Origin: Thunnus maccoyii
Lineage: Eukaryota > Chordata > Actinopteri > Scombriformes > Scombridae
Direction: 5' to 3'
Assembly (NCBI RefSeq): GCF_910596095.1
Contig: NC_056539.1
Coordinates: 25,876,501-25,940,500, forward strand
Length of the DNA stretch: 64,000 bases
In this document: positions 1-64,000 of the stretch, piece by piece
Layout: every line of letters begins with the position of its first letter
Numbering within the stretch: position 1 is the stretch's first letter
The notes under the pieces: model-generated
Databases searched by the model: none
Told to the model about the DNA's origin: nothing
The model's input: only the letters and a program-made list of their open reading frames with translations
Translations under genes and position numbers: made by a program

Positions 1-936
1 TAATTTTCTTATTGCCCAGGTGCAGTCAAAATAATGACTATTACTTTCCTTCTCTACTGCAGAAAAAGGCAGGGCTGCTCCTTATTAAGGGTGTGCCCAA
101 ATACAAATATGTTATTCGGCAAAGCACAAATAGTGTTTTATTTACGAACATTTATTTCGTACAAATATTTTAAAAATGATTTGTTTTCGGGAAGAAAAAA
201 AAAAATTGTTATGTCTATCAGCAGGTCTCAACAAGGGGAGTCACATCCACTTGCTACATGATGCACATTTCCTAATTTGGACATTACTCAATACTCATTT
301 CCAGCAGGCCAAGAAAAATCGTCCTGGTTGAAAAAGCTTTAAACCAGCGTCCTTACTACCTGCTCTATCTGCAGTGGAAATGTTGACATATAAAAACCAT
401 TTTATTTCCTTAAAATCTGGGCACAGTGTAGGAACAAAATTGGGCTTCTATAAATGTTTGTGCTGATTGATCAAAACCGTGTTTTCCCTCTATAACTGGA
501 AGATTGTGCTTTTAAAATTTGAAAAACAATCTCTATGGAGATCTACTGATGGTGTTTTCCATTTATACAACCAGTTAAAACAGAAATATAATACTGCCAA
601 CACCCAGTTCTTCAGATGTTTATGGATTAGAAACACAGCTCAAATTAATCTGGCACAGGTCCCTCACCCAACAGTCAATGTTATTCTGGACACATTCTTA
701 CTACAGACTCATTAATAGGGTGCTGTAACTCAGATAAAATATTTGCAGGTCTCTGTTGTCCTTTGTCATCTGTTATTAAATGCCATGGGGAAGAATATCA
801 GCTCAAACTGGATTATAATAAAGTATATATCATGATTTAAGCCCATTACATTACATGTATCAAAATCAGACAGGGCCCTACAGTATTTAGACTTGCTGTC
901 TACACTTGCCATTTCAAGAATCTGGCACCCAGATAA
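1..936. other. Non-coding, nothing recognised
   Basis: AT-rich sequence with only short random open frames. I see no exon-like segment with flanking splice sites, no RNA gene and no recognisable repeat end. Confidence 0.5.
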
Positions 937-1052
937 AACCATAGACTGTAAAAACAATATGGGCGTAGTCACCGTGACTTCACTCATTGGTTTGTGGACA
1001 TTTTCTTTTAGCTGCTAGCTTGGTTAGCATGGTGCATGTACAGTCTATGGTT
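937..1052. mobile_element. Short inverted-repeat element (MITE-like), 116 bp
   Basis: The two ends are an exact 14-bp inverted repeat, AACCATAGACTGTA at 937-950 and its complement at 1039-1052. The interior (GGGCGTAGTCACCGTGACTTC and following) resembles the start of the repeat at 56433, whose left end differs from this one by a single base. This looks like an internally deleted, non-autonomous copy of that family. It has no coding capacity. Confidence 0.7.
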
Positions 1053-2989
1053 AACTGTGATAATGCTAATGCTAATTTTTGCCAGCAAAAAATGAATGAA
1101 AAGATGAATTGTATTTGTAGACTATGAGTGTATATATGTATAAATAAGCAGCATTAAAATGCTGCATGACCTGACTTGTCACCAAGAACTGTCCAGTCAG
1201 TCTGTAACTTCATGTTTACAGCTTTTGGCTTGGTCTTACTCAAATAGGTTTGGGACTCATTCCATCTCAACTGACAACAATATTTAAAGTAAAAGAAAAC
1301 AAGTCTCCCACAGTGTAAATTAAATGCTATTGCCTTTCCTTCCCTGATTGCCCAAAGGCTGATTGTGCTAAAGTGGATAGATGAGACACCATTCTGCTAC
1401 ACTCACTGGATAAGACATCTAATGCTGTTTGTACATTTAGAGAAGATCCGATTTACTTTGAAGGGCTCTACCGACAGATTTTATAAAAACTGACAACCAT
1501 TCATCACCCGCGTTGAGAATCTTAACTTGGATGATGTACTCTGAGTGCTATTTTGTTGTGAACGTTGCTGAGTGCAGCAAAACACTGCAATAGAATCCAT
1601 ATAGAGGATCAAACCAGACATCCATTATAAATATACAATGTGAAACATGGGATCAGACTATTATTATTCTATTTATTTCTTTCATGTTATCTTTCACACT
1701 ATCTTGTTTCTCTCTCTGCTTTCCCAAGACAAACACAGCTTAGATATAGTGTGTTTTACACAATGAGCAGCTTCCTGGAGATTCTGGGTAGACAATGGCT
1801 AGTGGAGAACCCTGTCATGCACATGATAAAATGAAATCCAGTGTGATTAACAAAGGATCCATTTATCTTTCTATGTATTCCAGCAGCAACAAAGACATCA
1901 ACAGCTGCAATGGCGAGTTATCTCAAAGAAATCGAATCCTGAAGGCCATGTTGTTTCTGTGAAGCCAAGGCAAACAGAAAGGATACGCTGTACTTTCCTG
2001 TACACAGTGTTAATCTGTCAAACACAAATTAGCATTTAAATAAAGTTTTACAGCCAAAGGAGATATTATAGTCGACAGATGTGGCTTTTTTATCAGCATA
2101 TAACAGGAAAAGTGGGGCACTGCTCATCAGAATAGACATACCCAGCTTTATTTTTCAGACAATGTGTGTGTCTCATGTAGTTTTTCCTGTGCGTGTACAT
2201 CTGTGCGAGGTCTGTTTTTGTAGCTTAAAAGGATCTTTGTCCTGGTTAGTTCCACTGAGATTAAGGATTGCTTTTTCAAGGAAGACCTGGCAGCGACAGC
2301 TGCAACACATGTAGTCAGAACAACAGGAAAAACATTTCAGGAAAAGAGGAAGCAGGGAGATGTAACAGATGCAGCTGCATGATTTCTTGCAGCCTGTAAA
2401 GCCACCTAAAAATCTATTGCCAAACTTTCTAGACAAGTAATAGAAGTTTCATCCGAGCATCTTAAGTATACAGATCTCTCTGAACACAATGTGGATAATA
2501 TGGTGGCATTACAGTCAAACTGTAAAAAGTGATAAAAGTAGAGAGATCAGAGGTCATTTCTGTGAAATAGAAATACCGAGAAATCTGTGTTTCTCCATCT
2601 CCCATCCCAGTCTGTAACAGAACAAGGGTTTCACATATATTTTATACACTTATATGAATATGAGGGAGAGAGGGAGTGAGATTCATAACAAACTAGAAAT
2701 AAAGAGAAAGAAGCTCAGGGCGGTATATATGATCCTCATTTGAAATGACATGACCGCCACCGCTGTCTGATAGGATTGATTTTCTCTGTCTCATTTTATT
2801 TCTCCATCTGCTCTGGCACTGCCCTCTCAGATATGTACGCGCCAGTGCTACGGGTCCATCTCCAACCTAAACAAGTCCTAAATCGGCTTACGCTTTGGCC
2901 AATCTCTCTGAACTGCAGCTCACGATCCTGTGTTTCCCTGTCTGTGTCAGGGATCAGGTTGCCCTCTCTCTCCTTCCCATTCTTTGTCT
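1053..2989. other. Non-coding, nothing recognised
   Basis: No open frame looks like a real exon and no repeat family is recognised. Frames of about 60-90 codons here lack composition or motifs suggesting protein. Confidence 0.45.
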
Positions 2990-3110
2990 TGCATATTCAA
3001 ATTCAAGCACACTTTACTGGCAGGACTAAACACAACGTTGCCAAAGCATTTGTGCTAACAACTGTACAAACAATATAATATATCACAACATAACCGTATT
3101 GAAAAGAAAT
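2990..3110 (-). mobile_element. LINE 3' tail fragment
   Basis: The + strand reads ATTCAAATTCAAGCACACTTTACTGGCAGGACTAAAC in pieces. That is the complement of the usual end of fish non-LTR retrotransposons, where a polyadenylation-like AATAAAG stretch is followed by GAATT-type short repeats. No coding part remains, so this is a 5'-truncated copy. Confidence 0.5.
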
Positions 3111-3129
3111 ACTGGCAGGACTGATGAGT

Positions 3130-3500
3130 CAACCTTAAGGATCAGTTCACCCAAATTGCAAAAAAACATTTTCTCACTTACTTTTAATGGTATTTAGCCA
3201 TGTAGAAAGTTTTATTTACTATGGTTCTGCAATATCTGTCTCTGAGATTGAGATGGAGGCACAAATTTGTTTGTGGTGCTCAGAGCAATGAAAGATTATT
3301 TCAGTAATGTGTCTAAAGACTTTTCAATGAACAGCTTGCATAGGCACTTGCATATTCAGCGAAAAGAATTTCAAAGAAAAACTGCTGGCAGCTTAGTTTG
3401 TAGATTGAGAAAAAAGTATATGTTTGGTTTATCTGAGCCTAAATATAAAATAAAAAAATCTGTCTCTCAGAGAGGACTGTTAGACACCTGACCAAATAGG
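3130..3500. repeat. Probable dispersed fish repeat
   Basis: It begins with AAGGATCAGTTCACCCAAAT, a wording I recognise from many dispersed fish intergenic repeats. I could not see matching ends, so its class (short DNA element or SINE) is undecided. No coding sequence is apparent. Confidence 0.4.
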
Positions 3501-6084
3501 TGTGTTTTTGCAACCTTGTCTCCTAGATATTATGTGTGTTTACCACTAATTTGCAACAGGAAGAGGGTGCCTGCATTATGTTTTCAACATGATGAGGAAA
3601 TGTTGTTGGTTAAGCAAGCTGCAAACTTTTGATACTGAACATATCTGCAAAATGTTTCCTGACAACATATTTAATTTCCCCTCCCCCTACAACATCTGCT
3701 TGTAGCAACTAAAGCATGATTAAAGTTTTTTTATGGTTTTGCTGAGGCACTCATAGCAATTGCTTAAGGTAAGGAAAAGATGACGGTCTCCAGTGTTAAA
3801 ATCCTGGGCCTTGTACTTCTTGGATATAAGGTTATTTTCTTGGTTGTGCTGAAGTTGTTGAACTTATTTTGGAATAGATTTCTCTGCATAATCAAACTAA
3901 ACCCACAGCTTACCATCATCACATGTCATCACATTTCCTCCAAGTGAGTGTGACACTGAAATGATATGGCAGGGTGCGAGCTTCGACATAGGGTATTGGG
4001 CCTGGAACTGCATATCTACACAAATGTTTGCTCTCGCTGTGGAAGGATTTGACTTGACGCTTGAGGAGATTCAGCAGATTTGATAGAAGAGGGAGTTTAA
4101 GCATACTGAGTTTGGTGGGAAATTCATCCTGCCTACCCCCAAGAAGGCAGATGGGGACTAAAAATTAAAACACTTTCCACTGCAACAGAGAGAAAAAGGA
4201 GGGAGGGGGGTCAAGATGTTTAAAGATGTCAAACATCTTATTTTCATAGTAATGTTCAGTAATATTATGAGACCATTTACATGTCAAATACACTGGTTAG
4301 TGTCCTCTTTGTGGAGCCAGTTACTCACATACAAGAGGTACTTTACTTTCTCTGGATGTGACTTTTATCCAGATTAATACCAATTATGCTAATTCTGATT
4401 TTCTACTTGGAAACAGTTGCCAGGGCAGACTCAGTGTATCTCAATCCCAGCTTGGGGTGCAGCTGTATGAAATGATGAAATGTGCTCCGTTGTCATAAAG
4501 ACAGACGACGGCGGCCACAAAGCACATCATGTTGTTCTTCTGATTAAGATGTTTGCTCACAGCAGCACACTCCCAACAAACTATAGCACACAGCTATAAC
4601 AATCAATGATAAGTCATGCTAAGTGAATTAATATGCTTGCTTGCTAAGAACAGGATTTGGACTTGTTAGATCGCACTGATAAAATCCAGTGTTCCGTAGG
4701 CAGGGCTAATCGTTGATTATGTTTTCGTTGCAGAGAAGGCAACACATCTGAAGAGTCTTAAAGCAAGAGATTGTTTTCTGTCTCTTCCTCTTCACTCCAC
4801 ATACTATTTTTCCTTTTTCTGCTCCCCCAGTATTCCAGTCAAATTCCCCCTCTCTCTTTTTTCCCTTGACCATTTGTAGAAGCAGATAAATCAGCTGTGC
4901 ACTTATCCATGTTGTGATTAATAATTTATTTGTTTATATAATATTAAACCATGGGATGCTATAAGGAAACATCACTTATGCATGATGCTTAACCTTTTTA
5001 GCTATGTGTGAATATTTAGGTCTGCAGAAGCCTGAAGTCATATGCTATATATGCTATTGCAGTGTACATGCTTATGATACCACATGTTACAGAAAGGTTT
5101 TTGGTCTATTCTAATAAATAAATCTGATTAAATTATTGAGTGGGTCTACCCTAAATGAAAATAGAAAATAAATGGCACAGACAAAATATTAGGAGCACCT
5201 CTCACTATAACTCAATAAAATCCAACTGCACCACAAACTGCAGCCAACAAAATGTACCATAAAGTTGAATAAACATCTGTCCAACTTTGCATCTTTGCAA
5301 CAAAATCTGAATACTATATCTGTTGAAGAAGATTAAGTTAGGATTTAATGCAAGGCTGTAATATTAGACTGCATTAGTTTATGTAAATTACTGATGACAA
5401 TTTTGTTGTTGTCATATTGTTTTATCGGTAATTACTTGAAGGATTAAAGTAACAATCTTGAAGATCTCTGTTCCATTCTCTTTGGTGACACCTATGGTGA
5501 TAAGCAATGATAATCAGTAATTGCAGGTGTGTTTTTGGACCTCACTTCCCAGGGATCCAAACAGTGTTGCCTGTGTGATGTCAGTCAGTTGGCAGTTGGC
5601 AATGCTAGCAGAGAGCAGAAAAAACAGTATGCTGCTTCACATGCAAGTGAATTGAATATGGAAAATAGGGGGGGGGGGGGGAGATCATTTTTACATTCAC
5701 TGTAACTAAAACTCATTGTGTGTATCCATAAATGTGTGGGATGCACTTCCTTCCTTGCAAAGCAGATATTTTAATAATTTTGAAACCTGCACTGTCCACA
5801 TCCACTGTCCACTGTAGATAAGTCGAATAGTGTGAGACCTTGTGTAAGAATTTTTATGGTGTTACCCACGAGTGTGTGCATGTGCATCCTCATGCCTGTG
5901 CACAAAACAAAACAGGGACCCACTCATAAAAACCTGTTCCACACTGCTACTAGTTGACAAAAACTCCACAGGGTCACTTTGATATAATGGAAGAAAATTT
6001 TTCTTGTCCTCTTCCCAAACCCAGACCTTTAAAAAGGGACCAGACTGTACCGATTCAGGTTTGCTGACACTTTAAGATCCCCAG
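3501..6084. other. Non-coding, nothing recognised apart from a G14 run
   Basis: No exon-like segment, RNA gene or repeat family is recognised. A run of 14 G occurs at 5668-5681. Confidence 0.45.
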
Positions 6085-6372
6085 TTTAAAGGGGCACTTC
6101 ACTGATTTGACGCAAAGTCAGCTGTATAAAAAACTGTTGTATAGTATCATCTGTCACTCTGGAGGAGCTTTGTCGAGTCTGAGAAAATAACACCTAATGA
6201 TGTGATCAGGGTTATCTTAGCTTGGGCTTGTACCACAAATGTTTAACAGAAAGCCTGCTCTTGGTGCTATTGGTTGCATTATGGGAAATGTAGGATCAAG
6301 TGTTTTGGGAGCTTGATCCATACTAGGGACAAATCACTGGAGTTTTATTAAATCAATGGAGTGCTACTTTAA
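6085..6372. mobile_element. Short inverted-repeat element (MITE), 288 bp
   Basis: The left end reads TTTAAAGGGGCACTTCACTG and continues into ATTT. The complement of the right end (TTAAAGTAGCACTCCATTG, then ATTT) matches it with a few changes. The ends are inverted, the interior has no coding capacity, and the wording is typical of small non-autonomous fish DNA transposons. Confidence 0.65.
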
Positions 6373-7916
6373 GATATTGTTAGCCCACTACGTCATGGTT
6401 ATCACGGTTAAAACTTAATTCATCCTAATTTGTAGCTGTTTTGTGAGGGAGTGAGAAGAAGAGGTTGAAAAGCAAGAGTGAGTGAGAGAAAAAGAATGAC
6501 TCAGAGGTAGAAGAAAGAGATAGGAGGGAGACAAACACAGAGGGAGAGAGGGACAGAGACAAATAGAGAGAGATGTGATTAAATGTCTCAGAGCCAGGAG
6601 GGTATATCCATTTCACTTGTCACCAGACAGTCACTTGGTTCCAGCCAATGAGAAACCAACACATGCTAATTGCCAGTTAGGGAGCCTGTCAGTCATCTGG
6701 AAATGCTGCCTGAACCTAATTTGCATAATTTCCCATATATCCTGCCAGCCGGCACTGGATAACACTCACGGCCAAAGTGGAGGTTGAGTTTTTGTTGTCA
6801 CATTTGACTTCATTGGACAGCGATTACTCTGCCATCCCAATTTCCCCCCGTTTGAAATATTCTCATCTTCCTGTGTCTATGTGCCTTGTTTGCATTTGTG
6901 CCTGCATGAGTGAATATGCATGTGTGTGTGCGTGTGTGTGTGTCAGTGTGTGTCAAAGTGTATACACCCCAGTGACTAGTGGCTGGTAATTGAGAGGAGG
7001 GGGCTAATAACAATGGTGTCAGACAGGCCTGAGTGGACTCCATTATTAGTGGCTTGTTACACTGGCTAAATGCAAAAGACACTCACTCATACACATCCTA
7101 TGCTATGTTGTTGTTGTGGAAAATGCTAGTGAAGGAAAGATGAATGGAGAACAGTGAGGAAACAGAAGCGGAAGTGAACAAGTGAGCGAGTTGATTCTGG
7201 GCAGGTGTGTGTGTGTGTGTGTGTGTGTGCTGTTAAACATGTCTTACTTTGTGTGTGACTGTGTACAGTTGTATATGTTTGAATGATGAGCCTGCTGTCG
7301 TCAGAGTGCGTGGGAGGTGCTTGCAGATGCAAATGTGCCCTATGCCATTTTTTTTATTTGACAACCGCAACAAAAGCATCTATCCTCATAGCTCCCTGTC
7401 TGTCTATCAAATAATGTCACCTCATTCTTCCCTTGTGACCTCCAAACTGCAAAATCATTGTCACCCCCACCATAACAAATGTTCATTTAGATGTACAACA
7501 ATGGTTTACTGTGATGGGTGCACCCTCCCTACATGAAGTAGAATGAACCAATCTAAATCTAAATGGACTTGGGGGATGAGAAAGAGCCATAAGCCCATTC
7601 ATTGCTAACTGTTCAGATGAAGATTTTTGTCTCTCCCTTCAGGCCTCCAGTGAAATTAGCATTTAAAACTGCTACACACACAAACAGTACACACATAAAG
7701 AAGTGAAAGTCACTGCGCCGACTTTCTAAATTTAGAAAATGAGCAGTACTATCCATAACCTTTTCACGTTTAAGTTATTGTGTTACTTCTTGGTCACAAG
7801 CAGCATCTACAGCAATCAAGGCTGATATGATGATTTATAATTGAGTAATTAAAATTTTTGACAGGAAGCTGATAAGATCACACAACTGCAATGTTCTTAA
7901 GAAATTTAATATGTTA
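6373..7916. other. Non-coding with purine tract and GT microsatellites
   Basis: Holds a GA-rich tract (about 6437-6575) and GT repeats (about 6918-6950 and 7205-7229). Open frames here arise from these simple repeats. No gene is seen. Confidence 0.5.
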
Positions 7917-8245
7917 AGTTTTTATCATTTTATTAAATTTGCTCATCTTAAACTCATCTATAAATGCTTAAACAACCAGGCTCCTATGATGCTCAGTGAC
8001 TTGGTGGTACCTCTCAGTGTGTCGGTGGCTCGGTAACACGAGGTGCATGTACTGTGAATGGTCAGGTGCCTGTCCGTAACTCCTCACTTGGACAGAAGGC
8101 TTTTTCTGTTCAGGGGATCAAGATTTGGAGCTCCTTATCTGCAGAACTCAAAATAGACCATGACCTTTTTAAACTCAAATGGAAACAGCTTTTAAAACAG
8201 GATCAGTCATATAGTCATGGTGATCTGGTGCTTGTCAATTTATGA
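7917..8245 (+). mobile_element. LINE (non-LTR retrotransposon) C-terminal fragment
   Basis: Translation gives the end of a reverse-transcriptase polyprotein: a block around LIYKCLNNQAPMMLSDLVVP, then LGQKAFSVQGIKIWSSL. This corresponds to the 'YKCLNNLAPxYLSDL ... GDRAFSxxAPRLWNSLP' segment found after the RT domain in CR1/L2/Rex-type elements. The first half is in a different frame from the second, so it carries at least one frameshift. No RT catalytic motif is present. The copy is a 5'-truncated, dead remnant. Confidence 0.65.
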
Positions 8246-10269
8246 TACTTTTATTGTATCATTGTTTGTAAAATGATTGTTTTGTGCTGATTTGTATGTG
8301 TTGTTGAGTCTTGTACTTTGATGTATGTATATGTACTGTTGAGTTTGTATTCTGTGCACTTCCATGTGCACTTTATTGTGGAGTTCTGTGTATTTTAAAG
8401 GCCTATTTAGGAATGGGCAAACTAGCTTTGGCTATAAATCCTGTGGTGTGTGGCATTAGTTCATACTATATTCTTGTCCCTTTACAAATAATCATAAAAT
8501 TAACAAATAAATACCCATAATTATTTACTTTTAGCTTATGTTTTTATACCAAACAATTAGATTGGACCTTTTATCACAGCATGGTTCAGCATGGCTACTG
8601 GCCTGACAACGGTGGTCCCAGCTGTTATGGCCCAGATACATTTTCTGGCAGTGCTGTAACCAGTCAAACATGTCTTCCCAAATGTAATTTGAGTACATAC
8701 AGTCATAAAAAATGTGGCCAGTGGTTTCAATATTGTCTTTACAAAAAGAGTATAATGTTCAATATTTTTCCTAAGAAGCTAATTTGTCATTTAACATTTT
8801 GAAATATGTCTCTTTAAAACAGATATACTCAGTGCACCATGTCTTAACAAGAGATCGGTGCCTAGAGTAGGGAGGCAGATGGTTACGCCTCTTACCCTTT
8901 GAAACATGATAATATATTTAGCTATGCGTTGGTTTCATTGTGCTGTGTTCTTGTACTCCGACAGTAGTGAGCCTCACCTTAATGCTCGCAATCCTGCCAA
9001 CCACTTCCTGCACCTACAGAGCCGAACGGTAAACACCCAAAGCAGTTATAGACATCAAAAGCTACTGTAAACAGGAGATAAGGTATAAACACTTTTGGGG
9101 CTTAGGGCTGACACGGTGATGATATTACCCCTCCTCTGATGTCACAGGTGTCTCGCTGTCGAGAGCAGCAAGTTTAAGTTACTGGAGCAGAGTTGATATT
9201 TCTGCTGTGATCCAGTTTATTGGCAGAGAAAATGCTTGAAATAGTTTGTTTCCAGCATAGCCACGTATTGGTTAAATAAACCCTGACAGACCGTATCATT
9301 GAGAGACATAGACTGGTCATATATGTGGTTTACTTTTTAATGGCATTTAAGTTTTTTACACTTTTAAATATATCTGCTGTCCGATAAAATCAACAACAAC
9401 AACAACAACAAAATAACTAATTATGGTTTATTACTCATTTTTGTTGCAGGCTATCGATTTGTCTGACACTGTTATACTGTATCTGAATTTGATTTGGCAT
9501 GTGTTCATATTTCATTCTGACCAACCTCTCACCATCACGATTATAATAATTATAATAAATAATTATGCACTCTATCAGTCAGGTGAAACAGACAGAGTGG
9601 GAGAAACTCACTCTCAACTGTTTGCCACAAAAAACAGTATTGATATGTTAAATATAACAATAAAACTAGACTGAAGGCAACTACTCCTGTAATATACGAG
9701 TGACAGCACGCTGGTAATAAATATCCCAGGGGATATCACATCTCAAAGTAAGAGAGTCAGGACTTTGTCTCATAGATCACAGTTGGAGGCAATCTCACGC
9801 TCGGCATTGAAATAATAGCTTTCTGGAAAACAACTCATTTTTCTTTCTTTCTCCAGTAACTTAACTTTAAAAAAATTGGTCTGTGTTTGACTGTTACAGA
9901 CTTTCACTAGTGTATTCTGTGAGCGATCTGACTTTGTTTGCGTGTATGCATGTGTGTGTGTGTGTTAGATCATGCCTGCGGGGGTGCTGTGTTGAACATG
10001 ACCTGCTGATGAACTGGAAAATGAGTCACCCTCTACAAACATGCAGGCCGGCACCCAGAGTCAGAGATGTCTTTGCAACTAGCATGATTTAGTCTTTTAT
10101 GCATGCAAACCATCTGTCTGTCTTCCCTCATGGCAACAAATAACCAAATATCTTTTCAAAATTTGCAAAAATATGACATGTTATGTAAAAAGTACATTTG
10201 AATCTTAACATGTAAATTTAAAAAAAAAATCCAGGATAATGTCATATTGCTACAATGTAATAACCCTTT
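8246..10269. other. Non-coding with an AAC microsatellite
   Basis: An (AAC)n tract lies at about 9389-9411. Otherwise there are no recognisable genes, RNA genes or repeat ends. Confidence 0.45.
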
Positions 10270-10335
10270 TTTTTTCAGCGCTATGTGTTGGGAGCTGCGC
10301 AACATTGACAATAAAGCTGATTCTTCTGATTCCTC
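10270..10335 (+). mobile_element. LINE-like 3' end
   Basis: The phrase TTGACAATAAAGCTGATTC followed by TTCTGATTCC is the typical terminus of several fish non-LTR elements: an AATAAAG signal followed by short GATTCT-type repeats. Only the tail is present. Confidence 0.4.
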
Positions 10336-10469
10336 TTCTAGATCAAAATATGTTACAATGCTTTTAAGTTGAAGGTTTTACACCAATTTGGAATTGCATT
10401 GCCATTCAGTTTGCAGACTTGTGAGAGACAGATTTTTGTGCAGCAATGGACAAGATATCCTGATTTTTA

Positions 10470-11065
10470 GTCTCAGTGGGTCACACTGGGTCCTACACTT
10501 CTCAAGGTCTTCACATGCTGAAGTGGCCCAATCCTATTTTTTTGCCTCCAAGTGACTCAGATCATACTTTTTCACAGTTGTGTGAACAACCAAATCAGAT
10601 TTTATCAGATATGGGCCACTTGCATATGTGGTCCTAGATCTGATTCATCCTGATCTTTGGCTATGCGACCGCTGTCATATATTGCGCATTCTGTGTTGGC
10701 AAATTACAGCCTGGTAAAAATAAACATGGAGAGCAACAGCAGTGAGGGGGGGCAATGGAGAGATGAAGAAGTTTCAAATTTATTGGACATTTATAGGGAA
10801 GCTTCTATTCAAGCCAAACTGGGAGGAACTTATTGTAACCAAGCATTTAAAAATTGTACTCTTAAAATTGTTAAAGTTGTATGCATATGGCTCGCATTTC
10901 TGTAAAATCTGTGTGTGCATGGCATTTTAGGAGCTCAGTGGTGTTCACACCAGAGCCAGATACAACTTACAAACATGAATGTGAACCATCGACACAAAAA
11001 GATTAGATCTGACGAAAAAAAATCTGAATTTAGCATCAAGGCCTGTCATGTGAACACAACCCATA
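10470..11065 (+). mobile_element. Harbinger-like element remnant with Myb/trihelix-type protein start
   Basis: An ATG at 10725 opens a frame reading MESNSSEGGQWRDEEVSNLL and on to about residue 44 (10725-10856). This has the W-x-D-E-E-V-x-x-L-L pattern of the Myb_DNA-bind_4/trihelix protein that PIF/Harbinger transposons encode beside their nuclease. After 10856 the frame reads into unrelated sequence, so the domain is cut off. Flanking non-coding stretches (about 10545-10640 with AAATCAGATTTTATC, and 10995-11065 with AGATCTGACG and TGTGAACACA) resemble the ends of short dispersed fish elements. It is a dead copy. A domesticated MADF-like exon is the alternative but is less likely, because no splice donor follows. 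Confidence 0.5.
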
Positions 11066-11758
11066 TGGCGTCTCTTTGTCCCCACGTGGGAAAAGCCCAT
11101 CTCATAAATATGCTCTCATAAAAATCCCAAGCCCAGATAACCTCATCTCATCACTATGGTTATTTTTTGTAATGAGAGTACAGAGAACTCAGTAAACTGA
11201 TCTTGATGTGTAAAATTGGGGGAATTTCCCATTAATGTGATAATTTTACACTAACTCAATTAACAATATCTAATAGTGTACATTCTCAATCTGATTAGAG
11301 GGATATATATAATGACTTTTCACTAGTTATTACACCAGCAGCTACAATATTAACATGGTTTTATCCTTATTCTTTCACCCAGCTTCTCTACTTTCTCTCT
11401 TTCCCAACCTCCATGTATCTTTTTTTACCTTTTTTCCTTCCTCTCCCCATCCATTCATGCTAATAACTCTACCCTCCATCCTTCACCATATCATTCCTAT
11501 CTTGTTGTTCCCTCCCCCTCCAAGTCTTTCTAATGGTATTTATGAGTTGCTGCAGTTCTTGTCTTCCATATTTCAGCAGCTCCAACTTGTCCAAGTTATT
11601 AGCAAGCCATTAAAGCCCCTTTCCCGAGCAATTCAACCACCAGCCTCAGCCTCAAACCCCTTCATCTCTCCATTCTTATCATTTTCTGTCCCTCTGGATT
11701 AACCCTACTCTGCTACTATTTCAGTTTTATAGCTCTTGCCTTATTTTCATTGCCTTTT

Positions 11759-11795
<37 letters not shown>

Positions 11796-12069
11796 TTAAA
11801 GATGAGACAGAGAGCCCGCAATGGGATCAAGACTCAAATATCGGTTGATCCAATCTCATTGTTGAGGCAACATTAGCACATAAATACTTTATAATATACA
11901 CATGTACATTCTCAGCTTTTTGCACACAAACACATTATATTAAATTTGACAAAACAATATCACATCATAGACTGTACTGTACTTGACAACTAAGAGTTAC
12001 ATGGACAAATAAACATTACCTTTGTGTCCTCTGGCCCCTTCGTCTTGACAATGAAGGACCTTGCTTTAC
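11066..12069. other. Non-coding with pyrimidine tract and T30 run
   Basis: Pyrimidine-rich sequence (11360-11700) produces a 115-codon frame of low complexity that I do not believe. A run of 30 T lies at 11763-11792. Confidence 0.5.
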
Positions 12070-12743
12070 TTTAAAGGGGACATATCACACTTTTTGTGTT
12101 TTTCTGTTATTTATATACTGTTATGATGTCGGGTGCCTATGTTAAACATGGTCAAGGTTCCAATACTTGAGGTGAACATATGTAAAAATGCTCCCTGAAA
12201 GTCAAAAGCCAGGGCTTCAGCCTGCTCTGAACGCTTTGTTTGCAATGTCACCTCAACTTCCTCTTCATGATGACATCAGATTGTTCGTGCATGTCCACAA
12301 ACGGTCGTCTGTTCCACAGCCTTTCTTGCTGGAATTGGTTCCGTGAATTGTTTGCATTGTCCACTCAAATATTTCGGATTGGATTTGAGGTCGAACACGA
12401 ACGGATGTATTTGAGAAGGTTCCATTTAGAGTAAAGAACAAGAAAAATAAGTGAAATCTGACTACTACTGTTTGTTTATGTAGCCTCCTATGCCGCTGGG
12501 AGTCTGCCGAGGAGTAGGCTTTTGGGAGCTGGCCAATCAGAACAGAGTGGGCTCATTGGGAGGGACGCCTTTAAGAGACAGGAGCTAAAATGGCCTGTTT
12601 CAGATAGAGGCTGAACTGAGGGGCTTCATAAAGGGCCTGTATAAGATAAATGAGGAGTTTTTTTGAACTGTAAATCACCCAAAGATATTCCAGTAGAGCC
12701 CGAAAATATAAATATGGACCTGGAAATCTGCATGATACGTTTA
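12070..12743. mobile_element. Non-autonomous DNA element, family A, copy 1
   Basis: It starts TTAAAGGGGACATATCACAC and runs to GGAAATCTGCATGATACG. Both ends look like decayed versions of the TTAAAGGGGACCTATTATGC-type inverted end. The interior shares phrases with the copy at 25325-26070 (CCAGGGCTTCAGCCTGCTCTG here against CCTGGCTTCAGACTGCTCTG there, and GAACAGAGTGGGCTCATTGGGAGGG against GAACAGAGTGAGCTCATCGGGAGGG). No coding capacity is seen. Confidence 0.6.
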
Positions 12744-14503
12744 TAGTAACGGTGACTTTAAACAGTCATTACTATGCATGTTAATGGATTACACTCCTGC
12801 ACGCGTACATGTAAACTGACATAACCTGTCACTAATAATAGCCAGCCATGTTTCTCCTGATGAGTGGCCCACCCCTCCTACTGTGCCCCTGATAAAATAA
12901 GCCACATCTATCAACTATAATATCTCCTTCAACAGAGGTGTAAAACTTTATTTAAATGCTAATGTCTGTTTGACAGATTAGCAGACGTACACAGGTGCTA
13001 TATATTCTCTACTGTTTGAATTGGCTCACAGCAGGAATATTTCACTCAGGAAGGATTCACTCTACAGCAGTGTGTGATGATATATTCATGCTTGTGGGAG
13101 CATTCAATTTAATTCATCCTGTCTTCAAGGAGGTCAGATGTCACGTTCATCTACATAACTGCAGGGATTCAGTGTCTAAACTGGTTCACAGCCTACATTC
13201 GAGTCTGTTATCTACATAAATGCACTCACATGGCTGCATCATCACTTAATTATCAAAAGTCAAATGTGTGAGCCAAGATTTTTGCCAAATTATTCTGTTT
13301 TTTTTTTTATGAATCTGGTGATGAATCTGTTTCTCCTGGATTAAATAACAGATGGGAGGAATAGCCCTATGGCATTTATGTGCACTGTAGACAAATCTGG
13401 GTTGTAGGCAGAAGTAGACAAGCTGCCATTACTGTGGTGGCACTTCATTTAACCCATATACATACAACATTTTGTTTTTGCACTGTACACATAATCACGT
13501 AGCCTCTTGTTGGCAATACACATATTGTGTATAAAACATTGCTTTTTCTGCTCAAACTTAGCTTGTACAGTATGCGTCCGCTTGGATCTGAAAGTTCAGT
13601 TCAGCTAATCTCTTTGGCCCCTCCCAAACCGTGATGTAATGGGTCATTTTCCTATATCAGCTGCCGCACCAAGTGTAAATAGCAGAAAACTGGCTAACTG
13701 CAGGCTCTCACACACAGCTACCTGATAAATGAAGGTGGACAGACAATGTACATCAACGGGTGCTTTATTCCTCTTGTGTGACAGTAAGCACATCACAAAA
13801 ACTCTCTCAAATGGCATTAAATTTGCCTCTAGCGACTGTCAAAGCTCCACTGGACTCCCTGTCTTTCCAGCGTAGACACATAAGGTCTGACAGTAGCTCC
13901 TTAGCTGAGGTGTAACTACCAGCTCTGTATCACAATTACTGCTATACTCACTACACTTATTACCAATTTTCATTATATGATGCATTTCTTCTTATTATAA
14001 GATTACAAGAAATCACAGAGTATAATGATTTAAATCATAAGTGAGTTTAATCAGCTACTCCACACCTCATCCAGACTGTGGAGGTTGGACTGTTCCACTC
14101 TGCCAATGGAGTAATTGCAGCAATGCTTGTGCAACACATAAATCAGATGCTGGATTTGTCTTTAGACATCCTAATGTGGTTGAATTGGTTGCTGCAAAAT
14201 ATAAAATTCTTAATCTAAAGTATCAAAAACTGATGAGAAATAAAAAGCGTTTGATCTCAACTATGACTTCAGCATTCACTTTCAAGGCAGTTTAAATCTT
14301 GAAAGATCGATAAAGCTCACTTCAGCTACTTCAAACATTTTGAAATCATGATGAAATTATTATTTTTTGTTTCATTTGCCAGAATCTGGATCATCCCACA
14401 TTATCTCACACTTACCAAGTCTGAGCTCTGGAGATTTTGATGCCTTTAAACTAGGATCTATCAAAGGCTCACAGCTGCCTGTGTATCCAAGCCAAGTACC
14501 CCT
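12744..14503. other. Non-coding, nothing recognised
   Basis: No exon-like frame, RNA gene or repeat end is recognised. Confidence 0.45.
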
Positions 14504-14675
14504 GGGGCCTGTACTACGAACAGAGATTAGTAGGTTAGCCAGCTATCTTTGGGCTTAACTCAGGTTTTCCGGTATCACAAAGTTGGCTCACTTTTAACTG
14601 GGATAAATCACCATGGCAACTTATGCTGAACAGCTAACTCCAGAGCAGGTTAACTTCAGAGGATTGGATCACAAC
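14504..14675 (+). repeat. GGGCCTGTACTACGAA-type dispersed repeat, copy 1
   Basis: Begins GGGGCCTGTACTACGAA and contains GTTTTCCGGTATCACAAAG and ATGGCAACTTATGCTGAAC. The reverse complement of 24598-24750 begins GGGGCCTGTGCTACAAAGC and shares the same order of motifs, so the window holds two copies in opposite orientation. A Harbinger-like non-autonomous element is likely but not proven. Confidence 0.55.
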
Positions 14676-16480
14676 GGGCCTTTTCCAAAGCTGACCCTCC
14701 CCACTCCGACTTCGTCATGGAGTGCACTCTGTTTGCAGTCACACTCACAGCTGAATGAAGTTCCCTTCACTGAGGTGTAGGGTATAAATTCACCGGCAAG
14801 TTTTGGGATGAACTTCACTCTCTCTGGTGGAAACAGAAACTGTCATAACTTTTTGTCACCATAGTTTCCAGTCAGCATCTGTCGGGATCATATAGATATT
14901 TATATACTATAATCTTTATATACAGTCAATGGCTGGGAGCAGCAATGATTGCCATCATCCACCAGCTGTTGCAAAATGAGAGAAGGAGATCTTCCAGAAG
15001 GTGTAGACTTTTTTTTGTAACTTTTTATTATTAAAAATACATTTCTTGGGTATAGACTACTGTACACTCCTTGCATAGTGATCCTCTAGTACAAGTAGAG
15101 ATGAGTCATTTTTCAGACATGCCACTGAAAATACTGATTTTTTACAGACCACTTGTTATGCTGCAGTTCAAAAAAGTTTTCCTTCTAGCTTCACTATTCA
15201 CATTGAATATCCTGGGTTATATTGTCATTTGCTAAATTTCCCATGTAATAAGCAATATACAGTAACACTGTATTTATCATTCATTTGTGTACAAACATTA
15301 ATGTATGTTTCCCCCCTGAAACAATAAATGTGTTTTTACCTTTTCCTTTACAAGTTTGTGGTCAGAGGTATAGTTAGCTCATGCCACTAACTGGGGTATA
15401 ACAACCAGAGACTGTGAACATCCTTGTCTCTGAAGATATGAAGGATACACAAAGGGACTGTCAAACTTTTTTCACATTTATTTAATTTCCATTGGAAATA
15501 AATTAAACAACTTACAGAAGTCCCTGTCCAGACCAGTTATGTATATATAAAAACATGACACTACTTTTATATTGGTAGTCCACAACCCCCACCCCCCACC
15601 CACCCAAAAATGTAATTAATTAATTAATTAATTAAATTAAATATAACATTCACAATAAAAACAACTCACATCTTTTCCACCATTTTTTTTTCAAATGAGG
15701 ACAGAAGTTTCTTGGTTTGTTTAGTAATTTGCTCCTTGCATTGTTTTTAGGTTCTCCCATTTTCTTCGTGGCTTATTTGGGTGATACAACACACTCAAGG
15801 TCCAATTCCTTAATAATGAACCTGTTAATCAATATGTCAGAGAGGACAGTGAAGAAAATGTTTAGGTCAGAAACATCATCTCTTATACACAACACCAATA
15901 ATAGCCTACATAAGTAACAGTGTGGGCAGCGAGGTGGCAGACTCATTGCATTCACTCCACAGTAGGCCTAAGCCCATGAAAAAAAAAAATTAATATATTA
16001 ATACTAAAATTACACCCAGGCCTCTTTGTTTTGCATTCTTATGTTTATAAGCTGCTTGGTTTTAGCAAGTATCCGTGTAAATATACACGGATTACACAGA
16101 AAATAACACTTTACAATCAAATGAACATGTCAACCATTTTCTAGACTAGAGAATGGTATATTTGATCCTAAATACAATGTAACCTTTTAGTTTTTAACAT
16201 CCGCGGGGCAGTATTAAATGTCTGTTAGTTTGAGCAGTTTACGAGTAAATGTTTGTACAGGTATTCACACAGAACTTAACATGATGAACACAGTAGGTGT
16301 TGCATAAGCTCAGTAAGTCAGAATTGATGCAGGTTCGCTGTTGAAAGGTTTTATAACCCACTTCCACTCCCCACTAATTGGTTTGGGATGGTACTTAATA
16401 TGGCGGACCCTCCACATGAACATGTAAACGAAGTAGAAGTGGGTAGGGAGAGGGTGTAGGGGCTACTTTGGAAAAGGCCC
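14676..16480. mobile_element. 1.8 kb DNA element with 15-bp perfect inverted ends
   Basis: GGGCCTTTTCCAAAG at 14676-14690 is exactly complementary to 16466-16480. The trinucleotide AAC lies directly outside both ends (14673-14675 and 16481-16483), as a 3-bp target duplication would. Beyond the 15 bp the ends diverge but stay loosely similar (C-rich, CCCTCCCC against CCCCTACACCC). The interior has no convincing transposase. It includes a C-rich tract and a TAAT repeat (about 15585-15640). It looks like a non-autonomous element, with a 3-bp duplication typical of PIF/Harbinger. Confidence 0.6.
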
Positions 16481-16944
16481 AACCTGTCAACACCCTGACT
16501 ACTGACCAATCAGATCACTGGAAAAAAAAGAGTCATCATTCCTACAGGATCCTGACATGGACAAAATTTCTGGGTTTACAATAAAGTGACTAGTAAAAAA
16601 GAGCAATATATATTTTTATAGGTCAGTAGAAACACTTTATTGTTCCAGGCTTTCTATTTCCACTCTGGTTTTAAAACATAGCTGCATTTTAATTGTGCAA
16701 AGTTGATTTTATCTCTGGAGTGATTGCTGACAGCGTGGATGATTTTACACTCTGATTCCATCACTGCAGCTCGGAATAACATAAGACAACTGTGTGATGA
16801 TAACTGGAAATAAAAACAAAAGATTGTCTTTTATTAGAAAAATAATCCACACGCTGTTAATTGGCTCCCATGGTTATAAATTCAACATTTGGGTCAGATA
16901 AACCTCATCAGTCGTTAACTACTTTTCCACTCTTTGCTTCAGTA
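16481..16944. other. Non-coding, nothing recognised
   Basis: Spacer between two DNA elements. No exon or repeat is recognised. Confidence 0.4.
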
Positions 16945-17443
16945 CACTGTAAAAAAAAAACTGTTGTTTTTACAGGAAAACGCTGGCAGCTGTGGTTACC
17001 AGAGAATTCCTGTAAAAAATACAGCAGCACAGTAGACAACTTTACAGACGAAATATGTAAATTGATTTACAGTGAATGAAATCACGGCTGAATCACATTA
17101 AAAAACTGTTAAGTCTACAATTTTTTTTTTGTTAATTTCACATAACGGTGTTGTATATAAATAGACCATTTCCTGTATTTTTTACATGTAATAACTGCTA
17201 ATTGTGCATCAATAAATGATAAAATTAACAGGGAAATATCAAACAAAAACTAATTTAAACCGGTAGAACAACAGTAAAACTCTGCATTTTAAATGGAATG
17301 GTTCTGTATATTATATATAAAATCTCTTCAAAATATGCTGTGTTTTTATGTTTTAATAATCAAGTTATAATGTAAAATTTACGTATAAACCTGCAAAAAT
17401 ACATCTTGAGAAAAGACGAGAGAAAAATATCACTTTTGGGAAA

Positions 17444-17449
17444 TTTATT
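17444..17449 (-). other. Polyadenylation signal AATAAA for the SAM-domain gene
   Basis: AATAAA on the minus strand about 500 nt after the stop codon of the SAM-domain gene and inside the transposon. It is the first canonical hexamer I found downstream. Confidence 0.4.
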
Positions 17450-17943
17450 TAACAGCAATAATAGTTGTAAACAACTGGATGCATTTTTTTCAACAGATAC
17501 AACATGCAAAGAAGCTACATATAATGGTTCTTGAACTATGACTGAATCCAAGTTGAGATACTCCAGAAGATTAGCCTCTTTAAATCTGGACATTTTTAAC
17601 AAACTTTAACAAACAAAGTTTAAGTGTCAGGCACACAACAACAACCCAATTCAATCAAAATTTTGTTTACATTCTGAATGTTCCACAGTATGGCATAAAA
17701 CTTATCTATCTCCATGGAGACAATCACGTGATGCCAACAGGCCAAGTTACAGGTCAGATCTGTGGAGAGGCGTACCCCCTCAAAATAAGAATGCACGTTT
17801 GTTAAGGTATTTTTGCAAAATAACAAAAATTACGTTGTGCCTTAATTACCATAATACACATTGTGGATTGAACAAAGCGAAAAGTAACAGTACCTCTTCT
17901 CAAACAAACAGTCAGAGTGCACAGAAGGAGTCCATATTTAGGC

Positions 17944-20411
17944 TTAACGCCACTCGTGATCGGAGAGGTCCTGGATCAGGGTGAGGACTCGAGGGTTCAG
18001 ATTGAGACGACGCTTCGAGTTTTTATTCTCCACCTTAGTTCCTTTTTCTGGGTTTATCGAGAAAAAACACCTGTAGAATAAAAGCATATTAAGCATTTTA
18101 ATTGATCAGTTAAAAAAAAAAACTTCATGTGTTCTTAACTTATTTACTTCGTGGATGTTTTTAAAGCCAAAACGTGGCTTGTTCCCATGAACTGCTATAA
18201 AAATAGTATATTTTGATATTTTTTTCTACTTTAAACATGTCACTCTTTTAGAGTCTGAAATATACATATCAAATATTAATTATATTTTTAGCTTTTTAAC
18301 CCTTTCAATGCCAGTATGTTTACATAACTCTACATAATGCTGTTTTTATACAAAAAAAACTAAATAATTTCCATTAAATGCATTTAGTGAGTACACATAC
18401 ACAACATTATCCGACATCAATAGCACACACACTTTTCTTCCAGAAAACAATAAAAAGTGTGAAACTTTGCGGCATGCTTTGAATGGGTAAAAGTGGTGCC
18501 ACCTGATGGACAAATATAAAAACTACAAATTGAAAGCCTGTGGTCCAAACCGAAATCTTAACATAAAGGAATGCATTAGTTTTTGTCAAGATAAACGTGG
18601 GATCAAAAATAGTGGTTTTAATGGGTTTCAATGGGGCAGTTTTTGGCCCTAGGAACTATTAAGGCAGTTTTTGTGTAGCTTAGCCATTTTAGGCTTAATT
18701 AAAGTACAGGTCTGAGAAATGCCATGCCATGTTTACTCACCTTTGAAGAAACTCCAGAGTTGAAGCCAGCTCAGATGGATAATGGATGTTGAAACAGAAG
18801 TAGCTCCCGAACATGAGGCACAATGCAGAAATGAAGGAGGAGATGTTTGTGTTGATGAGGTTCCGATCCAGACTCAGCATGTACCTTGTTGAGGAATAGC
18901 AGGACTGTCCTATGAACAAATTATTTAACAGGTTATATTAATAAGCGCTGCACTCACATGACAGATTCTATAAACAGTGCAATTAAAAAAAAGAGATATG
19001 AAACAGACTTACCACAGACAATAACAGCAGGTGTCAGAGGCACTTGCTCCAGTTGGACCTCTTCTGCCAGACAGGTATCTTCTACATGGAAGAACATGGA
19101 CTCCTCCTTCTCATCAAAGTAGCTGAGCAGAAGCAGGACCATCTCTTTCACATCATCTGAGCAGCCACTCTGCTGTCCCCGCATCCTCTGAAGCCTTGCA
19201 TAAGTCTGAAGGAACTTATTACTCTTGGTGACATAAACTGTGGTCATGTAGTTGAGAAGCCTTTTTCCCTTCAAATCCAAATTTCGCGTGAATGTCTCTT
19301 TGAGGTCAATCCCAGTGAGTTCCTTGAAGTGGACCGACATGCCAAGTTCGTCAAACCAAAATGGCCACTCCTCTCGAAGGCTTTTGATACTTTTTCCCTG
19401 GTTGACATGTTGACGCTGTGTGTAAAAAGTGGACTTCATTAGACATTTTACCTCCTCTGGATTGGCATCAGATTGTTGGAACATCTCCTTGAGTTTTTCC
19501 TTCTTTTGGTGCTGGCTCTCTTGAGTTTCTTCACGGGGCAGAAATTTCACATTCCATTTAATGCATCCGTAAGTGTCCTGCATTGCTGCTCTCTCTTCTA
19601 ATGGGATCTCATCTGTGTGGTCTGAGTCATCAGCCTGATGTTTTCTTTTTCTTATTTTGGGTGTTGAAGTGCGCCTCACATTTTCGATTCTGTTTTGCAG
19701 CTGTTTTACAAGGGAATGGTAGCCTGTTCCAACAATATCGCCCTCTATTACATCTTGCAGAGAATTGGGATATTTTGCCACCATTTGCTTTGCAACATCA
19801 GTTGAATGCTTTTTACCTACATGGGGGCATTTTTCCATCATCTCAGTCACAACAATCCGGACCATTTGCCTCCTCAGTTTTGGGCCTGGCCTTTTTCCCC
19901 TCTCCAAAGAATCCATCACTTCCTCAGGAAATTTACTCCATGGAATTTCAAAGTTGTCTTCCCACTGTGTGTCAAGTCCTAGGCTGCTGGAGGAGGTTGA
20001 CGATGAACTTTGGGGTGAAACAGAGAGCGATGACAGCAGTTGGGTAGGTGAGGCTTCCACAGATGATAGTGAGCTGTTCTCGGGAGTTTGGTCTTTAAAT
20101 GACAAAAAAATAAGATTATGATTCACATTGTACAATATTACACAATGTCCATGTCTGCTTTTGCTGTTGAATAGCTGTGTGTTGTGGTGTTTTTACTTAC
20201 ATTTCTGTTTCCAAACAGAAAGAAGCTTTCTGGCTTGTACAGGTCTTAATACTGTCATCAAATCAGCCTCCGTTACGAAGCGTAGATCATCATACGTCTC
20301 GACTCCAATGGACTGCAAGTGCTCTTCCAGGATGTTTTTGTTTACTACTTGAAGTTCTGGTAGGGCTTCCATGATGGCGACATCTAGGAAGGTTCGCCCT
20401 GAGTCACTCAT
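17944..20411 (-). CDS. SAM-domain (SAMD3-like) protein, second gene of the CACTA element
   Basis: Four coding exons on the minus strand: 20411-20201, 20092-19013, 18909-18741 and 18070-17944. They total 1587 nt (528 residues). Every junction has GT/AG ends (donors GTAAGT, GTAAGT, GTGAGT) and phases that join cleanly. Residues about 24-70 resemble a SAM domain (NILEEHLQSIGVETYDDL, then LRPVQARKLLSVWKQ). Next come a Ser-rich linker, a basic stretch (KIRKRKHQ) and a long helical region. The C-terminus carries the block shared by fish SAMD3-like proteins (FGSYFCFNIHYPSELASTLE, then INPEKGTK and a final DHEWR). The biochemical role is unknown. By position it corresponds to the accessory protein of plant CACTA elements (TnpA), which binds subterminal repeats. 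That role is inference. An independent host SAMD3 paralog trapped in the element is the alternative. The start is set by an acceptor 7 nt before the ATG. Confidence 0.8.
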
Positions 20412-20430
20412 ATTTACACTGAAGAAGAAA
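20412..20430 (-). promoter_or_regulatory. 3' splice site just before the SAM-domain gene ATG
   Basis: On the minus strand a pyrimidine-rich tract ending TTTCTTCTTCAG is followed by T and then GTAAAT before the ATG at 20411. The acceptor AG is at 20420-20419. A strong acceptor this close to the start implies an upstream non-coding exon, and only about 130 bp separate it from the end of the transposase gene. Confidence 0.6.
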
Positions 20431-20541
20431 TGCAGAACAGAAAAAATATACAGTACATACACTTAACAGAACAGGGACATGCATCAGGTAACACTTATAT
20501 TAATGTCAAACTAACAGTCCAATTAACAGCTTTAATTGGAC

Positions 20542-20547
20542 TTTATT
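20542..20547 (-). other. AATAAA overlapping the transposase stop codon
   Basis: The minus strand reads GCA AAA TAA AGT at the end of the transposase frame. The hexamer AATAAA therefore contains the stop codon. If used, the transcript would have a very short 3' UTR and would end before the downstream gene. Confidence 0.45.
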
Positions 20548-23191
20548 TTGCCACAATACTGTGTTTTAGTGGAATGACTTGGAATCCATTAAGAATATAT
20601 GATACCAAAGGATAGAAATCAGGCAGGTCATTAATGTTGATACATTGTAACCCAAGACTGTCCTTTGTCACAGAATACAGATGGTATTCTGAGAGGAAGA
20701 TGCCTTTGTGGATATCCATCAAAACATACACAGATGTGTCATTTTGAATCAAGATGAGTAGAAGTTCACCAAACTCCATATACTCATCATTTCTGTACAC
20801 AAGAAACTGTCCTTTTTTATATGCAGTGCCCTTGTACTGAATATCTGTGGCAACTGTGGTATTGCTTTCTGAAAAGGCTAACTCCCTGACTGCATGTTTA
20901 ATAGCGTCACTGTAGAGGTTGGGATAAAACGCACAGCTGTCCTTCACTTGCAGTAGTTTACTGCATTCTTGCCCAGCTAAAAGATATGCCTGATACATCT
21001 GATGACGCTCTGACAATGTTTGACAAATATTTTTGAAGTTTTTCAAGTGTCTGGCACATCTTTTAAAATAACTGTGTTTACTTTCAAACCTAAGCGTCCA
21101 TAATCTCCTCAATGGACCAAATTTCAACGACAGTGCTGAATAATGGCGCAAATAGTGGTGCTTGGGTTTGAGTTGAATTTCAGGAAACATCATCTTTCTC
21201 AACTCCAAATATTCTTGGATCAAAATGTCAAGATATGCTATCTGGGACAAGGAAATGTTCTGAGCACAAATAAGATCCACAATGTCTTTTAGCTGGAGAG
21301 CTAACTGCCATACTTCATCCTCATGATTTTGCACTTTGTCACCAATCAAAACTGGTAGCAATCTCAGAAGGTTCCAGTTTTGAATGGCTTGCCCTGATAA
21401 CTTGGCTCCGTCAGGTTTGACAGCACATGGCTTTGTGAGTGCTTCAGATCCTTTGTACTTAAACTGTTTGATGCGCCTGTTTAAGAGTGAGTATGTGAAC
21501 CATTTTTTCATTTTTATAATGTTCTTCAAGTACAGTGCTAGATCATATGACAAGACTCCTTCAAAGAGGTCATGACCTAAACAAGGCGGGAGACCAGGTT
21601 GGGATACGTGAAAAGACTCAAGGGTATTAAAGATAGAGTTTACCTTTATTCCTCTGACGTCTTGGATGTTTTCAGCCTGGAGATCAGCAACAGCTGTGTC
21701 ATACGTCTCTGGGGTGCGTGGAGGACCACAGGCATTTGGATCAGCCTCAAACTCACTTCTCGTGATGTCACAGTACCTGCAAAAATATTGAGAGCGGCTG
21801 AAGTTCTCTGTAAACCCACCTATGCAATGAGAACCAAGGTTATCCCCAGCAATGCAGTAGAGACCCCCTTTTACTGTTTTTCCATCTACATTTATTCCAT
21901 CTGTCTCCAAGGATTTCAGATCTGCCAACAACTCTGAGAAAACTTTGGCTATTCCAAAACGCTTTAAGTCATTCTCAACACACAACAAGACTAAAAACAT
22001 ATTATCAGTATTTGAACGCAAATGAATGGGTAAATTTGCTAATGAAAGATAAACTGCAAGAACTTTGTGTGTCTTTTTAGCAGAACCCAGGGGATTCACA
22101 ATTTCAAATGAATCTTGATACAAAATCAGTTTGAGGCTTTCAGGGTTTTCATTAAAGAACTGGTGACATTTGAAAATTTTTCCATCATATAAATCCGTAA
22201 AAACCTCTACATCAGGATCTCCAAACTGTTGTGGCTGTGCATTCCTCCATAACTGGGAGTGCAAAAAGCTCTTCAGAGTTTCTGCCACTGGTATGTAGTA
22301 CGCAAATTTTTGTGTCATGTTTTCATCCATTCCCAATAGCACTTTTTGGGGTTCCGTGTACTTAAACATTTTTGTGAATGTCTGATTTCTGGTGTATGTT
22401 GTTCTTAATTGTCCCTGATGACAGGCAGAGAACAAATCTGACTCTTTAATGCAGTCACATATTTTAGTGACTGCTTCATCTGATAGGCTCATATCATTTT
22501 TTAATAAAGAACTTACTTTAGTTATTGTGTAGGCTTGACCTAACTCGTGCACATTTTGCATCTCCTCAACAATAGTCTGTATAGTAGAGGCAGGAATAAG
22601 CAGCTGTCCTTGCAGTTTAAGGTAAAAGAGACACATGTTTCTGAGATAAGACTGACTATCATTCTCTGGCATATCACTGGCTGCACTAGCTGTTGGCATG
22701 GCTTCATGTGTGCTTTCTGAATCATCTGTACTGGCAATGACATTTGGGGGCTGAAGGCGAGTTTCCTTGTACATGTCATCAATACCATCAGGGGAGCATG
22801 CTTTATGCTTCCTACACATGTGAGAAGTAAATGATGACTTTTTTGTAAACACATGCTTACAACCACTTACTGGACATGACACAGACCTGCCCTCTCCAAA
22901 ATGATCATTTAAGTGAGACACTAGCTCTTTCACCGTGTGTAAATTGCGGGCACATAATGAAACTGCGCATTTTAAATCCGCAACAACAGCTTTAGGAGCA
23001 GCTTGCGGTGCAGGTGCATTGTGCACACGATAAAAATGGCCCTTGAAAGCTGAGTAAGTGGTAAATGTTTGACTACAGTTGGCGCCAGCACATTTGAAAA
23101 GACAATGAGGCTCATTCCTATGTACTCTGCAATGCAGTACATAGCCTCTTAATGTAACAAATTTGCTTTTACAAAAGACGCAGGTGATCAT
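20543..23191 (-). CDS. CACTA (TNP2-like) transposase with four N-terminal C2H2 zinc fingers
   Basis: One uninterrupted 882-residue frame. Residues 1-130 hold four C2H2 fingers (C4/C7/H20/H24; C34/C39/H52/H57; C75/C80/H93/H97; C106/C111/H124/H129). The core follows the layout of plant En/Spm TNP2 proteins. YQDSFEIVNPLG (D360) matches the first catalytic Asp block. IAGDNLGSHCIGGF (D450) followed by FCRYC matches the second block and its Cys pair. LGHDLFEGV (D541/E544) matches the third acidic block. KPKHHYLRHY and FGPLRRLWTLRFESKHSYFK (about 676-710) match the conserved DUF4218-like end of the transposase. It probably cuts and rejoins the CACTG ends in the nucleus. Assignment of the catalytic acids is by motif order, not alignment. 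The ATG is the first in frame and begins directly at the first finger. The next gene lies downstream on the same strand. No frameshift or stop is present. Confidence 0.85.
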   Translation of the reverse strand: MITCVFCKSKFVTLRGYVLHCRVHRNEPHCLFKCAGANCSQTFTTYSAFKGHFYRVHNAPAPQAAPKAVVADLKCAVSLCARNLHTVKELVSHLNDHFGEGRSVSCPVSGCKHVFTKKSSFTSHMCRKHKACSPDGIDDMYKETRLQPPNVIASTDDSESTHEAMPTASAASDMPENDSQSYLRNMCLFYLKLQGQLLIPASTIQTIVEEMQNVHELGQAYTITKVSSLLKNDMSLSDEAVTKICDCIKESDLFSACHQGQLRTTYTRNQTFTKMFKYTEPQKVLLGMDENMTQKFAYYIPVAETLKSFLHSQLWRNAQPQQFGDPDVEVFTDLYDGKIFKCHQFFNENPESLKLILYQDSFEIVNPLGSAKKTHKVLAVYLSLANLPIHLRSNTDNMFLVLLCVENDLKRFGIAKVFSELLADLKSLETDGINVDGKTVKGGLYCIAGDNLGSHCIGGFTENFSRSQYFCRYCDITRSEFEADPNACGPPRTPETYDTAVADLQAENIQDVRGIKVNSIFNTLESFHVSQPGLPPCLGHDLFEGVLSYDLALYLKNIIKMKKWFTYSLLNRRIKQFKYKGSEALTKPCAVKPDGAKLSGQAIQNWNLLRLLPVLIGDKVQNHEDEVWQLALQLKDIVDLICAQNISLSQIAYLDILIQEYLELRKMMFPEIQLKPKHHYLRHYSALSLKFGPLRRLWTLRFESKHSYFKRCARHLKNFKNICQTLSERHQMYQAYLLAGQECSKLLQVKDSCAFYPNLYSDAIKHAVRELAFSESNTTVATDIQYKGTAYKKGQFLVYRNDEYMEFGELLLILIQNDTSVYVLMDIHKGIFLSEYHLYSVTKDSLGLQCININDLPDFYPLVSYILNGFQVIPLKHSIVAK

Positions 23192-23348
23192 TTTTAGGAT
23201 TTCAAATGTTTGCCTGTGCTTTTCAGCTGAATTAAGTTATCACACATTGAGCTAACGTTACTGGTCTTAAATATGGACTGGTGCTAGCTAGCTAGCTTTC
23301 AGCACACATTTTCGTCTGGTCTCGAAAAAAGAGTAGCCTAAATATGAA

Positions 23349-23600
23349 GCTTACCTTCCAATTGAACAGCCACAGACCCTCCAAAAAACTTGTAGATTTG
23401 TCCTAAAATCTTTTAAAATGAAGTGGTCCGAAGATTTCTGCTCCGTTCTCTGCTCTGCAGACTGCACACTGGCTCCTTAGTGACGCTAACGGCTAATGGT
23501 TCGCGCTTCTCCCGCCCTCACGTCATTATCCAATCAGAGACGAACTTCAGCTGCGCACTTTTAAATTTCAAAATTAGGAGGACTCAGTGCACAATGAGAG
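23349..23600 (-). promoter_or_regulatory. Likely promoter and leader exon of the CACTA element
   Basis: A GC-richer island in AT-rich surroundings. Minus-strand features are a CRE/ATF-like TGACGTGA (complement at about 23518-23525), a CCAAT box on the opposite strand (CCAATCAG, about 23530-23537), and then transcribed sequence ending in a good donor, AAG/GTAAGC, with the GT at 23354-23353. Acceptor-like sites (ATTCAG, AGCACAG) lie just before the transposase ATG, so a non-coding first exon is likely. Promoter elements are inferred from motif resemblance only. Confidence 0.45.
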
Positions 23601-24269
23601 AGTAAAAGTACAAGTGGTTAGAGGTGGCACTGTTAGGTTGTTTAGCCTGTGAAAATGATAATGATAAAGACTAAAAGAAACATAAAGCATACAAGGATTA
23701 GGACTGAACAGTGTTACTTTGCATATATCAATAATTTGAATGTCTTATACACACACTCTACAATATGCTACAAATAGCCTAAATTATAAATGCAATGTTA
23801 TTAAAATTGTATATTTTTTATATTTAAATAGATAGGTAACCTCTCAGGTTCACAATAAAACTTTTTTGTGAAAACATTTTAAATAGGCCTACGTCAATTT
23901 GCATCATTTTATCAATCATGTTAAAATTACAGCATAAACTTGTAAAGTGACTTACATATATTTGTATTTTTTAAAACAACTGACTAAAACTATAGTTTTT
24001 ACAATATTTGCATGTGAAATTAACTAAATTGTTTTGTTATGAGTATTACAGTATTTCTCTGTTTTTGTTACCAATATTTGTAGTTTTAACAAATAAATTT
24101 GATTGTAATCACATATTGTTGTTGTAAATATAACAAAAACATTCTGTTTAATAGTTTCCAAAAATTCACTGTACTTTAAACAAAAAATATATGTTTTTGA
24201 GTTTACAATACTTTTCTGTAGGGATTTTACATAGTTTTTATGTAAATTTCACAGTCATTTTTTACAGTG

Positions 24270-24597
24270 TAGCAGAAATAGTCTGACATTACTTTTAAGT
24301 TTTTTTTGTGTGCTTGACATATTTAGAATGGTTTCTTCATCATCCAACTAAATAGCAAAAAATACTCACATTATACTTAAGTCATAAATAATAATAATAG
24401 CTACATGTATTTTAAGCCTTAGCCTACTTTTAATATGTAGACATTATTTCTTTTTATTCTGTTGTATGATTTCAGGCTATCATTTACACGAGTTTTTCCG
24501 CAGGTACTGTTTCATCTCATATCATGAAGTACTTCATTCATGGTTCTGATGATGTTGCTTGTAATTAACAACCCCGCCTCTTTCACATGAACGCGCT
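24270..24597. other. Non-coding, nothing recognised
   Basis: AT-rich spacer after the CACTA element. Confidence 0.4.
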
Positions 24598-24750
24598 CAT
24601 AGCTCAATAGGAAAACCCAGAGTTGACTGAGCTAGTTGAAAGCCAGCTTTGTGATACCAGTTATCCAGGACGGCCAATGTTAGGCTCAGTGAAGCCATCT
24701 CAGAGCCAGAGTTGAGAGCCAAGCTGAACTTGCTTTGTAGCACAGGCCCC
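24598..24750 (-). repeat. GGGCCTGTACTACGAA-type dispersed repeat, copy 2
   Basis: Reverse-complement copy of the family at 14504-14675. It ends TTTGTAGCACAGGCCCC on the + strand and includes AGCTTTGTGATACCAGTTAT, the counterpart of the GGTATCACAAAG segment in copy 1. Confidence 0.55.
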
Positions 24751-24960
24751 AGATAAGTGTTTGACAGCCAAGCAGGGCACATTGTAGCTAGAAGAGGAGG
24801 GCAGAAGTGAGGGAGTAAAAGCAGTGGCTCAGTGGCTATTTAGCAGGTGCATCATCATTGTTCCATCAGTGTCTTCATTTGATGAACTTTATCTGTCGCT
24901 TATGCACATTTGCCTCATGTCTACTATTTTATTTAAGTTACTTCCATATTGTGAGATATA

Positions 24961-25108
24961 TACACTCACTGGCCACTTCATTAGGTACATCTGTGCAATC
25001 TAATGCAATCCAATACAAGCTTTGTAAAAGTATAATTTATGGCAGAGCTGTTGTATTGGATTTCATTAGATTGCATAGGTGTACCTAATGAAGTGGCCGG
25101 TGAGTGTA
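24961..25108. mobile_element. Palindromic MITE, 148 bp
   Basis: Left end TACACTCACTGGCCACTTCA, then TTAGGTACATCTGTGCAATC. The right end (GGTGTACCTAATGAAGTGGC, CGGTGAGTGTA) is its near-perfect complement, so most of the unit folds back on itself. I recognise this as an abundant vertebrate and fish foldback repeat. It has no coding capacity. Confidence 0.8.
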
Positions 25109-25324
25109 GGTATATGCTATCCATTTAGGGAACATTCACAAATCTGAGCTGGATGGAGGGTATTTCAATATTTTAGAGACACTTTCTCTGAGGAAGTGAC
25201 CATTTATAGCAAATGGTTGCACAGTTAGTAGAAAAAAGCTCTGCTCTTTGAGGTAGCTCTCAAAGAGCATCAGCAAGCACTCTGCTGAGAACTAGTCCCC
25301 CCTTAAAAAACACAAACATGAACA

Positions 25325-26070
25325 TTAAATGGGAGGTATTATGCTTTTCTTTATTTTCAGACATATATATAATGTCACAATGTTGGATATTCATGTTAAA
25401 AGTGGCTGACATGTCAAATAACGAGATAAACGTATGTAGCAGTAATCCCTGTGAGCAGAAAGCCCTGGCTTCAGACTGCTCTGAATGCTCAGTTTCTAAC
25501 GGTTTTTTCTACTTTCGGCCCGAGCTGACGTCAGTTTGTGATGGATTTCTTTATATGGACATCTGCTACGTGCACAGCGTGCGAGGTTGCTGCTCCGCTC
25601 TGGGAGTAGTTACGCCAAGCCACGATGCCATTACACAGCACAGCAAAGTAAAATAAGTAGTTTACCTGTTGGAGTTGTGCTGGGTTGTCTGCAGCTCTTC
25701 ATAGAACATCTCACTGTGGCTGTTTCTGCTTGTACTAGTCCTCCCTGCATTATTTCTAACTGATCCGCTGAACAAATAGCTCCAAATAGCTCCTTATGTT
25801 GCTGTTTTGACTGTTTTTTAGCGCCGCTAATGAAGCTCCGCTAAGTCAGTGAGGAACACGTTTTTACTTGCTGTATATTCTTCACAATAAAAGTCTCCTG
25901 TTAGTTAATCATTTAAAAGCTTTTAATTTGAAGCAGTAAAGCAGGAAATGTTTGGTTTGCGATGACGGTAAAGTTACACAACTCTGATACGTAAAGCTGA
26001 CCGATCGGAACAGAGTGAGCTCATCGGGAGGGGGGCCTTAAAGATTAATTAATTAATAGGTCCTCTTTAA
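25325..26070. mobile_element. Non-autonomous DNA element, family A, copy 2
   Basis: It begins TTAAATGGGAGGTATTATGC and ends TTAATAGGTCCTCTTTAA, whose complement (TTAAAGAGGACCTATTAA) matches the start. The interior shares several blocks with 12070-12743. A 112-codon frame inside (25318-25656) has no recognisable domain and is taken as chance. Confidence 0.65.
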
Positions 26071-26106
26071 ATTACATAAGGTGAGTTAGTTGCTGCTCAT
26101 GCCAAC

Positions 26107-26147
26107 ACTATACACTCATGCCAATGCTGTTGGCATGAGTGTATAGT
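26107..26147. repeat. Perfect 18-bp hairpin
   Basis: ACTATACACTCATGCCAA (26107-26124) is exactly complementary to 26130-26147 across a 5-nt loop, TGCTG. It is not part of an annotated element. Confidence 0.8.
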
Positions 26148-27100
26148 ATCAGTTGAGTAATAGAGAATAGTAGTGACGTGTCAGGTCATAATGGCCATTC
26201 TGTACACTTGCATGATTTTGATTGGGTATTACTATTCGGCTGATTGCCACACAGTTGTGAATGAGCCAGTGATTGTGAAGCAGGAACGTAACAGCTGATG
26301 CCAATCAGCTAATGCAGACATGCTCTGCCTGAAGTCCAAGTTGTATCCATTTAAACATTTGTTGGGTGATGTTAACAAGTGAATATATATCAATTTGTTA
26401 ACAAATAATTTTTAAGAGACAAGTTTTTCAGACCTGCCAACCACTTGTCTAAGTTGAACTCCATTCATTAGACAGGCCCCTGCTCTTTTATAGGATTGCT
26501 TGAATTTGTTCTTAGGCTAATGACATTACCTGAAATGTGCATCAATTAAAGCGGCTGTAATTTATATTTTTCATAATAACAGTGTGTAATGTCAGACATG
26601 TCACTCATACAGAAGTGATGAACCTACAGAGAATTATCACCTAGACTCTGCAGCTCCCCTCGGCTTTACAGAGCTTTGAAGTGAGTTTCAGCTCATTGTT
26701 TACCTGTCTGGCTGCAACTTTACTGTTTTGGTTCACTCTCATAGTTTTGTTTTCAGCTGCAGCAGACAGCTGTTTTCAGAGAAAAATCTCTAAAAACCGG
26801 CTGTACACTACCCGCTCAGCACCATACGGGAAATAGACACAGTTAGCGACTAAAGAGCCAGATATTTCCCTCAGGAGTTGGTAGAATTCAAAAACAGAAT
26901 TATAGGACAAGAGACTATTGGGCTTACATTCACCAGGTGGACAGAAACACGACTCCAAATGAATAATAATGTTGCTCCAAAGCGGCAGGTTGTGTAAATA
27001 AGCAACTGTTTGCTAACAAGTTCAACATATCAACTTACAAGGTGATGATATAACAGTGTTGTGTTCACTACTTGTTTCCGTTCCCCTCAAGTGGCCAAAC
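26148..27100. other. Non-coding, nothing recognised
   Basis: No exon-like frame or repeat end is recognised. Confidence 0.4.
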
Positions 27101-27127
27101 AAAAAAAAAAAAAAAAAAAAAAAAAAA
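27101..27127. repeat. A27 run
   Basis: Uninterrupted run of 27 A, directly before the solo LTR. It could be the poly(A) tail of an unrecognised retroposed piece. Confidence 0.85.
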
Positions 27128-27135
27128 TCAGTTAA

Positions 27136-27692
27136 TGTTAGGTGGAACAGAGCAGGTGGACCCAAATGCAGGAGACTGCAGGCTGAAGAATAAATTCTTT
27201 ATTTAAGGCTTGTGCAGGCAAAAACAAAGCTGGCAGGTCAAAGCAAAACAAAAACAGAATACAGAGCAGACTGAACAAAGGATCCAACAAAACTGAACTG
27301 AAAACCAGGGCTTAAATACAAACTGAACTAATGAAACAACAAGGAACAGGTGGCAAGATACAATAGCAGGCTGAGAGCTGATTGGCTGGGGAAGACACAG
27401 GGAGCAGGGCAGGGTTAACGAAACAGGGAAAAGCAGGCTGTACATGAACACAGGAGGAAAAACACAGGGCAAACAGAAAACCGAAAACCCATAAACACAA
27501 TGAATACAGTCTAACTACTAAGGGGAACTTAAATGATATCATGCCAGAAGTCTTTAAAGATACATCTAGAAACAGCTTTTTCCCACCCAGTCCAGTCCAA
27601 ACAAAAAGGGAGAAAAATCTGAGGGCCTCTGGAGGACCGGTGGAGAATGGCAGCAAGGGACCCAGAGTCAGACTGCGAACAGAACCATAACA
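27136..27692 (-). mobile_element. Solo LTR, 557 bp, with 6-bp target duplication
   Basis: Starts TGTTAGGTGG and ends CCATAACA (TG...CA). The hexamer AGTTAA lies directly outside both ends (27130-27135 and 27693-27698). On the minus strand an AATAAAG signal sits near the 3' end of the LTR, followed by CTGCATTTGGGTCCACC, a wording common in fish Gypsy-type LTRs, so the LTR points left. No internal region is attached, so it formed by recombination between two LTRs. Frames of up to 114 codons inside are not genes. Confidence 0.8.
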
Positions 27693-27698
27693 AGTTAA

Positions 27699-30600
27699 TA
27701 CAGGTTTAAGACTTAATGTGATTTAGAACAAATCCTGTTTAACTCACAGTTCTTGGTTGAGATGTATGGTTTTCTTATTTTTTCAATTTTTGCAAATGTG
27801 GATCAGAAAATCTGGATAAATAGTAGCCTATGATCTCAGGCATCTTGTAAAACGGTCATGCTTCCATCTTGTTCAACTGCCCCGAGTGGTATTTATGAGC
27901 GAGAAGCCAGTGAGGGATTGGATATAACATCTTGTTGCTGACCTGCTGGTTGGACTGATTGCCTGTGCAGAGGAAGGAGGGGTCTGGTGTAGTGCTGAAT
28001 CTCTGCAGGCAGTACAGCCTCCCAGTGAAACCCCTCTTTAACTACTCTCTCAACTCCATAGTATTTTCCTTGCAGAGCCCCTTAGATCAGAGAAAAACAT
28101 AAAGAAAAAAAAACCACATGCATTTAGCATTTTGTTGACATTTGGATCACGGATTATGCCTTTAAGTAATAAAATAAAGGTTAGTGCCCAAGTTCCAGCA
28201 TGTTAATTGTTATGCAGAATACTTGCATATGAAGATTAATTCAAATTGAGATTTTGTTGGTTGATGCAGAGCAAACAAAGCAACTTGCAGGCTGAAAAAG
28301 AGATTATATTTTTAATTTTAGTTGGACTTAAACATTGGACATCTCTTGACAAAGAAAGGGACTCAAGATATGATTGAAAGAGCGTCTGTAGACTGGAAAG
28401 TATGAAAGATACATTAAAGCCCCAGTTGCTCTCTTTATAGTGGGAATGCATACAGTGTTGTTTTGGTTCAGTTGACACCGATCATATATTTATTTCTTCA
28501 TTTCTTTTGAAGTTGGAAGAATGCTAGCTGCTCTGGATGAGTCCTCTCTGTAGTTGTCTTCAAAGTAAAGACCTGTGATGTCCAATCCTCTCTGTCTTAC
28601 ATTATATTTATTCAATTTCTTCTCTCCCTCTCCTGCTCACAAACTGCAGCCAGGACACACTTTGTTTTTCCAACTGTCAAAAGAAAGATGGTGGGGGAGG
28701 GGGAGAGTGGAAATTAACAGTTTATATATTTCATTCCTTCAGTGCCTTCTCTCTGTGTCCTTTCTCTCTCTATCCCTCGTCTTCTCTATCTATTACTGGC
28801 TCTTCCCATATAGAGGATGGTATTGCATCATTATCTGGGGGGAGGAAGCCATTCAGTCAGAGAAATCGACAATTAGGACCCAATAAAGTGGAAAAGCATA
28901 TTTCTGTATGCTAATGAGTTTTCCAGCAGCCACAGTAGATGCTGATTAGGCTGCACTTTTTTCAAATATTACTATTATTATTATTATTATTTATTCCATT
29001 TATGTAAAACCCCATTTATTCTCTCTGTCACAGCATTTATCAGGGCCACAGTGTGGAGGCTAGCGCCTTTGGTGAGCTTTGAAAAAAGTGACAGACGAGG
29101 AAAGAAAGCTAATTTGATTCATGAGTAGATTTAATGGAAGAAACAGTGAAGCGTGAGAGCATCTATAATGTACCCCCAGCGACTGTTCTCCATACGTTCT
29201 CCCCAGCTGTCACAGGCAGTCGGCAGAGAGCGGAGATGAGAAGATGCTATACTTTTCAAGCTGAAAAAAAAACAGCGAGGGCAGACGCTAGTGTGGTACA
29301 GCTTATGGAGAGGAACCCAACCTCTGCCTACCTCCAACGCATTTCGCATGATCAAACACATGAATGTAAAGAGCAGGCTCACAATTAGCATCCACTCATC
29401 TGCACAGCCTCTCTCTTCCCACTACCTGCTTTCTTTCTGCTGCTTGTCAAAAGCTTTAAAGTCAAATGTCAATTAATATTCTCTAATTACTATCTGAAGA
29501 TGCTTTCAGAAAAGAGGAATATCAAGGCCATCTGTTGGTGAATAACTTTGATGTTCTGGACCATGTCTTCGTTTTTTTTTTTAAAGCGTGCACAGCCGCA
29601 ATTATCTTCATTAGATTTTGTGTATTTGTGTAGTTTATTCATCCTGCTAGAATAAAATGATATCGGAAACCATTTAATACAGCTCCCTGGCGTCAACAAA
29701 CATCCAAGAATAATCTCACATTTTGTCATAACGATGTGATTTGCATTGCAAAACAGCTGTCAGAGGCCACTGTGGATCTGCCAGGGACCTCATCACCTCC
29801 ACCGTAAACAAAAATCCACCATGTTTCTGACTAACAAATAACTTATAACAAGAAATTTGCCTCTTGCTATTTAAAGCTAAAACAGACCTTGTCATAAATA
29901 TATTTGAGTAGTATTTTAAACATATGAATATTTAGAATATTTATCTTACCAGCCTCGAAGGCACATCTCTTTCAAGAAAAGTGCTAAGCAAGGAAGAGAA
30001 ACTAAATACTTATTATTATTATTTTTACTTAGTCGAGACTTATTCAACAGCATGTCTGCTCATGCAGTCGTGTGATTTATGAAATGTTGTTTAACTGAAA
30101 GCGTATTCATCTGGAGGCTCATTACGCTACGGTAATTACACAATACTGAGTGCTTTTGCTTTGTGTCTGAAGGGATATTGCTTACCATTCATAAAACCAC
30201 ACCTTCCGCTAGATAGCCCAAGACAGCCTGAAAGACAAAAGAGGCAATACACTTGCAGAAACAGATCCAATCTGATACGGGTGGTAGAAGGAGCAACTAA
30301 ATTGGGAGACTCTTGTTCTCCTGTTATTGCAGCCGGGTTCTGTATCTCATCTCTGGAAATAAGGGGTGCCTTTGAATCTCACACCAGTCAGGAAGACAAT
30401 GGATCAGAGGTGGTGAGATTGGAAGGAAGAGGAGTATGGCAGGGGTACCCTTCCTCAACCCTCCTCTATTGATGCTCAGATGTTGTCGACAGAAGAAAAT
30501 GATGAGGGGAGAAGCAGGTAATGATGATAGGAAAGGTGGGGAAAGAAGAAAAGAAGAGAGAAAGAAAGGGAGACAGGGGCGACCATACAACGGGGTGGGC

Positions 30601-32479
30601 ACAAGATGCTGTATGTGTACATGGCACTGCTGTGTCTGCATTATTTAAGAGCTCTCATTAACCTGAGCCTGAAACAGACTAAATCAATAGTCAACGTAGA
30701 CACACAAAAGCATTTGAGGGTGCTCCATCTGCTCCCTGTGCACACTTGAAAATCATGGTGAGATATAATTGCAAAGAGGGGTTAAATTCATTCAGCAGAC
30801 ATGGCAAACTACAGTTTTCTGGGTCAGGGATCACCTGTCTTGCATTGATTTGGCTTGGGACCAGACGTGTTAAATAGAACATTGATCATGGTCTGTGAGT
30901 TTGTGTGATATGGCACGTCCCCTGATCATTGACAGTCCACAGGGTGCTTTGTTTGTAGAAGGAAAGTCACCTTAAAGAAAGATTCTGGGCTATGTTGGTG
31001 CATGTACATCTTATAATGGTCAGTTTTAAACCAAATATTTTCCTCCCGGTCAATTTCAATCTACACTGGGTCATATCTAACAGCCCTCATTGGTCTTTAT
31101 TTATGTCCATGAGATCATGACAAACTTGTCACATTTAATTAATTTCATTTTTATATTCAATTAGAGCACAGTAGCTAAGACCTACGGCAGTGAGTACATC
31201 AAGTATGATCTCATTCATTTGAATCGTGCAAACACATTTGTGTAGCGCATTAAAGACAGATGCTAAACTGTCTCTGCTATATGACTGTTGTAGCATTTAT
31301 AGCATACTTGGGCATAAGAAAATGTAAAGACTTAAATAAAAAGATGATAAAATGATGCACAAGGATGATCTGAAGATTAAGTTCTTTTGTGTCCATGTTT
31401 AAGTAAAGTCAATTTAATATATATATTTATAGAAAATCACCAATTGCAAATTTTTTTCCACAGACCACAAACCTTTAATTAGTTTAATTGTTGACTTCCA
31501 GCTCATTACTGAAGCTAAAAAAAGATCTGTCTAATCAAATGTTGGGGCTTTTTTCAATTCATCATTCTGCTTCAAACTCATTTAGACATTATTTGAAGAT
31601 GTGAAATTTATTGACCATTGCAGAATGGACAATGGAGTATTATCTTTTGACTGAGAATGAGCAAATATTAATTTTGTTTATTGGCATTGTATCAATTCTT
31701 CATTAAACATCACTAATTTAGTGTTTGTTTTTCTATATTGCAGTTTGGCTCAGTGGATGATAAAATAAGAAGGGTTGCTGTAGTCTTATTTATTGTAAAA
31801 TATCAATTTTCTTTCTCTTGAACTCAACTGTTTTGGTGATAATCCTCAATAAAACAATGACAAAGAGGTTAAAAATAAAGGCTTTATTCTAGAGACAGCT
31901 TCAAAACAAAGAAAGAAAGCAAACACATAAAAAGAAAGCAAGAAAGTAAAAGAAAAGAGGAAAGATAAAAGAAGAGAGGACAGGATGAAATGAAGGGCAG
32001 CGGGAGATGTTGAAGCCAACAGCACAAAGTGTCGGCTCAAATGGACCGTGAGGGGGCAACTTCTGGCTCCTAGAGGATTTTCTTCAGGTCATCAAGCATC
32101 ACATCATGGAGACGCAAATGTAACTATGGTCACGGCTATAACCACAAACCCACCCAGAGACACAGACGCAGCCAAAACCCTGCTCTGTTCCTCCCACATA
32201 CATGACTCATCCTAAACCCAAAGTCTAATCCTCATCTGGTCCTTTCCCATTCTCTCATTCTTATTTCAATCTGCCTGGGGAAGTAATACTCAAATTCCTA
32301 AGCAGAGCGTTAGTGCTCCCATGACCATTACTGTACCAACTGACCTGTGTCTGGATAATTGATGTGAAAATGTATTGGAAACCATACAGAAGCCTTTTTA
32401 TACCCCAATTAAAACACCTGACACCTGATCTTTGTCAAATGGGTTAGAAATCAGAATATCTCTGGCCTGAATGAATCCA
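27699..32479. other. Non-coding, no gene recognised
   Basis: About 4.8 kb without a convincing exon or recognisable mobile element. It holds an ATT microsatellite (about 28971-28992) and a GA/AAAG-rich tract (about 31905-31985). Open frames up to about 105 codons lack domains, splice context or protein-like composition. Confidence 0.45.
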
Positions 32480-32994
32480 GGGGATGAGGGAAGTAACATA
32501 ACCTGGGCACAAAGAAGCAAGGAGAATGGAAGGATATGAACAAACCAAGAATTTATTAACAATTTAATTAAAAATACCAACTGAAAACTACTGTCTATGC
32601 AAGAAGAAAATGGAACTAAATACAAATGAAACAAGTTAAATTAAACTGAGGCTAAACACAACATTAATAAACACAGTCCCTCTAAAAGGGAGCCAAAGTT
32701 ACTGACCCCCGTACACCACAACTCAAGTTTAGCTGAGAATAACAACCAACACACAGCCCAAAAGCTGCCAACTGTCCGTTCCTCCTGGTCTTTAACCTCC
32801 AGGCCTTGATGAGCAGGTGCGCTCACGCAATCACTACAGCGGTAGGAAGGGGGGAAGGGTGGTAATCTGGGGAGAGTCACAGGTGAGGACAGGGAGAAAC
32901 ACACACTTAAGTCATTTTTACATAATGAACTCTAGACAATTTCAAATTTCAGGGTTGCAGTGCATGTGTGAAAGGTGCTCACAACACTACGGCT
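32480..32994 (-). repeat. Possible LTR-derived fragment
   Basis: On the minus strand it has a TGTTACAG-type start near 33001, a T-rich middle and an AATAAATTC signal (about 32550) near the other end, an arrangement like an LTR. No target duplication or matching TG/CA boundary is clear, so this is tentative. Confidence 0.3.
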
Positions 32995-33515
32995 GTAACA
33001 CTCCCTCTCTCTCCCTGTGTGTGTGTGTGTGTGTGGGTGATTGTATGAGTGGAGACAGGCGTGCTGGAGTCAGGGCAGAACCACTCCAGCTGCACCTCAT
33101 CTCTGTAATCAAGCCTCTACAAAGACTCAGCTTTTTATTACGAGCTACCAGTTTTGCTATTCAGCATTTAGTTCTTGTTGCCTGTTCTCTGTTTCCCTTG
33201 TAGTCCTGCCTGTTCTGGCTCCAGTCCCTGTTTACTGCCCCTCGTCTGGTCAAGCACTGCTGTTCTGTCTTGGAACCCTGCATTACTCAGTCTCCTTGGA
33301 CCTAACTCTGGACCTGCTTTCTCGGGCCCTAACTGCCCCTGCCCCAGTCTCAGTTCCTGGATTCAGCTACCAGCTCAAACGTCCCCTAGCCTGCAGTCCC
33401 AGGTTCCCAGCTCCCAGCCGAAGCCTCATCTCAGCAAGCCTCAGCATTCCTTTTCCCCAAACTTCAAAATAAATACCTTGTTCATATAATATCTCTGTTT
33501 CCTCCGCCCCACATA
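32995..33515 (+). mobile_element. Gypsy-like LTR (5' type), about 0.5 kb
   Basis: It runs from TGTAACACTCCC to CCGCCCCACATAACA. An AATAAA signal (about 33468-33473) lies near the 3' end. It is directly followed by CTACGATCTGGCCAAAGAC and ATGGACCCAGC, which is how fish Gypsy elements continue from the LTR into the leader and gag start. It shares a long C/T-rich block with the copy at 42330-42788. The CT-rich frames of 104-143 codons here are not genes. Confidence 0.55.
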
Positions 33516-33990
33516 ACACTACGATCTGGCCAAAGACATGGACCCAGCAAACATAGCTTTTCACTGCAGGAGGTAGACCCTAAATGAAGTTTTGTATGCT
33601 GTGGAACAATTCTCTGCCTACTGCTGTGAGACCTCCAGCATTGAGTGGAAGGATGCAGCTCTTTCTCTAGCACTCCTCTCTGTTTCATTCAAGTCGTGAC
33701 TGCTGGAACTACTGCCTAATCTGGCAGAGACTGTTGTGAACACTTTCCTGTTTCAGTTCCAGCTAGTACCCTGCCTGTATGTCCTGAACCTCATCTGTCA
33801 TACCCCTTGCCTGGATTCTCTATATCCCCTGCTGCCCGTCTAGCAACCTCATGTGCTGGGCCTGCTTGTCACCAGCCAGTCTCCTTGTCTGCTAGTGATT
33901 GGCCTCCTAGCCTTCAGCCTGCTTCCCAGCCAGCTAACCTGCAGCATGTTAGCCACCAGCATGCTAGCCACCAGCATAATATCAGCTGAG
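33516..33990 (+). pseudogene. Degraded gag-like start of an LTR element
   Basis: Begins ATGGACCCAGC (33538), giving MDPAN, after the LTR. Stops follow within about 15 codons and no intact gag, protease or RT motif follows. The frame is broken. This is a fossil of an LTR retrotransposon internal region, and its 3' limit is uncertain. Confidence 0.4.
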
Positions 33991-34091
33991 GAGCCACCCT
34001 GACATCCATAAGTCAACCTTGCCATTTTCATAGTGTCAAACCTGCCAATCTTGGACAAATTTTTAGAGTACATACACATAAAAATACATCA

Positions 34092-34136
34092 TTTGCATAC
34101 ATGCGACAGTCAAACAGACTGTCGCATGTATGCAAA
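34092..34136. repeat. Perfect 20-bp hairpin
   Basis: TTTGCATACATGCGACAGTC at 34092-34111 is exactly complementary to 34117-34136, with loop AAACA. It does not belong to an annotated element. Confidence 0.85.
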
Positions 34137-34929
34137 ATCGAGGGATGCACTGATGAGAATTCTTGACACCAGTTATAGATTGTTTACAAAAATATCAGTA
34201 GATGCCAGTACTGTTGGTCATTTATGCCTGTTTGTCCATTTGTCTTTCACCTACCTAAACATAGTTTACCAAGGAACACAATTTCACTTAGGCTACACAC
34301 TAACCTACCACTACTGCTGCATTTATGTAGTTTCTATTGTTTATACCTCCACAATAATCAAACTTTAAACTAATTTGACTTTTGAAAATATGATTTTCAG
34401 CTAATTTGAAATTTGATTTCTTAGGCAAAGTTATATACTACAGTACCCACACACATCTCTCCCAGTAACTTTCTAGGTAATGTTATTTCTGCGGCAAGTG
34501 CATTCACTTTTTTTTTTTTTACAGTGCCATGATCTGCTCCTCTCATTATGGTTACAGGTTTGGCTGCAATACTAATAATGTTGTTTACAATATAACTTAA
34601 CATCACCAGTGGTGTTTTTTATATGTATAAAATTGGTGGGGCACCAACCACTTCAATAGATAGGCTACATACTAGGAAACCTACAGTACTCACTCTTGCT
34701 ACTGATGTTTTTTTTTTACATGTCATGGGTCCATGCATGGCTCCACAAAACACTTTTAACAGCACAGTGGCTTGCTTCTAGCAGGTCTTGTACACATACA
34801 TAGAGAGAGTGAGAGAGAGAATTTCTTTGGCAACATTGTGACTTTACATAGTCCTGTCAATGCAAGCACTATACAGTAAATGTGACTATATAGTAGAGTT
34901 ACAGAAAAAACATGTTTGATATTTTCTGC
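34137..34929. other. Non-coding, nothing recognised
   Basis: T-runs and AT-rich sequence. No gene or repeat end is recognised. Confidence 0.4.
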
Positions 34930-35065
34930 AGTTGTCTTGTTCTTTTTATTTATTCATTGATTTTATTTTATTTAATAAATTGTATTATCCTTGATGCTTC
35001 GGCAATATTGTTCATCTAACATTCATGCCAATAAAGCTTACTGAATTGAATTGGATTGTGAGAGA
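34930..35065 (+). mobile_element. LINE 3' tail fragment
   Basis: The phrase ATGCCAATAAAGCTTACTGA followed by ATTGAATTGGATTG and a GAGAGA tract is the usual 3' terminus of fish non-LTR elements. No coding region is attached. Confidence 0.5.
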
Positions 35066-35389
35066 GAGAGGAGCAATTACACAAGTTACATTACCACTGT
35101 CACAAGCCTAAATTAAGAATGCAATATTCCATCATCATAAGCCAACACAACCAACCTCAGAAGAAATTAGCCTACAGGGCCATAAATGAACATGAAAGAG
35201 CTCAACACCACTGAAGGCCACAACGAAGCGCACAGACAACTTTTTAGGGATACCAATCCATTCTGTGACAACTTTAGGACAACAACCTTAATAGATAAGC
35301 ATGGACACTCATCACTATATCAATCGATCCAGCACAAAAATATGGCCAATGCATGGACCAGAACCACAAAGGCAGCATAAAATATGCTT

Positions 35390-35900
35390 TCACTCACCAA
35401 AGCTGACAGCTCACTTGAAGAGAAAGGCGGCGCAGCGCTTTTTCCTCTGGGCAAACTTCTCGATGACTTTGGGGATGAAGTCGTGTAGCTGCTGAATCAG
35501 CCGGCTTTCGATGGACAGCATGGCCATAAGCTGAGTCACGGCTGTCCCATGATATTGCAAGCAAAAGTTTTTACCCTCTTCAGGGTGCAAAAGTTCCTCT
35601 CTGACTCAGATGTCATCATAGGAGATGTTATGATAATTTTCAGCAGAGTAACAGTCTCAGCAAAAGCTTCCTAAGTTGTCATTGACGGATGTTAACAGAG
35701 ACAGGGCTGTCTTATCAGTATGAAACTCAGCGTGGTGGTACAGAGTGGTCAGCTCTTCCTTGTTTACTACAGGCCATAGTTTCACAGCAGAGGTCAAGCT
35801 CAGATGTAGGGAATGACAGGACAAAGTGTGGGAAGAGCGAGCTGTCAAGCAGCTTTGCAGCGATCAGGTGGTCACTCTGTGAAAAACTCTGTCAGACAGA
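35390..35900 (-). pseudogene. hAT transposase C-terminal remnant (ZMYM1-like type)
   Basis: Minus-strand translation, in shifting frames, gives TVTLLKIIITSPMMTSESER, then NFCTLKRVKTF, then AMLSIESRLIQQLHDF and KVIEKFAQRKKR. This is the hATC dimerisation region (T-S-x-S-E-R-x-F-x-x-L-K-R-x-K-T) of hAT transposases of the ZMYM1-like fish group. An upstream segment (ELTTLYHHAEFHTDKTALSL) belongs to the same protein. At least two frameshifts and one stop break the frame. The N-terminal BED/TTF finger and catalytic core are not seen, so this is a truncated fossil. Confidence 0.6.
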
Positions 35901-37509
35901 TAGCCAGATAGATAGACAGACAGCTGATCAACTCTGTGATATATGATCATGGCAACTTACGAAAATTTACCATTGCCATTTATCATTGAAAGTTAAAGAT
36001 TGAGAAGTTGCAGATGGAGATGAAGAAACTGGAGAAGGATGTAAGTACGGTGGAAACCATTTATAGTGATCACATCTGTCCTGGTCAAATATCACCATAA
36101 GTGGATTATTATAACCGAATTTGGTTTTCTTTATTTCTCATGCAGATTACCATCTAACTGACATTTGTATATTTATTAGCCTACGCGAATATAAACTTAA
36201 ATTTAAAATGGACAGCTTTGCTATTTACCGAATTTTATTGACTGTTTCAAAATACAGTACAGCTGTTTCAAACACAGTGTGTGCACATTTTTGAAGCAGC
36301 GGGGGTTCTGACTTTTGCCAATGACAAGTTCCTTCTTTTCCCCGGTGGCAGAACAGGCGAAGAGAGCGGTGATCCTTTCCTTAGATTTCTTTCCCTGCTT
36401 TTATTGTCCTAAGCTCAGAGGAGACTATGTTTGTCATTAAGAGAAAATTACTTTCTTTTTCCTGTCATGATTTCAATGTGCACGCAACACCAGCCTCAGG
36501 TAGGCAATAATGGTGCCGCAGCCACTTATCATGGGAGCAAAGTTACAAAAAATAGAATTACAGCAGTTAAAAAATTTTTTTTCCATGTGTTGTCATGTAT
36601 GAAAAGACCTAAAACAAACACTGTAAGTGGACTACTTGATTACTATAGTCAGGAGAAATGCACACATAGTTTTATTTAATCAAGCAGACAACAGTACTTT
36701 CAAACACGGACACCTTTGCAATTTTGCTGGAAGATTTACCTGAGGACTTGTGGTATACCTCCAAGTTTGAGACTGCCTTGTATCTGAAAATATCCCATAT
36801 TGTTTACATTTTGTGTTTATTATATACAGATCAGCAGCAACACACACACAAGCTCCATTCAGTTTCACGTCAGCACAAGCAGGCGGACCACAATTACCCA
36901 CCACCCTCAGCTATTTGACATGTTATGTTTTTTTCTTCCTGAAAACAAATAATTTAAAAAAATATTTGTAGGATATAAATATTTGTAAAACCCACTATAT
37001 GTTCTTTTCCAAATTCTGTATTTGGATTCGGCTTCAACCCTAGTAGTGCTTATATAAACATCAAATAACAAATGGCTGATTTTGAAGAGAAGATTTATTG
37101 TCAGTGCAGGTTTTTAAACCTGTCAACAGCCTGTCTACCCCTGCACTACAGTATATTCCACACAGACTCGCTTTCTGCAGGGGTTTTCACACTGCAATAT
37201 CTAGAATGCACAGAACAGTCAGCACTGTGTCTCTTCAACCAGGTCCTTATATAGTTTCAAGGATCAAACTTGGAAGCAGGGGGGCTGTTGATGTTATCAT
37301 CATTAAGTTTAATATGTTTGAAACCAGTAGAACAGCCCTCTTGTCTGTGCTTATATTGTTCATAAAGCTAAAGCACCTTTCACACTCAGTGCTTGGTCTG
37401 TGCACAAAATAAATTTACTTGCACAGTTGCTTAACTTATTCTTCACCATGGCAGATGATGGGGTTTGATGGCCATTTACTCTCATCATGGATGCTGAGGT
37501 CCTTGATGG
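35901..37509. other. Non-coding, nothing recognised
   Basis: No exon-like frame is recognised between the two hAT remnants. Part of it may be unrecognisable transposon sequence. Confidence 0.35.
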
Positions 37510-38900
37510 TCTCATTTTCAAAAGACAAGTGTTGCTAAAGATTGTTCACAAGGCTTTGTAAGAACTGGCCTGGATTGATTGCATTTTGCATTTCTTTTCA
37601 AGGCTATAGACCGATACTTCCCATTCTCTTTTGCTTCTAAAGCCTCACCATATTTCTCACCTGGACTATCTTTAAATGAATATATCACTCTGATTGTGTG
37701 TTTCAGCAGATGCTCTGCTCTAAGCAGAGTTACAGAACGAGACTGAAGCTCCTGTGACAGGACACTTAGTTCATGGAGTGTCATACATGAGCCCAAGGTC
37801 ACAAAGAAATTCAAGACTTTGAACACAGCCTAATAAACCTCTGTACATTAGCTTCTATTTGTTGGACCTCCTCTCATCAGAACCAGTGTTCTTAAAGTGC
37901 TGCACAAGAACTCCCAGTAATGTCCAAACAGCATGAACAGTCTGAAAGCTACTGGCCTTCCAGCATACCTCCAAGACATTGCAAAGAAGTTGTGAGCCTA
38001 CTTCAGCTGCTGCATCTATAAGTTCACACTCATTTTTGTTTGACATTGTATACAGAGAATATAGCTTCTGCATAAAAGCTTTGAAGTGAATGACATAGTT
38101 TACCTCATCAACTGCATCTGACACAGCTAGTTCAAGTCTATGGTTCATACAGTGCCATACAATAAGCTTTGGGAATCTCAAGGTCAACCTGGTTGCTACT
38201 CCTGATGTTTTTGATGCTGGCTCCGTCAGACACAAATGTTACTTAGTTTTCATGAAGCCATTCTTCTGTAAGGCCAGCATTAGTTAAACAAGTCAGTAAA
38301 CCCTTTACTATGCCATCTGCTCTCTGATCTTCCAGGTCAACAAGCTCAAGGAATATGAATGCAAGGCTTTCTTCTTGAATCGATGCTTTAACTCAAACTG
38401 TCATGACAGCTTTGTGAATTAAAGAGGAGGACTCGTCAATTAGGACTGCTAACTTACTTGATGATATTACGCTACTGATGATTTTGCTCTGCATCTTATT
38501 GGAAACATGTTTGGTTATTTGTGTTGCATTGTAACGTGAATGAAGTATTGAACCCATCTTTATACCATTCAGTTGCTGCAGCTCAATGAGGATCTCATGG
38601 TCAGAAAAGGGTCTGTTCTTTTTGGCTAAATGGTAGGCTGTTTGAAACACAGCTTCAGTTTCCTTCATGTAGGACTCAGTCAGCACCTGCATCACATTCT
38701 CAATGCCCCCTTCTTTCTGTTGTTCTGCCATCTTCACAGCTTGAGCATGTGCCTTGAACAAAGCATGTTTCCTCACCTTATTTTTCAAGGCTGACAGACT
38801 TGTCTCTCTACTTCCCTGGCCAGACACTTGAATCTCAAAGTTCATCCATTCTTTTGAGACAGATACATCTTGCTCCTTGTTGATGCCAATGGTGCTCACA
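37510..38900 (-). pseudogene. hAT-type transposase remnant (KIAA1586-like group)
   Basis: Three minus-strand segments in order: 38899-38393 (168 codons, includes RKHALFKAHAQAVKMAEQQ, then RPFSDHEILIELQQLNGIKM and the DESSS block), 38235-37855 (LIVWHCMNHRLELAVSDAVD, the CxxHRLELAVxD motif of hAT proteins) and 37826-37518. The order and wording match fish proteins named KIAA1586-like, derived from hAT transposases. A stop and a frame change between the first two segments (about 38235-38392), plus further breaks, make it non-functional. A small host gene with introns is unlikely because breaks do not coincide with GT/AG sites. Confidence 0.6.
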
Positions 38901-39864
38901 CTGCTACAGATCAGACATCCTGTGAGGCATAAACAAACAATGTAACTACTGTATTCACATCAGTATGTGTGTAGTGTCCATGTCTCCCACATACATACAA
39001 GCACACAAACACATACACTGTATATTTCTCTGTGTCTACTGTTTTAGAAGCAGCCAAAACTAACAATCTACCAAAAACTTAGCCATTTTTTTGTTTTTGT
39101 ATGCTAACCAGGGGTTCTTGGATTTAAAATAATCTTTTTGTTTGGCTGTCCACAGGTCTGGCCAGTCATTATTGGTGTCTACAAAAAAAAAATTGAATTA
39201 CAGGCTATAAATGTAACAATGGTAACAGTTACCATAACCTGAACATTACTGAATTTAGCTCATTGACACAAGAATTTCAAACAGACTCACTAAGATAACT
39301 GAACCCTACAGGTAGCTGCCAAAATAATGCAAGCATTCAAGTAAATGAGGGATGCATATTACTATTGAAAGCAGGCTCTCTTGTGGTGTGGGATTTTCTT
39401 GGACCAAGTACGCATAAAGAAAAACATTTTAAGTGTTCAACTTCATCTCTCTCTCTTAATGAAAATGCCCCCCTCCACGAACAGGGCACAAGTGGTCACT
39501 GAATGGTTTAATTGCATCACAAAGCAAATGGTGACAATGACATACTTCACATACAGCTGTGGCGTTCCTGGAGGGGAAAGGTCCCCGGTCCCCCCAATAT
39601 TCAAAAATGGAAATTTGTCACCCCACTAATCCGTTTCATTTGATTTTCAGTTTTACTCCCTAAACAGTCAATTATATGCATTGTGGCTAGATATCTGTGG
39701 CTTTCTGCCCGGGCTGTCTGTAGCCTATTTCAGAGCCAGACACCCCACCCCAAACCCCCTGCTGCCAAATTGGTCCCTCTCAATGTGACTGACTATTTCT
39801 TCCATGACATATAGTAACAGGCAAATGTCAAGCCATGACATATGTTAACTAAATACTGCTATTA
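38901..39864. other. Non-coding, nothing recognised
   Basis: No gene or repeat end is seen. Short frames only. Confidence 0.4.
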
Positions 39865-42135
39865 CAGTTTTTCTCAACTGCTTATGCACATTTTCTGAGG
39901 GCATAGCTCATTTTCTTAAAACACTAAACACAAATTCAAAAACTCACACACAAAACCCAAAACTTTACACATCTCTTGCAAAAGCAAAAGCAAACACTGC
40001 ATTCAAAACAAGGTTATGTCTACTCAAAGTGAAATTTTGTCTTCAAATGACACACACACACACACACACACACCATCAAATGAACAGACATTTCTAAGAA
40101 CCAACTGAACACTGATGTGCTCAATGGAAAACACTATGATGAGTGAAAAACACTGCTATGATAATCTTATTAGTAGGCCTTTTGCATGTTCAGTGTTACA
40201 CTACATGCTGTACATACAATAGCCTGTTGTAAACTGTTTCTGTACTCAAATATAAAACCCACAAATACAAGAATAGAATGTGTTTTTATTCTGAAATACT
40301 GTATACATCTCCACAAACACAGTTGGATTTGTAAAGTGTTCTTCATACAAACAAACAATAGAAAAAAGAAAATAAGCTTTCTGCATATACTATAAAGAAA
40401 AAGAAAATTAGGCTGCATCCTGCCTTTCATTTCGTTTCTGTCTGGCCACAGGACCTCATCAAAATCACAGGCAATGTTCTCCCTGGCCAAGCAGCAGGGA
40501 AAGTATTGCCTGGCATGATGAATCCAGTCCTGATATGCTTCAGCAGCTATATCACCACATGCTTCCTCCATTGCTTGTTGAAGGGGTATGCGCTCATGGG
40601 GCCTGTGCTCATATACCTTCCAAAGACAAGCTGAAAAAAAAACCCTCAATAGGGTTGAGAAATGGAGAATATGGTGGCAGATGAAGAAAGGAAAAACGTG
40701 GCTGGTTGCGGACCAGAGCAGTTTGTTGGAAACTTACGTTGTCCCAGATGACAACGTACCTGGGCTGCTCTGGGCCATCCATCTGCTCAGCTGGAGTGAG
40801 GATATTGTGTAGCGTGCCCAGGAAAGTGATGAGATGGGCAGTATTGTAGGGGCCAAGGGTTGAATGGTGATGGAGGACGCTTTGGTGAGTTATAGCTGTG
40901 CACATAGTGATATTCCCTCCCTTACTGACCAGGAACCTCAAGAATGGCACGCTGGCGGATGACGTTCCTTCACCGTTGCCACCTCTTTTTGCGAGGTTGA
41001 AACCCACATCAGTGAATATGATTTCAGAATATCAGAAATAGACCTAAAGCAGTCAATATTGTGAAGTACAAAACATTACATTACAATACAGTAATGTGTC
41101 TATACAGTGCTGATCAGATGTAATCAATTACAGTGTTAGAATGCATAAGACTTACTTGCACATAGTCACAGTGCAATTCTTTGACGCTTTCTGAGTTTCT
41201 CTCAAATGGCACGCTGTAGACCATTCATAGGTGGTTTCACTGTAGGACGTGGTTGATTGTTCACAAATTCATGCGGTCAATATTTTGAAATATACCTTGG
41301 TTTTCAGTGATTTGAGTTTGTATTGGTTTAGTGTTATTACGTTGTTTGCTCCAACCATATTGGCTATTTCAGTCTCATGTTGAAGTGTCAAAAGTCTTCC
41401 TCTTCCACCACGACATGGTAGTCTTTCAGTTCTTTTACAGTATTCAACAGTAATTATTGAGTACTGTCTTGATATGCACTACTACAGTAAGGAGAGAAGA
41501 TTTCTTACCTATTCTCATTTCTGTATGTCTGGATGATTGAAGTCATAGTGAAGTGGCTCAAGGTTGGCTGGACTCTCAGCCCTGCCTCCCTCATCATCAG
41601 ACATAGTCAACCACAGTGGCCTGAATCTCATCACAGGCAATTGCTCTCCTAGGTCGTAGTCTTGGTCCTCCTCTTGCTCAACCTCCTTGTCCTCCTCCTC
41701 CTCCTCCTCCTCTTCTGACTCTCACTTCTCTCACTCTACCTCTCTCTCTGCGAAGTTGGCATCCATTGTTCTCCAACACAGAAGAGCTCACCTTTGGCCC
41801 TTTTATTGCTCAAGCTATAATTGCTAATTGAAAAGCAACAGGTTTTTGTCCATATGAGGAGTCAATGGTGTGATTGGTGGTTTGAGCTTAGCACTCTGAA
41901 TGGCAGTGTTTTCCATGTGAACACAAGAGATTTCATCAATGAAGATTGTGCTAAATGTAGAGAATTGGGTTTAGTGTTTTGCAAAAAGTATGGTTTAGAC
42001 CTGCAAAATGAGTGAAAAGCAGGAAATGTGTTTGTATTTGTGCAGAATTGGTGTAAGATAAGGTACATAAGTTTCAGATTTTGGTCATTGTGTCTCAAGT
42101 TCCATTGTTGGTGTGTAAGCAATTGAGAAAAACTG
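39865..42135 (-). mobile_element. IS630/Tc1-like DNA transposon, 2.27 kb
   Basis: The left end begins CAGTTTTTCTCAACTGCTTA (39865-39889 in all). The complement of 42111-42135 begins CAGTTTTTCTCAATTGCTTA, giving a 25-bp inverted repeat with three differences. TA precedes the left end; CA follows the right, so a TA target duplication could have decayed. An AC microsatellite (40051-40073) sits inside. It encloses a broken DDE transposase gene on the minus strand. Confidence 0.7.
40430..41765 (-). pseudogene. DDE transposase, IS630/Tc1-like, frameshifted
   Basis: Reading the minus strand from about 41765: an acidic/Gly-rich start, a helix-turn-helix segment (REAGLRVQPTLSHFT), a second one (ERLPCRGGRGRLLTLQHETE), a YSVPFERNSESVKEL-like linker, then the catalytic domain. 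The latter shows FTDVGFNLAKR (first D), RYVVIWDNVSFQQ (second D) and LPPYSPFLNPIEGFF (the E), followed by a C-terminus with ACGDIAAEAYQDWIHHARQY and IACDFDEVLWPD. The three acidic residues are still present, but frame changes (near 41010-41180, 41700 and 40620) and an internal stop disable the gene. It matches the fish DDE_3-type transposases often labelled IS630-like. Confidence 0.7.
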
Positions 42136-42329
42136 CACAAAGTGTTCACTGTGGTGACGTCTTGGTGACGATTGGATTAGCCACTTATTTACTGGACTGT
42201 CTCTCATGATTTGGCTATTGCAGGACACTACTGAATGATGTGCATCAGAGGGGATTTAGAAGTGGGTATATACAATGCCGACTGAAAAATAAGTAGGTAT
42301 ACGCCATGCACCTATGTATACCCTGCACT

Positions 42330-42788
42330 ACACCACTGCTCATCCTGTTCTCCTTTTCCCTTGTAGTCCTGCCTGTTATGACTCTTGTCCCTGTTTCCTG
42401 CACCTCGTCTGGTCAAGCCCTGCTGGTCTGCCCTCAGCCCTGCTGTTCTGCCCTGGAACCCTGCATTTAGTCTCTACAGATCTCACTCTGGACTTGCTTC
42501 CTCTGCCCCTAACTGCCCCTGCCCTGTTCCTGGTTCTCAGCTACCAGCTCAAGCTTACCCTAGCCTGCAGCCCCAGGTTCCCAGGTTCCAGCCCAATCTT
42601 CAACCACAGGTTCCCAGCTTCCAACCCAATCTTCAACTGCATGTTCCCAGCTTCCAGCCCAAGCTTCCCCAGGACTGCATTCCCTTTCCCCAGCCTTCAA
42701 AATGAATACCTTTTTGCTATAATATCCCCGTTTCCTCACCTTGAGTGTCTGCACTTGGGTTCACCTGCTTCGCCCCACATAACATTTC
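42330..42788 (+). mobile_element. Gypsy-like LTR fragment
   Basis: Shares long blocks with the LTR at 32995-33515 (TTGTAGTCCTGCCTGTT, GGAACCCTGCATT, CTAACTGCCCCTGCCC, AGCTACCAGCTCAA) in the same orientation. It ends CGCCCCACATAACA, the same terminus. The 5' third of the LTR is missing. A CCAGCTTCCAACCC-type unit is tandemly duplicated inside. The 244-codon frame across it is Ser/Pro-rich and comes from the LTR, not a gene. Confidence 0.6.
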
Positions 42789-43314
42789 ATATCTCTCAGC
42801 CACACCTGTCCAAAACTATCTGTGCACACTGGAAAAATAAATCAGGAACACTCTGTGCGATAAAGCATCATCTTCCTCCTCCTCCTCCTCCTCCTCCTCC
42901 TCCTCACTGTCCTGTCACCAGCTCTGGATTGGCACTGCTTTTGCCCTTAAAATGCTCAGACTTCAGGGCTTATAATGGCAGGTATGAGTGTAGCGCAGAC
43001 CTACTGCAGCAGTCCAATTTTGTTCATTTTCAATTATTTTATCACTAAAACAACTGACTAAAGTCCTGCTGCAGTGTTAATAAACTCCCAACAAAAACAT
43101 TTACAGGACTAACTGATGCAACCGTGAAATGTGCTGGAGGTTGAGGATTCAGTAAATCATGACAACGACTGTAGCATCACTTCACTAGAAATAATACTTA
43201 ATATAAGAGAAGAAGAAAATGAGAGGCAGAGGATGAAGAAGAGGGAGAGAGGAAAGAATAAGCAAAGGGAGAAATAAGAAATAAGGAGAAGAACAAGAAA
43301 AAAGAACATATTAA
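42789..43314. other. Non-coding with TCC microsatellite
   Basis: (TCC)n at 42871-42904 and a GA-rich tract at about 43200-43300. No gene is seen. Confidence 0.5.
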
Positions 43315-43930
43315 AGTAAAGGTTCACAATTTTGTCTTTAAAAGTCTGGCTTAAAACAATAGTTAGGTGCCCAAATGAAAACTGAGACAGGTTTTGCTCA
43401 CTGTAATCATTCGACCTGTTCATGCAGGCCAATAACATCCCTTTCTAATGTGCTTTCAATGTAAGTGATGGGTGACAAAATCCACAGTTCCTCTTTTGTG
43501 CAAGTTTATCTGAAGCTCATATGATGCTTCAGCCTCCCAAGTAAACAACTAATTAGTTAAATTAGTGTATAACTTTCAAAGTAACAGTCTTTTTAGTGCC
43601 AAAATCCCTCTTTTTGTTACAGTCCTTCCAGCGCAGCTCAAAAGGGAAACACTGACAGACAAAACACACAAAGAGGAAATTGTAGACTAAAAAGACTAAC
43701 ATTGGAAGATATTCACTTAATGTGACTAATTTTAATGGCTGAAGCCTCATATTTGGTTTAGATAAACTTTTAAATAATTTTTTGCACAAAAAATGTTTGC
43801 ATGGGCACCTGACAGACTTTAATAACAACAACAATATTATGAAAAGCATCCCAGAGTCCACCCCTTTGAAAGAAAGGGGGGAAAAAACAAGCAAGGCCAG
43901 GTATGAGGAATCTCTCATAAAGAGCATAGC
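43315..43930. repeat. Probable dispersed fish repeat
   Basis: Contains AAAGGTTCACAATTTTGTCT, TGGCTTAAAACAATAGTTAG and CAGTCCTTCCAGCGCAGCTC, phrases I recognise from a dispersed fish element. Ends are not defined. A 121-codon minus-strand frame here is considered chance. Confidence 0.4.
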
Positions 43931-45864
43931 CTGCAGTATAGATTATATCCTTTTCATCTGATGCCAGAGTTTCATATTTGTATAAATACCCTATTAGAAC
44001 ACATTAAAATTGTTGCAATTTTACAGTATGAACTCCTCACGCTGGTTCATGTCACTGAACCTCAGACTGTGTGTGATGTTGCATAAAGCAACACTCATAA
44101 CACTGTGCAAAGCATATTAAAAAATGTCCCAAAAAGAACCTGATTGTGTCTAATATGATGGGGTTAGAAGTACATTTATTTAAGTAGGTGTGTGTTCTAT
44201 CTTAACAGGCCTGACAAACTCAAATACTCTCGAAGGTGCAGGTTTAACCTCCCTTGAAAAAAATGTCAGCTTAATGGCCCCTGCCTTTCGCTGATAACTG
44301 CCAAGGTGTCTCCTGCTCTTTGGAAGTGGGTGGATAAAGGTGTTAAAGCCTTTGTGTAAAGGCACCGTGAAACATAGCCCAGTGTCTTTATATTTCTCTC
44401 TTTGAAGTGAATTGACATTCAGCTCAGGATTTTGTTTGAAAATGCACCCTGCCTTCAAACCCCTCTGTTTTCCTTCTCTAAACTTCATTATGTTACATAA
44501 AGTTGGAGCAGCCTTCTTGTCCTTGAGTTTTACTTACAGGTTGTCTGCCTTTTGTGTTTTGTTTGACTTCCTTTGCAAGGCGATTGAGGGCGCCAGTCAA
44601 AGGGAGTGAGGCAGATAGGGGAGGACACACTGGCAGGCCGAATGGTGGGAGCCAAGGAGTCTGTCAAACTCCATCTCTGCTACGAAAATGGAAGTAGATG
44701 GGCACAACTCTCTGTACAACCGCAGGACATAGAATAGAGTGCAGGGAAGGGGAGGATGTGTGATGGGAATGCCAGAGTAATATGTCACTGCTGATGACAC
44801 TCAATTTGTTTGGGAGTCAAGGGGCTTCGAGAGGTGCACTCTACTGCCTATCTACAGGCAGCAGCAGAGCTGATGGTATTAATAACGGGGGTACTTAGCT
44901 GTTTTCCATGTATATACAGCACAAAATCATGTCCCACCCATTATGTAGCAAGCAACAGCAATCATTCCCCCTTCAGTGATTTAGAGACTGTTGTCACCAG
45001 AAAAATTAGAGCATTGCCGGTTTGTTAAAATGCTTAAAATTATGTGCTTATGTTTTTCTGACAAGTGGAATCTTGCAGTCATGTGAATAATGGCTGTTCA
45101 CTCTCAGTACCAAAGACAGAAGTAGTCTTGTGTTGTTATACTTTTGCAAAAAAAAGTATGGAGGAGGAGGTTCATGGAGATGTGTAACTTTGACTTGGGA
45201 GACTCCACTTTGTATCCCAAGTTCTACCAACAGTCTACGTTGGTTTTTGTTTAAGCATGAGGGCAATCATTCCCTATCCCTTAACCAAGTAGTTTTATAT
45301 CATATCATCATTTATCATAATATAGTTGCCTTGCACAGACACTGTAGTAAAAACATTTAAAAGTTATTTGAGGTTGTGTAATTTAAAAACATTTTATGTT
45401 ATTTTCTGCATAAGGATATTTTGTCACATTTGCATCAATAGAAATATATATATTGATATTTTCTTTGGTATGGATTTTACTTGCTGGTTGCTTGTTTGGT
45501 TATCCTTCCAGTAGTGTATAGTACATACTAATATGACTAGCTTTTCATCTTGAATGGTGGGAGGCTCCTGCTGTTTTGACAGAGGTTCCTAGCTAATAAA
45601 AATACTTCCTATTCTCACCAGCCTTTGTCTTCATACACATTTTTTGTTAAAGTTGTGGAAAATAACTATTGCATGTGGTACAGCTGCTCTGTACTTCTGC
45701 TTTGACAATTTTAATTTTTTTTAACTCGACAGAGTCATACATAACTTGGAATTCTACTGTCAGGTTTTTGACAATGACGAAGAATCAGAGGCTCACACTA
45801 ACTACAGTTCATCTCTGTACTAGTCAGTTTTAGAATGGATTGTACCACTTTGGTTACTTTATAT
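43931..45864. other. Non-coding, nothing recognised
   Basis: No exon-like frame, RNA gene or repeat end is recognised. Confidence 0.4.
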
Positions 45865-46160
45865 TTTGAGGCTCAGCTGGATCTGGCTCCTACTTATATC
45901 TTTGATATCTGATCTTTTAACCCTTTATGAGCCATATAACAGTCTGAAATCTCCTGGCAGGGCACTTCTGGCCAAGGTAAAGACTGGGATCAAGACCAAA
46001 GGTGACTGGGTCTTTGCCACCTGAGCCCCAGGGCTTTGTAAAATGGTATTCCACCTGAGATCCTGTGTGAAAATAATATATAGGCTTGTATATGTATTTC
46101 AAACCCCTCTTCAGAAACACTCCTTTTTTAGACAGAGGTTTTTATAGAAGATTTTATCTC
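45865..46160 (+). mobile_element. Old LINE C-terminal fragment
   Basis: Translation in shifting frames resembles the segment after the RT domain of LINEs: DLAPTYIFDI, then LYEPYNSLKSPGRALLAKVK and GDWVFAT. Stops and frame changes are numerous, so this is an ancient remnant. Confidence 0.4.
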
Positions 46161-47517
46161 AGTAACACTTTAACACAGTTGTAAATCGGGTCAGTTGTAA
46201 ATATTTTTAGGCAAAGACCCTGACCTTTACACATAGGTTTGGTTCTTTGCCTTTATTTTGATCAGTGCACCAACTAATTTCACTGATGAAATCAAAGTAA
46301 ACAAACTCACAGAAAACATTATCTGCTAAATACCTGAACTATAAAAGGCAACAAGAATTTGTGGATTCAATTTATTAAACTAATAAAAACAATTGGATTC
46401 TGCACAATCCAAACCATGAGTATGTTGCATTAAATCTCAGATGTTTTGAAAGAATATCTCTCAGAAGAAGCACATTGTGCAGTAGGCATCTGCAATTTAA
46501 ATACTTTTGAAGCAGTTTTTAGTATGGCTATGTGGATAATGAGTTAATCATCGTTAGCCTGAAGCATGAAGTAATAATTGTAATAATTAGTGATCAGGAG
46601 CTAAATGTGTAATGCCTGTAGAGGAGAACAACCTCAGTTTGTCCTGTCAGGGTGTGCAGTTATAACAAGTCTGGCTGTAGGCTGAAAGCTCTGAAGGGTT
46701 CAGTGGAGGAGAGCAGGATCATGTGTTTTTCTGGTTGCTCAGTGTTGGACCACATTGTGGAAGTCTGGCTAACAAGCTGGTCTGGATGACACTGGATGAT
46801 CCTGCAGTTGAGTGCAATATGTGACTTATCCCTCTGTAACCTTGGCCAATCATGTGATGAAGTTAGACCTGATTGCTACCATCCTCAGGGAGTTTTACCC
46901 TGGGCGTAATTACACAGTTTAACCAGTAGGGAGCACACTTCTCATACCATCTCAGTGGAGTCTGTGGTGCTGAACTGTATGTTAGAGCTTTTCATGGTAA
47001 TAGGTCAAGGAAGCATCAGCTCTTTTTTATAATATAATACGTTTCCTAGCACTGCATTAGCATTAGTGTATGCTGCTGAGGTGGTGAATAGAGCATAACA
47101 CCAACCTCCAATGAAAAGCACTGTATGCATAATGTAGCCTATGCTACAAATGACAGTCCAAGGATAAGCACAGTAGCCTGTATTGATAATAAATAATTAG
47201 TATTAGTAACTATTAGTACTATGTTTACATCAAGTAATAATTTACCTGACATCAGCATCAAATTACATTGATTCAATTATTAAAAGAGGTGAGAATTAAA
47301 ATAATTCACTCTTAGTAAACCTATGTTAAAAACTCTCTTCTAAACAACCTTTACTAAGTGGGAATATTTATGTATTTCAATGGTTTTGATTATTCCGTTT
47401 TAAGCCCAGAAATGGCGACACTAGAAACATCAAGAGATCCATTAAATCATTGAATTATTTAACGGTATTATGAATAAATATGAGTATGAGGATGACTCCT
47501 AGGTAATATGAAAATGT

Positions 47518-47520
<3 letters not shown>
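46161..47520. other. Non-coding, nothing recognised
   Basis: AT-rich sequence without gene or repeat ends. Confidence 0.4.
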
Positions 47521-47577
<57 letters not shown>

Positions 47578-47591
47578 GTCTCTCTCTCTCT
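47521..47591. repeat. (TC)n microsatellite, about 70 bp
   Basis: Nearly pure TC repeat with a TGTCTGTC interruption near 47574-47581, about 1.1 kb upstream of the dmrt2 start codon. Confidence 0.95.
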
Positions 47592-48689
47592 TATCTCCCC
47601 ACTAGCCTTCTTCCCCCAAGGCTCGTGCGTAATTAGTCCATATTGTATCAGTCTGGTTAAACACATAGCTCACACATATATGCACCCTCACGGGCACATA
47701 ACCTAATTGTATGTTTTAAAGCAAGTGTGGCTCGCCTGGTCTCTCTCTGTATATGATATTACTACATTATTATAATTATAATAAGGATATCATTACTTAT
47801 AACAGTAGTGATTGTTGTACCATTGATGTAATTGGTAAATTTTAGATATGTTTAATGAATATTATCGTCGATTAAATACATGACATGACATTTATTTTCT
47901 CTGCTAAATTTTCTTTCTTTCTGTTTTTTATTTGAACATAAATACTAATCTATCGCTTAAAATGACGCATGTAATTTGGAGATGTGGGTCTGGCAAGATC
48001 CCAAATCTCTTTGAAAGATGAGAACAACTTGGAAGGTGGGCAGGGCAGGGCAGGTATAGGGGTTTATAGGGAGAGTTGCTTTTGCTGCAAATGGGCTTCC
48101 CCAAATCTTTGCTCATGGGTTCTGCGCCAGGAGCTCGGCATTGTGGCCCGGTCTACTATCCGCTTGTTCTTGGAAACAGCGTCAGAGAGCAGCTGAGAGA
48201 GGCTTAACATTTCAAACGTCTGGCGGTAGGCTGCAAAGTTTCCACCCTAAAACACTGTCATGTAGCCACGGGCTGGAGCAGGACACAACACCTCACGGCT
48301 TGGTGTTCAATAGGTAGGCTATTAGTGTGCGGTAAAGTTGTGGCTCACACTCTTAATGCGTCGATTGAGTTTGTGTCTAATGGAAGCTGGTATGTTTCAA
48401 TTAACATTACCTGTGTCAGTCAGTTATGTTGCAGGTGCTGCAGTGTTTAATTATTTAATTAACGTGTTTAAAATACGTGCGTAAAATAACATTTTATCAG
48501 ACCTATTTGGGTTTTAATGAGAAAATTTTGGCAGATAAATTTGTTTTTGTTTTTTAAAATAATGATACTTTTATCTGTAGCCTAACTACCATAACCACGT
48601 TTGATTAATTGTATCTTGATTCAAAATCCTTTTGCATCATTTGCGTAAAAGTCAGATTAAAAGTGAGATTCCGGTGCTACTAGTCATAG
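47592..48689 (+). other. Upstream region of the dmrt2 gene
   Basis: Presumably the 5' UTR and proximal promoter. It is mixed AT-rich and GC-richer blocks (about 47980-48300 is the GC-richer part). I see no clear TATA box tied to a start. An in-frame TAG directly precedes the ATG, which fixes 48690 as the first possible start of this frame. Confidence 0.4.
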
Positions 48690-51600
48690 ATGTCCGCTCA
48701 GCTGGAAGGAGGCCTGCAGCTGGAGACCACAGCAAAACTTAATGTACTAAAATCCGAAGAAATAGTTGACGTGACAAATCCTGACGGATGCCCTGTGCAG
48801 CGCGGCCGCCCCGGGGACGGAGCAGAGAATAAAATGTCCCTGTCTCCAGAGCGCCAGCAGCAGAAACCACGCAAGATGACCCGGAGCCCCAAATGTGCCC
48901 GCTGTCGGAACCACGGCGTCGTTTCGTGTTTGAAAGGCCACAAACGCTTCTGCCGCTGGAGGGACTGTCGCTGTGCCTGCTGCCTGCTGGTGGTGGAGCG
49001 GCAGCGCGTCATGGCAGCGCAGGTCGCACTGAGGCGGCAACAGGCTGCGGAGGTGAGGAGAGCACAAGGGCAGGTCAGTAATGGGAAAATGATTTACGGA
49101 TGGGTATACCATGAGTGGGTGATTATCAAGAGTTATTGACAGAAAAACCACAAAGAGTAAAATCACAATGTTGTAGGGTAATATGTGACTGTGGAAGGGA
49201 ATAAATTATTGGGGAAAAAGGTAAAATATTGAAAGCTTAATGGCTTTAAAATGATGAATGGGAGATGAATATCAGTATACATCTTTCTATTTAACACTAT
49301 ATTCGTTTTTAGCTCTCCGCATGCCTTTACTGAAAAGAGCAAAACACGTAATTTTTTTACACTTCACAGAAGTCTGGATAATGAAGGCTGAAACCTGGAT
49401 TTACACAATTATTATCTAACTTTTCAGCTGATAAATGTGACAGAATTCTCACCATCTCATGGAAGCCCATAAAAGAAAGTTTACATTTTTTATGCCCAAA
49501 TAAAGGTGCAGAACTATAACAGGCTGAAGGCATAGATTTATTTCACTATTCATATATAAGAAAAAGAACTTACATCCGATTTTTATCATTATTTGAGCAA
49601 TGTTTTACCAATTAGGTCTCTAAGGAAGACAAAATGTTATTCTAAGGATTTGAATAAGCTGTCTGCATTTATAACTGAAGGCAAAATGTAAATTTTGTAA
49701 TTATAAAATATTAACTTTGCCAATAAGTAGTTGAAATTGTGTCATATCAATTAAGTATTGTTGAGTAAAGTACAATTGATTCAAATGGCATGTATAGAGT
49801 AAGACAGGAAATTTAGATGCTACTGTGCAGAGTGACTTAATTTACAAAAATGCCAAATATCCCACAGTTTTTAAGATCTTAGAATCATACAGATCTCTGT
49901 TTTTCTCTTATATGATGTATTAATTCTTCTTAATTACCATTGAGGCATAGTCTCAGTATAATATGATTATGTCCAAATGTCTAATTCTTGTTCCCTTGCC
50001 TCTCCCAGGGTAAGAAGGGCGTTAGGTGTGCAGCACCATTGCGGAGGACGGCATATCAGCGTTACACCAGAGCAGCTGAGCCAAGCATCCTGGCTAAGAG
50101 CATCCTGCAGGGTAAAGTTTAATTAACATTTCTTTTCTCGTTAGCCCACCTCTTCTCTTCCAGACTGTGATGGAAAGTGCAGTTTTGTATTTTTATTCAT
50201 TTTCAAATTGTACAGAAACTCACTCACACATTTACTTAAACTTGTTGAACTTGTTGGTTTGTCTTAATCTTAACTATAACCGCTCCATGTCTTACCCCAG
50301 CTCTTGTTCAAGCCTTAGCCAAAGCTTAACCAAAAAACAAATATTAACCCTAAAATACGTATTTGACTTTGTGGGGACCCGTTTTTTTGTCCCCAGATGG
50401 ATTATAGTCCTCACAATGTCCAAATAAACAAATATGTCCCCAGATGGTGACTGATCAAGCACTCAACCCTCACACAAGTGCTCTTTGACACACTCGTATG
50501 CATTACATAAAGATAAACACATTGTTACTGAAAATGCATTTAGAGGGCTTGCTTGGGCTCATGCTGCCAGTTCTCCTTTTTGGATGTAATTACCCAACAC
50601 TAGACACCCATAATTTATCTAAACAAACCTGATCACTATGGCTTCACTATTTCACAACAATAGGCCATTACGGTAATACATAAATTGTATTAATACCCAC
50701 TGGCTTGCAGTCAAATCCTGCTGGAGGCTTTGTCTTCTCAGGCTTCCTGTGCTCTCGGTAAAGCGAAAATGACACTGCTAACCAACTGCATAATTAAAAT
50801 AATAAACAACAAAGCACTCAAACATAAACACAACAATTAATTGGTTGGAACAAGTTCATTATTGATAAATAATTAAATAAATGAATATATAACAACTGTA
50901 TGCTTTGCTCCCTATGCAGGGCTCAAACCCGTGGTGCCGCTGGAGGACAACACCTCCTGTTGGTCAAAGCAGCCACAGCGCGACCACTTTACATGCCCCT
51001 CCATCAGCGCCCGGATGAGGAAGAGGAGAGCCTTTGCTGACAAGGAACTGGAGAACGTGATGCTGGAGCGGGAGCTGAGGCAGCGAGAGCTACAGAGTGA
51101 CCTTACCTTTTCCTCCTCTGCCCTCGTTCCTATGCTTCACCCTCCACCCCAGCCCATTTCCCCGAGCCTTCACTGCTGCCCGCTCAACAAGGACCCCAAC
51201 ACTGCAGGAACATCCAGCTATGTGCCTGTTTATAAATATAAGCCTCTGTATGAGTGTGACTTCCACTTCTATCAGTTCTTCCAACTGAAGAGCAGGTCAA
51301 CTATAGAAGGTGACTATAATGACTTCTTGTTATGCCGAAGCGCAGAGCACAGCAGGGAAGAGGAGGATGAGGTGCAGAGTGGCTGGAAAGGCTGTGAGAA
51401 GAAAGACCAATCAGAACTGATACGTCTACCATCACAACAAAGGCTCAAACATCATGACAACACCTTGACAGGTCTGGATCTTGTCAAAGCGCCCTCAAAA
51501 CCAACAGAAATAATAGACTCAAGTGGCTCTTCAACCATTACACGCTCAATTTTTGGATCAGATCAGGGTATCCAGGGCATGCCAGATATCAGTGCAGCCA

Positions 51601-51770
51601 GCAGGACTTTTGATCCCTCACTTCTGACAGCTAAGGGCTGGTGCGCAGACACTCCTGTCACCCAGGCAGGTTCTCATGCCGACTCTGTCAAGAGCTCTCA
51701 TGGCAGCTCAGTCAGGACTCCAGCTGTGAGGCCATTACCTTTCTCTGTGGAGGCTCTGCTGAGAGCCTGA
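48690..51770 (+). CDS. dmrt2b: DMRT2-family transcription factor (DM domain), probable dmrt2b
   Basis: Three coding exons: 48690-49073, 50009-50111 and 50920-51770 (1338 nt, 445 residues). Donors are CAG/GTCAGT and G/GTAAAG; acceptors are CTCCCAG/G and TATGCAG/G; phases agree. The DM domain (about residues 68-118) starts [20 protein letters not shown] and keeps all eight zinc ligands (C69, C72, H75, H84, C88, C93, C95, C98) and the [16 protein letters not shown] recognition tail. Exon 2 ([19 protein letters not shown]) and exon 3 ([20 protein letters not shown]) carry motifs diagnostic for DMRT2. It should bind DNA in the nucleus; DMRT2 proteins act in somite and left-right or muscle development. 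Residue 97 is Cys where DMRT2 and DMRT3 usually have Asn. Absence of dmrt3 or dmrt1 nearby and this divergence favour the dmrt2b paralog over dmrt2a. Family certain, paralog less so. Confidence 0.9.
50112..50919 (+). other. Intron 2 of dmrt2, with a small repeat-like segment
   Basis: Around 50340-50450 it contains TTTGTGGGGACC ... GTCCCCAGATGG ... TGTCCCCAGATGG, resembling a common fish intronic repeat with GTGGGGACC/GTCCCCAC words. The rest is AT-rich. Intron 1 (49074-50008) shows nothing recognisable. Confidence 0.4.
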
Positions 51771-54023
51771 CAGGCAAAGGCAGTGGAAAGTGGTGCACTG
51801 CACTTTGTTTATGTGCGGACTAAGAATTGATGTGGAGGGTATAAATATAAAAATGGCTAGTTGTATTACAGGTTTTCTTGACAAGGTCTTGTGGCCATAA
51901 AGTGGCAATAGGTGAAATATTTAAAAACGATTTCCAGAACATGAATTACAGTGTTTGTATTTTTTATATTTCATGAAAATGTATTTTGCTATACTTTAAC
52001 TACAATTAAAAATATTACAATGAAATATACTGTATATATGTACTTCATTACTATATTTTCATTTACTTGCATACACTGAGCATATTTTGTACAAATATAC
52101 ATTTTGCAAATGTAATACTGTTTTATACTCCTCTGTCAGCACTCTGCTTTGACCCTCTCGGATCAATCATATTTTATTCTCTTTTCCTGCAGAAGAAATA
52201 TACAGTACACACATAAAACAAAGTTGATGAAAAAGGCAAGTACTGTTTGAACTTGTTCCCGTTCCTTACTTTATTCTTTGATTTTTAAATCAAAGTGTAG
52301 ATGTGGCTGGCTGATCTCTGTGTTCCTCTCGGGCATTGCAGTGTCAAAACAAACCAGGTGCGGCTCAGAAATCTCTCTTAACTCATAGGAAAACTAACAA
52401 TGAGAGGAGCATGAGGTGAAGCAGGTGGTGGTGTGCCAAGAAGACAGTAGACAAAGATTTTTCAAAAATGTCTCTGTAATAGCACAGAAAGGGCTGACAG
52501 TAAAACATTCTAACTTGGATATTTCTGCATCTGTTTGCTCCTTTTTTACCATGTGAGAAATATGCATACATTATTAATTCTTGTTTCATTGCTCTATTTT
52601 TCTTCAAATTTTGTCAGACTGAAGTCATTATAATTTTGTAACCTAAAACCCACTGATCATATGGCATACTGTTTAATATTTCATACAGTATCATTTCATC
52701 ACACCAATAGACTGAGGGAAGATGGGGAATAGTCACCAAAGGGGATGGGAGGGTGCTAGCGTTGCCTAGGCGACATTGTTCTTTATTGTATGCTATGCCT
52801 GACGCCAGGGTTTGTTTGAACACGCATTTGATCTATATCCGCTTTCTACTTTTTTTCTCCTTCTCCGTTTTTTTGTTTGGCGCTGTAATCTCACAGAGAT
52901 GGAGGTCAGATACTTTTGACAACTCTGGACCTTGTGGCGTCAACACAGAGGTGATAGCGCACTGCTCCGTGTCTTTGTTTGCTTGTATCTACCAGCATAT
53001 CAGAATGCCTTTCTCCCTGTCTTTTCACAGAGAGGCGAGATTGGTACAAAGGAAGATGAGGTTGTGAGCCTGAAAGCCTTGAATATGTGCCATTGTGTTT
53101 TACTGCTCACTATCAGAACAGATTTTACAATATTAAAACCTCTTTGTCGCAGAGAGTGCAAATTGCCATTTTCACTATGATGATAAAAAGATAAGCATCA
53201 ATCACAAAGGGATGATAATGACTTCTGTGAAGAATAACACAGAGGATATAAATCAATTTTCCCCCTGGCAAAGCTAGGGGAAATGCTCATTTATCTAGTT
53301 CCCCCATGTTTCATTCTGGAGTGTCCTTAGACGAGGTGTGTGGTGGCTTAATAGATAGCAACCCCGCTCTCAAATGCCACTCACGTTCCACCGTTCTTGT
53401 TAGGACTGTGCCAGGGACAGACAGATTAGCTTTATTGTTCTGTGCTCTTTGGAAAGGTTTGATTCGATCTGCAATCGGCAGTTTATTAACATTTTCCTTT
53501 GTGGGCCAGGGGAGGAAAGGAAAGAGAATGAGGATGTAGGGGGGTTATTGGATTGGGGCCAGTGTGCTGACAAAGCAGTTTCAACAAGTTGAAACATGTT
53601 TTTAGATTTGTAACAGCTCTGTGCTCTAACCCTCAACCCTTCTCCTTCATTGCCTTCTGCCGTTTGTCGCCCACCACTGGCACTCCTGCTGTTCACGCTC
53701 TTGTTGTGCCTCATTTCCATTTCAGCCGGATTGATTTCACTCGTTCCAGGGTAGAAAAGCTTTGCTTTGGCGTGTCTCTCTCACTCTAATCTTCATATTT
53801 CCATCATACAGACTCTATCAGCAGCGGTAGTGACAGGAAAGATGGGAGAAAATAAAGAAAAGAGGCAGAGAGCACTGGGGGAGACATGACAAAGAGCCCC
53901 CCAGAACTCTTCTAGTTCACCTCCACCCTGTTATTTCCAACTGAATTCATCTGAAATAATCAAGCATTACAGACTTATACACGCTGCCAAAGGCCTTTTC
54001 CTGGCATAGCATAAAGCCATAAT
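51771..54023. other. dmrt2 3' UTR then non-coding
   Basis: The likely polyadenylation signal ATTAAA at 52005-52010 lies about 235 nt after the stop. Beyond it no gene or repeat is recognised up to the TAA microsatellite. Confidence 0.45.
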
Positions 54024-54024
54024 G

Positions 54025-54083
<59 letters not shown>
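54024..54083. repeat. (TAA)n microsatellite at a LINE 3' end
   Basis: About 20 TAA units, directly joined to the 3' terminus of the minus-strand LINE that follows (ATGTATTATTATT on the minus strand). Confidence 0.9.
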
Positions 54084-54085
<2 letters not shown>

Positions 54086-55345
54086 ATTTAATTTGTACTG
54101 CACTTTTCATTCATAGTGAAACTCAAAGTGCTACAGTATTAATAACAGGACATACAACATAAAGAGAATAGTAATAAGAGTTAAGATGAAAAGCCTTCAT
54201 AAATAGAAAGGTTTTTAGGCCTTTTTATAAAGAGGCTATGGTCTGTGCTGCCCTCAGACGGTTAGGAAGGCTGTTCCACAGTGTGGTGCAGCAGAGCAGA
54301 GGGCTTGATCCCCCATGGTGCGGAGTTTGGTAATGGGGGCCCGGAGGAGCAAGCTGCTGGCAGATCTGAGGGTGCGGGTGGAGGTTTGTTGTATGATCAA
54401 TTTCTGTAGGTAGGGAGGCGCATGTCCGTTGATGGATTTCTATGTGAGCAGCAAGACATTGTAGTCAATCCTGAAGGAGACAGAGAGCCAGTGCAATGAA
54501 AACAGAATTGGTGTTTTATGTTTGTGTTTTTGCACTCTCATCAGGATCCTGGCAGCACTGTTCTAAATGCGCTGGAGCTTCTTCATGCTCCTGCCAGGAA
54601 TCCCTGTGAAGAGGTCATTGCAGTAGTTCAGTCTTGAGGAGATAAAGGCATGGCTCTGCATCTGACAGGTTTAGAGAGGGACTGAGTTTAGAGATGTTTT
54701 TGAGATGGCAGAAAGAGGTTTTGCATAGATGTCTTTTACGGTCATCAAAAGTCAGCTGAGGGTCAAACCTCACACTCAGATTAGTGACTGAGGAGGAAAG
54801 GGGGATGTTCTGGTTGTCAAAGGTGAGATGAAGTATGGAGGATGACTGAATCTGGTGTGGAGTGCCAATAAGCAGAGCTTCAGTTTTGCTGCTGTTTAAC
54901 TGGAGGAAACTTATGCTCATCCAGGCCTTTATCTCCTTAAGACAGGTGCTGAGGCATGACATGGCTGCAGAAGGGCTTGGGGCTGTTTTGATGTACAGCT
55001 GGGTTTCATCAGCATAGCAATGAAAAGATATCCCATTTCTGCTGATGACACATCCAAGGGGGAGCATGTAAAGGGTAAACAGGATGGGGCAGAGAATTGA
55101 TCCTTGTGTAACACCACAGGTGACAGGGAGTGATCTAGACCTGCCTCTTCCCAGTGAGACATACTCAGTCCTACCAGAAAGGTAGGACTGAAACTACTTA
55201 AGTGTAGAGTGTGACAGTCCAAAGGTGGTATGGAGGTGCTCTAAGAGAATAGCACTCAGGTCAAGGAGAATCAGGAGAGAAGGGGACCCTGCATCAGCTG
55301 CCATCAACAGGTCATTCACAATCCTGAGTAGAGCTTTTTAGTACT
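54084..55345 (-). mobile_element. L2/CR1-like LINE, 5'-truncated 3' part
   Basis: The minus strand encodes the second half of a reverse transcriptase: LSGRTEYVSLGRGRSRSLPV, VTQGSILCPILFTLYMLPLG, then the catalytic block FHCYADETQLY, NSSKTEALLIG, and post-RT segments (FTGIPGRSMKKLQR, NSAARILMRV). It ends with the typical ACTTTGAGTTTCACTATGAA and GAAAAGTGCAGTACAAATTA tail. The usual YADD is YADE here. Several stops and frame changes follow (for example near 54615 and 54570). No endonuclease domain is present. It is a truncated, dead copy. Confidence 0.8.
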
Positions 55346-56432
55346 GTTTATACAGCTGTATAGTACAAAACTATCAAAATGATCTTTGTTTTCCTATTGC
55401 CTTCATTTCCCTCACCACCTTGTAGTGTTTACACTAGCTGCATGCAAAAGCAGACGTGCAGGGAAGGTAAATTCTCAAGGCGGTTTTTCACAGGACTCCC
55501 GCCTTGCTTCAAGATCTGACTGAAGTGGCAAGACCTCTCGGGTTGTCTGGTATGATCTACATAACAGTTTTAGCTCCTCTCCTGGACAGATCATCAGCAA
55601 TATTTAGTATCAAGGTTCAGTGGAAAGCCTTTGATCATACTACCAGCTCTCCTCATTATAGAATGGGAGAGAACTAAAAGCATATGTCTTGTTGTGGCAA
55701 GGTCATTTCCCTTGGCACCTCTAAGAGAGCTGCAATCTGAATGTAATAGTGTTGTTATGGGTTGTTTGGACAGTGAAAAGAGCTCTTCAGGTCGATTAGC
55801 AAGGCTGCCCCTGACACCCTTAGCTTGAATAAGAAGAAAGAGCATTCCTGTTAAAAGATTTTTTAATGATCATCTGGTTGGTTTGCTAAATACAGCTGCA
55901 ACTGAACTTGTGAACACGAGCAAGCATAGTGTTGAGTCTCATGAACCTGGTGTATTAGCATGACAAAGACAAAATTTTGCTGATATTTTGTGGAACCAAA
56001 ACAGCAGCCCAATTGCTCAAGGACACCCCGAATTGTTTACTCCCTCATTTGTTCTCAAATGTTCTCATACCTTCAAGCTGAGGGATTTGCCTTTAAATTG
56101 AATAATTCTAATTAATTTCACACATTTTTAGGTGATTCACTGTAGGGATTAACAATAACCTGCACATAAGGTGAATGATAAATATACAATAAATGTGGAA
56201 GGATTGTTGGATGTATGATGGAAAGTCTAGTCATGATGTTCTGTGTGGCCTTTGTCACAATCCAAGAGTACATTGACATTATGATAATAAATGCTAAGGA
56301 ATGTGGATCTGTTATGATGTGCTTATGTGTTTGATGAGCTGCAGGTGAGCTGATTGGTTGGTTAGATTGCCTAAGTGGTTTCTGGTCAGTGATTGGTCAC
56401 CAAGTCTTGTGAGTTTTCCTTTTTTAGCTTCC
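55346..56432. other. Non-coding with one member of a repeated 41-bp unit
   Basis: The unit at 55596-55636 recurs at 57851-57891. Otherwise no gene or repeat is recognised. Confidence 0.4.
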
Positions 56433-57130
56433 AACCATAGGCTGTACATAAAGATGGACGTAGTCAGGTGTGACGTCACCCATTGATTTACATTTTGAAG
56501 CCCAGAGTTGCTGCTTTTGGGTGGGATCATCTTTTCCATTTGGAGCCAAGACCTTCCAAATAAGAAGTGTGGGGTGTCGCCTTTCACGGTCAGTTTGGTG
56601 TTGTCAAACATTCCATGCCACTTTGGACCACTAGCTTACTGAGAACACCGACCGGTGCACACTTGGGCGAACATTATCTATTTCAGTTAAACTGTGCTGA
56701 CAAAGCAGGTATCATATTCAAGTAACATTAAACTTACCAAAACAATGTCTGACAGCATCCTGTGAGGGTCTTGTTAATGTAACTCCTTAACCACAAACAC
56801 TGTAGAACTGTATGTCTGGAGAAATATCACAGTTTATTCTTTAAACAGAAGCTCTTAAAATCAGAGACCGTGTGAGTCCACAAGCTGGGGAGAGCAACAT
56901 GCAAGTGAACTGTGCATTTATAAGAGGGCCGAATTTAGCGAATGAGACCATAATGACTCATTAAAAAATTATTGACTTTGTATTTTTTAGAGAGAAGTTG
57001 ATGCTTTTTGAATGGGAGTCAATTGGAGCCAGGGACTTTCTGGAGCCAGCATCTAGTGGCAGTTGCTGGCATTGCACTTTAAGGTACTTTTGCATTGGCT
57101 TCAGCCTGAAGCTGTGGTAGTTGCTGCTTG
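56433..57130 (+). repeat. Dispersed element, family B, copy with left end
   Basis: Begins AACCATAGGCTGTACATAAA, then AGATGGACGTAGTC and GTGACGTCACCCATTG. The first 14 bases differ by one from the inverted end of the element at 937-1052. Later parts (GAGACCATAATGACTCATTA, GCACTTTAAGGTACTTTTGC) match the 62990-63260 fragment in order. A right end is not seen. The 99- and 115-codon minus-strand frames inside are not considered genes. Confidence 0.55.
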
Positions 57131-58024
57131 CTTTCAACAAACCAGTATGGTGATGTGTGATATTAAAATTGTATTTTATTGTAAATAATCTGGTGCACAA
57201 TCCTATTGCAGCCCTCGGAGACATAAGAGCATGTAGCCTACTGTTTAAGTGATTTGTGTTTTGGTATATTTTTATGTGGTTATGTGAGTAGGCTACTGTT
57301 TGGGTCATTTAAGGTCCAGTTTGTTTATTGTGTGTGCTGTATGATCACCCTGGAATCAACACATAAAAATAAAAAATCTAAAGTTTGTTATTAACATCAA
57401 GATCTAGTCAAGATAATCTGCTATCACTACTATCTACAACCCCTAACAGCATTAAAATGACTGCAGCACTGTTTGTCTGAGAGTAACTAAAGTGTACAGT
57501 AATCACAACATTCTAGAGACAGAACTGAAGGAGCTGTAGGAAATATTAAAGCAGACTCGCTCACCTGAAAACACTGACACACATTCTTCATCTTGTGTTT
57601 GCTCATGCACACAATATAAATGATTACATGTGAATTGCAACCATGTAATAAACTACATGGGCACATGCTAATCATTTAAAAACAGTTTTCCTCTAGATAA
57701 GTGACTTTTTCATTCAATCACATTAAAAGTTAAATGTACTTTTCCCAAGGATATGTGCTTGGATTTATTGCATGGTTTTATTTATTAGGATTCTTTCTGT
57801 TATTATTACACTCCAGGCAGTGTTCCCTCTATTCATTTCAGCAAAGTATCTGCAACATTGAGTATCAGGGTTCAGGGCAAAGCGTTTGATCTCTCTGCCA
57901 ACTTGCCACGCACTTTGGATTCTCTTCTGTCCCACCCTGCCCTGCAACAGCCCTGCATGCTCTTTGGTGTCTGGTAGCCAAGCTTGAACCAGAGGCACTG
58001 GTGTATGGTTACGCTACAGCTGTG
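57131..58024. other. Non-coding, holds second copy of the 41-bp unit
   Basis: Copy 2 of the unit is at 57851-57891. Nothing else is recognised. Confidence 0.4.
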
Positions 58025-58049
58025 AGTGTGTGTGTGTGTGTGTGTGTGC
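58025..58049. repeat. (GT)n microsatellite
   Basis: About 12 uninterrupted GT units. Confidence 0.9.
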
Positions 58050-61000
58050 ATTTGAGACATGGGTACAACAGGCTTGCTTTGATTTGTGGATACGGGCCAG
58101 TAATGAAAGCATCTTCAGTATTGCAGTGACTCAGTTAGCACACAGTCATTTCAAAGCCATACAATCACCCCTCAGAATAAAAGAAAAAAATGATAAATAT
58201 ATTATATAAAAGTAAACATTGTCACATCTAGAGCCAAACAGTAAAAAGATGTCCCTTCACCTCTTCAACCATAATCGAATGAATCCATGGTGTTCAACCT
58301 TTCAGAGTTTGAAATGCCAACCTTTAATCATAGTGAGCCCCTACAGCCAATGATGTAATTTATTTATATACCAGAAAACAGTGCCAAGAATCATTCATCA
58401 AGTTTTGTACAAATTTGACAGCGATATCTGAGACATGTTAGAGTTATATCAATTGACCTTCAGTGATCAAATCAGTGTAGTTTTTTAAAGTCTGGAATAC
58501 AGTGTGGAAATATATTGTCCCTGCAAGCGTCCGGCCATTGGTGTTTAAGATATCACCTCAAATATTTCATATGAGAGATGGATGGTCAGCCACACAGACA
58601 AACAAACAAGACACAATCAATAGATCATGTCACCAGACAACCTAGTTAAATCTGTCTGCACAGTACAGATGGAGTTTGGGCAGTGCAGGTCACTCCGCGC
58701 TCTTAAGTCAAGGACAGGGATTTCACAAAAGACAAACAAAGCAAAAGCACAACAAACACAATCAAAAACTTATATTTCTTTAGTCTGAATGTCTATAAAA
58801 GTATAATGTCCTTTTAAAAAGGTAATTTTCTCCTTTATTTACTGAATGGAGAGTGACGGAAAAAAGACGGTATAAGTATGTTCGTATGAGCATTTATGAA
58901 ACTTACATAAAGGTTTAACATACGGTACAGTAGTTATGACACTCAAACACACGTTGGAGGGTTTGCCCTCCGACACTTAAACCAATGTTTGTCATGTGCC
59001 AAATAAATAGTAATTTAACTCTTAAGGCTCAGACAAGTTTTCAGTCCATGTATCCAGCTATTTTGAGGTAGCATACTCTATCTACCCCAGTTGTTCCATA
59101 AATTCACCATGATGACCATCGGAGCTAATAGAAACAACAAGGCTTTAATAGAGAACAAGCGTCTGGTCTGCCCTCTGACAGAGACATTCCTAATTGACTG
59201 TAGTTGGGTTCCAGTCTGACCACCGCCACCCTTCATTTAACAGAAGAACAAACACATGGGTTCTCGCTTTTAAAAGACAGCCCTGTGTGTAACCGAGCCT
59301 GCCGTGGTTGGACTCAAAATTTCACAGCTTTAAAAACATCTTTGAAACAGGCAGGGTAGAGTTCTCTCCCGCACCGCCACATTTGCCCCCATCCTGTACT
59401 ATTTGGGTTTTTCCATACGCTGTTGTGTGTGTGTACAGTATTTGTGTGCTTGCATGTGTGCAGAGCTGCCCTGTCACTATTCCAGCAGCCTTGGGGACGA
59501 CCGAGGGTGCCCGCGGCTGCAGCTGTGTGGCGATCCAGTTACCATCACATGGTGCCGCTTGGCCGCTGAAGAACTACCTCTGCAATATTAGAAACCAAAG
59601 CAGACCACAAGACCGCACTTTCTCTCACCTCGCTTTCACTGGCTGTCTCTCCCTCCAGAAAACATTATAGCATTGAAGAGATATTGATACAACAGCCTGC
59701 ACCAACCTTAAAATCCTGTTTTAAAGTTAAACTATTGTGCTGTGTGTCAAAATTTTGGGTTGGTGATGAGCTTGTCACCTCCTGCTGGTTGCCATCTGTT
59801 AAACGCTTGTTGAACATGCTTTCTCCATCTCCAGTACCCATCCCTTCCCTTCCCTCACCGCAGAGAGGGAGGCACTTTTGCAAATGTGGAAGAAAACAGA
59901 GTCAAGGGAGGGAGGGAATAGTGCAGTAATCTCTTTCATCAGATATGATTATTTAGCATATAAATACATTGTAATACAGTTTATAAATGTCAGCACTTTC
60001 CTCAGAGACGTTAGAAAGCTTCTAGCTGTGATCAGCTCCACACAGCCTCAGCATAACCTTCACAGCTTTGTACCCTGGCCCCAGAGCTCCCACCTTATAA
60101 GCTAAAACCAGCACATGCCAGGCAAGTTCAGGAACTTTATAGACCAGGGGTGGCAGCAATAACATCAATGCAAAAACAGCTCAGACTGCCGGACCATTAA
60201 AGCAGTATTTACCCAGCTTGGTACGGATTTTATTCTATAGAAAATTCTGCAAACCCAAACTCAAACAATTCCCTCGACCACATTCTGACTCCCAGTAATC
60301 CAATCCACCCTGATGTTATTCATGTCCTGATCTGTAAACCCCCCGTATGCTAACATATTGGCACCCTCTTACAAGTGATTGATTATCTCTGAGGCCTAGT
60401 TCGTAAAAGGAGAGGATAGTGGATTTTAATGACATATAAAACCATGTTTTGATGTCAGGTTCACAAACCTTTAAGAATAACAGCTGGCACCAGCAGAGTG
60501 CTGGAGCGCTCGAGTCGCAAGCATTCAAGGAAAAGTGTGGGCAAGTTGAGATGGCGTGATAGCAGGAACCCTGGAGCTTGCTATAACCCATAACTGTGAT
60601 TCAACCTGCCAAGATCAGCAGCATGTTTTAAAGTGTTTTACTTTTCCTTTTAGTCAAGCAAGATTATGCTCACACACAAACCCGTCGACCATGCCACGGC
60701 CAAAACTAAGAGAATAAAAACACAGAGAGGATAGAAGGATGACAATTTAGTCTAATAGCTTTTAAAATGTAAATAGTGTCGGTAAAAAGATGTTATTATA
60801 CATCTCATGTTTCAGTGGAGCACATGTTACAGCCATTTATAGAGAACAAAGGGTCTATTTCAGGTTCGTGTTTTGACTGGTGGTGAAATAGATGGGGGAT
60901 GAGGCAAAGCCTGTCACTGTGTCTGTCTTCATGCTCAACTCTGTCGCTATTGGTTATGAAGTGTTTTCTCATTTGAAATGAAACACTTCCTCCAAATTCA

Positions 61001-62623
61001 GACATGTATCCTGCTTTTTGACAGATGACCTTGACAGATCCGGATATGTCTCCCCTGCTCCCTGAGACAAATACGGCTCATTTCACAAATTCTCCGGGAA
61101 ATCTCTCAGGGGGAAAACATTCATATAAAACATCTTCTACTCGAATGCAACATGATGAACAGATATGAGCAGCAAGTTGAATAGATGCTAGAATACGGCT
61201 TGAATCTTGGATGATTTTCTGATATTTCACTGGTTACTCAAGTGTTTCAGTGCTAAACTGAAATTGCCAACTTACAATCACTGCACAGTTCTATGCAGCT
61301 GCTGTATTCAATGATTACATTATTACACGTTATAATAACTTCTTAATTATGGACTGAGTATATCAACTAAGTAATTTTACCAAAGATGGTTATATTCTGA
61401 ATACATGGTACATATAACATATGGGCTGATAGAAGAACAGGCAGAGATTGTTCCTTATACTCTTGACTGCATGACTGCACTCAACTACAGTCTATCCAAT
61501 TTGTATCTCTCTATGCTCCAGTGGATTGCCCACTTTCAACTCACATGATGGTATGAATCACGAATCCAAGTTAAATGATGCTTCATGAACAGCGCTTCTA
61601 AATAGGGTTCAGACTAAGGCAAAGCAATTCAAAGAGGTAAACAAGTGAATTACAGGATGCACAATGAATGCAACACTTTCATAAATCTCCAAATCCAGCC
61701 CTGATGCTTAATTGAAAATGAAAGGAGGAGCAAGAGTAGGATAGATAAACCAAAATAAATAATCAACAAGATAAATAAATCAGTAAACCATTAAATAATT
61801 AATTCATCATTTAATGCTCATAAAGAATGTTGCAGTGGAGACTGTCCTCCAAGAAAAATGACACAACAGATCGTAATGTCAATTGCCCAAAAGCAACCAA
61901 TAGCCATGTTTGAGTGACAGATGCCATATAGCAGCCGTAGTAATTATGACTCAGAGCAATGGTGCAGTTCAGATGACGTCTATATATGTCGACAAATTTC
62001 CACATCCTGTTTCCAACTGTGAGTGTCAGATTTCCAACTGTGAGTCTGGATAGTTTTATTAAAAAACTATCCAATCAACTAACCTTAACCCTGTGGTTAT
62101 TATTGTAGCCATTATGACAAACCTAACTTTAAGGAAATAGCAACTTTAACCTGCACCACATGTTTCTCTAACCTTAATAAACCCATAAAAAAATTGGATA
62201 TATGGCCATTTATTAACATATACATTAAATACAGGGACATATAACTTTACATATGTGGACAAATTTGAGATTAAAATATTTGTTTCACACATATATTTAA
62301 AGTTATAAGTGCAAACATGCAACAAAAATATTTGAAGTCTCTCATATAAGGTGTACACATAGAGTATATGTGCATTTACTAGATTTCATGATTTATTTTT
62401 CACATATATGGAGAACTTTAAGTGTATATATGTAATATGTGGCAGATATATTTGTTTCCACATATATAGTAGTAACATATGTAAACATACATGCATTTTA
62501 GGTCCATGTTTAAAATAAACTGTGCAATATATATCCAATTATTTATTCAAAAAAATGTGTAGTCAACATATTCATATATTGATTCTATATTTTTATATTT
62601 TTTATGCAAAAACTGTTGTTGTT
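58050..62623. other. Non-coding, no gene recognised
   Basis: About 4.6 kb without a convincing exon. A segment near 58400-58600 (ACAAATTTGACAGCGATATC, TGACCTTCAGTGATCAAATC) resembles a common fish intronic repeat. 62150-62520 is unusually rich in ACATATATG-like words. The frames at 59308-59670 and elsewhere lack domains. Confidence 0.4.
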
Positions 62624-62637
62624 GTTGTGTGTGTGTC

Positions 62638-62671
<34 letters not shown>
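62624..62671. repeat. (GT)n microsatellite with a short GTT lead
   Basis: GTTGTTGTTG runs into GTGTGTG with two interruptions. Confidence 0.9.
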
Positions 62672-62674
<3 letters not shown>

Positions 62675-62989
62675 CTATACTCAACTGCTGTGCTGCATCT
62701 CTAACTGGCAAGTTGTGCAGGATAATCTTTCTGTGAAAGATATTTCTATAAAAGTCCCCTGGTCTTTGTTGTGGAAACTTCCACCGCTAAATGTGCCATG
62801 TACCAGATAAGGTTTCACCAAACTACAACCGTTTTTGGTTTGCAAATGCATAAGTAAGTCACTGAGAAGGACTTGTAGTGATGCATGACGGTTGGTGAAA
62901 TAATGGTGCATTCCATTTGAATTGGGAAGTCGGAATTTCCGAGTTCCTCATGCCAAACTTTATTATCTATTTTACTCTAAATGGGGCCA

Positions 62990-63260
62990 TAATTTACAAA
63001 TTGAACATCATGCTGTATTGAAAAAGACTTGAATCTAGCGATTGAGACTATAAACACATTAGAAAATGTTTATTGGGATAATAAATCAAATGAGAAGTAG
63101 AGTCATTTTCTCATAAACTTCTATAAACTTGTACTTCTTTTTGGAGCCAGTGGAGTCACCCCCTGCTGGCCATTAGAAAGAATGCAAGTTTAAGGCACTT
63201 GTACATTAGCTTCACTTTTCAGACCCGGAGCTAGCTGCTTGGTTACAGTTCAGTTTTGTT
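62990..63260 (+). repeat. Dispersed element, family B, right-hand fragment
   Basis: Contains GATTGAGACTATAAACACAT, GGAGCCAGTGGAGTCACCCC, CTGCTGGCCATTAGAAAGAA and TTTAAGGCACTTGTACATTA, in the same order as counterparts in the 56433-57130 copy. Confidence 0.55.
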
Positions 63261-63349
63261 TTGCAGGGTTGTGCCACGGCCAATGATGTCAAATGTCTTG
63301 TGATACTAGGCACCCTCGCTTTATTGTCCAAGGTAATGTCAATATTTAA

Positions 63350-63600
63350 TACCTCACATTGCCAGTCTTTGCACAGGAAGACATCTTGAGTACATCTTGT
63401 TTTGTTTCACGTGACATAATGAAGTTGAGGGCTTGGATGACATCTGTTGAAGGTCAAGTTCTCGTGGGACCTCAAGACTTCGTCAGTGGTTTGGCTGCTT
63501 TCTTTGCAAGCTACTACAATTTCATCCCGCAGTATGCCAAAGATGCCTCATGTACTTGGAATTTATCCAAAGGCAATGTAATAATCTTTAAATTAATGTT
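63350..63600 (+). pseudogene. SAMD3-like C-terminal exon fragment
   Basis: An acceptor-like TTGCCAG is followed by an open frame reading EDILSTSCFVSRDIMKLRAW, then VEGQVLVGPQDFVSGLAAFF, then ASYYNFIPQYAKDASCTW. This is the fish SAMD3-like pattern (V-E-G-x-V, D-F-x-x-G-L-A-A, A-S-Y-Y-N-F-x-x-Q-Y, A-x-C-T). It parallels the FGSYFCFNIHYPSELASTLE block of the gene at 17944-20411, but is a different subfamily. The motif ends in NLSKGN instead of the expected EFIQR and no further exon is seen before the window ends. It is probably a transposon-derived remnant; a true exon of a gene running off the window cannot be excluded. Confidence 0.45.
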
Positions 63601-63789
63601 ATACTTGAGTGCTGGCCTCTTCTCTTAACATCCCAGCTTATGTTCCCACTGCTTTCTGCTTCTTGCTACTGTAACTATGCTTAGTTTTATTAACGGATTA
63701 CACTAGGAGTGGCTGGGTGACTGGCGTTCCTAGTGACATCCAGTCCTTACATTTAGACCAGAGTAATTGTCACCACATAACTTTTTATG

Positions 63790-64000
63790 TGAAAAAACAA
63801 GAGTTAAAGGAAAAGGCTGCGATTTTGCATATTTTTCTTATTGTCAACCCCACACATGTTTGGATCCAAACCAATGATGAACCCATCCTACTTACAGGTA
63901 TTGTGTATGTATCCAAAGTCTGATATATCTTATTCCTCTGTGCTGTAGACCTCAGTCGTTGTCCAAAAACTATTAAATGTGTGGAGGGCAGCCAACCAAG
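63790..64000 (+). repeat. Probable dispersed fish repeat reaching the window edge
   Basis: The phrases AAAGGAAAAGGCTGCGATTT, TGCATATTTTTCTTATTGTC, AGGTATTGTGTATGTATCC and TGTAGACCTCAGTCGTTGTC are ones I recognise from a dispersed fish repeat. A 68-codon frame over it is likely chance. Cut by the window end. Confidence 0.4.

Follow-up and report, generated by a model that had tools for sequence, protein, structure and literature searches.

A 7,325-bp (7.3-kb) unit in the genome of Thunnus maccoyii is likely to be a cut-and-paste transposon of the animal CACTA/EnSpm (CMC) kind that was active recently and is probably autonomous. It occupies positions 16945 to 24269 of the window (the whole 64,000-nucleotide stretch analyzed, from contig NC_056539.1), carries both of its genes, a transposase and a partner, on the minus strand, and is 1 of 18 full-length copies found on 12 contigs of its own genome (782 Mb). 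The features of the window copy are given below (window positions; strand, where there is one; feature; basis).

16943..16944; target-site duplication TA, left; 2-bp duplication agrees on both sides in 18/18 copies
16945..16956; plus; left terminal inverted repeat CACTGTAAAAAA; end comparison, 18 copies
16945..17194; left subterminal region with TTTACA/TGTAAA repeats; 6-mer count and Markov simulation
17944..18070; minus; partner exon 4, stop at 17944-17946; splice model
18741..18909; minus; partner exon 3; splice model, separate homology block in relatives
19013..20092; minus; partner exon 2, conserved core, residues ~72-431; splice model and homology
20201..20411; minus; partner exon 1, predicted SAM-like domain, residues 1-70
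20543..23191; minus; transposase, 882 aa; open in 18/18 copies
21083..22114; minus; catalytic signature D360, D450, C471-x2-C474, H679-x3-H683, E703; alignment with a second family
22802..23191; minus; N-terminal C2H2-type zinc fingers of the transposase, residues 1-130; conserved C/H pairs and profile matches
24020..24269; right subterminal region with TTTACA/TGTAAA repeats; 6-mer count and Markov simulation
24258..24269; minus; right terminal inverted repeat; end comparison, 18 copies
24270..24271; target-site duplication TA, right; 18-copy comparison

Boundaries, copies and age

The left terminal repeat CACTGTAAAAAA starts at 16945 and its exact complement finishes at 24269; the inverted-repeat match extends to 14 nt, with no mismatch, once the flanking TA is included. 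This was the sole 12-bp perfect CACT..AGTG pair in the window with equal flanking dinucleotides and a spacing of 3 to 12 kb, and pairs of the same kind were found in 0 of 60 Markov-shuffled windows. All 18 copies have the termini CACTGT..ACAGTG (i.e., 5'-CA..TG-3'), and the start and end bases of the 17 further copies are those of the window copy. A matching 2-bp duplication flanks every copy (14 TA, 3 CA, and 1 TG; chance expectation of equal flanking dinucleotides, ~0.07 per copy); because CA and TG also occur, the TA is duplicated target and lies outside the element. The joined flanks of the copies compared showed no mutual similarity. Continuation of the flanks past 16945/24269 in other copies, which was checked, is therefore excluded, since the copies share end bases and their flanks are unlike each other.

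Genome searches with the left 456 bp and the right 460 bp each matched 21 places, with all 21 candidates scored in each search (genome counts of repeats are lower bounds); 18 of the 21 were near 100% identical, and three were at 65 to 80%. The left-end and right-end matches belong to the same 18 units, each with both genes, and both genes are open in every unit. Ten copies, including the window copy, are letter-identical across 7,325 bp, and the remaining eight have at most one difference each from the window copy (a substitution or a 1-bp indel). Of the 17 other copies, 9 match the window copy exactly, 2 differ from it by one substitution, 1 by a 1-bp insertion within the left A run, and 5 by the same 1-bp deletion within a T run; in copy L010, a Leu of the transposase is replaced by Pro. 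No partial, truncated, or internally deleted copy of the 7,325-bp family was found in searches with both ends and both proteins.

The sequence-only reading had described an intact two-gene CACTA element with both inverted ends undamaged, an 882-residue frame without damage, and a four-exon, 528-residue partner with in-phase splice sites, and had named several near-identical copies with the same ends as what would support it. The perfect inverted repeats, the precise end bases, and the open genes of 18 full-length copies bear out this description for a CACTA-like element. Its view of the insertion as recent agrees with the near-identity of the copies and their matching target duplications, and the autonomy that it raised as a possibility holds as a possibility.

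Two substitutions were counted in 131,846 bp, or 1.5e-5 per site (95% range, 1.8e-6 to 5.5e-5). If 3e-9 to 1e-8 substitutions per site are assumed for each generation, the mean age is ~1,500 to 5,000 generations (95% range across both rates, ~200 to 18,000; homogenizing assembly errors are possible). Eighteen almost identical, undamaged copies at different places therefore indicate a very recent spread, and to judge from the intact sequences, the family may still be moving. Segmental duplication or an assembly artifact would produce extreme identity of this sort, but the identity ends at the same two bases in every copy, the flanks are dissimilar, and all 18 carry a 2-bp duplication of their own, so such an origin is extremely improbable. 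It is also conceivable, if unlikely, that the copies are intact yet already silenced and the family no longer moves. Likely active CMC-EnSpm families of cichlids carry signs of gonad piRNA silencing (PMC11753138), whereas the low mean age, some thousands of generations, speaks against silencing here, though age does not imply ongoing movement.

All three CA duplications fall within the five copies with the T-run deletion, L021 to L025 (P = 0.012, post hoc), a clustering that may be due to chance or to a subgroup with its own history. L021 sits at a TA that immediately adjoins, on its right flank, the CACTGTAAAAAAA end of a different repeated element, and this end matches at 30 places or more. 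In the right flank of L024 (C3:2136291), a many-copy repeat (94 to 97% identity) starts ~30 to 50 bases from the insertion. Elsewhere in the window, positions 54615-55193 (minus strand) hold a reverse transcriptase fragment (Pfam RVT_1; E = 2.1e-13), probably a broken retroelement.

Transposase, termini and classification

The transposase frame (minus strand, 23191-20543) has no inner stop. The C/H pairs of its zinc fingers are kept in a second family, described below, with which it is 32% identical, and the region gives profile matches to zinc-finger structures. Residues D360, D450, C471, C474, H679, H683, and E703 are identical in the same family; from the sequence pattern, we infer that D360, D450, and E703 are the catalytic acidic residues. 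A DDE arrangement with C(2)C and H(3)H between the second D and the E is present, and C(2)C plus H(3-4)H is the pattern described for the CMC group (PMC12730594). Pfam Transposase_21 (tnp2) matched residues 341-435 weakly (E = 0.027; 14.1 bits, where the cut-off is 28.6), and the transposase of the second family had no tnp2 match in Pfam. Because the tnp2 score is below the cut-off, group membership rests on the ends, the catalytic signature, and the architecture.

The 2-bp duplication of all 18 copies lies within the 2 to 5 bp of CMC/CMCT elements, and the CAC..GTG terminal inverted repeats are those of CACTA/EnSpm. The exact CACTA core is absent, the fifth base being G (CACTG in 18/18 copies), and the element is therefore filed as animal CMC-EnSpm-type and not as strict CACTA; the duplication of 2 bp rather than 3 bp (18/18) likewise keeps it from being filed as plant-type CACTA.

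A subterminal repeat array, also a CACTA/EnSpm feature, is present. The two 250-bp ends (500 bp combined) hold 12 occurrences of TTTACA/TGTAAA, against 13 in the 6.8-kb interior, and a count of 12 was reached by no 6-mer of at least three different letters in 1,000 Markov simulations. The 7-mer TTTACAG is weaker (2% of 400 simulations reach its count, against the best of all 7-mers), and TTTTACAG is weaker again (reached in 10% of simulations).

Two-protein CMC-EnSpm elements of fish have been published, and the kind is therefore already known: the pantera entries include one from Danio rerio (3 full copies, "two full proteins," 13-bp TIR CACTCAAAAAAAT) and one from Trachurus trachurus (horse mackerel; two proteins, 6 full copies, alternate haplotype) (PMC11202377). 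As far as those entries describe them, they are like the present element in being large and CACT-ended, with two proteins and few full-length young copies in a fish host; they are unlike it in their TIR and in copies (18 here, 10 of them identical). The 7,325-bp family appears to be new, though it may be catalogued in Repbase or Dfam. SmTRC1 of Schistosoma mansoni and related animal TRC elements are also of the animal CACTA group with 2-bp duplications, but SmTRC1 termini begin CCC, and its 2-bp repeat is found in 7 of 14 copies, compared with 18/18 here; multiple spliced transcripts are reported from one such element (PMC1636069). The CMCT clade (ESTA, fungal EnSpm; Kojima 2025) is similar in its CA..TG ends, its 2- to 5-bp duplications, and its motifs C(2)C and H(3-4)H, with TA duplications in ESTA. 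The fungal families are described with TET/JBP genes, and EnSpm with 3-bp duplications, in place of the SAM-like partner and the 2 bp found here (PMC12730594). Plant En/Spm (TNPD plus TNPA) likewise combines a transposase and a second protein with CACT ends and subterminal repeats; the soybean element has a 3-bp duplication, compared with 2 bp here (PMC2613891).

The partner gene and its relatives

The predicted splicing of the partner (528 aa, four exons) uses three GT..AG introns in phases 1, 1, and 2, and the intron positions lie close to the residues where homology to relatives breaks. Profile searches returned no domain above the curated cut-off and no Pfam match. In plants, a single transcription unit yields both TNPA and TNPD by splicing; the partner here is, unlike them, a separate downstream gene. 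A TNPA-like role is proposed tentatively, at close to even chances but short of them; the precedent is TNPA of maize, which binds such subterminal arrays (PMC2613891).

A second CACTG-ended two-gene family (~8.7 kb) has 904-aa transposase frames on contigs C4, C22, C6, and C18. The two copies compared, on C4 (L026) and C22 (L028), have the common ends CACTGTAAAACC..GGTTTTACAGTG with TA on both sides. The main partner exon has an open frame in the C4 and C22 copies, and on C6 it is broken across two frames and contains a stop; the C18 copy (L040) has an open 904-aa frame and an internal deletion that took most of the partner and left the C-terminal exon. In one-against-one comparisons of the two families, the partner cores matched with blastp at E = 7e-6 (279 aa, 22% identity) and with hhalign at E = 2.7e-4, the latter with a probability of only 41%, and the C-termini matched at E = 8.5e-8. 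The N-terminus of the second-family partner matched Pfam PB1 at E = 5e-4, as did the partner of a 51% identical relative at E = 0.003, both below the 23.6-bit cut-off and over about half the model. On these alignments, the partner core seems to be kept between the families while the N-terminal module differs; a literature search found no description of a SAM/PB1 exchange in the partner.

Grouping of non-identical matches (51 of 312 candidates scored) gave 26 other transposase loci, and a partner was counted where a match lay on the same strand, at most 8 kb downstream of the transposase. SAM-type partners were found at 6 loci (C2 twice, C10, C12, C15, and C18; transposase pieces 42 to 74% identical in 6/6), PB1-type partners at 7 (C1, C3, C4 twice, C6, C12, and C22; transposases 29 to 33% identical in 7/7), and both types at none; at 13, no partner was found in this range. 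Gene order is kept in part of the relatives. There was no scored transposase alongside 12 of 18 SAM-type partner loci (the 18 copies excluded) and 36 of 43 PB1-type loci, figures that are not readable as absence, most transposase candidates being unscored.

Between the element and five fetched relatives, over both genes, third codon positions were 38 to 59% different and second positions 14 to 26%. At positions 1, 2, and 3, the transposase differed from L027, a locus with no partner match, by 21, 14, and 45% (617 codons), and the partner differed from L030 by 25, 20, and 49% (419 codons). The simplest reading of these alignments, which were picked for protein similarity, is that both genes have long been under protein-level selection. 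In three old related elements (L031 on C11, C1:25530480-25532024, and C3:3599196-3600962), one end is recognizable and the genes are partial; they seem to derive from relatives by internal deletion.

The scored transposase matches fall into the 18 copies, at 100%, and protein pieces at 74% or less, with no match in between. This gap, together with the lack of truncated or deleted derivatives in searches with either end or protein, is what recent horizontal transfer and a burst would leave, as opposed to descent from old resident relatives. However, this genome also contains broken related two-gene families, the ends of some being 65 to 80% alike, and a single surviving resident copy could therefore have burst; transfer is plausible, although we hold it at somewhat below even. 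A passenger or repressor role, with the partner dispensable for transposition, is rather improbable. Its lack of a domain above the cut-off and the 13 of 26 loci at which none was found, including C18 with its open 904-aa frame, fit dispensability, but the partner, wherever one was found, lies downstream in the same orientation and is conserved at the protein level, the 32% identical second family retains a homologous partner, and partner-less deleted copies are expected of non-autonomous derivatives.

Proposed mechanism and meaning

For a probably autonomous element with a working partner, DNA binding by the transposase would use the zinc fingers at the element ends, catalysis would cut at CACTG..CAGTG, and insertion, staggered by 2 bp, would take place at TA or a different pyrimidine-purine step. 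The partner core, by analogy with plant TNPA, would bind the subterminal TTTACA repeats, and oligomerization through the SAM-like N-terminus would join partner copies, bringing the two ends into one complex; the partner may regulate the element as well. The SAM and PB1 fold types are both known for head-to-tail polymers. A bolder proposal, to which we give a low probability, is that the animal CACTA accessory protein consists of a conserved core and an exchangeable self-association module (SAM-like or PB1-like by clade) and polymerizes on the subterminal TTTACA repeats, with a filament-like pairing of ends unlike that of other cut-and-paste transposons.

Very young, intact, multi-copy animal CACTA-type elements are good material for testing movement and the need for the partner. 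With the near-absence of differences between copies, it can be asked, through polymorphic insertions, whether the family moves now, and the apparent exchange of SAM-like and PB1-like modules on a shared core provides a concrete hypothesis for the partner.
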